Assembly: GCA_025526995.1 (NCBI GenBank)
Contig: JAHLKG010000008.1
Coordinates: forward strand, 124,001-188,000
Reading direction: 5' to 3'
DNA length: 64,000 nt
Source of the DNA: Powellomyces hirtus
Lineage: Eukaryota > Chytridiomycota > Chytridiomycetes > Spizellomycetales > Powellomycetaceae
Below the pieces are notes generated by a model that saw nothing but the letters and a program-made list of their open reading frames with translations, was not told the DNA's origin and searched no databases. Positions 1 to 64,000 of this stretch are shown here, in pieces. The position numbers were made by a program, and so were the translations under genes. Numbering within the stretch: position 1 is the first letter of the stretch; the number at the start of each line of letters is the position of its first letter.

Positions 1-902
1 CCCAGTCGGCATCGGTCATACGAGCGAAAGATTTGTCGCGTAGGATTCTGCCAAACGACGACAAACAAAGTGTCAGCACACGGGGATTCTAGAGAGAGAT
101 GGATCCGCGCTGAAACACCATGCCGCCTCCTCTATTTCAAAGAGACATTCCCAAGAACCGGGTCGTCCAGAGGACACATGGTTGGTCGCTCCTCGCACGT
201 CCCCCCACGTCCTCTCCATTGAATCATTTGAAGGGGAGATGTGAAGAAATCGAGACGTACCCGGCATTGTTGATGACAATGTCGACCTTTCCGAAAGCGT
301 TGATGGCAGTTTCGACAATCTTGTCACCGTCTTCCACCGAGTCGTAGTTGGCAACGGCTTTACCGCCAGCCTTCTTGATCTCGTCCACAACAACATCGGC
401 AGCCTATCCGCATGATATTGTCAATGACATGTGTGAAATGCTGTGAATTGAGTTTTTGTCGCGTGCTTACCCTGTGGTTGCCGCCTTCATCGCCTGTTCG
501 GCTGGCACCAAGATCGTTCACAACGACGGATGCACCTGAAATCAACGCAGAATGGTCAATTTTACGATTCTGTGTAGTGACATTTGGAGACAGGACAGAT
601 CGGCAGACTTACCTCGAGAGCCGAAGAAAGTAGCGTATGCCTTTCGTGATTGAACGGGGGAAAAGGACGGGTGGTGAGTCATTCAGCGACACACACAAGC
701 CTCAACGCATTGAGGGGGGCAGGGAGTCCACGCAATGTTAGATACCTTTCCGAGACCTGCCAACAGTAAGAAAAGGAAGAAATATAATCAGTCTCTGCTG
801 CATGGGTGGGAACCTGGACATGAGGGTGGGTGGGTGGAGATACCGACCTCCTCCGGCGCCGGTGACGATGACGACGCGGTTGTCAAATCGCAGTTCAGAC
901 AT
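1..902 (-). CDS. FOX2: Peroxisomal multifunctional enzyme FOX2/MFE-2, N-terminal exons (partial)
   Basis: This is the 5' part of a FOX2-type gene, whose short-chain dehydrogenase domain acts as (3R)-hydroxyacyl-CoA dehydrogenase in peroxisomal beta-oxidation. I read six exons: 902-848, 756-746, 640-613, 535-471, 403-261 and 47-<1, all with GT-AG introns and consistent phase. The joined protein starts [19 protein letters not shown] and continues with [52 protein letters not shown] and [19 protein letters not shown]. These are the NAD-binding TGxxxGxG loop, the acidic residue after beta-2 (NDLG) and the NNAG motif. The remaining dehydrogenase, hydratase 2 and possible SCP2 domains lie outside the window. 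Exon 2 is only 11 nt and encodes part of the glycine loop. A different SDR is possible, but NDLG plus [16 protein letters not shown] is very MFE-2-like. Confidence 0.88.
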
Positions 903-1315
903 GTTTTGTGTGGGCGGAAGAGTGTACGTGGGTGAGGGTGAGGGTGAGGGTGTAGGTGAGGAGGGTTGTTAGAGTGATGGGCTCTCCAAACACAGTGCAG
1001 GAGGAATTTAACGGGGGGGGGGGGGGATGGCAGTTAGTCGCAAATCAGTAGTTGGGTTGACATGTGAGTCACACGGGCCGGCCGACATGTGCGCCTCATC
1101 TCGACCATTTTGATTCATTCCATCGGCTATTTCCTGCAACCGACTGACCAGCGACTGACTGACTGACTGACTGACTGACTGACTGACTGACTGACTGATT
1201 GATGATTGAGTGAGTGCGTGACTAAAGTGAGTGAGTGATAGAAGTAGGATGTAAACTCACACGGGATGTTCCGTCAATTCAATCAATCACACGCGTGACC
1301 ATTTCGACTCCTTGA
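903..1315. other. Intergenic: FOX2 5' flank with a (GACT)n microsatellite
   Basis: No gene seen. It holds a G-run at about 1014-1026 and about 12 copies of a GACT tetranucleotide near 1147-1198. A similar but shorter GACT run lies beyond the far end of the Harbinger element (about 21766-21790). Confidence 0.7.
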
Positions 1316-1352
1316 GAGCATCTTTAACGGCAGGCATTTAATTGTGGCACAG
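1316..1352 (+). repeat. Harbinger left terminal inverted repeat
   Basis: 37 bp, identical by eye to the reverse complement of 21618-21654; it begins GAGCATCTTTAACGG and ends TTGTGGCACAG. Preceded by TGA. Confidence 0.92.
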
Positions 1353-1461
1353 CAGTCACGTGTGAACCACCGAATTTTTAAAGTTCCCACTTGCCAACCT
1401 ACACGTTGACGCTATTTCTTGCTTTACTTTCTTATGTAATGCCCAAATAGACCGGTCGAGA

Positions 1462-1935
1462 ATGCTTGACAAATTCTGGGCCAAGTACGATACAAGGCAG
1501 TGGGGTAGGCGCATTTTACAATGGAGACTGGAACAAAAAGAAGATGTGGAAAGAAAAACAGCAAGAAAGCGCCTCCGCAATCATGACCGCCTTAGGGCAC
1601 TCGGACAAGAGCGTCTAATTCGAGACTATTTCAGCGCTGATTGCATCTACAGTGAAAAGGATTTCAGGCGCCGCTTCCAAATGTCACGTCAGCTTTTCCT
1701 GCGTATTCAAGCAGATCTGTGCAAAAGTGACCGCTACTTTAAACCAGTAAGTACGCTACTAAGTATCCGTTGGCCACGCAGTACGTGGCCACGCAGTATG
1801 TTTGTATTAATCACAAATTCTGCAATAGCGTCGTGACTGTACAGGACTTACTGGTCTTTCATCCGAACAAAAGCTTACTGCCGCACTATGCATGCTCGCC
1901 TACGGTGTTGCAGCAGATGCTGTGGACGAGTACGT
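1462..1935 (+). pseudogene. Harbinger DDE transposase, 5' part (exon 1 and start of exon 2)
   Basis: Exon 1 is 1462-1746 (ATG CTT GAC; 95 codons), intron 1747-1828, exon 2 from 1829. The N-terminal region carries YSEKDFRRRFQMSRQLFLRI, the typical pre-catalytic segment of Harbinger/HARBI1-type transposases. Exon 2 reads GLTGLSSEQKLTAALCMLAYG and is cut inside the codon after DEY by copia A (target site TACGT, 1931-1935). The frame resumes exactly at 13464 after the second TACGT. The intron contains two copies of CCACGCAGTA, reverse complement of a motif found in the element's other introns. Confidence 0.88.
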
Positions 1936-2192
1936 TGTTGAGATTGGACTTTTGAGATAAACCTGTCAAATCGACAGTGCTCCAAGACTCCACATGACCC
2001 CCGCTGCGCAATGGTGCTTCATCTGACCGCGAATGCTTAGATAGCTTGCACAGCCACCTTTCTTCTTCGTAGTGTAGCTCTCCTTCACCCGTACTTTACA
2101 CTTAACAACAACACAATCATTCCATTGTCATCGAGAGTGTCGAGCTAGCCTTTCTCTGTTGCACTACCCCTTAACTGGACCTACGCACAACA
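1936..2192 (+). repeat. Copia A 5' LTR
   Basis: 257 bp, TGTTGAG...CACAACA, flanked on the left by TACGT. Confidence 0.94.
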
Positions 2193-2206
2193 GGTTATGA
2201 GCCCTG
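2193..2206 (+). other. Copia A primer binding site (half initiator-Met tRNA)
   Basis: GGTTATGAGCCCTG directly after the LTR is complementary to the anticodon arm of eukaryotic initiator tRNA-Met (CAGGGCTCATAACC in yeast), as in Drosophila copia, which is primed by a cut tRNA. Confidence 0.8.
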
Positions 2207-2273
2207 TCAGCCCGCTCAACGCTTAAAACGACAAACATCCTGCATCCTTCTTCACATTGTTCAATACTCAATC

Positions 2274-3857
2274 ATGCCATTGTCCCGTAGCCCCATTCGG
2301 ACCAGGTCCGGAACAAACACTGCCCCTGCGCCGACGCAGGATTCTGCAGATGAGGGTCCTCACAGTGAGGACGACAAGAGTCGAGCCGCTCGACCTGACG
2401 ACGAGATCGTCACCAAGGAGTATTTGGAGAAGGCGCTGTTGGAATCCCAACGCATTATCGCCGAAATGCAGGAACGCATGCTGCTGGAATCGCAGCGACT
2501 CGCCGCCGAGTCACAAAGGGAGTCTCAGCACCTTACGGCTGAATCCCAACGAGAGATGATGGAAAAGATGATTTCTACCTTCGCACAAATGCAAATGCAG
2601 ACGGCCGCCGCTGCAAACCCTCACGTCTTCCCGGAGGACCGCCCACACTCCCGCTCATCAGAGAATTCTTCTCCCACGTCGTCCTCAATGAATTCCCTCG
2701 CAAAGGAGCTCCTTAAACAAGTTCCCAACTTCGATGGCGATATGAGTAGCCCGCAATTACTTCTCGAATTCATTGCAAAACTGGACAACTTTTTCAAGGT
2801 TGCATACCTTCCGCCACTTCTCGAAGCAAAAATGGCGGTAAGCAAACTCACATCTACCGCTCACATCTGGTGGAGGACCCAGGAAAGCCAGGGGACCGCC
2901 CCTCGAACATGGAATCATCTCAAAACAACGCTACGCCTGAGATTCACACCACCAGCGTTCAGCTCGATGATCCGCGATAAACTGGATGATCTTTCGCAGA
3001 CCACATCAGTTATTGCATACAACAATGCGTTCAACAAACTCGTCATGCAGATTCCCGACATGAACAAAGGAGAAATCGAGCATTGCTATCTCAAGGGACT
3101 CAAGCGTCCTATCTACTCAGCCATCATCTCAAAGGATCTCTTGGATCTGGACGCCATGCAGGAAGCCGCAATCCGACAGGAACAGCTTAGCTCAGAACGG
3201 GGCGCTCGTGTGCCCAAAACCGAGTCTCACGTTGAAGCCCATGTGATGCATGGCAATTCGGACGCCAACACCAATGAACACGCGCCCCGAAAATCGTGGA
3301 AAAAACAACGCCGCCGCTCAGTTCCAGGATCTCCCTGCCTCCTCTGCGAACAAACCGGTCATTGGATGAAGGACTGCCCGAAAATGAAGGACGCGCGCGA
3401 GCTCCTTAAACAACATCAGCAAGAACCTGCTGCCAAAGCAAACCTCGTTTTGGCAACTAACCACAGGTCCTCGCACTCAATCGCCCTTGATTCTTGCGCA
3501 ACGCACCACATTATCAAGGACGCTATTCTCCTTACTGACCTGCGACCCATCCCGGCAGTCCATATCAGCGTCGCAAACGGCGAAAACCTTACCGCTCGCG
3601 AAGCAGGCACACTCACCATCAGCAATAACGACACGGACGAAGCCATTGTCTGCGTTGACGTGCTCTACGTACCTGAAGCGAGCCGCAACTTGGTTTCCAC
3701 ATTGCCACTGAACCGGGACGGTTACGAAATCACGTTCTCAACTAACGGTTCCTCCATTTTAAAGAACGGCCGCGTTATCCTACCGCTCCGCCACAACGGA
3801 AACCTGCCATTTATCGATGGTTATGTTGAAACCACCGCCGCTGCTTTTGCGACCGAA
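2274..3857 (+). CDS. Copia A gag-protease (interrupted by element B)
   Basis: From ATG 2274, capsid-like gag is followed by a zinc knuckle CLLCEQTGHWMKDC (C-x2-C-x4-H-x4-C) and a retropepsin-like domain. The N-terminus holds a heptad-like run of SQR/ESQ repeats. The protease motif is ALDSCATHHI where copia proteases normally have DSGA, so the flap-side Gly is replaced by Cys. Element B enters after ACC GAA. Joining across the insertion puts gag-pro one base out of phase with the integrase frame, in an A-run at 10024-10027. A lost base or a frameshift site could explain this. Confidence 0.9.
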
Positions 3858-4096
3858 TGTTAGCACGTACAGACTCTGTCATCGAGTCACAACTGCGCCA
3901 TCGCAGGGCGTATCACGCGATCATGTGAGCCCACGTGATCAACTCCGATATAAGTAGTTTTCCTTCCATACTTAATATATCGGTGGGACTTTTCTCTTTT
4001 TCTCCAATAGAGCGGGATTAAGTTACTTCGTTGTTCTGCTCAGTCAACTACCCTAAAGCTTCCTCAATCATCTACTCAGATACTCTCAGACCAACA
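3858..4096 (+). repeat. Copia B 5' LTR
   Basis: 239 bp with AT-rich promoter-like sequence (GATATAAG near 3948) and the CACGTGAT-type palindromic area shared with the other LTR. Confidence 0.94.
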
Positions 4097-4110
4097 GGTT
4101 ATGAGCCCTG
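4097..4110 (+). other. Copia B primer binding site overlapping the gag start
   Basis: GGTTATGAGCCCTG, complementary to the initiator tRNA-Met anticodon arm. The ATG inside it (4101) opens the gag frame, so the bases paired with the primer tRNA anticodon are also the start codon. Confidence 0.78.
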
Positions 4111-5474
4111 AAATGGTAGGCAACGAAACGAGCCCCCGGTACACTCGTAGTATGTTAAGACGCCTAACGGGTCGGCAGACCCCAGGGTCCAATACGCTAC
4201 AACGAGCCGTAGAACGTGCCGCTAGGAAGAGCGCACGAGTGCCTGGTGAATGGACATCACCAGACAATGGAGGGAAATCTGCCGGTAACAATACACCAGC
4301 AGAGCCAACGCCTTTGAGCGTCAACGCCAACGAGGGCAACGACGCATTGGAAGGGCATACCCAAAACATCGACCGACGCGATGGCAAGGTCGATACCCGT
4401 CCCCTATCAAGCAGTACAGATGATCACAGAACGATCAACTACAGTACTCCAGTGGCATTCCCAAGTGGGGAATCAGCGAACACCGTGCATGTCCGCCCGC
4501 GTGAGGCGGACGTGGATAGGATAGATAGGCTTGAGAATTCTCTAGCCCAACTAACGGAAATGCTCCAAATGAAATGGTGCATGGATCAGGATGTGAACAT
4601 CCCGGTCAACCCTCAGGTACGTACGGCGCAACGACCATCACCCACTCGCAACGACGGGTTCGCTGCACCGTGGACAGAGTACAATCAGGAGATTGGAGCT
4701 CAACAGGAATACCAACATTCTCCATTCGAACACCGCCCTACATCACCGACATCGAGCATACACAGCGTGACGACCAAAATCGTCGACAGTCGAGGTGCGA
4801 AGGCTTTCGTGGATGGAACGCTGAAATATATTGGATCTTACAACGGGGAAGCCAATATGGTCAAACTTCGAACGTTCATTGACAAGATTGAGACGGTTGT
4901 GAAGTACGAAATGGTTCCGCCCGAGTTTCTCGTAGATTTTGTGGCTACGAAACTCACAGGATGGGCATACACTTGGTGGCAGTCGCTCTCCCCAAGTAAA
5001 AGGAACGAAATTACGACGTGGCATGACTTTGAAGACGTTGATTCAGGAAGAACCAACACCGGTCTTAGGTCCGCCCTTCTGGCGCGGTTCGCGCCACGAA
5101 ACCACACTAGGGATTCGCTGCAGAAATTACGGGAATTGCGTCCCAAAGGCCGCATGGATGAGTACATCACTCAGTTTAACATGCTGGCATTTTCTCTGCC
5201 GAAGACACCGGATTACGTCCTTCAGGATTACTTCATTAACGCGCTAACACCAGACCTTGCGGCCTTGGTCCAGGCTAATGAAGAAAACATAACTGATTTG
5301 AGCAGTTTACAGGCCGCTGCATCCAGGATTGCCGCCAACATGGCTAAGAAGCCTAGCGGGACCTCAACGGATACGCGACCAGGTGCCGCACACACTGATG
5401 CCTCTAAGAAACCAAAGGGTAGGGCCCATGGGGAGAAGTCAGCCGGCAAGAAGGACAAGGAATCCACTCCATAA
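4101..5474 (+). CDS. Copia B gag (capsid) ending in an in-frame TAA
   Basis: 457 codons from ATG 4101. A disordered, charged N-terminus is followed by a retrotransposon-gag fold (TLKYIGSYNGEANMVKLRTF, LTGWAYTWWQSL, RFAPRNHTRDSLQKLRELRP). It ends SAGKKDKESTP then TAA at 5472-5474. The same frame stays open beyond the stop, and the zinc knuckle that normally ends gag lies after it, so the stop is either read through or a CAA-to-TAA mutation. Confidence 0.88.
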   Translation: MSPEMVGNETSPRYTRSMLRRLTGRQTPGSNTLQRAVERAARKSARVPGEWTSPDNGGKSAGNNTPAEPTPLSVNANEGNDALEGHTQNIDRRDGKVDTRPLSSSTDDHRTINYSTPVAFPSGESANTVHVRPREADVDRIDRLENSLAQLTEMLQMKWCMDQDVNIPVNPQVRTAQRPSPTRNDGFAAPWTEYNQEIGAQQEYQHSPFEHRPTSPTSSIHSVTTKIVDSRGAKAFVDGTLKYIGSYNGEANMVKLRTFIDKIETVVKYEMVPPEFLVDFVATKLTGWAYTWWQSLSPSKRNEITTWHDFEDVDSGRTNTGLRSALLARFAPRNHTRDSLQKLRELRPKGRMDEYITQFNMLAFSLPKTPDYVLQDYFINALTPDLAALVQANEENITDLSSLQAAASRIAANMAKKPSGTSTDTRPGAAHTDASKKPKGRAHGEKSAGKKDKESTP

Positions 5475-8400
5475 AACAAAGGCCAATCATCCAAGTCGGG
5501 TTGTTGGGCCTGTGGAGACCCTAAACACCAAACACAGGAGTGCGAAGTGTTAAAGAAGTTCAAATCCGAGATGGAGAAGAACAAGACGAAGCAGTCGTCT
5601 GATGGTGCTGTTAGCACAAATGCTGTGGAAGCATTACACGTCTGGGTCCGTCAAGGACAACCGTATGAAGCCCTCATCGACTCTGGCGCTACGGACCACA
5701 TGACACCTCACAAAGCGACCTTAGATCACTCAACCGTGTACAGTGATGTCAGAGCTGTTATGCTTGCTGACAAAACATCACTCCCCTCTACAGTTCGAGG
5801 TACGGTACGAGTAGAAGTTAATGACTATCCGAATCCGCTCGAGTTGGGCGGAGTCCTGCATGTGCCAGGACTACGACGAGATCTCGTATCGGTAGCGAAA
5901 TGCAATGATCAAGGCGTTGACGTGCTCTTCAAATCGAATGGAGACGTCATTTTCACGCGAGACGGCAAAGAAATCGCCAAAGGCGTACGCCGCAACAACG
6001 CGTATTACCTGCAAGGTACGCTGCTGTCTGAAAGTCTGTGGACGGATTCAGAAGCATGCACTGTTGAAGTCTCTCCTACACTCACTCATGCTTGTATTGG
6101 ACACGTTGGCAAACACGTCCTGGAGAAGATGGCATCGGTTACGGACGGTTGGTCCGTAGTGGGGGATCTAAGTGACTTCAAAGATTGTGAAGCCTGCGTG
6201 CTAGGAAAGGCCGCTCGTCTTCCATTCTCCCCTGGTAATGTTGAAGCCAGGGAGATCTGTGAGCTGATTCATTCAGACCTACAAGGACCATTTCGAATCC
6301 CTGGTTACGAAGGATCACGCTGTTCGCTGGAGTTCATTGAACACGCATCCAGATACGTGACTGTTTTCCCTATTCCGTCAAAGGATTCAGCAGTCATACT
6401 CGACAAGTTTCTCATTTACAAGGCGTGGATTGAGAAACAGACTGACCGACAAATCAAGATCCTACGCACGGATCGAGGCACCGAATACTTCGGCGAGGTT
6501 CTAGAGTACCTATTGGAAAATGGTATCACTCATCAAAAGTCCGCGGCCTATTCGAGTCAGCAAAACGGGATTGCCAAACGATGGCATCGCACGGTGCTGG
6601 TCAGGGTCCGCGCCACCTTTGCGGATACGAAACTACCTCGAAGATTCTGGCCTGCTTTACTGGTAGCGGCTGGATACATCCATTCCCTTACGTACAACCG
6701 CATCAACAAGAAGACGCCGCATGAAATACTGTTTGGCCGGCGTCCTGATGTCGCCCATCTTAGGCGTATCGGTTGCGTGGCGTATTCCGTTCTAACAAGC
6801 AAAGGACGCGATAAAATGGGGAATCGAGCGAAGAAGGCGTACTTGGTAGGCTATGCTCAACCCTCAGGTACCAAGGGGTATCTGGTATGGGATCCTGTCA
6901 CTGACGAGGTCGAAGTGTCACGAGACATGATCTTCAAAGAAGACTTGGGACTCGAACCCAAATATCAGCAGGATCCAGCACATCTTGACCTTCTAGATGA
7001 GGAAAGTCAGGAGGATGAAGTCGAATACACCGTGGAGGCGATTATCGACGAGCGCCGCAGTAAGGCGCACACGAAAGAGTACTTGGTTAAGTGGGAGGGA
7101 TATCAAGAACCTACGTGGGAGTCCCGACTTTCACTACTCGATACTACCGTATTGGATGACTGGGAGAATCGAGTCGCCGCGTACGATGTCGGCACACGAC
7201 GAAATGACCCCATTGCTGCATACGCCGCCCGCGCGCGGACTCAAACAACGATCAACAAAGACGCCATGACATGGAAGCAAGCGATGAAAACCCCTCAGAA
7301 GGAGGAATTTCTTAAGGCTGCATGCATCGAGTACCAATCCCTGGTCGACAACGGCACATGGGAGCTCACCAAGCATCCACGTAACAAGCGCGTGATCGGC
7401 ACAACATGGGTCTTTCGAACGAAGGTCAATCCCGATGGCACCTTTAACAAGTTCAAAGCCAGAGCAGTGGCTCAAGGCTTCTCTCAACAACCCGGTCGCG
7501 ACTTTGGTGATACATACTCACCGACGCTACCATTCACAGCGCTACGCCTCTTCTTGGCGTATTGTGTCCAGCACGGGCTGGACATCCACAGTATGGACGC
7601 TGTCACCACCTTCCTTAACAGCGATATTGATAAGGATATCTATATTGAGCAGTTTGAGGGATTTGAAGATCTGGATCACCCCAAAGGCGATTGGGTCCTG
7701 AAGCTACTGAAAGCTCTCTACGGCCTGAAGCAATCACCTCTTCTTTGGTATCAGACCTTGAAGACTGCACTGTTGAAGCTCGGCTACAAAGCGGTTTCTG
7801 TATGCCCGTGTATCTTTTTCAAGTACGCGACAGACGACCGTACACCTCCGTCGAACAACAACTTGATCCTTATTATGGTCTTTGTCGACGACCTGCTGAT
7901 TGCAGCGAAGGATCCGGAGATTCTGGCGAACAGCAAGAAGGACCTACATTCGAAGTTCAAGTTTACGGAACAAGGTCGTGTAACCAGTCACCTTGGTCTC
8001 GTTTACAAATATGATTTTGACTCTGCTGTCCGTACCCTCGAAATCTCAAATGTCAAGTACATCGATGACGCTCTTGCACAATTCGGCATGAGCGACTGCC
8101 ATCCTGTCTCCACTCCGTACGCCGTGTCAGCGCGTAACCAACAACCGGAGGATTCGACCCCATTCACGAATCTAAAGATGTATCAGGAAGCAGTGGGGGT
8201 CCTCACTTGGGCCTCCATCACATGGCGATGGGATATCGCCACTGCAGTCGGTTACGTTGCGCGCCGCGTCGCCGCACCTACCAACTCCAACTGGAACAAT
8301 GTTAAGCGCATTTTCTGCTATTTAAAGGGTACCCGCGATTATGCCCTCAAGTTTACATCCAAACAAAATGATCCACGTGGTCTATGCGTATTCACGGATG

Positions 8401-9371
8401 CGGATTATGCCGGAGAACTCACCGACCGGACGTCCACTACAGGCATTTTGGCCCTTTACAATGGGTTTCCTGTTCTGTGGAAAAGTAGCAAGCAGAAGTG
8501 CACCGCCCAAAGTACAACCGAAGCGGAGTATATAGCTGCAAGTACTGGCCACAACAAAGCCAAATGGCTACGCCAACTCTTGGCGGAAGTTTTGGGACCT
8601 CAACCGAATTACAAATCTCGACCAGTCCCTCTCCATGTCGATAATCAGAGCGCCGGGGCCTTGATTCAGTCTAAGGCTATCAACCAACGCACCAAACACA
8701 TCGACGTTCGGTACCACGCTATACGCGATTCATTCGCGAAGCAAATTATCGAAATCATCGACACCAATACGGACGATCAACTGGCGGACATCTTTACGAA
8801 GCCTTTTCCCACTGTGAAACATAAGGACACTGTCCTGAGGATTACGAATGGGACTCATATATTTGATGAACGCATACGCAATGAGGGCGCGTCTACGGAA
8901 GCACACCGAGCTCAAGTGTTACTCGCTGAATGTCAGGAGAATTACTCACAACACCGGCTTACCTCGGCTACTACACCGCAATTGCGGAACCCAAAGCAAT
9001 GCCTCCCAAGGAGGATGGGCCTGCCCCTCCTCCATCATCCTCATTGCTTGAGGGTGAGCGTCGGCTTGAAGAACCCGATGGTCCCTCCAACTCCTCGGCT
9101 GCCCCCTCCTCCTCCTCCTCTTCCTCATCATTATATGGAGCTTCACGCTCCAGGATGTCCCACATCCTCTTCACCTCCGCTACAGACTTCTTGTCTGCAG
9201 CCCTCTTCTTCGCCTGGGCAGTCTCCTTGCCCTTCCCAACCGCCAGCTTCCAGCTCCGCCGGTCCTCTAGTATGGACCTCAGTCCATCAAGCGTCCCGGT
9301 CGCCCGTGCGCGACCCAGAGGCATACCAGACCTCGCCCGGTCTTTTACCCGGTCTTTCGCCTGCTTGATGT
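5475..9371 (+). CDS. Copia B zinc knuckle-protease-integrase-RT-RNase H
   Basis: Open in frame with gag. Order: zinc knuckle CWACGDPKHQTQEC (about 5502-5543); protease with LIDSGATDHM; His/Cys zinc domain (HACIGHVG...CEACVLGK); integrase core; chromodomain (EYTVEAIIDERRSKAHTKEY, LVKWEGYQEPTWESRLSLL); reverse transcriptase with VFVDDLLIA; RNase H with TEAEYIAAS and KHIDVRYHAI. The integrase motif usually NGxAER reads NGIAKRW, so the catalytic Glu is Lys. The last 150 codons are Pro/Ser-rich and lie opposite the antisense gene, so the true end of pol may be earlier (about 9000) in active relatives. Confidence 0.92.
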
Positions 9372-9660
9372 GACGTTCAAGGACCCCTTGACGGTCCTTC
9401 TGGTGGAACTGTTGGGCATGCGCTGCCGACATCGTTCAAATCTCCGCTCGGGACAACCCCGCAGCGGGTGCACCTCCCTGTGGCGCAGAGGGCACCACTG
9501 ACAACGGCACAGCAGGAGCTGTGGTCGTCGCAGGAGCGGTTACCGGCGGTCCCGTCTTTCTCGCCGTCTGCTTTGCTTTGCCCGAACCTGACAACTACAC
9601 CGGCACTTAGTTAGAGCTTACGCCTCATTTGCGCAGATCTCATAGACGTACCCTAGCCAT
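8971..9660 (-). pseudogene. Antisense gene in copia B with histone H3-tail-like N-terminus
   Basis: Minus strand, overlapping the 3' end of pol. A 9-nt first exon (9660-9652) reads Met-Ala-Arg before GTACGT; a CTAAC branch site follows; exon 2 begins at a tandem AAGCAG acceptor (9570 or 9567). Either join keeps frame and gives MAR(Q)TARKTGPPV, close to the H3 start (MARTKQTARKS). The rest is Ala/Pro-rich, then a basic helical region (HIKQAKDRVKDRARSG), an aromatic/acidic part (VKRMWDILEREAPYN) and a Glu run, stop at 8973-8971. One in-frame TGA lies at 9438-9436, probably CGA originally, so this copy is likely defective. No family recognised. The first exon is short and is the weakest part of the model. 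Confidence 0.55.
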
Positions 9661-9776
9661 TCCTCGTATTCTTCAAAATGTAATAAATGGGGGTGTCTGG
9701 GGGTGTGTGCGGGGCTGTGTAGTAAAAGTAGATAGAGCAACTCTCTCACTGCCAGACTGACAGGTCTGAGTGGGGG

Positions 9777-10015
9777 TGTTAGCAGGTACAGACTCTGTCA
9801 TCGAGTCACAACTGCGCCATTGCAGGGCGTATCACGCGATCACGTGAGCCCACGTGATCAACTCCGATATAAGTAGTTTTCCTTCCATACTTAATATATC
9901 GGTGGGACTTTTCTCTTTTTCTCCAATAGAGCGGGATTAAGTTACTTCGTTGTTCTGCTCAGTCAACTACCCTAAAGCTTCCTCAATCATCTACTCAGAT
10001 ACACTCAGACCAACA
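9777..10015 (+). repeat. Copia B 3' LTR
   Basis: 239 bp; preceded by a purine tract (GTGGGGG) fitting a plus-strand primer; followed by CCGAA. Confidence 0.94.
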
Positions 10016-10020
10016 CCGAA

Positions 10021-12719
10021 GCTGCAAAACAAAGGACCGCAATGTCTATAAACTATGGCATCAACGCTTTGGGCACATTGGACAACGAGCGCTTCAAGCT
10101 GCGAATCTGATCTACTCTCTCGATCTGCCAAACAACGTCGAACCGGAACACGCGCTGTGCTCCGGCTGCTCCCTCAGTAAATCCACTCGGCTGCCCTTCA
10201 ATGGGCAAAACTCTCGACCTGCAACCAAACCACTTGATCGCATACACTCGGACATTCTTGACATGGGCGCCAATCTTCTCTCCCTCTCTGGCGCCCGCTA
10301 CATCCTCACGTTCATTGACGAATACACACGGTATTCTGTCATCTACCTCCTCAAGACCAAAGATCAAACCAACGATTATTGGCAAAACTATCGCGCGTAT
10401 GCTGAACGCCATCTCGACTCCAAGATCAAGGAGCTGCGCTGCAATAACGGCGGTGAATACTATCCCCTACAGGCTGAGCTGCTCGCCAATGGGATCACGT
10501 TAAACCCTACTCACCCGTACTCCTCTCAGCAAAATGGCATTGCTGAACGGTTCAACCGTACGCTCATGGACCAGGTCCGAGCGATTCTTCATGACAGCCA
10601 CGCTCCTTTCAAACTTTGGGGAGAACTCGCTATGGCCGTCAACTACCTGCGTCAACGGACGCCATCAACGTCTCTCAACGGAGAGACCCCATACCAACGT
10701 TGGTTTGGGACCCCTGCCGATGTATTGAACCTCCGCACCATCTGGAGCGTGGCCTATATGCATCAACCTGTGTGCCGTCGCACACACCGCAAGCTCGGAG
10801 CTCACGCTGTCGGACCGTTCCGACTAGTGGGATATCACCCCACTAAACAAGGCAACTATCGCCTTTACGATGCATCGACGGATTCGATCATCAACGCACG
10901 AGACGTCACAATTAACGAGGCTGATTACGTCAGCCCTGTTGCTCAGAGCGACACCACTCCTGAATATGTGGTTGAGCGTATCTTACTCTCTCGCAACGGT
11001 GAAGGGGGAGAGGAATTCCTGGTCAAGTGGCTTGGCTACGATGAACCAACATGGGAACCCCTCGACAACGTCAAGGATTCAGAGGCCCTGACGCGATTCA
11101 CCGGAATCGAAGATGACGGCACACCCGTAATCGCCGAACTGCATGCCGCATGCAGCACTGACATTGACAAGCCCGCCACTTACCAGGCGGCAATCAACTC
11201 GCCGTACGCGAAAGAGTGGAAACAAGCGATCGACGCTGAACTCTCGTCTCACCGCACTAACAAGACGTGGGACACGGACACCACGCAAACACCGTCTGGC
11301 ACTCACCTTGTTGATTCCAAATGGGTCTTCAAAGTCAAACGCAACGCCGATGGTTCCATCAAGAAGTTCGTCGCCCGAGGCTTCACGCAGCGTAAAGGCA
11401 TTGACTTCAACGAAACATATGCGCCCGTCGTCAAGTTTAACACCTTGCGGGCGCTACTCGCGCTTGCCACTAAGCTCGACCTTCACGTCCATCAGATGGA
11501 TGTCATCACCGCATTTCTCAACGGAGATCTCGACGTAGAAATCTGGATGCGGCTCCCAGCCGGCGTCGCTGATGACGTCGTCAAACTACGCCGTTCCCTT
11601 TACGGCCTCAAACAATTGCCGCGCCTATGGAACAAGGTTCTCGACTCCTTTCTTCAACAGCTCGGGTTCTCAGTATCAGAACTCAACACCGCGCTCTACA
11701 TTAAGCGGACTGACAACACAAGGATCCTGATTGTTGCCGTCTACGTGGATGATCTCATGATTTTTGCATCAAACCTCGATGACCTGCTTGCTCTCAAATC
11801 CGCGCTTGCCGAACGCTTCAAGATGGAGGACATGGGGGAGATCTCTTTCCTTCTCGGTCTTCAGATTACGCGCGACCGGTCAAAGCGATGCATTACCATC
11901 GGCCAACAGAAGTACATCAAAGACATGATCGACAAGTTTAACCTTAACGGCATGCGGCCGCATCACATCCCGATGGACCCGACCTTACATCTAAATGCGC
12001 ACGATGGAGCCGACGCCCTCGACGCATCAGGAATCAAGGAATATCAGTCGATCATTGGAACACTAATGTATCTGATGTTAGGGACTCGCCCTGACCTGGC
12101 CTACTCAGTTTCCCGTTTATCTCAGTTTCTGGCAGCACCGACGGCCGCACACATGATGGCCGCAAAGAAAGGATGCGCATACGCAAACACAACCAGTGAT
12201 CTCTCTCTTGTCTTCCAAGATGGGGGAGATATTGTCGGATATTCGGATGCCGACTACGCACGCTGTACGGACACGCGTTGCTCAACCTCCAGCTATGTAT
12301 TCATGCTCAACGGAGCTGCTATTTCATGGAAATCTCAACGTCAAAAATCAACGGCGCTATCCACAGCAGAAGCAGAATACATTGCACTCGCGGAATGTGC
12401 AAAGGAAGCACTCTGGATCCAGGGTCTCCTATCCGAACTGTCAGCAACGGAGCAGACAGCAGTTCTCATCTATGAGGACAATCAGGCCGCTATCAAGCTT
12501 GCCGCCAATCCAACGCATCACCAACGAACCAAACACATCGATGTCCGTTATCACTTCCTGCGAGACCTCGTCGGTAACGAGCGCATTCACCTACAGTACA
12601 TTGAGTCCAAGCTCATGCTGGCTGACACCCTGACGAGACCGCTACCTTGCCCATTACTTGATGATCTGCGACATCGAACTGGACTCCAAACAAAATCAGA
12701 TTACGCCAAATCTCACTGA
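10021..12719 (+). CDS. Copia A integrase with chromodomain, reverse transcriptase, RNase H
   Basis: The frame opens at the element B exit and reads YKLWHQRFGHIGQRALQAAN with CSGC (the His/Cys zinc domain of copia integrases), an integrase core, then a chromodomain (PEYVVERILLSRNGEGGEEF, LVKWLGYDEPTWEPLDNV). Next come a copia reverse transcriptase with VYVDDLMIF and an RNase H ending in KHIDVRYHFLRDLV. The usual integrase DNGGEY motif is NNGGEY (CNNGGEYYPLQ), so the second catalytic Asp is Asn. NGIAERFN keeps the Glu. No stop codons interrupt the frame; it stops at 12717-12719, 18 bp short of the antisense gene's end. Confidence 0.92.
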
Positions 12720-12737
12720 TATACACCCGTTATAAGT

Positions 12738-13178
12738 CTAGTTGAAATACACCCGCCGCAACCACCATCTCAATCGACGGTCCGACTTGTTGCATTTTGG
12801 GCAACGTATTTCTCCACTTCGATGCACCAGACCCCGTGAACAGCTCTCACACAGAAAACAGGGGTTTCTTTCTCCACAGGCGTGCGGCGTCCGACAGTCT
12901 TTTCTTTCGTAACACCTGTCACACCGCCTTCTCGTTACCTCCCCTTCAAAGAGGTTAATCCACTCTTTTCTGTGCAATGCGAGATATCAGTACCCTGAAA
13001 CCAGCACAACGGGGCTCCTTCCTCACCTGCAGATAACACATCTGCGTGCGGCGTCGTCAGGTGTCACCCAAATGTACTTCAAACACCGGAAGCACAGCAG
13101 GTGCCCGCAGTCCCCACAGAATTCGGCATCTCGAAAAAGACAAACGGGACACTTTGGAGCTCGACCGTTTTGTGGCAT
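12738..13178 (-). CDS. Antisense RING-like zinc-finger gene in copia A
   Basis: Opposite to gag-pol, between its stop and the 3' LTR. Exon 1 is 13178-13027, exon 2 is 12969-12738; the 57-nt intron has GTGAGG, an ACTGAT branch-like site and CAG, and phase fits, giving 127 residues. Exon 1 has CPVC (res 10-13), CGDCGHLLCFRC (22-33) and CVIC (48-51): a C3HC4 RING pattern with the typical CGHxxCxxC core. Exon 2 has RRCDRCYERKDC, then CGERNPCFLCESC and CPKC: a second RING-like cluster. The gene starts 25 bp inside the 3' LTR edge, so the LTR could supply the promoter. RING fingers often act as ubiquitin ligases, but no function is shown. Unspliced reading would stop right after the first finger. 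Confidence 0.75.
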
Positions 13179-13202
13179 GTTTGGTCTCCAAAGTCGGGGG
13201 AG

Positions 13203-13458
13203 TGTTGAGATTGGACTTTTGAGATAAACCTGTCAAATCGACAGCGCTCCAAGACTCCACGTGACCCCCGCTGCGCAATGGTGCTTCATCTGACCGCGAA
13301 TGCTTAGATAGCTTGCACAGCCACCTTTCTTCTTCGTAGTGTAGCTCTCCTTCACCCGTACTTTACACTTAACAACAACACAATCATCCATTGTCATCGA
13401 GAGTGTCGAGCTAGCTTTTCTCTGTTGCACTACCCCTTCACCGGACCTACGCACAACA
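13203..13458 (+). repeat. Copia A 3' LTR
   Basis: 256 bp; differs from the 5' copy by a 1-bp indel and about five substitutions, mostly transitions. Preceded by a purine tract (GGGGGAG, 13196-13202) that fits the plus-strand primer. Confidence 0.94.
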
Positions 13459-13463
13459 TACGT

Positions 13464-14024
13464 TCGCTGCGCCGAAGCTACTGCAACAGTTGCATTACAC
13501 CGCTTCTGTGCTGCCATTGTGCACATCTATGCCGCTGCTTACCTGAGACCGCCAAACCAAAATGACCTAAATTATATATTGCGAATCAACAGGCAACGTG
13601 GTTTTCCTGGACTGCTTGGTTCTCTGGACTGCATGCACTGGGCATGGAAGAACTGTCCTTGAGCGTGGGCCGGTCAGTTTCAAGGCAAGGAAAAGGTTCC
13701 GACGATTATTTTGGAAGCGGTTGCAACCTACGATTTACGAATTTGGCATTGCTTTTTCGGCGTCCCCGGCGCTAACAATGACATTAATGTCCTGGACCGC
13801 TCCCCTCTCTTTGATGACCAACTGGCTGGTTGCACACCAAACCTTGATTACGAGATTAATGGATGTCAGTACACTCAAGGTGCGTTGCGTGGTGCGTTGT
13901 GCGTACCTGCGCATTGCGTGGTACAATACTGCATAGCATATACTCACAAAGAGCATTACTAGGATATTATTTGGTGGATGGAATATACCCTCCTTGGGCG
14001 ATGTTTGTGCAGATGTTCTCACAG
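13464..14024 (+). pseudogene. Harbinger DDE transposase, middle part with premature TGA
   Basis: This continues the transposase after copia A. It holds the first catalytic Asp (GSLDCMHWAWKNCP), a TGA stop at 13660-13662, then AWAGQFQGKEKVPTIILEAV and the second catalytic Asp region (NNDINVLDRSPLF). Exon 2 ends at 13879; intron 13880-13962; exon 3 from 13963 gives GYYLVDGIYPPWAMFVQMFS and stops at the inversion breakpoint 14024. The stop sits where related proteins read CPxAW, so it looks like a point mutation, probably CGA to TGA (inference). The third catalytic residue is on the inverted piece at 16064-16434. Confidence 0.88.
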
Positions 14025-14285
14025 CTCACCAGCCTAAGCCTAGACACGCGTCGGGAAGGGTCCCGCGTGAGATGGATGCTAGCGTCAGCATCCCGAAGGG
14101 TACTAGACCTCAGGGATGGCCACGGATGGCCATCACGTGACCAGGGCCGCTCCGCGGCCTAGAAGAAAAGTAGGAATGCTCCGACGAAGGCGCATTCAAG
14201 ACTTAGAGATCTTACAGTAGAATTAGACATAGGGAATTCCCGAATAAGAAGACTAGACTCTGGCAACGGACCTAGTATTATTACA
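14025..14285 (+). repeat. Gypsy C 3' LTR, inverted and missing its first 15 bp
   Basis: About 98% identical by eye to the 5' LTR but in the opposite direction; ends ATTATTACA followed by GTTGA (14286-14290). The missing first 13 bp are at 16435-16447. Confidence 0.92.
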
Positions 14286-15324
14286 GTTGATTGCTCAAAA
14301 CCCGCATTCTGTTGCTGCGCAAGCTTTGCTAAAACAGAACCCGGCTGCGTATACTGGAGCTACCTACACAGAATCTGGAGAAAGCAGCCTACTTGTCCCG
14401 CCTATACATCTCCCTTTGGCTTTGCCAGCTCCGCCACAGGCCACACCGCTAACTCCATGCCAAACACCTGCACCGCAAGCGCAAGCCACACCTCCCTCAG
14501 AATCATTCTTGTGGCGTGGTGCAAGAGGAAAAGGGTTCTCTTGCACAGAAGACGAGCGTCTATGCGTGGTCTGGATTCAGATATCTGAGGACCCCATCAC
14601 CGGCAACGAGCAGAAAGCGGATGCATTTTGGAGTCGAATCCATAAGGTGTTCAACGACAATCCACCAGACGAAGCGCGGACCAGAAGCTCGTTGAAAAAC
14701 CGCTGGGGGGTTGTGTCTTGTGCGGTTGCCAAATTCGCAGGACATATACGCTCAGCCACAGCTTCATTGCCCAGTGGTGCCACTAGAGACCAAATCGTTC
14801 TTCTAGGAGAAGACTTCTACTACGGAGCGGAAAAGCAAAAGTTTGTCCTGCTGCACGTCTACAATTTACTGCAGAACTGCCCCAGGTAAGCAATTAATTG
14901 CGTGGGAAAGTACTGCGTGGCAACATACTGCGTGATGCGTACCTGCGTACTGCGTGGTCATGTTGTGCGTACCTGCGCGATGCGCACTGCGTGGTAAAGA
15001 AATGCTTTAACATCAACTTCATTTACATTTATGGCAGACAGCGAGAAAACGCCACAAAAGGCAGCAGGAGAAGAGGACGAGGTCCGTCCAATTGGTATCA
15101 AACGAGCAAAGCGCCGACAAGATGAAGACTTATCAAAGGATGAAGAGTTGGAACTTGTGAAGCAACAGCTGGAAATACAGCAACGTGAGCTACAATTGAA
15201 GGAGGACGAGCAGCGTCTTAGCAAAGTAGAAAGACTGGTACAGCTTTTTGGGCGTGAAAGCTCCATCGCTCAAAAGGCCTTGTTTGACTTGGCCAAAGAG
15301 CTGCAAAATGAGGATAGCAGCTAG
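14286..15324 (+). pseudogene. Harbinger Myb/SANT-like second protein, main part
   Basis: PIF/Harbinger elements usually encode a second, Myb-like DNA-binding protein that helps the transposase enter the nucleus and bind the ends. Here the frame from 14291 holds GKGFSCTEDERLCVVWIQIS and DEARTRSSLKNRWGVVSCAV, the tryptophan-spaced SANT/Myb-like fold of this family. Intron 14886-14999 (114 nt) preserves the frame. Exon 2 (15000-15324) encodes a basic patch (IGIKRAKRRQ) and a long Gln/Glu-rich coiled coil (EELELVKQQLEIQQRELQLK), ending NEDSS-stop. An AATAAA lies just downstream (about 15338). The first 13 codons are stranded at 21404-21443. In the original element this gene ran opposite to the transposase. 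Confidence 0.85.
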
Positions 15325-15400
15325 TATTCATGCATGAATAAAAAAACTGTCTACCGGTTAAGGTAGCCACCGAGTTTAACGGTCGCTTTGCTCGGGACTT

Positions 15401-15863
15401 TCACCCACTTCCTCCTCCTCCACTTGCTCCTGCGCCTCCTCCTCCATTTCCTCTTTGCCCCGTCCCCTCTTCTCCCCTCCTTCTTCCCTCCCCTTCCCTC
15501 CAAGTAAAGGCGCGGACCCATTTCTCCGCGTATGCGGTCACTTGATCAAACTTGGTCTGAGTTACAAGTTGCCGCAGTTAGTACAAACGAGGTCAGCAAA
15601 AAATAATGTTACACTTACCTTTGCCGCGGCCATATCCCAGTTTACCTCGTCAAGGTACTCCTTCATTGCCTCTTGGTAGAGGCGTGGGTACTGGAGCTGC
15701 AGCTGACAAAGCTGCACTGCGCGCCTTGCAACCTGATACAAAGAAATTAAGTGGTATGTCATAGGTACTATAGAAGCTCAACAAATCTAACAAGAGCTGC
15801 TGCATCCTCTTCAGCTTGACGCTCAGCGTCAGTTTGGATTCTTGGCTTTGTGGGGCAAGGCAT
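15401..15863 (-). CDS. Possible third Harbinger gene (unknown, small, spliced)
   Basis: Minus-strand exons lie between the transposase stop and the Myb gene end. Exon a (ATG 15863) reads MPCPTKPRIQTDAERQAEED; exon b reads RRAVQLCQLQLQYPRLYQEA and MKEYLDEVNWDMAAAK; then GTAAGT, a perfect TACTAAC branch site and CAG lead to exon c, TKFDQVTAYAEKWVRAFTW, followed by an Arg/Gly-rich tail. The donor after exon a is unclear (candidate sites are weak), so the join is tentative. In the un-inverted element it would follow the transposase on the same strand by about 200 bp. No family recognised; it could be an accessory transposition protein or a domesticated stretch. Confidence 0.5.
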
Positions 15864-16063
15864 TGTGATGAGGAAACAGCAGGGCATTGCTACCCTAGTA
15901 TAGTATAAGTATAAAAACGCTTTTGAGACATATTGACATGTGTCAAAGAAACAGTTAACCCTTTTAAGGGATATATCAAAAGGTTCCAGTTTGCGTGGCA
16001 CGCTCGCATGCTCTCATTAAGTCGCACTGACATGTTTTAGGGATCGCAAACAATTTGTGTAAT

Positions 16064-16434
16064 TTATTGACTACCCTTCCATTCCCATAAATGTTGTATC
16101 AGGTCTGCGCGCAACTGATGATGAAGCACAGAATCACGCAATGTTTTTCTCCTTATTTGTTGCAATGTTTCTTCGCGACCGCCCAGAGAGATGTTAATGT
16201 CGGCAAAATCCTCTGCTATATCTTCCATTGCTGCATCTCCTTGATCCTCAATAATCATGTTGTGCAAAATCACACCGGTTTTCATGATATTTCCCAGTTG
16301 CGCGCGATGCCATCCACAAGCGGGCCGTTGAATAATGTGCCACCGCGCTTGTAATGCTCCAAAGGCACGCTCTATGTCTTTGCGCACTGCCTCCTGCATT
16401 TGGGCAAAGAACTTCTTTTTTTCGCAGTCAGGCC
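16064..16434 (-). pseudogene. Harbinger DDE transposase, inverted C-terminal part
   Basis: On the minus strand this reads DCEKKKFFAQMQEAVRKDIE then RAFGALQARWHIIQRPA and ends HLWEWKGSQ-stop (16066-16064). The Glu in KDIERAFG is the third DDE residue. It lies on the strand opposite the rest of the transposase. If 14025-16434 is flipped back, the frame runs from FVQMFSQ straight into PDCEKKKFF, the normal spacing of the family. So it is the same gene, broken by an inversion, not a second copy. Confidence 0.88.
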
Positions 16435-16447
16435 ACGCCTCATTACA

Positions 16448-16894
16448 CCCCCCTTAGATTCGCGACTATCTCTTAGGCTCGAATCTCTTCAGCGAGGCAA
16501 AGCTTGCCTAAGCCGGGCGGCGGCGGGTTAACGGATGCTGACGTGGTTGTGGGAAGATGAGGCTGGGGAGGCGGCCCTGGCGCGGGTCGCGTCGCGGTAG
16601 TCTCCGACGGGTAGTCTCCACCCTTCGTGGTGCGCGAAATCGTCGGAAAGTCTATTTCTCTCTTCGCAGGGGCCCTAGATGAATCACGAGTAGCTTCCTC
16701 CATGCGGATTTCAATAAGTAACATCTGCTGCGCTCCGTAGGGGATGAAACACTAACACCTGAATTTCCAAGCGTTCCCAAGCAGGTCAAGCCTTTAAAAG
16801 GTACTGCCCGTTGAATCTCCCCCTCTCGCTCTTCTTTTCTTTGTAGCTCGACGAACTCACACCACACACACACACATACGCACACACACACACC
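16448..16894. promoter_or_regulatory. Gypsy C 3' end: purine tract and antisense-gene upstream region
   Basis: On the gypsy strand AAGGGGGG abuts the LTR start at 16447, a good plus-strand primer tract. In the other direction this stretch is the 5' flank of the antisense RING gene and ends in a CA-dinucleotide leader. Confidence 0.6.
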
Positions 16895-17645
16895 ATGGCT
16901 GACACCCCCAACAACTCTCCTCCCCCCCCCCCCAACACCACCACCACCACCCTGGGCAAGCGCCAGCCCGCCCAGCAACTTGCGAAAGGCGCAACCAAGC
17001 GGGCCCAGCCCGCCCGGATGAGTAGGGGTCGGTGCTCGTCCTCGGCTGTGGCAACTCGTCTCATGTTCCCCGTCTTCCCTTGTTGTCTACAGGACCCCTC
17101 GGTCCATGAAAAGTCCACCCCCGAGAGGTCGGCCGACTTGCCCTCTTGCTGGAAGTGCAACCAATTCCGCAAGAGCAAGATGTTCACATCGGAATGCCAC
17201 CATTTGGTGTGCCGGCCCTGCATCGTGGCGGCGGCCGACGACACGGTATGTCCCCCCCCTTCGCTGAGAGGCGGCCTGATGTCTTCCTAACGGTGTGGTT
17301 CCTTTGTTCCTTTGCTTTCCAGAACAACGGCCCTCAGGGCCAGTTGACGTGCAGCGCCCCCCACTGCGGCCGGGTTCTCTTCTTTGCGGCCATCCCCGCT
17401 GGGTGCCAGTTCGCTGGCTGCAACCATGTCGGAGCGGACCTCCGCATGTTTCCATGCAACCATCTCCACTGCATGGGCCACGTCCGCGCGTAAGTAGTAC
17501 TCTTCAGCCTGCTGCTGTCGTACCTGACTAACACAGCTCTCTCCGCAGCGAGATGAACGTGGCAAATTACACCCCCCTCCGGTGCGGGTTGGGCAACCGG
17601 TGCCACAGCAACTGGTGCCAATTCTCCTTCACCAAGATTGGTTGA
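16895..17645 (+). CDS. Antisense RING-like zinc-finger gene in gypsy C
   Basis: Opposite to gypsy pol, close to the 3' LTR. ATG 16895 sits in CACCATGG after a CA-rich leader. Exons 16895-17245, 17323-17489 and 17549-17645; introns have GTATGT/GTAAGT, CTAAC branch sites and CAG, phase fits, 204 residues. A Pro/Thr-rich N-terminus is followed by CWKC (about res 85-88) and ECHHLVCRPC (about 99-108), completed by LTCSAPHC after intron 1: a RING-type C-x2-C...C-x-H-x2-C-x2-C pattern. Exon 2-3 carry a second cluster (CQFAGCNH, FPCNHLHCMGH, LRCGLGNRCHSNWC). An extra intron near 17020-17092 ending CTACAG is possible but not needed. Its position and double-finger plan match the copia A antisense gene despite little sequence likeness. 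Confidence 0.72.
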
Positions 17646-17880
17646 TTAGTTCTCCCCCCCCCTCCTTCTTGTACATACTTTCACTTGTTGTCTGTTGCTC
17701 CTTCGGGGCCTGGCCTTCGGCCCGTATAATCAAATTCAGTACCACAATCTCATCGCTGTACTTGCCTTCTCATCGCTGTGCTCCCTTGAGCCTTATAGCA
17801 TTTCGTATGCGTCCGCTGTGTCCAATGTCACTCGGCTTCCTCCCGGCTATGGTGCTCATGGTAGATGCCCTGCATCACAC

Positions 17881-18660
17881 TTCCCCGTTGGGAAGACCGC
17901 CCAGCGGTTCCCCGGCCATCGTCCAACGATGCCGGTATCTCACCTAGTGAGGTCTACTGCCTCGCAGTCTTTGGCTCATCGCCCAGCAATCCCGGCATCT
18001 CGCCCAGCGAGGTATCTTGCCCAGCGACCTTCGGCCCATCGTCAAACGATGCCGGCATCTCACCTCGTGAGGTCTACTGCCTTGCAGTCTTTGGCTCATT
18101 GCCCAGCGATCCCGGCATCTCGCCCAGCAAGGTATGTCGCCCAGCGACCTTTGGCCCATCGTCAAACGATGCCGGTATCTTGGCCGAAGCCCTTCTCTTC
18201 CCCTTTGCGTGGGTATGTACTACGGCCATGGTCCCTGCAGGTCTCGAGGTACGCTGCCATGCAAATCTGGTGCCGGTCACCTTGCATTGGCAGCCGGTCG
18301 ATGCCCAGCATCACCCTTCTCACCCAGTGAGGTATGCCGCCCAGCGGCCTTCGGCCCATCGTCAAACGATGCCGGTATCTTGGCCGAAGCCCTTCTCTTC
18401 CCCTTCGCGTAGGTATGTACCACGGCCATGGTCCCCGCGGGTCTCGAGGTACGCCGCCATGCAAATCTGGTGCCGGTCACCTTGCATCGGCAAGCCGTCG
18501 GCTCATCGCCCAGCAATCCCGGCATCTCACCCAGTGAGGTATGCTCCCCAGCAGCCTTCGGCCATCGTCCAACGATGCCGGCATCTCACCCAGCGAGGCA
18601 TGCTGTCCAACAGCCTCCGGCCATTGTCCAACGATGCCGGAATCTCGCACTATAATGTCC
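17881..18660. repeat. Array of about 19 short palindromes with mostly CCA loops (gypsy C)
   Basis: Between pol and the antisense gene. Units are perfect or near-perfect 5-6 bp stems around a 3-base loop, usually CCA: ACCGC-CCA-GCGGT (17896), CATCGT-CCA-ACGATG (17917), CTCAC-CTA-GTGAG (17939), CTCGC-CCA-GCGAG (17999), GTCGC-CCA-GCGAC (18136), GCCGC-CCA-GCGGC (18336), GCTGT-CCA-ACAGC (18602) and others. They are set in a higher-order repeat that includes two copies of a roughly 120-bp block with a larger nested stem (TGCCATGCAA...TTGCATTGGCA around GGTG-CCGGT-CACC). Different stems keep full pairing. Confidence 0.85.
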
Positions 18661-18709
18661 TCTACCTCAAGTAGCATCTCTCTTGTTAATTTACGGTACA
18701 GCTCACTAT

Positions 18710-19436
18710 CTAGGTTCTCTTACGTCGCCTGGCCGCTAGCCTTTGGCCGCGGTCCTCTCCGGGGTGCTCCCGGAGCCATTCTTCCAGCGCGGTCGTCCCC
18801 TTCACGTGTGCATACGGCTCCCACGTGTTCTGGGTGCTGTCGTAACCTGTCCACTTGACTAAGAACTGCTCGGTGTTCCTGTGCCATCTGGCATTTAGGA
18901 TCTTATCCACTTGGTAGGTCTCCTGACCGTCTTCGTCCTTCTCGGGCTCAGGCGGAGCGGTGACCTGTCTGTACGGGGTATCGCCCAGGTCATGGTAACG
19001 TCTCAGAATGCTGACGTGAAAGACTGGGTGCAATCCGGTGAACTCCTTGGGTAGTTCGAGCTCGTAGGTGTCAAGATGCGGCCCCTTGCCGCGTACTGTG
19101 AATGGCCCAATCCATTGCTCAGCCAGCTTTTTGTTCCTTGTGGTGACGCTGGTAATCGCGATACCCTCACGATGGAGTAAGACCTTGTCACCCTCTCGGT
19201 ATGCTTCCGTGTGCTTCTTGCGGTCATAGTACTGTGCCTGCTGGTCCTGTGCATCTCGGAGCCGTTGCTGCACGATGCGACTCACGTCGGCGAATTCCTT
19301 AATCCGTCTCTCCACGGCGGTTTGTGCCGATTGTCTTATCATCTCTCCGGGGTTAGGTGCTACCCATTGGTTCGGTACTCGGGGAACGCGGCCTAGGTCA
19401 ATCTCGAAAGGGGATAGTCCGGTCGACGTCTGCGGC
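18710..19436 (-). pseudogene. Gypsy C integrase C-terminus and chromodomain
   Basis: Continues in frame after the TGA: TPQTSTGLSPFEIDLGRVPR, the GPY/F-type region (WIGPFTVRGKGPHLDTYELE, VFHVSILRRYHD), then a classical chromodomain (YQVDKILNARWHRNTEQFLV, KWTGYDSTQNTWEP). This places the element among chromoviruses. Ends at 18710 facing the antisense gene. Confidence 0.9.
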
Positions 19437-19439
19437 GTT

Positions 19440-21010
19440 CAGTTGTAGTTGTACTCGAGGGTGGGGAGTAAACTCTTCCAGTTGGAGCCGGCATAGTCGA
19501 GAAAGGGGCCCATGATTCCCTTGATCGTCTTGATGGCGTTCTCCGCCTTGCCGTCGGTCTGTTGGTGTCGTGCCGACGAGAGTTCTTGCTTGACGTTGAG
19601 TGCCCGCATGAGGTACCGCCAGAATTCTGATAGCCACTTGGGGTCCCCATCGCTCACGATGGTGTGGGGTAACCCCGTGTGGCGAAATGCCTGTTCCAGA
19701 AAGAGTTGAGCCGTCTCCTGAGCTGTAGCGTGTGTGTTAGTAGGTAGGAGTATCACGCTGCATGAAAGGTAGTCGACGATGAGGAGTACGGCGTCTGCCG
19801 TCTTGGTCAGTCTCTCGCCGGTGTGGTGCGGAGGGTTCTTCGTCACGTTGGGCTCTACCCGAGGTTCCCCCCCCTTAGAGTCTGACGTGGGGAAGAATAT
19901 ATCCATGCCGATTTGTTGCCAACGGGCATCGGGGATCGGTAAGCAGCGGAGGAAACCGATCGGCGCGGTTTGCTTGTGACGTTGGCAGGTAGGGCAGGTG
20001 CGGACATGATGGTACACATCACGCTCCATGTGGGGCCAGTAATACGACTCCAGAAGTTTGGCGAGCGTCCGTTGGACACCGGAGTGACCACCGTTCGCAA
20101 GGGAGTCGTGATGAATCTGAAGGAGTGGCCCCCGCAAGCTGTCGGGGACGTACCGACGGTCATGGTACATCAAGAATCGGTGCGGAGGGGAGTCCACTGT
20201 CCGGAATTGGTGTGCATGGCCGGATAGGTTCTCCGGGGGACTGTTGATGGTTAGTAAGATGTTTTGGCTGAAATCATCCAATGCGAGCGCCTGGGTCCAG
20301 TCCGCATCGGTCGGCATGTGCGTCGGGACGGGCTTCTCCCTCTGCACAATGGCGGTGACCACGTTGATCTTGGCCTGGCAGGTTGCACACTTGGGGGCGT
20401 AAGTCGGGTCGCGACTGAGGAAGTCGGCGATCGAATTCCATGTGCCGGGGAGGTATTCCACTGAGAAATCGAACTGTTGGAGGAACTCGACCCAGCCTCC
20501 TTGGCGACGTGACAGGTGGGGTTGTTCCTGGAGGTAGATCAGGGACTTGTGGTCAACAAACGCGCGGAATGGGCGGCCGATGAGGTAATGGCGGTTGGCG
20601 CGTATGGACTTGACTAATCCCAGTAGTTCTTGTTCATGCACGGGGTATTGAGTCTCGGCGGGTTGCATCTTGCGGGAGTAGTATGTCACCGGGCAAACTT
20701 GCGGGAGGTTGGCTAAGCCCGATTTGGTGGTTGGTAGTGGGTGAGGGTAAGGGAAATCCCCTTTGGCCGGCTGTGCCAGCCATCCGCCGTAGGCGTAGCC
20801 CGATGCGTCCGTGAACAAGTAGGTGTCGAGCGCCGGGTCGAAGTACGCTAGGGTGGGTGCCGAGGAGCATAATTCCTTTAAGCGATTGAACGCTCGATCT
20901 TCCTCGTCACCCCACTGCCATGGGCGGTTGCCGGATTGCAGATTCGTTAGGGGTAGGGCAATCTGTGCATACTCGGGGATGTATTCCTTGACATAGTTGA
21001 CGAGGCCCAT
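19440..21010 (-). pseudogene. Gypsy C RNase H and integrase
   Basis: The frame starts just after the reverse transcriptase thumb (MGLVNYVKEYIPEYAQIALP). It holds RNase H (TYLFTDASGYAYGGWL, HEQELLGLVKSI), the integrase zinc domain (HH...CPTCQRHK) and core (GMDIFF, IVSDGDPKW, QTDGKAENAIKTIKG). It ends in a TGA (19439-19437) after EYNYN, and the frame continues as 18710-19436. The first catalytic Asp, the D in SDGDP and the Glu in KAENA are present. Without gag and RT it cannot replicate alone. Confidence 0.9.
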
Positions 21011-21127
21011 GAAGCTAAGGAGCTCCAGGGAGTTGGTCGGGCGAGGTCGGCTTCGGGTTCTTCTACTGCCATTGGGCTGTTCCTGGTGCTACGTGCCATT
21101 GTTGTCGTCTACGGGGTGGTGCTACCA

Positions 21128-21403
21128 TGTAATAATACTAGGTCCGTTGCCAGAGTCTAGTCTTCTTATTCAGGAATTCCCTATGTCTAATTCTACTGTA
21201 AGATCTCTAAGTCTTGAATGCGGCTTCGTTGGAGCATTCCTACTTTTCTTCTAGGCCGCGGAGCGGCCCTGGTCACGTGATGGCCATCCGTGGCCATCCC
21301 TGAGGTCTAGTACCCTTCGGGATGCTGACGCTAGCATCCATCTCGCGCGGGACCCTTCCCGACGCGTGTCTAGGCTTAGGCTGGTGAGCGACGCCTCATT
21401 ACA
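21128..21403 (-). repeat. Gypsy C 5' LTR
   Basis: 276 bp, TGTAAT...ATTACA on the minus strand, flanked by GTTGA at its outer side. Confidence 0.92.
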
Positions 21404-21443
21404 TCAACTGTGCAATTCGTGTTATAATATTGGGGTCTGCCAT
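21404..21443 (-). pseudogene. Harbinger Myb/SANT-like gene, first 13 codons
   Basis: Minus-strand ATG at 21443-21441 gives MADPNIITRIAQL, then the gypsy C insertion (target site GTTGA). The frame continues at 14291 with IAQNPHSVAAQALLKQNP, which proves that the two pieces were one exon before the insertion and the inversion. Confidence 0.85.
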
Positions 21444-21617
21444 GATGAATGGCAACTTTACGGGACCGACTGTTCGGAGGCTTCATTTTAAAAGCTGGGA
21501 GCCGACCAGTTTCAAATATGAACTGTGGCGCAGGAACGTAGCGACGCTTAGTACAAAATAGCGCCCCCGCGCCACACCCATAACAGTGCTTTCGGAACCA
21601 CGGGCTTCAAATTCTGA

Positions 21618-21654
21618 CTGTGCCACAATTAAATGCCTGCCGTTAAAGATGCTC
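21618..21654 (-). repeat. Harbinger right terminal inverted repeat
   Basis: Reverse complement of the left repeat; followed by TGA, the second copy of the 3-bp target duplication. Confidence 0.92.
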
Positions 21655-22098
21655 TGATGACGGGGGGCTCCCCCAAATGACCCTCACGTGACTCTATATT
21701 GATTACGTGCGTGGCAGGAGATGATACGCCATACTACAAAAAGTATCGCTGTCCATTCGACCGAACTGACTGACTGACTGACTGACTGACTACTGATTGA
21801 CTGCAACTGCACTGACGCCTTGCCTCGGAGGACAAACAACAAAATTCCGATTTACACTATCGCTGGTATCGCTGTTCCGCCACCACAAACACACTGCATC
21901 TGTCGATCCAGTTACCAACAAAAGGACCTCATAACAACACACTCATTTGCCACGCACTCAGTTGGGCGAATCCTCAGTTCATGTCCATATCCATTTAGGC
22001 AGTTCCCCCTCCCCGCCCTGCTTTGTAGCGTCCCCGGTCTCCGCCCTTGCCGTACATACCAATTGCGATTGTTCCCGCCCGCGACTGACGGACACACA
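21655..22098. other. Intergenic: right flank of Harbinger and 5' flank of the BAG-domain gene
   Basis: Holds a short GACT repeat (about 21766-21790) and pyrimidine-rich sequence before the start codon at 22099; no other gene seen. Confidence 0.6.
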
Positions 22099-22905
22099 AT
22101 GAATGCCCTGAGCCATCCCCTGCTCCACCTCTCGCTGAAAATTGCTGTTGGCGTGGCTTGCACAGTTGCAACTGGAATGGTCGTCACCTATGGACTGCAG
22201 TACATCATCCGAGACCACAACTCGCTGGCCCTGCGACGGGAACTGCGCGCTCGGAAACGAAAAATCTTGGACGTCTTGAAGGGAATCGAAGCGGAATGCT
22301 GCGGAGCGGTCGAAACGCAGATTGACGCAGTGCGACAATGTCTGGAAGGTGGTGCTGCGGCTGCAGTTGCTGTCGCCGCCGAAAGCCAGGACGGAGCTGT
22401 CCACTCTATCCCGCAATCCATCTCCCCGCGAAAAACTAGGGCCAGCAGTCCTCGTCATACCAAAGGACCAGCGGCGACGGCCCTAAAATCCTCTCCTCCA
22501 CCTCTTCCCGCCCTTGCCATACCAGCCAGCGGATTGGGTGACTCGGTACCATCACCGTTTGCCACCCCGCTGTCTCCATCCTCCCACCCGTCAGCGACCC
22601 TCTTGTCTGTGGCGGCCGTCGATCGGCAGCTGCGGGAAGCAGACGACTCCCTCTTACGGATTCTAGAAAAGTTGGACGCTGTGCGGCCTGGAGAGATTTT
22701 GGAACATGCTGCATCGGCAACCCATTCGAGTGTGGAGATTGACGCCGATGTGAAGCGAGTCGCTGAGCAAGCAGAGGAACTGCTGCGTTTAAAAAAAAAG
22801 TCCTTGGTGCGACGGGCACAAGGGCTTGTGAGTGAGGTTGATAGACTGTGTGGCGTGGCTGGCATCCCTTCCGTTGGATATCAGCATGCCATACATGCTC
22901 TGTGA
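22099..22905 (+). CDS. Membrane-anchored BAG-domain protein, Snl1-like
   Basis: Single exon, 268 residues. The first ATG with good context is 22099 (MNALSHPLLHLSLKIAVGVA); upstream in-frame sequence has no ATG support. One transmembrane segment lies at about residues 13-36, followed by a basic stretch (RRELRARKRKI) typical of a cytosolic-facing anchor. After a Pro/Ser-rich linker, residues about 175-260 (VDRQLREADDSLLRILEKLD ... LRLKKKSLVRRAQGLVSEVD) look like the three-helix BAG fold that binds the Hsp70 ATPase domain and releases nucleotide. Yeast Snl1 has the same layout (N-terminal ER/nuclear-envelope anchor plus BAG). The BAG call rests on spacing and helix pattern, so it is probable rather than certain. 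Confidence 0.62.
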   Translation: MNALSHPLLHLSLKIAVGVACTVATGMVVTYGLQYIIRDHNSLALRRELRARKRKILDVLKGIEAECCGAVETQIDAVRQCLEGGAAAAVAVAAESQDGAVHSIPQSISPRKTRASSPRHTKGPAATALKSSPPPLPALAIPASGLGDSVPSPFATPLSPSSHPSATLLSVAAVDRQLREADDSLLRILEKLDAVRPGEILEHAASATHSSVEIDADVKRVAEQAEELLRLKKKSLVRRAQGLVSEVDRLCGVAGIPSVGYQHAIHAL

Positions 22906-23871
22906 TGTCAAATAGATTTGCGACTTTTTTATATATTCATTACCTGAGGGGACTTTCTTCCGCACAATTTGAAACGACGACATAAAGTTCAGGTTTGTTG
23001 TTGTAAGACCATCGGGTACATCAGGGTTACTGAGTGTCAAGCAACACGAGACAAGAACCTACTCGTCTAAAGGCCCGCTTTCCAATCCGTCTGCTCTATC
23101 ACGCCTTTGTGATGGACCCTTACGTTCCCGTCCAGTACTTAACAAAAACAGGACATTGATCTCCCAGAAGCATATACATCCTTCCAACATCCTTCTGAGG
23201 AGAAGAATGGTATTTGACACAGTCTTTCAGATAGTCACCGGATGCGAACTGTTTCTTCCTCATTGATGTGCTCGGGCTCCCGACTTCGAAACTCCGAACG
23301 CTTGTGCTAGAAGTAGGTCAACAAGTCACGTGTCCTACATCGTCGCGGCAGGCGCGGCAAGAAAGCAAGCCCAGCGAAATCGTCGTCTCGTTCTTGCCTC
23401 GCTCTAGCAGATTCCGAACGCCGATACCTCTTTGGTGAGTAGGCCAGATTGCTACGGATCAGGGAGGGAGGCTACGACCGATAGATGGAGGGAAGGGATG
23501 AACTATGTGCGGAATTTGAACGGAGATGATGGATGGATGGATGGATGGGAATTCGGTACGAGGTGCGAAAGGATTTCTGGCATGTGGCAATGCCGACGAC
23601 GGAATGCAGCACGAACGACTCTACCCGATGACGGCGAAGTCGACAATCTCAGTAACTGACGATGGACAGACCGACCCTATCGCCATTCGACAGCATGCAT
23701 GACGCTGGTTTCTGGAAACTTGTGGAGGATTGCAGTGTGAACGGAGTGGTCGAATTCAGACGCATGACAAACCAGAGGAATGGCGAACAAACAAACCCAA
23801 CAGAACAGTCTTTCTGATGGAACGCATTTCCTTTTAACCAACAGGCCGGAAACCTTCATACGTCCATCATC
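22906..23871. promoter_or_regulatory. RPL9 promoter and probable 5'UTR intron
   Basis: No coding gene seen. A likely leader intron runs from GTGAGTAG (about 23431) to CCAACAG (about 23844), 27 bp before the RPL9 ATG, a common arrangement for ribosomal protein genes. It contains an ATGG tetranucleotide repeat near 23530. Confidence 0.5.
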
Positions 23872-24675
23872 ATGAAGTCCATCATCCAGACCAAGGACAT
23901 CGTCATCCCCGAGGGTGGTAAGTTCTGGCGTCTGACTTGTGTTTGCAGACCCTTGCACTGGAGAATGAACGCTGTTGTAACACTGCGTGACTCTCTCTTT
24001 GTGCAGTGACGCTCGACGTCAAGGCCCGTGTCGTCCGGGTGAAGGGCCCCCGTGGTGTCCTGAACAAGGACCTGAAGCACGTCAACATGGAGATTCTCCG
24101 TGTGGGCAAGGACAAGATCCGCATCAAGGTGTGGCACGGCGTGCGCAAGCACATTGCCTGCATCCGTACCGTTGCATCCCACATTGAGAACATGATCAAG
24201 GGTGTGACCAAGGTTGGTTTCACTCCCGGCCACACACATTCTAGGGATTTGACAAAACCCACTCACCTTGCTGGATCGTCTCATAGGGTTTCGAGTACAA
24301 GATGCGTTTCGTGTACGCCCATTTCCCCATCAACGTCAACGTTGTCAACGACGGGGCCCAGGTTGAAATCCGCAACTTCCTCGGCGAGAAAATCATCCGC
24401 CGCATCAACATGTTGGGCGACACCAAGATTGAGCACTCTACCGCCCAGAAGGACGAAATCATCCTGACCGGAAACAACATTGACCACGTCTCCCAGTCCG
24501 CTGCCTCCATCCAGCAGTCTTGCGCTGTCAAGAACAAGGATATCCGTAAATTCTTGGACGGTATTTACGTCTCGGAGAAGGTACAGAGTCATGATCTTGT
24601 CACTACATTCCTCGTCGGACGCCAAACTCAAACTCTTCCTTTTCGCATAAATAGGGTCTCCTTATCAAGGATTAA
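23872..24675 (+). CDS. RPL9: 60S ribosomal protein L9 (uL6)
   Basis: Four exons (23872-23917, 24007-24212, 24287-24580, 24655-24675), 188 residues, usual length for eukaryotic uL6. Diagnostic stretches are [72 protein letters not shown] and [14 protein letters not shown]. The last exon encodes only GLLIKD before TAA. It is part of the large subunit near the sarcin-ricin loop and stalk base. All introns are short with GT-AG ends. Confidence 0.97.
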
Positions 24676-25300
24676 ATGTTTGGTCGCGTTGAAGGTCGGC
24701 CGGTTCGTTGATAGCTCCGCCCCCGGGATGTAAATGTGGATATGTCGAGTTGCCGGGCATGTTCAATATATTTTCGGCACAAAAACCATGTGAATCACTG
24801 CATTGCTGTTACCACACTCTATCGATTATCAGTTGTGGGCTTTTTACTTTATCGACCGATTAGAGAATCATTGTGGAGGCGGTTGATTGGACGTGCACTA
24901 GCTTGAAGATAGCTGCTACATTAGCGCCGTAGACCGCTTGTTTGTTGATGCCACACGCTGAGGTTGAGAATCACGCTCGACCGCTAGTATCAAAGACTCC
25001 GCCAATAGTACGTCTCAGGTCATTCGCGTACCAAAAGCATTCCATATGCCCTGAACATACTGACGATACTTGCAAAGGAGTCAAGCCACCCTCTGATCCC
25101 GTGACCAGAAACCGAGAGCCGCGCTTTTGGGTTTTGCTTCTTTTTGGATTTGCAATTATTAGGACTTTAGGCATTTCAGAAATTCACACTTTTTGGCCAG
25201 AGTTATCACAGCCGTTTATAGGCTCGCAGTCAACTCATACCGCTTGAATCAACTTATTCTTTGCCCACCCGCTCGCTGTCAAGAACAACGAAACCTCACA
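24676..25300. promoter_or_regulatory. Intergenic: RPL9 3' end and LSG1 promoter
   Basis: About 625 bp, no gene seen; AT-rich just after RPL9. Confidence 0.5.
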
Positions 25301-27390
25301 ATGGGTCTCCCCACCAGCAAGAAGAAGGTCGGCTTGGGAAAGTCCCTCATGCGCACACGCTTTAAGGGAACTGCTCAAGTCAACCCGGACGGGTCTATCC
25401 GGGTATGTAGCAAAGAGAGCATGAGTCAAACTGGCTTGAGTGCAACCGTTGGGGCTTACTCTTCTGACTTTATTGTTTTGTATAGCACACAACTGAAGTG
25501 GATGACTCGACCGCCAATGTTGTGAAAATGCAGTCAATCACCCAGGAGAATGACCTGGAAGCATTTCTGAACACGGCGCAGCTTGCCGGCACCGACTTTG
25601 CGGCCGAGAAGCTCAACATCACTGTCGTGTCCAATACGTATGACAACCCTTTCCTCCTCTCGGCCGAAAAGGAGAAGGAGGCGTTGGAGCAGCACAAGGA
25701 GCACAAGCACTGGCTGACTGTGCCTCGTCGACCAGAGTGGGACGCGACGACGACGGCCGATGAACTGAAACGGCGGGAAAACGAGTCGTTTTTGAATTGG
25801 CGACGGGGACTGTCGATGCTGGAGGAAGAGAAGGGACTGATCATGACGCCTTACGAACGCAACTTGGAAGTCTGGCGGCAGCTGTGGCGGGTTATTGAAC
25901 GCTCGGATCTCGTGGTCCAGATTGTCGATTCGCGTAACCCGGTGTTGTTTCGATCAAAAGACGTCGAAAAGTATGTGCGGGAAGTGCATCCTGACAAGAA
26001 GAATCTGCTCCTGGTCAACAAGGCCGATATGTTGACGGTCGAGCAACGGTTGCAATGGGCAGACCATTTTGATAAGGAGGGAATTCAATACATCTTCTTC
26101 TCGGCGGCTTTGGCCAAGGAGAAGCAGGATGCGGAGGAAGAGGAACGAAGAGCTGCCGAGGCTTTGGCGGAGGAAATGCAGCGGTTTGCTTACCAGGCCG
26201 ACTCTGAAGAGGAGGAAGAAGAGGAAGAAGAAGAAGTGGAAGAGGAGGAAGCGGAGGATGACAACCCAGAGTACCCAAAGTCTGAGAAACGCCGGGCGTC
26301 CATCACCGGGCTGATACAGCCCGAAAATCAGGAAGGCGTCCCGTTGCGAGCTCAGATCTGGGGTGCCCTGGAACTCATTCAGTTGTTCGAAACCGAATGC
26401 CCAACTCCTCTGCGTCCTCTCCACAAACCAGCCACCCAAACACCTAAACCGTCATCATCAAAAGCAAAAGCATCACCAGCCACCGACACCCCGGCGCCCG
26501 AGACCAAGCCAAAGATCACCATTGGATTCGTCGGGTACCCCAACGTTGGAAAATCATCCACCCTCAACGCCCTTGTGGGCGCCAAAAAGGTGACTGTTTC
26601 CTCCACGCCCGGTAAAACAAAGCATTTCCAAACAATTCACTTGTCTGAATCTATGATTCTGTGCGATTGTCCCGGTCTGGTGTTCCCCTCCTTTGCGACC
26701 ACGAAAGCCGACCTCGTCGTCAACGGTATCCTGCCCATCGACCAGTTGCGTGAATTCACAGGGCCGGCGGGCCTCGTCGCCGCGCGCGTGCCGAAACGCG
26801 TGGTGGAAAACATTTATGGACTGAAGATCCGAACCCGAGATGCCGAGGGCGTTGACGAAGACAGACAACCGAATGGAACTGAGCTCCTGGTGGCATATGC
26901 ACTCAGCAGAGGTTTCACCAAAGCCTCGCAGGGAAACCCCGACGAAGCGCGAGCGGCTCGTTACATTCTCAAAGACTACGTGAGCGGAAAACTCTTGTAC
27001 GCCCACCCGCCTCCCGGTGTGGACTCGACCGAATTCAACGCACCCATGTATCTCAACAAGCGGTTCGCCGCGCGCCGCCCGCAACCAGCCGCGCTGCTCC
27101 CTGCCGCCACGGACGGTAACGCCGACGGCACCACCACCGCCACCCAGCTGTCCACGCCGCGGTCCTCGGCACTCGACGCGTCCTTTTTCCAACCGAAAGA
27201 GCACACCATCAAGGCGGGCTTTGTGGGCAAACACGCCCAGGGCGACGTTACCCGCGTGAAATTGTACCCGCACCAAGGCGCACAACCCCCGCCCTCGACC
27301 ACTGTCACTGGAAAAGCGTCAAAAGCGCACGACAAGAAAAACAAGCGACGCGGCAAGCAGAGGACGGATTGGACTGCGCAGGAACCGTGA
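25301..27390 (+). CDS. LSG1: Large subunit GTPase 1 (LSG1)
   Basis: Two exons (25301-25402, 25486-27390), 668 residues. The start MGLPTSKKKVGLGKSLMRTR matches the conserved basic N-terminus. GTPase motifs are circularly permuted as in the YlqF/LSG1 family: G4 NKAD (about res 211) precedes G1 GYPNVGKSS (about 383) and G3 DCPGL (about 428). An acidic insert (EEEEEEEEEVEEEEAED) lies between G4 and G1, also usual for LSG1. The protein releases the export adaptor Nmd3 from cytoplasmic 60S subunits. The C-terminus is Lys/Arg-rich (SKAHDKKNKRRGKQRTDW). It fits the ribosome-biogenesis theme of the region. Confidence 0.96.
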
Positions 27391-28334
27391 AGATCACATG
27401 ACCGTGTGTGGTGTGGGGTGGGTGGTGAACAATCGCCCCTTTTGAATTTGTGGGCCTGGGTTCTATGTATGTAGGTCGTATTTATTTGTTGTTTGTGTGT
27501 CATAGTAATTACATTTTGCACCGACCCCTCCCCCCCACATCTGGAATCTTGCTTGTGTGTAAGTAGTCTACGTAACGAGCGGTATATTCCCACGGTGACA
27601 AATATGTGACGGGTCGACCACCGCCCAGCCGAGAAAGGGTATTCCAAAAAAAAAACGGACCGTTGTGGCCCCAGCATCCCCGTCTCTGCAGTCGCGCCTT
27701 TTCCGTTTTTTGCAAAAAATCGTCCATTTCTCATGATCAAATAAAATCATATCCGACAATTTCACATCCCGGTTTTTTGTTATACAAGCCCCAATACAAC
27801 GTATATACTATCTACTATCACCTTACCCTGCCATATGCGCGTCATGTCACACGACTAGCATTTTTGGCTGTCGAGTCGGTTAGAGTTTCATTTATACGGG
27901 TTTGGAGCGTCTAATAGGCTTTCCCCGGTGACGTGGGGTGGTGAGAACCGTGGCGGGGGTATGTTTTCATATGCATAATGCAAGGCGCGCGGAACGAGAG
28001 TTCTAGACTATCTGTGATGATGCCCAGGATTCAGCATGGAGTGTAGTGCTGTTTTAGCGGTTTTGTGTTTTATTTTGTTTTTGCAGTACGCAGTTTTGAC
28101 AGGGGCGCTCCCACACACCGAACAGGCGCCAGCCACAAACAAGCCACAACGAACGCGTTCTCAGCTTCATCTATATATAGCACACGGGTAGAACCTAAAT
28201 CAAGAATGAACACGCACCGGGCGAAAGGTTGCTTAAACTCGCCAAGAACCCCAGAGAACAACCATGTCATTACCCCGACGATTGTATACTGCACCAACGG
28301 TTTATAGTTATAGTATTATCTGACCCTTCCTTTG
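27391..28334. other. Intergenic between LSG1 and the HECT gene
   Basis: About 940 bp with homopolymer runs; no gene or RNA recognised. Confidence 0.5.
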
Positions 28335-31300
28335 ATGAACTTGAATCCCGACGAAAGCAAGGCAACGTATGTGGTGGTGTTAGGCGATGAGGAAGCGCAC
28401 GGGTAGATGAAGGCTGATTCCTTCATGTTGAACCATGCAGATGTCTGTGTTGTTGGAACTTGCTGAAATTTCCTAGCACGGTCACTTGTTTTCGTAAGAA
28501 CGTCACCCCGCCCCCATTCTGAAACGATGTGTGGGTTAATATAAAAAAAAACTCATATGTTGCCCGCCCCCCCCAATGCAGGATGCACCGTTTGTGACTG
28601 TTCGTTTTTCATGCTGGGGGTAACGGAGGGCGCCCATGCGACGTTTGTCAAACTAAGGTCCACCCCCTTTTAGGCGTCACGGACCTTATACCGCTGCCGG
28701 CGCCGGCCATTGAGGAAGGGGACAGTTTTCCCCTGACGCTTGCGACTGTAAGAGGGTTATGTGCGGATGCGAGCCATGCTGCGCGGCTGGAGCAGAGTGT
28801 GTATCGTACGTTTTCGACACATGCCTTCCTGACCGCTGCTTTTTCGAATGTGCGTTTGTGCCCCCCGATCCCTCATCCTGGCTATATTACGTTTTGTGGG
28901 TGTTATGGATGGGTGGGGTGGGTGGACTCTTTTTCTCTGACAGTGGGTATTCAATTTCTTGGCAGGGTCGGGAACAGTCATTGCAAGACCCAGGCATAGC
29001 GTTGGATGAAGCGCGGGAAAGTTTTCGGCTGATATGCGGCAAGGTACGTGGAGCAGATTCTCCCATGTCTCTGTCGAAAGACACTCAGTCTGACACGCCC
29101 AACGCTCCCCCGTGGATTCTAGGGCCCTGTTCTCCAAAAAGTCATGATGACGGCGATAGATAAGCTGCTGAGACGGCCCGGCAGGTTTGGGATTTTGGGG
29201 CAGTCACATTCTTATCTGTTTGGGTATCTTTAACTGAACCCAGCACTTTTTTTGTTTTGTTCAGGTTGCTAAATCAAGTGGGGGACATTAGATTTCTTCT
29301 TATTCTACTCGAGGTCAGCACGGTCCGCGGGACAAATGACTTTTGGCAAAAGTGAGATAGTGAAGAAGGAGCGTCCCACTAACGGGCGATTGCGTCTCCC
29401 CCACACCAGAACCCATTAAACATCGACCGCGGAACTGTCATTGACGCCACCACTCATCACGACATGCTCTCCCGCCTCCTCGGTCTCCTCTCCTGTCTCA
29501 CCAACGATCTGCACCACCATTTGGTCATGTGGTTTATCAAATTGCCATTACATATCTTCCAGCAGCGGGTCAGCCTAATGAACCATTTCATCTCGTTCCG
29601 CCTGGCGCAAGTCGAGGGAGTGCGCGAGTCGTACCCTACCGACTGGACAATACGATCGGCCGCCAGAGTCATGGCTCTGTTATGTGAGTTTCGGTTACGC
29701 ACATCTGCTGTATCAAATATGTTTCCCCCCCACACGTTCCAATGCAACGATTTCCTCTCTCTCTCTCTCTCTGTGCAGCTGCCGCCAACACCCAGCGGAC
29801 GGACCCACTGCCAATGTCAGAGTTTTATAATACTCTCGTAGACTACGTCAACCTACATCGCGATTTCAAAATCTGGCAAGGAGACCGCACTGGGTATTTT
29901 TTTTTTCTTTTTTTACCATTTCACCTGCACGAGGCTTTTGTGGCGTCTGGGTTTTCATACAAGTTTTTTAGTGCATTTTCATTCTGCCAGTACCCATTTC
30001 TCATCTCCCTCGGGGCAAAGATGCAGGTCAGTCTCACGTATCGATAAGACAGGGACACTCCTGCTGGCAAATGGCAAATCTTAACTGTAATCTATCGCCT
30101 TTGTAGATTATGGAAGCTGATGCCAAGCGGCAGATGGCTGAAAGGTATCTAGCAGATGGGCTTCCAAATGCAGTTTACCTTTATCTAACCTGCCACCAAA
30201 GATTCAAGGAAGCCTTCTTTCGGACAGCTCTGCATGGACTTCACACGGACCCCTTTCTATCACTACATATACGGCGCACAGCGCTCATCGAAGATTCACT
30301 AAATCAGCTGCAATCGCGGCACTTTGATCTCAAGAAGAAGCTGCGCATCGAATTCATGAGTAAGAGAGAAGCGGTCGCATTTAGCACACGTTTTGCTTGG
30401 AACTCGCCACTAACGAAGGTCGTGGGGATCCTTTATCAGATGAAGCGGGCGTTGACGCTGGTGGCCTGACCAAGGAATGGTTCCTGCTCCTGATTCGCGA
30501 TTTGTTTGATCCGCAATATGGGATGTTTACGTTTGATGAGGATAGTCAGCTGTGTTGGTTTAATCCGGCGTCGTTTGAGAACAATGAGGAGTTTCGGTTG
30601 GTGGGCACGATTGTCGGGCTGGCGATTCACAATTCTAATATTCTCGATGTAAGAGCCACCGCCCATAGTTGAAACGATTGCAGAAGGCCCCGCGTGAGGG
30701 TGTCTCGCTCAACCACCCCACGGTTTTTTTTTTGTTTTTTTTTTTTTCTTGCTTGCTCCCAGGTACACTTCCCACCAGCATGTTACAAGAAACTCCTCGA
30801 CTACCCCTGCGACCTCGACGACCTCAAAGTCCTGCGCCCGGCACTGGGGCGGGGTCTCGAGCAGCTCCTCAACTACGCGGGCGATGACGTCGAATCCGTG
30901 TTTTGCCGGGACTTTGTCGCCGAGTACGAGGCATTTGGCGACCTTGTCCGCGTTCCGCTTGTCCCCAACGGCGAACACATTCCCGTCACGCAAGACAACA
31001 AGCACGAGTTTGTGGCCAAATATGTGGATTGGGCGCTGAACACGTCGGTCGACACGCAATTCACGGCGTTCAAATTGGGATTTGGCTATGTGTGTGGCGG
31101 CAACGCGCTGTCCCTGTTCCGACCGCAGGAAATCGAGCTCATGGTCTGTGGCGGCACCGAGCTCGATATCCGCGACTTGGAGGGCGTGACCGAATATGAA
31201 GGGTATGTTTGACGGGACATGCATCAGAACGTTTCTGGACCTCGGATACAGGCCCTAGCTCAACACCCCACCACACCCGCGCGCATCCCAAATAGGTTTA

Positions 31301-31739
31301 CACCGAGGGATCCCACCGTGCTGAATTTTTGGAGCCTCGTCAACGCGTTCCCGACCGACATGAAGCGCAAGCTGCTCCTCTTTGTCACGGGCACGGACCG
31401 GATCCCTGCCACGGGGATCGGAAACATGGTCTTCAAGATATCGTGTTTGGGCGAGGTATGTGTGTGTGTGTGAAAATGGGAATGAACCAAATAAAAAAAA
31501 AAATCCTCCCCCCCGCCAAACAACAAAATAACATCACGTTTTGTAAAATTCAACTTGACTCTCGCCCCCCCCCCCCCCCCCCTTTGTCTGAAAACACACT
31601 CGCGCAGGACTCGGAAAACCTCCCCATCTCCCACACGTGCTTCAACCAAATCTGTCTGTACCGCTACGCGTCGCGGGAGAAACTCGCGGCAAAGCTCGAA
31701 AAGGCCATTTCGTGGAGTTCGGGGTTTCACGTCAAATAG
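28335..31739 (+). CDS. HECT-type E3 ubiquitin ligase (UBE3A/HECTD2-like)
   Basis: Fourteen exons fit in phase, giving 693 residues: 28335-28366, 28441-28493, 28674-28800, 28944-29043, 29123-29184, 29265-29313, 29410-29683, 29779-29893, 29972-30026, 30107-30359, 30419-30648, 30763-31202, 31296-31455 and 31608-31739. The first two exons are tentative and the start of exon 4 could be 28966. The HECT domain is clear: AGVDAGGLTKEWFLLLIRDL, NEEFRLVGTIVGLAIHNSNI, ELMVCGGTELDIRDLEG, and the catalytic Cys (about residue 661) in LPISHTCFNQICLYRY. HECT ligases take ubiquitin from an E2 onto this Cys and pass it to the substrate. The C-terminal tail (SWSSGFHVK) resembles UBE3A. No substrate-binding domain recognised upstream. 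Confidence 0.88.
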
Positions 31740-32279
31740 AGAAACAAAAAAGAAAACAAAAACAAAAAAAAAGACCACACACCGCAACGTAGCAGAACAT
31801 ACTTTTCGCATCCCGTGCCGCTTAGCCTTAGAATTTGTGGTGGGCGGGGGTTTTTTTTTTCTCCCCCTTGGAAGCGCTAGCTTTTTACCTAACGGCTGTG
31901 GATGTAGCTCGCGTCCCAGGGCACAGCCTTTCCCCCATTTAGGTATTTTAGATACGCCTCCCCTCCCACAAACGGTATTTGTAGTTTTTTTTTTGTTTTT
32001 TTTTTTTTTGGCCTAGTTTTTGGATCAGATGTGGAGAGTCATAAAATGGAGATTTGTGTTTTGTGTGTATGGTTGTTGTGGGGTTCTAGGGAGGAGTGGT
32101 CGTTTTTTTCCCTTCCGTGAACAGCGGGGGGGGGGGGTGCGGAGCACAGAGCGGTGTCGTGCTACTCGCGCTCGCTGGTACTGGTGCGGGCGTGGAGCGG
32201 ATCGGTGGTGGTGGCGGGGGCCTCGACTGCGCGTGGGGCGAGGGTGGGCGGGTGCAAGCAGCGACACGTGCTCGAGGTT
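31740..32279. other. Convergent intergenic region after the HECT gene
   Basis: A- and T-runs and a G-run; no gene recognised. It may contain the tail of the broken JmjC gene. Confidence 0.4.
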
Positions 32280-33410
32280 GGGGTGCGGGAGGCAGACGAG
32301 ACGGTTTGGGTGATTTGCGATTCGATTGTAAAAAGTCTGGGCCAGTGCGGCGGGGGACTCAATGTTGTTGTCATTTTTTTTGGGGGGTTTTTCTTTTTTA
32401 CCTAGATTAATAACCACACGGGGACACCCACAATTCTGTCCAGGCGCCTGTCATATCTGCATCTTTCCCAACACCTCGCCGCAACGAGCGCGGGTGGGTA
32501 TTGCCAGTGGCGGGCGACAATGTGGGCTATGGTGGGGAGCACGTGGGGCGAACCACGAGGCGGGCTTCGTGGTCGGCGGGTTCGATGAGGGTGAAGAGGA
32601 TCCAGCGCTTGTGGCCGTGCAGGAGCGCGGTCCAGGCCGAGGTGCCGAGGGGGTCCTAGGGGTTGGCGCGGGGACAGGGGGGTTGTTTTTTATTTTATTT
32701 TTTGGACGTACGATGTGGATCCCTGTTCCGGAGCGCGCAGGCCCGATGACGAGCCAGCGGATAGGGCGGGGCGGCGGGGCGTCACCCGCGAGCCCAAACA
32801 CATTGTCGGTGCAATTATTTCGAAACGGTGTAGTCGCGTCACCAAATCGCTTTTCGCGGGGCGGGGGCCGTGGTGGTGGGTGGTGCGTTGGCGGGTGGTG
32901 GTGGGTTGCGGTTTTTCGCGCCGTGGTGTTTGGAGGTGGTGGTGGTGCGCTGCGCTGTCGAAAATGTACAGCGGTGAGTCAGTCGTCGCGCGTGGCGCTC
33001 GCCCGAGACGAGCGCGTAGTGGAGGTAAGTATTTCATGGAGAGCCGGACCGGATCGCCGTCCGCGTCTTGGAGGGCGGACAGAAGGGAAAGGGGGGCGGC
33101 GGGTAGATGAGGCTTTGAATGCGTGATGGTCATGTACCGGCAAACTTTTCATCTCTATCAGAATGAAAAGTTCACGTTGTTGGTCAGTTAGCTGAACCAC
33201 CAGCCTCTTTTCCCACCCCCCCCCCCCTCAAACGCGCGGAGTATTTTTGTTTACCTCTCTCACCCGCACCTGTACGTCTTGAGCAGTTCCTCCGGGGTCC
33301 AATTTCCAGTTCGCATCCCAGTGCCTTGTCGCGCGCATTATGACAGCGGGGTATCGCGGGGTTCTTTGACCCACCGGTCTGAATTCCGCGGGCGTGGTGT
33401 GCTGTCGTAG
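32280..33410 (-). pseudogene. JmjC-domain gene (JMJD6-like), frame-broken
   Basis: Minus-strand pieces in order: TTPAEF, PAVIMRATRHWDANWK, WTPEELLKTYR, YRDEKFA, DADGDPVRLSMKY, YLHYALVSGERHAR, DSPLYIFDS, DNVFGLAGDAPPP, RPIRWLVIGPARSGTGIHI, an intron, [20 protein letters not shown], and a short C-terminal AALAQTFYNRIANHPNRL. These match JmjC oxygenases; the HID iron ligands are present. The frame is shifted by one extra base at about 33303, 33028 and 32815, and again near SPLYIF. The segment that should hold the third ligand (GWWH) goes from VP straight to VVINL. It is either a pseudogene or, given the long G/C runs nearby, partly assembly error. Confidence 0.75.
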
Positions 33411-35730
33411 TAACAATGTACGGCGCCGAGTGGAAGCTGGGTGCGGATGCAGAGACTCGTGCGTGTGGTACGCGTGTTTGTGGCCAGGAGAAGACGTCGA
33501 GGTCTGAGGGGCGCGGACGAGAAAAAAAAAAGGAAGGTGATGAGAGAGGTTGCGGGGGGTCACTGAACAGGTGGTGTATTTTGGGAACATACCTCCCAAC
33601 TCACCCCTCTCGAGCTAGGATTTTTGCGTTGGAGACTTTCCGCTCGTATTGATGGGGGCTTCACATCGTCGCACTAGGTTCTTTTGCCATTTTTGAGTCT
33701 TGTTGAATTGAAATGCCAAGGTTCGAAAATCGGGGCAAAGAAGTTGGATGTGTGCACAGGACAGAGTACGTAAGCCAGGCGCGCGCCACGCTTGCCGCGG
33801 CGTTCGATGTGGCGCGGGAGTCTCACATGGACGCTGAATGTTCGTAAAAGTGTAAGACATGTGTTCGACTCGTGTGTTTTATGGTAGAAAAGAATGCGAC
33901 GCAGAAATGGTGGTCCTAACTGGTGTGCTGGGTGCCTCTCATGGCTATGTTGATGAAACCCACGAAACAGGTAGATCTATCAAGCGTGAACCCTGTAGGG
34001 TCTGTCTGCTATGGGGGAACAACTGTAACGCGGCAAGAGAAAAAGAACAAATGATCCCGGACCTCCCATTATGTATTTTCATAAAGCGGATGATGCATAC
34101 CAGATGGGGGATAGGAAAACATGTGCTTTTCCCGCTTTCCCAAGATCGGACGCGCGGGTTGCTAGAACTTCCAAATCACAATATAAGGGAAAAGGAGGGC
34201 AGAAGAGGAGCAACTTGAACTGCGGGTCGCGCTCTGCCTTGATCCGTGCCAACCAGGCGGGTGATGTTCAGGAAGACGCAGGTTATTCAGGCAAGAGGGG
34301 AGGAATGAAAGCCCGCATGCTTCCGCACCCACAACCCATGTTGCCTTCTTTAAAACACTTTGACGTGGGGGGGGGGGGGGGGGCGGGGGGGGGGGGGGAG
34401 GGGAAGGAATGAAGCTCAAGGGCCGGAATGGTGGATTCTGTCTGACGATTATGAAAATGCACAAAGGGAAACCCCCCGCCAAATCCAAGCGTGTACAGTA
34501 GGTGGAGACATGAGCGGGGGACCGAGAGACCGTGTGCTTCGGGGTTGTGGCAGGGCTCCGGGATGCGCTGCCTGTTCACCAAAAAAGATCTTTCACTGCA
34601 TTCAGGAATGCTGATCGGGGTTTCCCTCTACGAGCAGACACGTATCGATAATTGTATATATTGATATATATTACGTTGCTGCCAAAAAAGCGGGAAATGC
34701 AAAAAGGCAGCAGAAAACAGTCATGGATGGTGGAATGAAAATATCGATCGATTCCTCCACGACAACAATGAGGAGGTGCTTGAATCCACGGGGCCTGGAA
34801 ACGAATGGAAAGAAGAGACATGATGGATAAACGCTCTTCCCCATTTTTTGTGCGTTTCCACAAACGCGGGAGTGCATTGCCAAAGATGTCGTAAACCCCG
34901 ACGGGACAAGCCGGAAAACGAAAATACAAACACGGAATCGCCGCGCATCGCCCGCATGACATGCGCATGCCCAGTGTGGGGAGACCTCGTTGACGAAAAG
35001 AGGAAAGTTTGATAGCGGGGCCGACCCCCGCCAATACCCATCATCACCACCATAGAGGAAACGCCTGGCGGCAACTGCCCCGCCCCCACGCGGTCGTGAC
35101 GTGGCTGGGGTTGTGCCGCCCCCCCCCCCCCCCTCCCCCTTTTTACGCAAAAGCCACGCTTCCTCATCTCGTCCACATCTCGTCTCACCCCGTAAACCCC
35201 GCCGGTTTGCAAATCCGCTCTTGTGGGGAGTACAATCTGGAATCTGCGACATGTAGGAATGAATGTTGCGGGAATGTTCAAGTTTTGGCAAAGATTTGAG
35301 AAACAAAATGGTCACAAAGTGCACAAATGTTGCGTGTCGGTGTGTGCGGCGGCGGCGGGAAGTGATCGGAATGGTTATTGATAAAAACATTTCTGGAACT
35401 CCAGAATAGAGTCTTGCAAAGAGGAAATGCTTCCTTTGCGTGCACGCAAAAATCAAACGAAAGTGACAGAAAAAGACCATTGGGAGAGACAGAAAATGCA
35501 GATTTTATTTACAAGTGTACAAGTATGACCGCCTGTGGAAACTATCCACTGTGCGAATCAAACAAAATTGGATGAGGGATATAAGTTATGAAACAAGAAA
35601 AACAAAAAAAAAAAACAGACAGTCATCAACCGGGAAAAGTGGAGGAATGCAAACAACAATGATGCACAAAAAGTGTGATGAGATCCGATCCCAATCCCAA
35701 TCGGAGAGGCAAGTTGATGGGCAGTCATTT
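33411..35730. other. 2.3 kb without a recognised gene, rich in G/C homopolymers
   Basis: Contains a long interrupted G-tract (about 34367-34399) and a C-tract (about 35121-35134). Open frames here have poor composition and no recognisable domains. Confidence 0.5.
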
Positions 35731-36573
35731 TCACGATGCTACAGCTGACCGTCGTAGTACAGCCGGTTTCCGTTCCGCTAGCCGTTCGAGTTCCTCGACC
35801 AAAGCCTGCAGGGGCTGATATCCGGAAGCCTGGGACGCTGCTGATGGCGGTCGTCCCGGGAGAGGAGCCGTGGACGGTGTGTAACCCGTTGACGCTCTCC
35901 GGGTCATTTGCATGGCGTGCGGGACCGACGATTGCGAAGCCAGGGGTTTTGGTCGGGATTGTTCGATATCGATAGTCAGTTCAGCAATCTTGCTGTCGAG
36001 CATGTCGAGCAGACTGCGGCTGTTTCTCTTGTCGGCGGCGTCGGCGTCGGCGGAGCGTGGTGGGACATTGTCAACGGGTGACGAGGGGCGTGGTGTTGGG
36101 GCGCTTCCGGTGCTGTTTCGCTTGGCTGTGCGAGACTGTTCCTCGGTCGCTTGGAGGGTGGACAGCCAGCCCTGGACAAAGTGGGCCGACTCTGACGACT
36201 TTTGCGGGGTGTGAGACGTGGCATTTATTCGGCAGCGGGTTGCGGATTTCAGACAGGACTGGAGGTGGTCGAGGAATTCTATGGAGGCGGTTTGAGCGTC
36301 GGCCGGGAACGAGAGGTTGAGCAGGTGTGCTGAGGAAGAGGGAGAGGGGATTTGGATTAGGGGGCGTTTGGAGGAAGGAGGAGGGTTAGGGTTAGGCGAA
36401 AACTTACAGTCACCGTCTGAGCGGCGTTTGTTGTTGGACGAGGATGAGCCGGTTGGGATGATGGGGCGGGTGCCGTGACTTGGGGCCGAGCTTCGTCGCA
36501 TGGGTTGTTGTGGAGCTTGGTTTCGCAGGACGCCTAGTTGGCGTCTGGTTGTTGTGGAGTCTTGGTGAAGCAT
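35731..36573 (-). CDS. Hypothetical Ser/Pro-rich protein
   Basis: ATG at 36573. A good intron (36407-36330: GTAAGT, CTAACCCTAAC branch region, CTCAG) splits it into exons 36573-36408 and 36329-35731, giving 254 residues; skipping the splice also keeps frame. The N-terminus is low complexity (RRSSAPSHGTRPIIPTGSSS). A middle part may be helical (FLDHLQSCLKSATRCRINAT, AHFVQGWLSTLQATEEQSRT) and the C-terminus has LLDMLDSKIAELTIDIEQSR and PLQALVEELERLAERK, two short coiled-coil-like helices. No family recognised. Confidence 0.7.
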   Translation of the reverse strand: MLHQDSTTTRRQLGVLRNQAPQQPMRRSSAPSHGTRPIIPTGSSSSNNKRRSDGDCKFSPNPNPPPSSKRPLIQIPSPSSSAHLLNLSFPADAQTASIEFLDHLQSCLKSATRCRINATSHTPQKSSESAHFVQGWLSTLQATEEQSRTAKRNSTGSAPTPRPSSPVDNVPPRSADADAADKRNSRSLLDMLDSKIAELTIDIEQSRPKPLASQSSVPHAMQMTRRASTGYTPSTAPLPGRPPSAASQASGYQPLQALVEELERLAERKPAVLRRSAVAS

Positions 36574-37598
36574 TTGTGAGGGGGTTAAGTGAATGGGGGA
36601 GGGGAAAAGAGGGAGGAGAGCCGGGAGGCAGGCGCGGGGGGGGGGGGGGGGGGGTTGTGGGTTGTGGGTGTTATTAAAAACGGCGGGATGTGCGAGTTGG
36701 GAAAGAGAGAGAGAAACGCCTCACATTGGGACGCCCCTCTTTTGTCTCACACACACACAACTCTCCCTCTCTCTCTCTCTCAATCAGTCAGTCAGGGAGT
36801 CGGGGAAAGTCACTCGTCTGTCTCACTCAGTCATCCTGGATTCAGTGGGGCGACTCAAACGGGGGAAGGGCCACCCTATTTCCAGAACGGCCTGTGCATA
36901 GATCTAGGGAGGGGAATCGCCACTTTGCCACTTTCGGATTATTGTGTGTTTGGTGCCTAGATCTGGGTTGTGTGTTCGTGTCTGTCGCCTTGTTGCCTGC
37001 CTTGTTGCCGCCCAAAAGGAAAGAGAGACCAACACACCCACCGTCCCATCCCATCCATCCATCCCATTGCGTCTTTCTTTTTGGACGGGAGAGTGGTGTG
37101 GCGCCGGCGCCCACTTGTTGTAACCCATATGTGGCATTTGGCCAACTCTATTTTGCCAAGATTGATTCCATCCATCCATCATCTTCACCATCCATCACAT
37201 GTCAATCCTAACAATGGGATCCCATGTTCACTCTCTGCCCAATCGGACAAACTGAAACACATGCACCACCCTCATATCCACAAATGTAATTCATTCCCCC
37301 CCGATTCATATTCGCACACAAACAATCGACGCCGCTGTTCCCGTCCACTTCTTGTCCATATCCATACTAGATATACCACTATCGATACTACAACGTCAAC
37401 GTCAACGTCAACGTCAACAGCGCATGTATGATGTTGCTCCATAACGGTATCATATTGCATATTCAATATCAATATCGATATCGATAGCTCCAGCAAAACA
37501 GATCAACTAGTATACTTGCATAGATAATATAGATATATAAAAACATGGAGCTCTACACATATCGATAGATATAGGCCATGCGCCAGGACCCGCTTCAG
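36574..37598. other. Intergenic: microsatellites and poly-G
   Basis: Holds a run of 17-18 G (about 36637-36654), CT repeats (about 36768), a GTCAAC-type hexamer run (about 37389-37420) and ATCGAT-type repeats (about 37455-37580). No gene seen. Confidence 0.55.
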
Positions 37599-39534
37599 TT
37601 AAAAGTCTTTCACTTCCACACCGCCGAGCTTGACTACAAGATTCGCCGCAAACAGCTTCTTGAGCCGCTCCGCTTCCCTGTTTCCACTTGCAACCCCCGT
37701 CATCCGCGCCCCAAACCTAACCCACGTCTCCTTATCAAACCGATCCCGCTGGAAATCATACTCGGCGGCCGGCTCATAGCTCGTCTCGAAAACGTACCCC
37801 GGGAATTCCGCATTCTCCTCCAGCCCCTCACTGTTCCACCGCTCAATGTCCGCATAGTACTGCGTGTAGCCCACCAATTCCCCCCGCCGGAGGGACCCTC
37901 GTTTTGCACCCGACATTGATTTAGCATCCCCGGCCTGATGCGTGACAGTGACATTGCCGCGGTGATACCTGAAGGTTCGCAGTCCCGGGTTGAACGTGGG
38001 TACGACACTCGGAGCAACAAAGATGGGATGCAGCGTTCGCAACGACGGGTCCTTTGCATGCTGATGCGCAAGGTGCTTGTAATGCGTCAGCAGGTAGTGG
38101 TAGTAGAGGTTGATCCACGACGGAATCAGCGCTGAAAACACGCGGCCCAGGAAAGACCCACGCGGAGCCATCGGCAATGAAAAGTCGGGCTTTGTCGCCT
38201 TCAGCACGCTGCGGTACCCCGCAGACTCTACAGTAGTCGCCCGATTTTTGCCGACAGGGATGATTGACGAGGAAAAGAAAAAGTGATCTGAGTGGGCCAA
38301 TCGAGTGAGATCTCCGCATACGTCAAATTGCCCTCATCCTTCCTCATTCATCCTTACCAATGTTCATGTGACCATAGAACTGGCCCACCACCTCCTCCGA
38401 GTATTCGATCATGAGATGCGCAAACGACTCATAGCAGTTGTCAAAGTAGTTGAGCGGGTTGGGTGGTACGTGTCCAATCAGGTACGCAACCTTCCCCTCT
38501 TTCCTCGCTCTTTCTAGCACCTTCGTCTGCAGCCAGTGCAGAACCACGTCTCCAGCTCGTACCGGCGCGTTCCCTTCGAACCCCTTTGGTTCACAGTCGC
38601 CAACCATCCGGTTGGCGTCGCTGAGGTACATGGTGTTGATGGACGCCACCAGCACCCCTGGTGTGGGTTCTACCACAAAGTTACCGTGCTCGAGAAACTC
38701 CGGTATCTGCTCTTTTGGTATGAACCGCGCCCACAGAACAGAGTAAAAATGGAGGGTTGGATTGGTCCGCCCTGAGGTGAACGCCAGGTCATTGTGAGGC
38801 CAAATGTCGTTATTGCCAATGTTGGGGATGATGGGAACTGTCTTCGCTTCACCAGCTGAATCTGAAGGCTGGAGGAAGGTTTGTACAAGGTATTCGACAG
38901 CCAATGCGTTTATGCTTTTGATATCCGAGGGTGTCCGCGCAATGGCGGCGTCAGAGTCGTGTCTGAGAAGATGCCAGAACCGTGTCAGAAACACATTGTC
39001 GTACTCCTGAACCAACCACCGTGAGTTGCATATGTTACCTCGCAGAATCACCGGTCCAAACCACAAAGTCAATCCCCTTTGGCCGCAGCACGTCGTGCAC
39101 AAAGCGCATCGTTTCATTGACCAAAGCCAAAGGCGAATCACACCCACTTCCCGCTGCGCCATATCTCCCAGCAATCCCTTCCTTGCCCTGTTTCCGGCGC
39201 GGGCCAAATACTGGACGTTCTCCTTTCTCAGCCTCGGGCAGCCAATGGCACGCAGAGGTTATCGTAGCCCCCTCCTGGTAGTACCTGGGAACACGTTATG
39301 AGGGTTGACGTGCCTTGTAGGTCAAAGTAACCCCGCATCCATAGCAAACACTTACGGATCCAGATGCATATCGGTAATGTGAAGGAATCGACCAGAGTAC
39401 TCCCGGGTTGGTGCAGCCACCGGTGCACTACTGTCGACATTGCTCAGTAGTGGAATCTGCGGTGGTGTTGCACTGACAGAGACCAGCAGGAGCGCCAAAG
39501 CCGTCACTGCGGATAGTACTGGAGGCCTGGGCAT
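37599..39534 (-). CDS. PPN1: Endopolyphosphatase (PPN1-like), vacuolar
   Basis: Four exons (39534-39356, 39284-39039, 38962-38358, 38287-37599), 572 residues. An N-terminal signal/anchor (VLSAVTALALLLVSVSATPP) is followed by a calcineurin-type metallophosphatase fold: GRFLHITDMHLDPYYQEGA, VVWTGDSAR, NIGNNDIWPHN (acid sphingomyelinases have GNHE here; the NND form fits PPN1) and LIGHVPPNPLNYFDNCYESF. PPN1 cuts inorganic polyphosphate chains in the vacuole and is normally processed there. Exon joins are supported by phase and motif continuity. An acid sphingomyelinase-like phosphodiesterase is the alternative. Confidence 0.9.
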
Positions 39535-39820
39535 CTTTCTCTATTTTGTTGATGCACTTGCGGGCGGAGGATTGTCAACGGGAAGGAAGGGGGGATAACC
39601 CAGGAAAACAAATAACGAGTCGGGTTCGCTGATATGATAAGATTCTGGCATGGATACTGAATCTAGTCCACGTGCGTCAGTTGCTCGCTCATTGATAACA
39701 CAGCCACAAGCCACAGAGAAGCCAATCCAAACCAAGCAGAACGACTGCTGGGCAGACCCTCCTTCAGCAGCGTTTATACGCAGATCAATTCGAGTTTGCA
39801 TTCACGAAATCTCTGCAACA

Positions 39821-40480
39821 ATGTCCAAAGCACCAACACCCGAGCTTAAAAAGTACGTTTTGCTAGAGCCCTCGCATTGATACCGCGTTGCCAGGTCGCC
39901 AAAGACTGATCATGTCCCGCTTGCGTTCTTCACCCTCCAGGTACATGGACAAACACCTGTTCATCCAATTGAACGGTGACCGTAAAGTGACCGGTGTCTT
40001 GCGTGGTAAGAAACTCGCTTAGCCTGAACTATGCGGGCTACGATACTGGGGAGACAGGCTGGAAGCTATTTCATTAGTGTTCCCGCAGAGATGTGTTTGC
40101 TGATGGCATGTCGTGCTTCTTTGCTTCTTTTCTAGGTTTCGACCCTTTCATGAACCTGGTTCTGGAAGAAACCGTTGAGCTGGTGTCAGAAACCGAGAAG
40201 CGAGAAATTGGAAGCGTGGTATGTTATCTGGGCATCTGCAGGATGGTGGCAGGGGGGCTTGAGGGCCGTCTGGGTGGTCGCAACGCTCGCCAAATCATTA
40301 CCGAATCTGCGTTATGGACCTCATTTGCTACCGCTGAGGGACAGAACGGAAAGCACTTTTGTAAAATCCCAACTGCATGGACTGCATACTCATCATCATC
40401 ATCCGTTTTGGGTCCATCATTTTACGCAGGTCATCCGTGGAAACTCGGTATTGGTCATGGAAGCGCTAGACAAAATATAA
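39821..40480 (+). CDS. SNRPG: Small nuclear ribonucleoprotein G (SmG)
   Basis: Four exons (39821-39852, 39941-40005, 40136-40218, 40430-40480), 76 residues, the normal size. The protein reads MSKAPTPELKKYMDKHLFIQ, LNGDRKVTGVLRGFDPFMNL, VLEETVELVSE, then VVIRGNSVLVMEALDKI. The Sm1 (GDRKVTGVLRGFDPFMNLVL) and Sm2 (IRGNSVLVME) motifs are complete. SmG is one of seven ring subunits around spliceosomal snRNAs. Divergent from PPN1 with about 290 bp between start codons. Confidence 0.96.
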
Positions 40481-41708
40481 AACATGGACCGACGTTGCAC
40501 CACCAGCGCACCCCACCGCATTTCTGCAATGCTGGACCTCTTTTGGCGACAATCAGTCACCTAGCGAAAGGAGGGGACGACGAGACGACGGCAGAGGAAA
40601 ATTGTATATAATTTTATCAATATTGTGAGATCAAAAGCGACAGAGAAAAACTGTCATGCCATTTGTCCCTGCGACAACGTCTTGCACTTCAAACGGCCGA
40701 CCGAGCGCCCCTTTCGCGTTGCCCCATTCTATGTCTCACGCATATCATCCACCCACATCTCCTCCATCTTTCTCGCTCACCGCACGGCTACCACCCACGC
40801 CCTCCAGTGTTGGAGATGGTTCAGCAGCGTGCGGACAAACCCTTCTCATCCACCACCCCCCCCCCCCCCCAAGTCGGGTCTCCTCAGCTGCTGCGACGCC
40901 GTCATGCCCGAAGAGTGACGGAGCTTCGAGTTCAGTTGTGGGCGTCGGGGGACCGGGCGTGATGATGATGATGATGATGATGAGGAGGGCGTGGCGAGCT
41001 GGATTAGGCATTTTCGGCTTGCGTTTGGGATCGCGCTGGCGGAGAATTTTTCCAATCGCTCCGAACGCTCATTGTAATGCGTGAATGGGTCTTGTGATGT
41101 TTTGGGGAATGCTTGTCCGAGGTGGTCAGTAGACAGGTGAAGAGTTGATTTGAGGCCCCGTGATCGCGGGTTCTCGATGAATGTCTTGGGTTGTCCCTTT
41201 TCTTTATTCTTGAATAGTGACATCCCATATTCAAACAGCCACGGTCCTGTTGCATGTGCAACTTTAATGATAATTCAGAAAACAAAAAAAAAAAAAAATT
41301 GCCGCGCGAATGCGCCATACTATGTTCTCAATGATGCAGAAATATCTATACATGTAGTGCGAAAACCTTAAATCCCGCAAAACTTGGGCGGCAGAGTGCC
41401 AGGGTGTCAGTGTGTTGGTCAGGTTTGTCCGCGTCACAGTTGTGTGCTCCAGGTGACAGAAAAGGACGGGGTGTGTTTGTGGTGTGTTTGTCTGGATCGT
41501 TAGGGTACATTCCTATGTGTTCTCCGGATCGGTAGCGTCCATAGTTGTCCAAACCTTCAGGTTGCGATATGCATGGTGGTGACGGTGGGCGCCTGTCCAT
41601 GCTTGTCAAGTCTCGTCTAGGGGTCGTCTCAATGAAATCATAATGCGCTGGTGGCGTTCTCGCAGTCGAAGGGGCGGTATGTTCCGAAATGTGGGCCACC
41701 CTTGGCCG
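40481..41708. other. Convergent intergenic region, no gene recognised
   Basis: About 1.2 kb with a C-tract (about 40856-40870), an ATG trinucleotide run (about 40963-40983) and an A-run (about 41285). Confidence 0.5.
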
Positions 41709-44700
41709 TTAGTCACCGTCAAAAGCCTCGCACAACCGCACCAACCCCACCACCATGCCCCGAAAGGCCATATCATCGATCCTGGCCATCCAATCCTCTC
41801 CCACGCCGCCCGGGGCGCCCTTCCACGCGACCGCCCAGTCGCGTATAAACAGCGCGCGCGGTCCATCGCGGTGCTTGACACACTCGGTCGCTGCAAGATA
41901 GATATAATGCAAGCAGTCTTCCAACAGGGTGTCGCACAGATACTGGTCGGCACATTCGGCTAGTGCGGTCACGGCGCGGATGTGGGATAGGGCCGAACAG
42001 CCGGCCGAGTGGGCGTCGGCGCGCGGGCGGGTGGGGGGTTGCGGTGCGGTTTGGTGGTATGCGAGCATGAGGTTCCAGGTGGATCGGAGGACGCCGCGGA
42101 TGTGCACGTCCTGCGACGGCGCGTGGCGGTCGGTGAGGTGGTACCCGGGCCATTCGAGGATTGCTTTCAGGGCGGGAGACGCGGCTGCGAATGCGGCTTG
42201 GTGGCATTGGACGGGCGCAGTTCCGGGTTCATCGGGGAACACAAACGTTACTGTGGCATCTTTGTCATTCGGTGAGCAAAGGGAGGACTTTGATGATAAG
42301 CTTAGGAAATCAACCACGCGGGGCAAATAAATCTCTTGCTCAAAATGATCCGTGCGAGACAGGTCGAGAAAAGAGCGGCTCGTCCAACAGAGGTATCTCA
42401 AGGCCATGATGGCGTGTCCAGAGATCTGGTGCTCGCTACTCGCGTTGCCTTCCAGACCCTTGTTGCTCGTCTGACCTCGGAGAGCCATACTCAACAGTAA
42501 ATCCAAGGCCGCACTATGCATCGGATCCGATGATAATGCTTTGGGAACCATCGTGCTTCCGTAGTAAAACGCCATGCTGATCGCCAGCTTCTCCCGAAAC
42601 GCTACAGATGCTGCCATGTTGCTGTTAGGCGATGTGCAGTAAAACTTGAACAAGCGCAAGACTGTTTCATTCCGTGTCTTTGCGAGCTCGTTTCCAAATG
42701 CGGTTAGAAATACCGCACCTTCACCCGGCTGGGCCAGTTCTTTGCGGACAAGAGGCTCGAATATGGCAGAGAAGCCGAGATTTTCAATCATGATTCGGAG
42801 CAGTTCTGGCGTCGCGATCAGTCGGCCAAGCACTCGGACGAGGATCCTCGACACTGGAGAAGCTTCGTCCAATGGTGTCAACGAATCGGCCAGCTTGGAC
42901 AGTGTGGCTGGAGTCAGAAGCTGGGATTGTGCCTTTCCCACCCCAATAAGAGAATCGAGCAACCCCGCGGCTGCCAATCTAGACTTGTCCGCATTCGAAG
43001 ATTCCGCCGACTCTTCACTGCTCAGATGCAGATCCAGGTCTAGAATGTTCACATTCGTGGTCACAAGGCGCAAGATCACAGGAAATACCGAAACTACGCC
43101 GGCCGCTACCGACCGCCGTGATACCCACGTTTCTGGCACGCGGTCAGCGACCACGCCAAACAACGCCAGCGGGCAACTGCATACCACTTCCGCAACCCCC
43201 GAATCGTGGCCATAGTTCTCGTATAGGAACGTCATTGATCTCTGCATAATGCTTTCCCTATATGCTGAAAGCCATGGTGCAACAGACTTGTCCTCTGAGG
43301 CTGCTGCAGCACAAACGAGAAGTTGGACGCAGAAATGCACCACAGTGAATCCCGAGGTCTGCGCGCACGCCGTCCGAATTGGCTGTATGACGCCATCTAA
43401 CCCTTCATGAGTGACCTCTCTCCCAAACTTGCCGTCCCTCATCTTGTACCGGATGCCCGAATTTTCCGCTGCGCGCTGCAACGTCACGAAAAGAAGGTGC
43501 ATCGTTTCCAACGGCAACTCCACTTGCGCATCGAGAATTTGTGGACCGTATCGAACGTCAATGAGCTTTTGCAATAGCCCTTCGTCGACCAGCTTTGTTC
43601 GACATTTTCTATCATTCATCGCTACAGATATTAAGCGAAGAGCACGAAGGCCAAGGCTCGGGTTCGCATTCGCCTTATCACCAGAATCAGGTGCAGAGAA
43701 GCGTCTCTCGCCAGTTGTAGTACCGAGCAGCAGTGATTCAATGCTTTCCACAAGCTTGGCGTGAAACAAGGATAACAGCTCCGGAGGCGTCTGAGCATAC
43801 TGTTCGATCCCATGCTCCTCGTTGATGATAAAAGTCAAAAGCTTCAGAATTTTGTCCTGTGCGCGCTCGACATCCGGTGCCTTGTACTTTTGCACGTAGG
43901 CACTGGAATCAATCGTCTTCCATAGTTTCAGCAGTATCAGGGTAATTTGCGCTCGGATCCCCGAGCGCAGAGTTTCAGTCGTGCGGGGAAGGCAGAGAAG
44001 CAGGAGGTCGAGAACGGGTAAGATGAGGTAGATGGACGGCCGGGATTCCGATAGCATTCGAGCGTATTCCGTAATGCTCTGCACCATTTGAAGGCTTAGG
44101 ATGTCCTGACCCAGTGTCTCAAAGGTTTGTGTCGATTTCATCACCATGAGCAGGATTTGACAAGTTCCCTTGGCCATATCAAGACCTTCAGAGACGTCAT
44201 CGGAGACCAGAGAATCAAGCGAACTGCTGGACGCGACTTGTTCCAGAATCGTCAAAAGGGCACTGACACCATAAGAACCAAGCCGGGTTACCATCTCTGA
44301 ATCGCGCTTACACAAGAGGTACAGCACGGAGACAGCGGGGGAGAGGAACTTACGGTTCGTATCCGTGAGGTTCACTGAGTGACTGGACATCCCATCAGAT
44401 ACCTCAGTGGAAACAAAGGAACCGATAGCACCCACCAGCGATTCAAAGACATCAATTCTGGTGAGGCCTCCGGGGGTGGGAGAGATCCCTTCTTTTAGTA
44501 TTTGACGAACGAATGTGACCGCTAGAGTGGGCACTTCGATTGCCACCGCCGACTTGTCGACAAGTGGTGCGCGCGCCGTGACCAACTCATTCAAGACGGC
44601 TGCCACAGTTGAGCCTGTGGGATCCGGAATGAGCGGAATAACGCGGCCGACAGCGACCTTGCAGATGGCGACCAAAATTTTCAATATGTAGAAATGCAAC

Positions 44701-45203
44701 AGACGTTCCTGCTGCCCATGGAAGACATCAAATAGAATCTGAACAGCTGATGAGGTGTAATGTCCACTATCGCGGTCCGCAGTCCTAAGGGGCTCGAGAT
44801 AGAGGGGCACTATCTCGTTTCGCGCGAATACGGGATTTCTCACTTTGAGACCTGTTGGCTTGATAATGCTGCCCAGTATGCGGAGAGCGCCAACTCGAAC
44901 CCGGACACAGCGGACGTTGAGGACCCCACTGACTGTAGCGATCACCGCACGGATGTCTTCCCTATCCCGGATAGCTTCTGCGGACCCTTCGGACCGGCGC
45001 GTGCTGGCCATCTCGTAGAGTACGTGTCGTAAGGTGTCAAGGATATCGCAAAACTCGTCCACATTGGACGATGCCACAGAAAAGCCCAGTAACGCAGAGC
45101 GCAGTTTGTCGCATAGTTGTTCAGCTGTGCGGCGTTGCTGTTGGGTCACCATTTGAGACGCTTCGGTGGCATCGGTCTTTTGCCTCTTTGTTCCTCGCCG
45201 CAT
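41709..45203 (-). CDS. Armadillo-repeat protein with C-terminal BTB-like domain (ARMC5-like)
   Basis: Intronless, 1164 residues from ATG 45203 (MRRGTKRQKTDATEASQM, a nuclear-localisation-like start); an in-frame ATG at 45302 would add 33 residues. Most of the chain is alpha-helical repeats of armadillo type (VRVGALRILGSIIK, LRALRLISVAMNDRKCRTKL, AAGLLDSLIGVGKAQSQL). Near residue 1000 comes DATVTFVFPDEPGTAPVQCH then QAAFAAASPALKAILEW, a BTB/POZ-like pattern, and further helices to the end. Animal ARMC5 has this order and is a CUL3 adaptor for RNA polymerase II subunit RPB1. Equating this fungal protein with ARMC5 is inference from architecture. Its start is 260 bp from the CDK7 start. Confidence 0.68.
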   Translation of the reverse strand: MRRGTKRQKTDATEASQMVTQQQRRTAEQLCDKLRSALLGFSVASSNVDEFCDILDTLRHVLYEMASTRRSEGSAEAIRDREDIRAVIATVSGVLNVRCVRVRVGALRILGSIIKPTGLKVRNPVFARNEIVPLYLEPLRTADRDSGHYTSSAVQILFDVFHGQQERLLHFYILKILVAICKVAVGRVIPLIPDPTGSTVAAVLNELVTARAPLVDKSAVAIEVPTLAVTFVRQILKEGISPTPGGLTRIDVFESLVGAIGSFVSTEVSDGMSSHSVNLTDTNRKFLSPAVSVLYLLCKRDSEMVTRLGSYGVSALLTILEQVASSSSLDSLVSDDVSEGLDMAKGTCQILLMVMKSTQTFETLGQDILSLQMVQSITEYARMLSESRPSIYLILPVLDLLLLCLPRTTETLRSGIRAQITLILLKLWKTIDSSAYVQKYKAPDVERAQDKILKLLTFIINEEHGIEQYAQTPPELLSLFHAKLVESIESLLLGTTTGERRFSAPDSGDKANANPSLGLRALRLISVAMNDRKCRTKLVDEGLLQKLIDVRYGPQILDAQVELPLETMHLLFVTLQRAAENSGIRYKMRDGKFGREVTHEGLDGVIQPIRTACAQTSGFTVVHFCVQLLVCAAAASEDKSVAPWLSAYRESIMQRSMTFLYENYGHDSGVAEVVCSCPLALFGVVADRVPETWVSRRSVAAGVVSVFPVILRLVTTNVNILDLDLHLSSEESAESSNADKSRLAAAGLLDSLIGVGKAQSQLLTPATLSKLADSLTPLDEASPVSRILVRVLGRLIATPELLRIMIENLGFSAIFEPLVRKELAQPGEGAVFLTAFGNELAKTRNETVLRLFKFYCTSPNSNMAASVAFREKLAISMAFYYGSTMVPKALSSDPMHSAALDLLLSMALRGQTSNKGLEGNASSEHQISGHAIMALRYLCWTSRSFLDLSRTDHFEQEIYLPRVVDFLSLSSKSSLCSPNDKDATVTFVFPDEPGTAPVQCHQAAFAAASPALKAILEWPGYHLTDRHAPSQDVHIRGVLRSTWNLMLAYHQTAPQPPTRPRADAHSAGCSALSHIRAVTALAECADQYLCDTLLEDCLHYIYLAATECVKHRDGPRALFIRDWAVAWKGAPGGVGEDWMARIDDMAFRGMVVGLVRLCEAFDGD

Positions 45204-45463
45204 TTTGCCAAGGCGGAGAAATCTTCCTTCTGTACTGTAAATTGATCGCAGCGAGTGTTTGTTTGATCTCTCATATTGTATCTCGCGGGCCGCAGTGTAC
45301 ATTCAGGAATTTCCGCATTGCAGAACAATGTCAAAAAGCAACGCATGAGCGTGATGTGACCATTGACAGTGTTCACTTACGTAACTCCTGTCAATGCGAC
45401 TTGCTGACAGGCTGTGTTCGATCGTTTGACCTCCATGATTTGCATTTTGCAGTCGACAACCTA
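45204..45463. promoter_or_regulatory. Shared divergent promoter (ARMC5-like / CDK7)
   Basis: 260 bp between two start codons on opposite strands; no TATA-like box stands out. Confidence 0.5.
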
Positions 45464-47114
<1,651 letters not shown>

Positions 47115-47959
47115 TTCCTTGTATATATTTTATCCTTGCATACCTCAATATCTGAAGTCAGACCGATCGAATCAACAATGTTTATCAACAATGTTTCTAG
47201 TAATGCTGGCCAGGTAGGCAGGGAATGTGTGGTTTATCCAGGGAAGAATGTGAGCCTCTTTTCAGTTTCGCGCATAGTCCGCCAAATTCCCCCTTTGATA
47301 TTCTCGTGGTTGGCCAAACAATCTCAATCAAAGTTGTTCACCTGTACTTGTCCAGCGAAACAGTGAAATATTACGGGTTTCCCTGCATCACAATTGTTGA
47401 CCAGATTTCATTGGCAAAGACTACGCATTCTATCGTATGCTTTTTGACTCAATAACGCATCTTGACATGATAAGGTTGGTGTTGCATGTCCTCTTGTGAG
47501 ACATTGCCAGTGTCATCTTCACAATCTTGGCTGATGCTCCGTGTAGCTCAAATCTGAGCGAAAACTCTTTCCGAGGAACACCGTTTCCTTTCCATTCGTT
47601 GGAGATTCCAGTGAAGTGGTTCTTTTCATCTTTGTAGGGCCAGATATTGGCATTTTGCGGAAGCGTGAATCATGCCCTAATGATCTCTGTTACATGATGC
47701 CGATTGTTTCTGACCAGTGCGGTCTTGCCTGGCCAGACACAGAATGCCGTCCAATAAATATCTGTGCACGTATCCCAAATTGAAGGAAGAATCCATTTGC
47801 CTGCTACATCCATGCGGGTACCTTTTTGAAGGCTCTTCAAACAGTTCAGGAGGGGTGGACGCTTGGCCGCGATAACCGTGAACGAATTACGATTCACGAA
47901 TTACCTTTCCTGACAAAATAACAAGCACCTTCAGACTCCTATCAGGTATTTGATAGTTT
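47115..47959. other. Intergenic, no gene recognised
   Basis: About 850 bp after CDK7; short minus-strand frames here may belong to the decayed gene next to it. Confidence 0.4.
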
Positions 47960-48760
47960 GATTCAGAGAATGGCTAGGGCTTGCACGGCTCACTGAAGGA
48001 CAGGAGGCCAGGCCCTCTGATCTGGGTAGATGTACCAAGAATGGTTCCATTTCCAAAATCTCGGATTTCATCGCGGACGTGATAGTCTTGTAGAACACGG
48101 CGAAGTGCATCAGAACAAAGCGTTTTCCGGCAATCGCATCGTTTGATCACCCCCCCCCCCCCCCCCCCTCCCAGATTAAGCGTGCCAGACTGGAGCTTCG
48201 CAGTAGCATCCAATGATTCTGATATAGGCGTCATCGACGAAATGTACAAGGTCACCTTTTCTGGCAGCGGACTTTGCTGGGTCCCTGATGCCAGTTGAGT
48301 CGATAAGAGCGCATCCTATGGCAAAGGCTGACAATTGCTGCATCATTTCTCCATCGATCCATTTGAAGAATCATACCCCGCCTCAAGATGGAAACCACCA
48401 CGAAAAGTAGCCAGCCATTCGGCTGTTCGATGGAGAAAGATGTATGCTGTTTCTCCCAGAGATGGGTGATGAGCTTCGACTTCAAGAGCCCTTCTTGCCC
48501 GCCAAAGAGACGCTCACAAGCGCCACACAACATTCTCCATGAGGCGCTTTTCGAGCTTTACAAGGTAACTCCTGGAGAATCCAGCATTCTCATGAATTTC
48601 AAAATAAGCTTTTCGTATATGGCCTTGATTGAGCTCTGTGGAAAGATGTGGCTGTACCAAACATCCCATGTGAGATGATCAACATAACATGCAGCAACCG
48701 CAATCGTGACTCGAGGCGAAACCAAAGTCCGGGAAGGAATCCAACAACTGTTGTGCTGCA
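47960..48760 (-). pseudogene. Decayed gene of unknown family
   Basis: One minus-strand frame reads KAYFEIHENAGFSRSYLVKL, EKRLMENVVWRL, a TGA, then ALEVEAHHPSLGETAYIFLH, RTAEWLATFRGGFHLEAGYD and SSNGSMEK before another stop. A one-base shift continues with MQQLSAFAIGCALIDSTGIR, DPAKSAARKGDLVHFVDDAY, IRIIG. The long, natural-looking reading broken by single stops and a shift suggests a dead gene. A C-tract of about 19 bases (48150-48168) interrupts it. I do not recognise the family. Confidence 0.45.
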
Positions 48761-49289
48761 GGGCAGGGTTCCTTCAAGAGGAGGCAAGATTTTGAAGCAT
48801 GTTTAATTACAGTTCGGCGTTGCGTTGTTCAGTGGCCACGACTGTGCGATTTTGGCTTGGAGACGGTGGGCAAACGCCGCTTTCCTCTGGCAGTGCCCTG
48901 TGAGCAGCTTTCTCTCCTTGTGCTGGACAGCCGGCTTCGTAATGGCACATCGCTTGGTTATAGCGCGAATGTGCCTTCTCATCCTTACTTGAGCTGTCTT
49001 CTGCAAGTTGCGTGTCAAGAATTGCTGCATCACGAAACTCCTTGTTGTCGTAAGTTCCTGTGCCTTCTTTGCCTTCGCCTCCTGCATAGTTGAATTTCTT
49101 TTCAGTGAGGAAGTGAAACACCAACTCTGCATTTCGATCACGTGCCGATCACCGCATGAGTCAGCAGAGGTGAGCGAAACTGCAAAAACAAAAATGTCGT
49201 GCCTCGACTTGCGCCAAACCGTTACTCTTAGCCTATTCGTAGAGTTCTCTGAACTTCCCTAACATTCTGAAAACATTTCCTAGGACGAG
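48761..49289. other. EMG1 5' flank with possible 5'UTR intron
   Basis: A CTAACATTCTG...CCTAG acceptor lies just before the EMG1 ATG, suggesting a leader intron. A minus-strand open frame (49124-48807, Glu/Lys-rich) is of doubtful reality. Confidence 0.4.
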
Positions 49290-50124
49290 ATGAACAGCAT
49301 CGCAAACCCGCAGGCTGCACCCAAAACAGTCAAAGAAAAGTCGTCAGCAAAACGACTTATCGTCGTCCTCGAACAAGCCTCTCTGGAGACTGTGAAATTG
49401 GGAAAAGGAAAAGAAGGCTACTACGCCCTTCTCAACTGCGACGACCACCACCACCTGCTGAAGAAGCACGGCAAAGACGTCTCAGAGTCCCGACCCGACA
49501 TTACGCATCAATGCCTGCTCACGCTCCTTGACAGCCCGCTGAATAAAGCCGGCTTATTGCAAGTCTACATTCAAACCACAAAGAACGTCCTTATTGAAGT
49601 GAACCCGCATGTTAGAATACCGAGAACGTTCAAGCGATTCTCCGGCCTCATGGGTATGTGCCTAAATTGCTGCTATCATGGGAATGGTTGTGCGAACTTG
49701 GTTGCTGAATTTTACAACTGTTCTTAGTGCAACTTCTCCACAAACTGAGCATTCGTGCCGTCAACGGACCGGAAAAGCTCCTGAAAGTCATCAAAAACCC
49801 CATCACCGACCACCTTCCCCCAAATGCTCGCAAAATCAGTAAGTCTCACAACACCTTTCCTCACTCCGCTCAACCTCCAATTTTGATCGATTGTCCACAG
49901 CAATGTCTTCCGATGTCCCTGCCGTACGGTTAGGTCCGTACGTCACATCCCTACCTAAAGACGAGCCTGTTGTTTTCTTCATCGGCGCTATGGCACACGG
50001 AGCGGATACGTGGGTAGATGATATCGTGGATGACAAGATATCAGTTTCCGAGTACCCGCTATCGGCCTCAGTTACTTGCGGAAAGCTGACGTGCGCGTTC
50101 GAGGACATGTGGAATATTCTGTAA
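49290..50124 (+). CDS. EMG1: 18S rRNA pseudouridine methyltransferase EMG1/NEP1
   Basis: Three exons (49290-49653, 49728-49838, 49901-50124), 232 residues. Family stretches: [87 protein letters not shown] and [23 protein letters not shown]1 methylates N1 of a pseudouridine in 18S rRNA and is needed for small-subunit assembly. One difference: the SAM-binding loop reads [10 protein letters not shown] where relatives have GAFAHGK. Start chosen at the first in-frame ATG after a splice acceptor. Confidence 0.95.
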
Positions 50125-50348
50125 GGTGCTGGAAACAACGGATGTACATATAGATTGAGACAAAACGAGGCGCGAATAGTAATACAAGTCCGCTGACAGC
50201 CACGTAACGAATCTGATAGCGAGGACGTGTTGAAAATTGCCTTTCACGATATCCTCCATATTATGGAGGTATATACATTTGCAAACGTAAGAAATGTGTG
50301 TCTGGGAGTGCTATAGCAGCTCTAAGTCTATGGATGGGCCAAACAGGT

Positions 50349-51611
50349 TCATAACTTAGCATTGTCCTTCCCATCACTCTTCACTACCCTAATCTCCTTA
50401 AATTGGTCCTTTTCCATGCGCACATGGACTCTGTGCAGTTGACCTTTCGCTCCTGGCGTGCCTGCGTGCAGCTCATCCCCAGCCAGGACGAGAACGGTTT
50501 GTCCATTGTCCAGAGTGCGACGTTCGGGAAGCATGGGGGCAAGATCAGCCGGTGTTCTTGAGCGATCCCCTGCTACGTATGACTGCAGGTCCGAAAGTTT
50601 CATGGTGGATAGCTCTAGAAGCGTGCAGTATTGCGGTAGAAACAGAGCAATGCCTACATAGGAAAAGATGTGCTCATTAGATAATTGAAGGTAGCCTACG
50701 CGACACAACCTCAAACTAACGTCCGGCATCAAACGCATCGAGCGCTTGTTGTGGCGTAAACCAGTCCAGATCCACTGTTTCAATTCCATCAAATTTTCCA
50801 ACTTGCCCCAGTTCGGCACCGCCAGTGCTTGACTGAGCCGTATCCAAAATAGTTAAGAAGAACTGCGTGTCAAATCGTGACTTCACCGTTGTTGGTGTTA
50901 TCCAGTTACACCAATGGACGAGCTGTGACACGTTTGGGCGGGTACGAGCCGCTGCGCAGAAGTCTATGAACGCGGATGCCGTGGAATGGACCTTTTTTCT
51001 CCACTGAGTGAGTTCGGCAATTGGTAGCGAGGGTGGTGGAGTCGTGAGAGCGATCCCACTTTCCTCAAATGTTTCTCGAACGGCTGCGATATAGTACGGA
51101 AGAATGTCCTTCATGCTGTGCAAAATAGCACCGATGAGCGGGGCGAGAGAAGTCATGATTGATCGGAAAGGCGTACTTAGATCTCGCAACACGGCTCTCG
51201 TCCTCTTTCGACAATAACTTGCGCCAGTTCGCACTGCTGTCTTCAGGATCAACCATACCACCTGTGGAAACCATTCGTTTGAATCGAAAGTATAATCACG
51301 CATGCCGACTAAAATGCAGACCTGGATACACGTGGAGAGACCCAAACGCTCCCCGCGCGTTCCTTCGTTGCCCGCATTAGCTGGGGTCTGGAACGTGCGC
51401 GAAGAGTTTTGAACAGACCTTTTCAGCATCAACACTTTGAAGTCTGACTCGCAAGGCGGCATACTTTCATTCTGTTGTTTTATTGGCGCGCATACAATAA
51501 CACTAAGACCATGTTACAGTGAGGAAAGTCAAGTCGGGTATGGCCTGGAGAAGAAGAAAGATACCTTGCCGCGTAGCGCATGGGTTTGACTTGCCCTGGC
51601 GTAGAGTCCAT
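50349..51611 (-). CDS. Nudix hydrolase, NUDT19-like
   Basis: Six exons (51611-51565, 51502-51419, 51362-51322, 51261-51177, 51115-50721, 50653-50349), 318 residues. The start reads MDSTPGQVKPMRYAASVIVC, then ESDFKVLMLKRNARGAFGSL, HVYPGGMVDPEDSSANW and the Nudix core AAVRETFEESGIAL (REXXEEXG). The long spacing between GG and REXXEE and the FLPQY segment late in the chain resemble NUDT19, a CoA/acyl-CoA diphosphatase, usually peroxisomal. No clear C-terminal SKL-type signal (ends DNAKL). One junction, AAA-AG then G-AAC, restores the FPGG-like motif and supports the model. Confidence 0.85.
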
Positions 51612-52103
51612 GAGCGGATATCACACTAGAATATTCCAGAGAGCTGTCGTACCTACAGAACCCGCAGCTCCGGATAAGTGTCGTATTGCGCGCTGCATTT
51701 TGATTTTCTGGTTCGCTCTTACTGAAATTCTCGAGACAACCCGTGAGAAGCTCCACCTGATCGTGTCCTGTCAGGCCTGCGCCACGTTTATCGCGTACCG
51801 TACGTGTACACTTACTGTCAATTAAAACTGCGAACACTGTTATAAAGAACTTCCTTGATCCGAGTAGGAAAAGTATGGGATCTGTTCATTCTTTTTTGTG
51901 AGTAAGTAGAGATATTTTTTGATCTTGCTATCTGTATCTGCGAAGTATCATCGTGCGGGGAGTCGTCTTCAAGTGCACCCTGTCAATGACATGTCAATAC
52001 AATGTCACACAAACAGTTGCCATAACAATCACAACCTTTGTGCTTGAAACTGCTTGCGTAATGACAGTTTCTTCGTGTGGTTTGCATTTTGCAGAATTCA
52101 AAA
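51612..52103. promoter_or_regulatory. Divergent promoter region (Nudix / NOL8-like)
   Basis: About 490 bp between start codons. A GTxxGT...GCAG leader intron for the right-hand gene is possible; nothing else seen. Confidence 0.45.
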
Positions 52104-55004
52104 ATGACGGCAACACCAAATGCGGAGGCCCCACAGGACGCAGACAAGTCTGTTCCAATCCGCAAACGTCTATACATTGCCGGATTGAAGGAAGATGTCA
52201 ACACCGAGGAACTTGGTGCTCGATTTAAAAGTTTTGGAAATGTTCTGTCTGTAGACTTGGCTGGAGGAGGCCCAAAGGGTATGTTGTGCGCACGCACTAA
52301 TCCCATATGGAATGAAGAGAAGCTGATTTCAAAGCATTCTTATCAACGTCGATAGGTGGCTGCCGAGGTTTTGGTTATATCAGTCTTGAAGCAACCCCCG
52401 CGGCAATAGGCAAATGTTTGTCCATATATAATGGGGCAAAGTGGAAAGGCATGCAGCTGCATATTGAGGAAGCAAAGCAGGACTATATGACAAGGTATGG
52501 GTCAACCTGGATTCCCTGAACCTGCACGTTTAATGTGATACTAAAACCATAAAAATCAGGCTAAAGAGGGAATGGGCTGAGATTCAAGCAACCGAAGCGG
52601 CACACAAGGGTGGCAAGCCGCCAATTAGCAACAAAAAGCGGAAGAAGAGGGCGGTTGATATGGCGCCAGATATGTCGCTGGTTACAGATATGAACGTCAA
52701 GAAGCGAAAAAACTGGCGACAATCACGATTTGGCCGCGCCGTCGCTGTTTTCCATTACCGCGACAAAAGCACCGGCAAGATGGTTACCGTGGACCCTATG
52801 CGATACAAGGACAACATCACCCGCCCAGAGAGTTATGCAAAGTTTACCCCCGTCACACAACTGACATGGCCATCGGACGACATTATAGCGCCGAAATCCA
52901 AATATGAGTTGGCGATGGAGCAAGCGGCAATAGATGCTGCTGAGGAAGAGGCACTGAAGGCGGTGGATCGCGGTCTATTTGCCGAGTCAGACAACGAGGA
53001 AGAAGGAGGACAGTTCAAAGCGCTGGACGTGACTGCTTTGTATGATGACGAGAGAGGAACCGAGTCTGAGTCGGAGGAGTCTGACGATGTAGCCAGCTTG
53101 TTCGATGAGATGGACGTCGACCAAGGTGAACCTGTTGGCTCATTGGCAAAGGTCGTGCTTGTGGACGACACTCCTATCGCTGAGCTCGATGATGAGGATG
53201 ATGGTTTCGAGGTAGTCCCTGCCAGTGCTCCTCGGACGTCCCAAGCCGTTGGATTGAGCGACGATTCCGTTGTCGATAAAGTACCTACCCGTGCCTCACG
53301 GGCGCCCCTTCCCTCTGGCTTAAGCGATGATTCCGATGACGACGAAGTGCCCAGCTTGTTCCCGACGCCACGGACAAAGCCTGCTGGCAATACGGAAGGG
53401 GACCGAACATTGAGCAAAGAACGGAAGCTGCTGCTCGGACTTGCGGAAACAGTGGTCGGGAAGGCCAGGGAAGACTCTCCCGAGATTGAGGTGGAGACTA
53501 CGGTGAATCTCGATGTTCCGACAAGTGAAGGTGCCGCAGGTGTTAACGCCGCTGATGACGAGCTGCCAGAACACGCATCGGACGAAGCGTCTAGTGGCGA
53601 AGAGTCAGACGCGGTTTCCGAAGATAATTCCGGCGATGAGAACCCATCTGATGATGAGAGTACATCCAACGATGAGAACGCGTCCAGCGATGAAAACGCA
53701 TCCAACAATGAGAATGCATCCAACGATGAGAACGATGAGAACGCATCCAACGATGAGAATGCATCCGACGATGAGAATGCATCCGACAACGATGGATCGG
53801 ACGTAGATGAGGATGCTGACGAAACCGAGGAGAGTCCAGCTCCGGACGAGGATTACAACTCCACAGCCATAAATCACACCATAACGGAGGATGGATCAGA
53901 AGAACAGGTCGGAAAGCCGGCATCATCGAGCAATTCCAGTGAGGAGATAGAAGACCCAATGGATGTTGTTCACAATGAGACCGCGCGTGGAGACGCAAAT
54001 AATGCAGAAGATGATGATTCGGAAGCAAGTTCAGACGCAGAAGACGATGACGAAAACGATGATACATCGCCGCCTGCTCAAGACGTCGAGAGTCCTGGTA
54101 ATGATGACGACAGGATTCAAGCCGCTGTACATGATGCTCCCCAGAGCTCTGGGGAATCGAGCTCTGAAGACGGAGCTCAAGATGACGATGAGCACACATC
54201 GTTAGAATCGAATCTAGTCACAAATATCATTATGGGAACGGAAGAGTTATCAGCTAAACAGTCCGCCGTGCCGAAGAACTCGACATCCGAAGTCGTATTC
54301 AAACCAAAGGAAGATCCGGTCCCGCTACCATCGCTACTCTCAGGAGACCGGCATTTTGCCGTAAACACCAATCTACGCGCATTAGTATTTGGAGACAATG
54401 GTATGGCCTTGCCCTCGCTGGATATGCTCGTTCTTATGACAACTTCATTGAAAACATTCACTCCCTACTAGATGATGACGACGAGAAAGCGCCATTCTCT
54501 CTGTTCGGGGAACCCGACATCGCGACACTCTCAGACCAGCAGCAGCAGCAGCCCGCCTTTGAGCTCTTCCCAGAACCAACCAACATAGAGACGCCGGTAG
54601 TTGCGGAGGAACAAGAGGTAGTGTCACGAGCGGAACTATCACTGAAGTCATTGAACACACCGCCAACAAAGTCTCTTTTTCTTACCCCTCATCAGACGTA
54701 CGATGAAGCGGATGTCGCCCGCAGTTTCGGCACATCACAGATGTTCTTTTTCCACATCGAGAACCGCAACCTTGCCCACCGTTCTATATATGCTCCTGAT
54801 GGCAGCTTTATGCGCACCGAGACTGAGTACGTATGCCCAACGGTTCATTCAATGAGTTGACACTTACAGTATTGTGATTGTAGGGAGGAAATCAAGATGC
54901 AGTGGGAAGATTCGAAGCAGGAGCTCACTCAGGACTTCAAGATGAAACATAAGCTGGCCTCTAGAAAGAAGGAGAAAATGAAGCGCTCGCGAACAAAGCC
55001 ATAA
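52104..55004 (+). CDS. Nucleolar RRM protein, NOL8/NOP8-like
   Basis: Five exons (52104-52278, 52356-52494, 52560-54400, 54472-54826, 54884-55004), 876 residues. The N-terminal RRM reads RKRLYIAGLKEDVNTEELGA, FKSFGNVLSVDL, GCRGFGYISLEATP and GAKWKGMQLHIEEAKQDY, the NOL8-type RRM. Next come NKKRKKRAVD and NWRQSRFGRAVAVFHYRDKS. The middle is acidic and includes a (S/N)DENA-type tandem repeat (53640-53800). The C-terminus (SQMFFFHIENRNLAHRSIYA, QELTQDFKMKHKLASRKKEK) is the conserved tail of this family. The yeast relative Nop8 is needed for 60S biogenesis. The 54401-54471 intron is short and could be retained only with an early stop. Confidence 0.85.
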
Positions 55005-55621
55005 TCACATCCTCCGTTTCCATTCGCCCCAACGGAGAATTTTATGTCATATTTCTGGGTCGCAACCCCCAGGCATTTGACTAACATCCCATTCAATTGA
55101 TTACCTCGCATCTTGAATATAGTGTACATAGTTATGGCGATATAGAATATGGGTTGTATAAGACATAGGGCGTGGTGCTACGAATTACATCCAATAGATA
55201 GAATGATTCATCCGCATGCGCTTTTATCCGGCAAAAGCTTGGCAAGATGAGATACGCTCAGATGATCGCATCTCTCACGTTCTTCTGCATCTCGAGTGTA
55301 TGGTGTATGGACCATAGCAGGATGGTATGTGCGGAGTCTCAGGCGTAGGCCGTAGTGCTACGAGATAGTGCGTGCTACGTCGACAAACTTTACATGTCGG
55401 GCCCTCGGTTACTCTCTGCTTGTAGATTGATATCGTGGATCATGTAGGGAAGGCAACCATAAGCTCTGGCAAATGCCCTCCTCTGTAGTCCCCACTTGCA
55501 TTCATTTATGTACAAGCTTTGATCACAGGGTGCTGACGGCGATGGGAATAGATAAGCGTGTTTAAATATACAACTCGGCAGAGTAACACGTGCCTTCGCA
55601 GATGTGTTTCCGTCAGGCTAT
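55005..55621. other. Convergent intergenic region
   Basis: About 620 bp between the NOL8-like and RRP40 3' ends; no gene recognised. Confidence 0.5.
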
Positions 55622-56486
55622 TTACATGTCAATGCCCTCGAGAATGCGCAGCTCGGCATTGACGTGCCGCAGATGGTCAGCCGCAGCCGCGCCGTCGCAA
55701 GCTTGTATCGCCTTAGTCGCGGCAATGACTTGTGCAACGGTGTCCGCATTGAACCACACTCTGCCGTTTAATCCGACAGCCATTTCGAATGAGAAAGCCT
55801 CCGCCAGTCTAAGTAGTATTGGATTCTTGGGGTCCAGCAGACTGGAGAGAGTCAACGACCACTTAGCAAAATCATATGCCAGATTCATGCGATGTGACAA
55901 GCCCACCTTCTAGCCATTCGCGAAGAACATCGAACCACGAAGCCGTTCTTCAGCGGGCCATAACCCCCCGACTTTCCGGACGAAGGGGCGATGCACTCGA
56001 GCTCTGGCTCCATATCCTTGTTTGCAACTGCAACGCGACAATACACAAGCGCTCCCACGTCCAACATTGGTCGATTTTTCCTTGATGCGCCTTCAAACGC
56101 CAGAACTGGCAGCATCGCGGGATGCGCGGATCCGATATCTACTTTATAGGACTCGGCAAATTTGCCTGTTATTGTACCCAGAACTGGTTCGCCCACTGCC
56201 GGCACATACTGAAAAGTACGGAAGAACAGTTAGAAAAAGCTGTAACCCCAAGGGGAACCAGTCATTCACTCACTCTCTTTTGTGATCCATCCACCCAGAA
56301 CTTATTTCCATTCCCGTGTTTGATGCAACCAGGCTTGACAGCAATCAGTTCGCCTCCTTCTTGCTGAAGACCAGGTCCCGCGCGAACTTTCGGCGCTCCC
56401 CCCTCTTGCGCTTCTAAATTTAATGGGATACGATCGCCAGGTATCACGACTCGTCTCTGTTGAACTTGCGTCTGTATTCCGTCCAT
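55622..56486 (-). CDS. RRP40: Exosome complex component RRP40 (EXOSC3)
   Basis: Three exons (56486-56274, 56208-55907, 55841-55622), 244 residues. N-terminal domain: RRVVIPGDRIPL, IAVKPGCIKHGNGNKFWVDG. S1 domain: YVPAVGEPVLGTITGKFAES, YKVDIGSAHPAMLPVLAFEG, VGALVYCRVAVANKDMEPEL. KH domain: NGRVWFNADTV. These are the cap-subunit motifs of RRP40 in the RNA exosome. Divergent from methionine synthase, 304 bp between starts. Confidence 0.94.
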
Positions 56487-56790
56487 GCCGTCCGTCGCCT
56501 TAGATCTATGAAGAATGTCTTGTCGACCCCAGTTGCCTTTGCAAAATCGCAGGATCAGCAGGAGAGGCAATGCATGTTCATTTACAAACCCATAGCAACG
56601 GACTTGTGGGCTTATGCTACTGTACATCTTATGATTTCCCCAAAAGCACGCGGTGTGACAGTTGCGCCATCTTGTGATAAGCCACTGTGGCGGAGACGAC
56701 GGAGCGGGACAGGCGTCGAGACGGGCGGGACACCGTCTGTGTAGTGGGAGACAGGGCAGAGATCACCTGAATTATTATACGATAGCAAGC
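56487..56790. promoter_or_regulatory. Divergent promoter (RRP40 / methionine synthase)
   Basis: 304 bp between start codons; no recognisable riboswitch-like element. Confidence 0.45.
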
Positions 56791-59700
56791 ATGAGCGTAA
56801 CAGTAGCCTCCTCCTACCCCACGGGCAAAGTCCCTGGACGAGGAGCAGAGGTGGAAGCTCAGCTGCGCAAAACACTCAAGGAACGCATCATGTTCATCGA
56901 CGGAGCAATGGGCACAATGATTCAGCGATACCGTTTTTCTGAGGAGGACTTTCGAACGGAGAGATTCAAGGATCACCCAAAGGATTTTCTGAAAGGAAAT
57001 AACGATCTGCTGTCACTGACACAACCCGAGGCCATCTACGACATTCACTGCAAGTACTTGGAAGCTGGGTCTGACCTCGTTGAGACGAACACCTTCTCTT
57101 CCACCTCCATTGCTCAAGCGGATTACCTTATGCAAGACCTCGTCTACGAGCTTAACAAGGTTGGAATAGATGTGCTTCTGATATCTTGAAGCAAAACTGA
57201 CATCTACCTGTATCGTTCCCAGGTCTCCGCTGAACTCGCAAAGAAAGCTTGTGATGAGTACACAAAGAAGGACCCATCGAAGCCCCGTTTTGTCGCCGGC
57301 GCAATCGGTCCAACAAATCAAACGCTTTCCATCTCTCCATCAGTGGAGAATCCATCGTTTCGTGCAACCAACTTCGACAATATGGTGATATCTTATGCGG
57401 AGCAAGTTCGTGGGCTTCTGGACGGTGGAGCGGATGTTTTGCTGGTCGAAACCATTTTCGACACCCTGAACTCGAAAGCTGCCTTGTACGCTATTGATCA
57501 GATATTTGACGAGGAAGGATATGACAGGTGCCCCGTCCTCATTTCCGGCACCATTGTCGATCAGTCGGGACGAACACTTTCAGGGCAGACTGGCGAAGCT
57601 TTCATCGCCTCTGTCAGTCACGGCGACCCGCTGGCTATCGGTCTCAACTGCGCTTTGGGAGCCGACCAAATGTTGCCATTCTTGCAAAATATTTCCAAGA
57701 ATAACCCGACATTCGTCATTTGCTACCCGAACGCAGGTCTGCCCAACACGTTCGGAGAATATGATCAGTCGGCCGCAGAAATGGCGGAACAAGTGAGACC
57801 ATTCGCCGAACTTGGTCTGTTGAATATCGTAGGAGGATGCTGTGGTACGACTCCCGAGCATATCAAAGCGGTTGCCGACATGTGCAAAGGATATGCTCCG
57901 CGCGTCCCACCGACTATGGACCCCGACACGCTCATTGTTGCTGGTCTCGAAACGCTACGAATCAATAAAGATACGGGATTTGTGAACATTGGAGAACGAT
58001 GTAACGTCTCCGGATCCAAAATCTTTGCCAAAAAGATTTTGAATGCTGCCTACGAAGAAGCTCTTGCCATCGGTCGTGCGCAGGTTGAGGCTGGTGCTCA
58101 GGTCATTGACGTCAACATGGATGAAGGTTTGCTGGATGGAAAAGCTGCCATGACAAAGTTCTTGAACTACATAGCATCTGAGCCCGATATTGCGAAAGTG
58201 CCGCTCATGATTGATTCGTCCAATTTCGAGGTTGTCCTTGCTGGACTTAAGTGTGCTCAGGGAAAATGCATCGTAAATTCCATTAGTTTGAAGGAGGGCG
58301 AGGCCGATTTCATCAAGAAGGCGAAAATTGTCAAACGATTTGGTGCTGCGGTAGTGGTAATGGCCTTCGATGAGGAAGGCCAAGCTGTGGAGGCTCAGCG
58401 AAAGTTTGACATCTGCGCCCGGTCCTACAAAATTCTCACCGAGCAGATCGGCTTCAAAGGTTGCGAAATCATCTTTGATCCCAACATTCTGACGATTGCC
58501 ACTGGTCTCGAAGAGCACAACAACTACGCAGTGGAGTTTATCGAGTCCAATCGAATGATCAAAGCAAACTTGCCTGGTGCGAAGATCAGTGGAGGCGTAT
58601 CCAACCTGTCCTTCTCTTTCCGTGGGAAGGAAGTCTTGCGTCAAGCTATGCACAGTGTTTTCCTGGTGAGTGCAACAACTTGTTAATTATACGATCCGTT
58701 TCAGCGCAAGCTTAATGGCCTTCTTCAGTATCACACTATACAAGCTGGAATGGACATGGGTATCGTCAACGCTGGTTTCTTGACCATCTATGATGACATT
58801 CCCAAAGATCTCTTGGAGATCTGCGAAAACGCGATTTGGAATCGGGATCCGGAGGTTACTGAAAAGTTGCTTCATTACGCGGAAACGCACGGAAAGGATG
58901 CCACTAAGGGTGTTGAGGCCGCCGAGGAGTGGCGAAATGATGGTGTCGAGGGACGCTTGAAGTATGCCCTCGTCAAGGGAATAACGAAGTACATTGTTGA
59001 AGACACTGAGGAAGCACGCTTGAAGACCGACCAGTATCCTCGTCCTCTTAACGTTATCGAAGGTCCGCTCATGGCTGGCATGTCTGTTGTTGGAGAACTA
59101 TTCGGAGCAGGGAAGATGTTCTTGCCGCAGGTCATCAAGAGTGCTCGGTAAGCTCCGGTTCTTCCTCCAAATGTCAAAGTCTCCATTCTGATGATGAGTC
59201 TCAGAGTCATGAAGAGCGCCGTCGCACATCTGATCCCGTTCATGGAAGAGGAACGTCTGGCAAATCTCGCGGCCGGTGGAATTTCCGACGACGATCCGAA
59301 TGCAGCTTACAACGGAACAGTTGTTCTTGCAACTGTAAAAGGGGACGTGCATGATATCGGAAAGAACATTGTCGGTGTTGTTCTGGGTTGCAACAACTAC
59401 AAGATCATCGATCTGGGTGTCATGACCCCCTGTGATAAGATTCTTGCCGCAGCTGTCGAGCACAGAGCAGACATTATCGGTTTGTCGGGTCTGATTACCC
59501 CAAGTTTGGACGAGATGGTTTACGTTGCGAAAGAAATGGAGCGCAAGGGAATCAAGGTATGCCGTGATCTCGTGGGTTGCTGTCATACGGTACGGACCGA
59601 GCTGACAATGTTCTGCAGATTCCACTCCTCATCGGAGGGGCCACCACATCCAAGATGCACACAGCTGTCAAGATTGCCCCGCGCTACAAAAATCCTGCGG

Positions 59701-61076
59701 TGCACGTCCTTGATGCGTCTAAATCGGTTGTCGTTGTCTCCAGCCTTCTTGATGACAAGGCCCGCGATGACTTTGTTGACGACATCGCCGACGAGTATGA
59801 GGATCTCCGAGCCGAGCACTACGAAGGGTTGAAAGACAGGCGGTACCTGACACTCGCTGCTGCAAAGGCAAGGAAAGCAAAATTAACGTGGAAGCAAGAA
59901 ACGATGCCATGCAAGCCCAAATTCTATGGCACTAAGGTTCGTCAATGTTGGAATATTGTGCTTAACCCCCATCATTCTTGCTTATTTGATATCTCCATAC
60001 AGACTCTGAATGACTACAACCTGAAAGACCTGATACCATACATCGATTGGAACCCATTCTTCCAAACGTGGCAGTTGCGAGGGAGATATCCCAACCGTGG
60101 ATTCCCTAAGATTTTCAATGACGAGACTGTTGGTAAGACCGCTGTTCACGATCGATTGGTGAGTTCCTCAAGTTTAACTAACTAACTTCTTTGTTTTCTA
60201 TGTGCAGGGGAGGAGGCCAAAAAGCTCTACGACGATGCGCTAGCTATGCTGGACACCATTGTGAACGAAAAGATTCTCCGAGCCACAGCAGTTATCGGTT
60301 TCTGGCCGGCACATGCCGTTGATGAGGATGTCGAAATCTACGCCGACGAAAAGTCGAAAGATAAGCCGATCGCGAAGTTCTTTGGTCTCCGTCAGCAAGC
60401 AGAAAAGGACTCCGAAAATGACGAGCCCTACTACTCGCTCACTGACTTTGTTGCGCCCAAAGAGACTGGGTTGTTGGATCACATCGGTGCATTTGCGGTA
60501 TCGTGCGGTTTTGGCGTTGACGAAAAGTGCTTGGAGTACACCAAACAGCACGACGATTACAGCATCATCATGTTGAAAGCTCTGGCAGACCGTCTGACGG
60601 AAGCGTTGGCTGAGGTGGTCCACGCTGACATCCGAAAGGAATACTGGGGCTATTCACCAGACGAGAAACTGGCACCTGAAGAGATGCTGCAAGTCAAGTA
60701 TCAGGGCATCCGACCTGCTCCTGGATACCCCAGCCAGCCGGATCACACGGAAAAGGAGACCATGTGGAAACTGATGGACATTGAGAAGCAGACGGGAATT
60801 GCGTTGACTGAATCCCTGGTAAGGCTCGCCTCAGTCGGCCCGCTGCTCCAACATCGTCACATCCCTTTTACCGATTCTCACATGATTGTCATGTTTTAGG
60901 CCATGATGCCCGCTGCTGCCGTGTCCGCCGTGGTCTTTGGTCATAAAGATGCCAAATACTTCGCCGTCGGCAAGATTGACAAGGATCAGATTGAGGACTA
61001 CTCTGCGCGAAAGAACATGCCAGTGGCGGATGTTGAACGCTGGCTTTCTAGCAGTCTATGCTACGAAGCGGATTGA
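56791..61076 (+). CDS. MTR: Cobalamin-dependent methionine synthase (MetH type)
   Basis: Eight exons (56791-57159, 57223-58665, 58729-59147, 59205-59556, 59619-59936, 60003-60132, 60208-60818, 60900-61076), 1272 residues, the usual MetH length. It moves a methyl group from methyl-tetrahydrofolate via cobalamin to homocysteine. Modules in order: homocysteine domain ([13 protein letters not shown], zinc ligands in GLNCALGA and [11 protein letters not shown]); folate domain ([37 protein letters not shown]); B12 cap and Rossmann domain ([20 protein letters not shown] with the cobalt ligand His about 793; [13 protein letters not shown]); reactivation domain ([49 protein letters not shown]). All modules and key residues look intact, so B12 use is likely. 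Confidence 0.98.
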
Positions 61077-61241
61077 TTGAGAGATAGAACGTTTTGATAG
61101 ATAGCATGTAGTTTGTAATTTTTGTGAATGTGATAGGCGAAGCCCGTTTGTATTAAACGTTCAAAGAACAGGTGGTGTGTAATATGCGAATGTGCTCTGA
61201 TTATTTGAGAGCGGGAACTGACGGATAAGGGAGATTCCCTT

Positions 61242-61943
61242 CTACGCTCCAGGGTCTTCTGCAGCAGCTGTCTCTTCTTGCTGCTCTGGGGCCGGGTCCG
61301 CCCCTGCAGCATCCGTTTCTTCTGCCGCCGCCGGCTCCGGGTTCGCAGCCAAATCACCCGTACTTCCAGCAGCAGCCGGCGTCGCCTGCTCATCCTCCCC
61401 CTCGGTACCCTCCTCCTTCTCATCCTCCTCTCCCTCTTCGATCGCCTCAGGCACACCCCTTCTAAGCTCGGTCTCACTCTTCCCGACATCCTCACCCTCC
61501 TTGCCCTCCCCCTTGACTTCCCTATTCGCATTACTAGCACTAGCACTGTTCTTTGCTTCCTGTGCCGCTTTGGCCGCCGCCGCCACGGCCGCCGCCGCAC
61601 TCGCCGCTTTGGCCGCCTCTTCATCTTCCTGCCGTTTCTCTTTCGCCAGTATCTCGCTCGCTTTGGCTTTGATCTGGTCCTCAAAGTGCCGGCGCGACTC
61701 CTTTTCGAGATGTTGGGCGGCAGCGACGGATTCTTGTAGTGCCACGAGATCGGTCCGCCGCTTTTTGTCGGCCGCAATTTGGTGAACGGAGGCGTCGTGG
61801 TGGAGGAGGTGTTCGGCGATGAACGTCACGGGGTCTAGCCCGCGTGGGTAGTTGGAGGATGCATCATACCCAGAGTTGAGCAGCGCCGTCAGGGCGGAGG
61901 TTAGGAGTGGCCCGACGGTGTGTTTCAGGTAGTCTGTGTCCAT
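61242..61943 (-). CDS. DPY30-motif coiled-coil protein
   Basis: Intronless, 233 residues. The N-terminus (DYLKHTVGPLLTSALTALLN, RGLDPVTFIAEHLLHHD) matches the DPY30 dimerisation motif, a two-helix platform like the RIIa docking fold. A coiled coil follows (HLEKESRRHFEDQIKAKASE) and then an Ala/Glu-rich, acidic tail. DPY30-domain proteins occur in COMPASS and in radial spokes and other axonemal complexes. The coiled coil and tail favour an axonemal type over the ~100-residue COMPASS subunit, but that is inference. Tail-to-tail with methionine synthase (165 bp gap). Confidence 0.75.
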   Translation of the reverse strand: MDTDYLKHTVGPLLTSALTALLNSGYDASSNYPRGLDPVTFIAEHLLHHDASVHQIAADKKRRTDLVALQESVAAAQHLEKESRRHFEDQIKAKASEILAKEKRQEDEEAAKAASAAAAVAAAAKAAQEAKNSASASNANREVKGEGKEGEDVGKSETELRRGVPEAIEEGEEDEKEEGTEGEDEQATPAAAGSTGDLAANPEPAAAEETDAAGADPAPEQQEETAAAEDPGA

Positions 61944-62396
61944 TTTGGCAATTTATTTGTTTCCCCGCAGAAAACTTTGTTCAAAGTAATTTGAAAAGCA
62001 GTTTCATGTACTGCTGCTGAAAATTCACGCCGAACTCCGTTTTTGACAGGCTGGGAGGATGGGAGGATGGGAGGATGGGGCCCCGCGACGCGCATGTAAG
62101 CAGAACTTGCTGTCAGTCCAACTGGTCGCTGCACTAACACATCCGCAACCACCATTCAGCTGACCCTGTTTCCCTTCTGTTCCGCCGTACCGTTCTCGAT
62201 CTCTTCTTTGCTTCTTATAATCTGTTGTGTACATGAAACCGTAACTGGTTTGCCCATTCAGGTCATACCCCGCCCGCAAAACTATCTCAACGGTGGGATA
62301 ACAGGCATCCAAAAATCGACCTTGGAGATCAAACGACAAAATGTATGGATAGATCAGACAGCATTGTAATATTATGTGCTACAGTACTATCGAAAT
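61944..62396. other. Intergenic, no gene recognised
   Basis: About 450 bp containing a GGGAGGAT-type triplicate (about 62050-62080). Confidence 0.5.
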
Positions 62397-63386
62397 CTAA
62401 GCGGAGAGCTCGACTTTGCCACCGGCAGCGACAATCTTCTCCTCAGCCTTTCGGCTCACGAAACGGGCCTTGACAATGAAGGGGATGGAGGGCAGACGAC
62501 CCTTGCCGAGCACCTTGGCGTAACCCTACATGCGCAGCACAATTTTAAGTTTCCAGTAACCGGAAGACATATTATATGGATGGTATAAGACTTACGTGAC
62601 GGAGAACGTCAATGACGGGGACGGGACCGGTAGGGTTGGCAGCAGCCTTCTCGCGAGCCTCCTCGGACACGAGGGCCCAGAGCTTGTCAACGTTGACAAC
62701 AGGAGCCCAGTGTTGCTGGCGGGTCAGGTGGTACTGACGCATACCAACCTTACCGAAGTAACCAGGATGGTACATGTCCATGTTGATACGGTGGTGGTGC
62801 TGACCACCGGCGAGACCACGACCTCCGGGATGCTTTCGGTGCTTCCCTAAGAACAGGCAGCAGGAAGACTTGAATTAGCACAGAGGCCTAATTCTTTCAA
62901 CGGTACTCGCCCTCCCATTTGAGTTGTCAGCTTGCGACTGCCTCTCGCAAGTGACTGGGAGAGGACCCGGACGGATTTTGAGAGACCGAATGAACATTGT
63001 TGCTGATATACTAACCCACACGACCGTGACCGGCGGAGACGTCTAAGATACAATGCAAAGTGAGCAACAGAGACTTTTGACATTGCGCAAACGTCAAAGA
63101 GCCACTGATACTTACGACCGCGCTTCTTCCTGTTTTTGCTGAGTCTGGAGGGCTATTGGTTGGAAGAGGAGGAGTGTGCTGTGAGTCGAGCTGTTCTGCT
63201 GCTGGCACTTCTCAGGGTCTTGCATGTCGCTCATGCAATTTCGAGCAATCGCCTGTTCGCCAGTCCACCCATCCATCCATCCATCCAATTCGTTAATCCC
63301 TCGTCTCATCATATAGACTGCGATCGTGCGCCATCCTCCATCCGTTGGATCGTTCGTTGGCCGGCTTGCTGCAATCAACTCACCAT
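62397..63386 (-). CDS. RPL28: 60S ribosomal protein L27a/L28 (uL15)
   Basis: Five exons: 63386-63384 (only the ATG), 63152-63116, 63042-63016, 62846-62596 and 62525-62397; 148 residues. The protein reads [60 protein letters not shown] and ends [25 protein letters not shown], colinear with yeast L28 (149 residues). The first intron starts right after the start codon (ATG|GTGAGT, 63383 down) and ends ACCAATAG. All joins are in phase. Confidence 0.95.
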
Positions 63387-63633
63387 GGCTGTGGATTCCG
63401 AGCTATCTGGTTGACGGCTATTCCGGAAGGTGGAGGGAACGAAGCAAGTTGGTCACCGCGCAGAGTTGAGCCTGACATCAGTCACGTGAGAAACGAACCG
63501 AGTCCTTGGTACGCGAGCTTAGTCGCGCGCCTCGGTTCACCGTTCCAGGCAAGTCAAGTCATCAGTCTACCTCCGTCGCCAGTCGCTTAATATTAACAAT
63601 ACGCATGTACTTTATATTATATTACAATACTAC

Positions 63634-64000
63634 TTAATACTTCATACCAAACCCCGAGTTCCACGCTCTCCGACGCTGATCGCCCTTTGTTTGTGAGCGA
63701 ATCTCATACAGATGCGTCTTGGATGTATCCCTGATCATGGTTCTGCTGTCAAGGATGGCTTTGGGGTACCAATTGCCCATGAAAAGTTTGTGGGATGATT
63801 CCGCGATGCAGATGGCTTCGCGGAGGGATTTGGAGAGCTGAAACTCTGTCAGTTCCGATGTGGGACCTGAATCCAAGATAGAGGAGGTATCGTTAGCGCC
63901 AGGGCCTAGGCGTGATCAGGTCGAGACCCCAAGCACAAGACGCACCTGCAACACCATCGCTGGTGACGGACATGTCATCCGGAAAATCGGCAAACACATC
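63634..64000 (-). CDS. C-terminus of an unknown protein (partial)
   Basis: Two exons: >64000-63946 (DVFADFPDDMSVTSDGVAG) and 63866-63634 (PTSELTEFQLSKSLREAICI, AESSHKLFMGNWYPKAILDS, RTMIRDTSKTHLYEIRSQTK, then WNSGFGMKY-stop). The 79-nt intron has GTGCGT, a CTAACGA branch site and CAG; an alternative acceptor at 63906 also keeps frame. No family recognised from the visible part. Confidence 0.7.

Follow-up and report, generated by a model that had tools for sequence, protein, structure and literature searches.

Two unrelated LTR retrotransposons in the 64 kb window (the whole stretch of DNA that was analysed) each contain a predicted spliced gene in antisense orientation between pol and the 3' LTR. 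These genes, termed here gene A and gene C, are very probably real protein-coding genes under selection, with a RING domain in the product of gene A. Their host elements, copia A and gypsy C, belong to different superfamilies, and the tail-to-tail arrangement with pol described in the initial annotation recurs across the genome, at 37 of 47 loci for gene A with a matching copia pol and at 76 of 92 for gene C with a matching gypsy pol. Judged from these copies, both genes are family-wide features, present in most copies with a conserved coding frame. They would be classed with the accessory genes that LTR retrotransposons carry as antisense additional open reading frames (aORFs) between pol and the 3' LTR.

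Organization of the elements

The LTRs of copia A (5' LTR, 1936–2192; 3' LTR, 13203–13458; both plus strand) form a direct repeat with five differences in 256 positions. An open reading frame for gag (2274–3863, plus; Retrotrans_gag, E = 4.6e-14) is split by the nested element copia B, and pol (10263–12719, plus) encodes part of the integrase, a chromodomain and RVT_2. Gene A runs from 13178 to 12738 on the minus strand; exon 1 (13027–13178) and exon 2 (12738–12969) are separated by a 57 nt intron (12970–13026), the GT–AG boundaries of which are present in 30 of 30 copies, and the spliced product has 127 residues. The gene occupies the position designated aORF-3R and is close to both neighbours, being 24 nt from the LTR and 18 nt from pol. 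At least 41 matches to gene A, some of them partial, are found in the genome, and three copia pol entries are without a listed gene A partner. The frame is open on the reference columns in 17 of 30 copies, including one (L063) with an inserted base. A single 1.6 kb stretch (L094) from a third copia family, with a pol about 46% identical, contained no antisense RING.

Gypsy C is defective in the window and lacks the stretch equivalent to 5016–7738 of L069, a copy with the full layout; this stretch comprises part of gag and pol. What is left includes a 5' LTR matching that of L069 (21128–21403, minus), a truncated pol (18710–21010, minus; RNase H, integrase and part of the chromodomain) and a remnant of the 3' LTR (16432–16450, minus) that matches L069 from position 462 on, the LTR ending at 480. 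Most of one 3' LTR is inverted and lies at 14024–14285 (plus; L069 203–463 reversed). Segments 14024–14285 and 21128–21389 were considered as Harbinger terminal repeats, a reading ruled out by L069, in which both correspond to gypsy C LTRs.

Gene C (16895–17645, plus) consists of exon 1 (16895–17017), exon 2 (17093–17245) with a first cysteine/histidine cluster (CWKC..CHHLVCRPC), exon 3 (17323–17489) with a second cluster (CNHLHCMGH) and exon 4 (17549–17645) with the last cysteines and the stop codon, and its spliced product has 179 residues. The intervening introns measure 75 nt (17018–17092), 77 nt (17246–17322) and 59 nt (17490–17548), so that introns of 57–77 nt restoring single frames are found in both genes, as initially described. 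GT–AG boundaries are kept in 87 of 90 gene C introns. The window copy has AT as its intron 1 donor, where the remaining 29 of the 30 copies have GT. A TATA-like CCTTYAAAAGG (16791–16801, plus) lies about 95–105 nt upstream of the ATG and occurs in both forms of the gene described below, with an extra A in three of 12 rows compared. Between gene C and pol are 60 bp tandem repeats (17899–18622, plus), the same as in L069. In that copy, the LTRs of which differ at 1 of 278 positions and mark it as young, gene C also occupies the aORF-3R position; 381 nt separate its start from the LTR repeat, and about 1.07 kb, including the tandem repeats, lie between its end and the pol stop codon. The initial description of a start near the 3' LTR needs this qualification for gene C. 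The genome contains at least 40 matches to gene C, and 26 gypsy pol entries are without a listed gene C partner; an early frame-shift around a poly-C run affects eight of 30 copies.

RING assignment

Exon 1 of gene A, which contains the motif CGHLLCFRC, is soundly assigned by sequence comparison as a C3HC4 RING. Pfam RING models match the window copy with an E value of 0.0046 and a divergent copy with 8.6e-5, at bit scores below the curated cut-offs (17.5 versus 30 and 22.9 versus 25.2, respectively), these being library thresholds and not part of the definition of the RING fold. A profile of exon 1 matches RNF4 (E = 1.6e-4) over profile positions 21–54 only. The 46 matches up to an E value of 1 include RNF4, COP1, BRCA1 and TRIM chains together with non-RING zinc proteins (a LIM protein and ribosomal S14/S29). 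A strict RING signature gives one match in the six frames of the window, namely gene A, and none in 40 Markov sequences of the same length. All C3HC4 ligands, in RING spacing, are kept in eight selected rows except for the sixth in the decayed copy L088, and all are kept in seven of seven rows of another alignment; L065, outside the eight rows, has lost the first. The residue directly after the last RING cysteine, the linchpin position of RING domains, is arginine in form A-I of the gene and glutamine in the divergent form A-II (L086).

Exon 2 encodes a further cysteine cluster and a conserved basic C-terminus, and is perhaps a second RING-like module: the predicted model has a middling pLDDT of 63.5 and its structural matches are mostly RING chains, although no Foldseek match reaches an E value of 0.001 and the best Z score, 4.9, lies in a commonly met range. 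No relatives of gene A were found among 5.8 billion proteins at E values up to 0.01, with a single sequence or an alignment, nor in a scan of IMG/VR from which records near this genome may be absent.

The RING pattern that the initial annotation regarded as clear in both genes is borne out for gene A, whereas gene C, despite the motif CHHLVCRPC, appears RING-like only. Its matches to RING models are weak (zf-C3HC4, 0.0089, again below the Pfam curated cut-off; PCGF5, 0.018), the strict signature is not matched and the structure predicted from the single sequence (pLDDT 35.1) has no usable fold. Profile comparison of genes A and C gave a 1.9% probability of homology, with shallow profiles and hence little power. 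An antisense gene does recur in two families, but with homology undetected the evidence does not allow the proposed recurrent module to be taken as one of common origin; the result fits two separate acquisitions, which we consider probable.

Selection and cassette exchange

The protein frames of both genes appear to be under purifying selection. Codon models gave ω = 0.52 for gene A (0.37 with the divergent relative) and 0.26–0.29 for gene C (0.21–0.22 with divergent relatives), not near 1, and fixing ω at 1 cost about 7 (21) and 27 (70) log-likelihood units, respectively. These likelihoods are the best of a grid of κ values and were obtained from copies judged open (17 of 30 A-I and one A-II; 15 of 30 C-I and four C-II) under the assumption of a single tree, which recombination breaks. 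For C-I pairs with dS of 0.1–0.2, dN/dS was 0.29 and dN was below dS in 187 of 187. Simpler tests are weaker: the third-position share gave p = 0.12 (A) and 0.057 (C), and for the synonymous excess in shared variants p was 0.088 (A) and 0.038 (C). As a frame control for gene A, the wobble-coincident sense frame necessarily gave a low score similar to that of the antisense frame; the control is weak, in that other sense frames were no worse in some single comparisons (L061, L059).

Divergent relatives keep the antisense frame, and the cysteines and introns are retained in forms of A and C that are merely 49–56% alike. In L086 the single intron, of 67 nt, is at the same place as in gene A. The gene C cassette exists in two forms, C-I and C-II, which are 54% alike (dS about 1.1). 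Splice modelling of C-II, from which the divergent L077 and L079–L081 were left out, gave open models at four of 11 loci, and this form keeps three GT–AG introns (59, 75–76 and 62 nt). The pol genes of gypsy elements bearing different forms differ by a dS of only 0.10, and this contrast indicates that the gene C cassette has been swapped between gypsy elements. Such exchange might be expected where an accessory gene is under conflict, and it recalls the swapping of modules among viruses.

Comparison with known systems

The RING domains of ubiquitin ligases such as RNF4, COP1, TRIM proteins and BRCA1 are matched by exon 1 of gene A; in contrast to these, gene A encodes a short two-module protein, for which the searches of protein databases gave no whole-length relative. 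HBZ of HTLV-1 is a spliced, regulatory bZIP protein; it differs in not being a RING protein and in belonging to an infectious retrovirus. It is likewise an antisense gene, and in HTLV the antisense promoter lies inside the 3' LTR (PMC7264820, PMC11963269).

Antisense accessory genes are known from plant LTR elements, among them Grande, RIRE2 and Retand. Like genes A and C, these have the same place and orientation, are conserved and occur in most copies, and in Retand, as in gypsy C, the stretch also includes tandem repeats (PMC7264820, PMC11963269). The antisense genes of Retand differ, encoding mostly TRP28 and in a few cases Smc and other domains (PMC11963269), while the 2020 review notes no clear resemblance to known proteins (PMC7264820). 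The precedent that the initial annotation placed in some plant elements extends to fungi, since Boty of Botrytis cinerea and Sclerotinia, likened here by description, carries an additional antisense gene, brtn (PMC7264820). The main text of PMC7264820 and PMC11963269 contains no mention of 'ring', 'zinc finger' or 'intron'; the available text of PMC3248453 (fungal LTR elements) contains neither 'antisense' nor 'ring', and in that of PMC5408684 (rotifer ORF3s) 'ring' is absent and 'antisense' occurs once, about small RNAs. The literature searched yielded no LTR element with an antisense RING gene. Antisense genes at the aORF-3R place are known already from plants and Botrytis; we found no printed example with a RING, and the exchange of the gene C cassette is new.

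Functional implications

Since the inner edge of the 3' LTR is only 24 nt from its ATG, gene A would be transcribed from an antisense promoter in or beyond that LTR, and gene C from its own TATA-like promoter; both RNAs would then be spliced and translated. The introns would survive reverse transcription of the sense RNA because antisense splice signals are unreadable in it, and the orientation would explain how an RNA-replicating element can hold up to three introns. Most likely, and with what we regard as an even chance, protein A works in trans as a small RING ubiquitin ligase that recruits an E2; the biochemical activity of a canonical RING is defined, so that function can be tested directly. 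Targeting of host silencing factors, as was speculated initially, is a guess and rather unlikely, and it is a guess of about equal standing that the protein controls sense expression of its own element. Protein C may be a RING-like partner or scaffold. Similarly doubtful is the proposition that antisense intron-bearing RING genes have been acquired repeatedly by chytrid LTR retrotransposons from different superfamilies, as mobile cassettes exchanged by recombination, and serve them as ubiquitin ligases against host control; if true, such cassettes would parallel, in retrotransposons, the accessory genes with which retroviruses hijack ubiquitination.

Several alternatives, some of which concern mechanism only, so that our confidence in them need not sum to unity, bear on this proposal. 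A possible though not favoured one is that the two genes, HBZ-like in layout, encode zinc-type proteins that bind nucleic acids or regulate transcription, and not ubiquitin ligases. The weak RING match of gene C and the basic tail of protein A, which is modelled as a helix, are in keeping with this, as are the antisense proteins of retroviruses, Grande and Retand, described as nuclear or predicted to bind DNA (PMC7264820, PMC11963269); the best matches of the gene A profile are nevertheless ubiquitin-ligase RINGs. An improbable alternative, an idea already present in the aORF review (PMC7264820), is that the antisense RNA matters and not the protein, pairing with sense RNA to form dsRNA and tune copy number. 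The tail-to-tail layout would let the two RNAs overlap, but an RNA role needs neither ω well below 1 nor the cysteines and introns that the divergent forms preserve.

It is very unlikely that gene C is a viral gene, passed between gypsy elements and a fungal DNA virus of the MELD type. Its one match among the 5.8 billion proteins (E up to 0.01) is 'oncoid' of Powellomyces chytrid fungus MELD virus 1, a TPA record on a 21,205 nt contig annotated as viral, with 72% identity to the spliced product over 83% of the protein. This is the same gene, but with introns 1 and 2 read through as coding, and it falls within the spread of the genomic copies of gene C (identity up to 96%); a gypsy copy located within or next to the virus contig would lead one to expect this. 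The IMG/VR scan, with the same possible gap near this genome, gave no relative, and a search of the genome for the viral PolB family was negative, although its controls were silent too. The match serves as a warning that such retrotransposon genes may enter databases as viral. Least likely of all is passive carriage of functionless host-gene fragments, for which decayed copies are common and a host source is conceivable, since the gene A relatives L086 and L087 adjoin a dynein light chain gene and are not close to any copia A pol, but against which stand the presence of the genes in young copies with near-identical LTRs (in L070, for instance, differing at 1 of 257 positions), the selection estimates and the linkage to pol at most loci.

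Antisense genes of copia A and gypsy C

Copia A is bounded by directly repeated LTRs (window 1936-2192 and 13203-13458) and contains the nested element copia B (LTRs 3858-4096 and 9777-10015); a copy free of copia B (L070) has its LTRs at 735-991 and 5851-6107. In the pol products of both copia A (10263-12719) and copia B (5547-9368), a chromodomain (PF00385) separates the integrase from the reverse transcriptase. Gene A, the RING gene, runs from 13178 to 12738 on the minus strand, starting 24 nt from the 3' LTR and ending 18 nt from the pol stop; its single 57-nt intron begins with GT and ends with AG in 30 of 30 copies and the product has 127 residues. The copia A gag matches the Pfam families Retrotrans_gag and Ty3_capsid.

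The RING-like gene C (16895-17645, plus strand) opposes the minus-strand pol of gypsy C and has introns of 75, 77 and 59 nt and a product of 179 residues. The gypsy C of the window is a damaged copy, lacking the segment corresponding to 5016-7738 of the genomic copy L069 and having most of one LTR in inverted orientation (14024-14285). In L069, where the layout is complete, the LTRs lie at 203-480 and 7839-8116; the minus strand encodes gag (7810-6599) and pol (6605-2682), and the plus strand gene C (862-1612). Gene C introns are GT-AG in 87 of 90 cases, the exceptions being AT donors in three copies: L009 (the one in the window), L014 and L038. After splicing, 20 of 30 copies are open through the stop, two are open but clipped at the match end and eight are frame-shifted. 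A TATA-like CCTTYAAAAGG lies ∼95-105 nt 5' of gene C in both of its forms, C-I (that of the window) and C-II. The apparently inverted segment at 14024-16431 comprises most of a gypsy C LTR and pieces of a PIF/Harbinger-like element (16064-16399; Plant_tran, 3.1e-20), with a weak Myb/SANT match at 14287-14889.

The genome holds at least 40 DNA matches to gene C (91-100% identity) and at least 41, some partial, to gene A (81-100%). Counting a single row per locus and leaving out second-exon rows, gene C lies tail-to-tail with a matching opposite-strand pol at 76 of 92 loci (16 do not) and gene A at 37 of 47 (ten do not), while 26 pol rows of gypsy C type and three of copia A type have no listed gene partner. 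The antisense genes are features of their element families, not accidents.

Selection and divergent relatives

By the NG86 method (30 copies each), dN/dS was 0.45 for gene A pairs at dS 0.2-0.4 and 0.29 for gene C pairs at dS 0.1-0.2, with dN below dS in 189/189 and 187/187 pairs, respectively; the most similar pairs, with dS no higher than 0.02, gave 0.79 for gene A and 1.35 for gene C, as for dead copies. Because NG86 disregards transition bias, codon models with kappa free were run. Omega was 0.52 for gene A (17 copies), 0.37 when its divergent form L086 was added, 0.26-0.29 for C-I (15 copies) and 0.21-0.22 for C-I with four C-II copies. Fixing omega at 1, on identical topologies and with the best of five kappa values, lowered the log-likelihood from -1231.6 to -1238.3, from -1646.7 to -1667.8, from -1446.4 to -1473.0 and from -2247.3 to -2317.2, respectively. 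The antisense frames proposed in the initial annotation have omega below 1 among their copies and relatives (0.21-0.52); simpler site tests on both genes were weaker (p 0.038 to 0.12).

C-II was matched at 34-62% by the TPA protein P0001, the alignment reading through introns. In each of four open C-II models, three introns (59, 75-76 and 62 nt), all of the GT-AG kind, interrupt the gene at the C-I positions, and the proteins of the two forms are 53-56% identical. The cysteine clusters originally noted hold in these relatives: 14 cysteines of gene C are invariant across all six aligned C-I and C-II rows, and one second-cluster histidine is missing in one C-II row. P0001, annotated as an 'oncoid' protein of Powellomyces chytrid fungus MELD virus 1, is a gene C copy translated through two introns and is possibly a retrotransposon gene misannotated as viral.

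L086 is a 49% relative of gene A with a single 67-nt intron at the same place; a 40% relative, L088, is decayed. L086 and L087 have a 950-bp block in common (93% identity); a dynein light chain gene adjoins L086 and, by reading of the sequence, its start is apparent in L087 too. The pol linkage table of genome loci has no copia A pol row near either, and these relatives may represent either a host gene from which gene A came or a relic. Between gene A copies L061 and L039 the last third is almost identical DNA (from residue 86 to the end, one synonymous and one non-synonymous difference) and the first two thirds are far more different, reflecting either recombination or a constrained DNA element.

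Exchange of the gene C cassette

Identity between L069 (C-I) and L091 (C-II) is 82-95% in the first 600 nt (the LTR and just inside). It is 52-66% over element positions 601-1500, which include gene C (660-1410), and 93-99% over 1501-4500, a stretch that runs from the repeats to the end of the integrase half of pol; past 4500, L091 contains another element. Their pol dN and dS are 0.022 and 0.101, and gene C dS between copy L010 and the four C-II models is 0.97-1.15. Fast protein evolution cannot produce a tenfold rise in dS, so the cassette was swapped between gypsy elements. Loci on C16 and C38 (L079, L080), with pol 57% identical to that of gypsy C, bear the C-I type; their scores are equal, and the two may be copies of one stretch. 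A locus on C12 (L081; pol 55% identical) bears C-II. Among 15 divergent loci compared, 13 score better with C-II and two with C-I.

Expression and relation to known elements

By established reasoning, introns of a sense-strand gene in a retroelement would be lost at each RNA round; those of genes A and C, being antisense, would not be spliced out of the sense RNA and hence would survive. Given an ATG 24 nt from the 3' LTR, transcription of gene A would start from a promoter within or beyond that LTR, resembling HTLV, in which the 3' LTR holds the promoter for an antisense gene. Ligase activity, targets and benefit of the antisense genes are putative.

Antisense additional ORFs between pol and the 3' LTR are described for Grande, RIRE2, Retand, PvRetro13 and the fungal Boty (PMC7264820, PMC11963269, PMC8365987), and genes A and C are placed in this class. 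Relative to the literature searched, what is new is a RING in such an antisense gene, the conservation of several introns and the exchange of a cassette.

A third antisense gene of the window, a non-RING one, is the minus-strand ORF of copia B between pol and the 3' LTR (8971-9432; 153 residues, basic then acidic). It has no Pfam match and at least 40 genome matches (94-100%); compared with L043, its antisense frame gives dS 0.259 and dN 0.123, one sense frame being similar. A third copia family (C28, C12, C13, C16 and others), with pol ∼46% identical to that of copia A and more than 90 matches, was perhaps very recently active, since many scores are equal and frames of 1368 codons are open. 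Identically scoring RING matches, a pair (C12:288809, C41:18592) and a triplet (C8:782996, C11:1427, C25:30637), may for that reason be further repeated RING genes.
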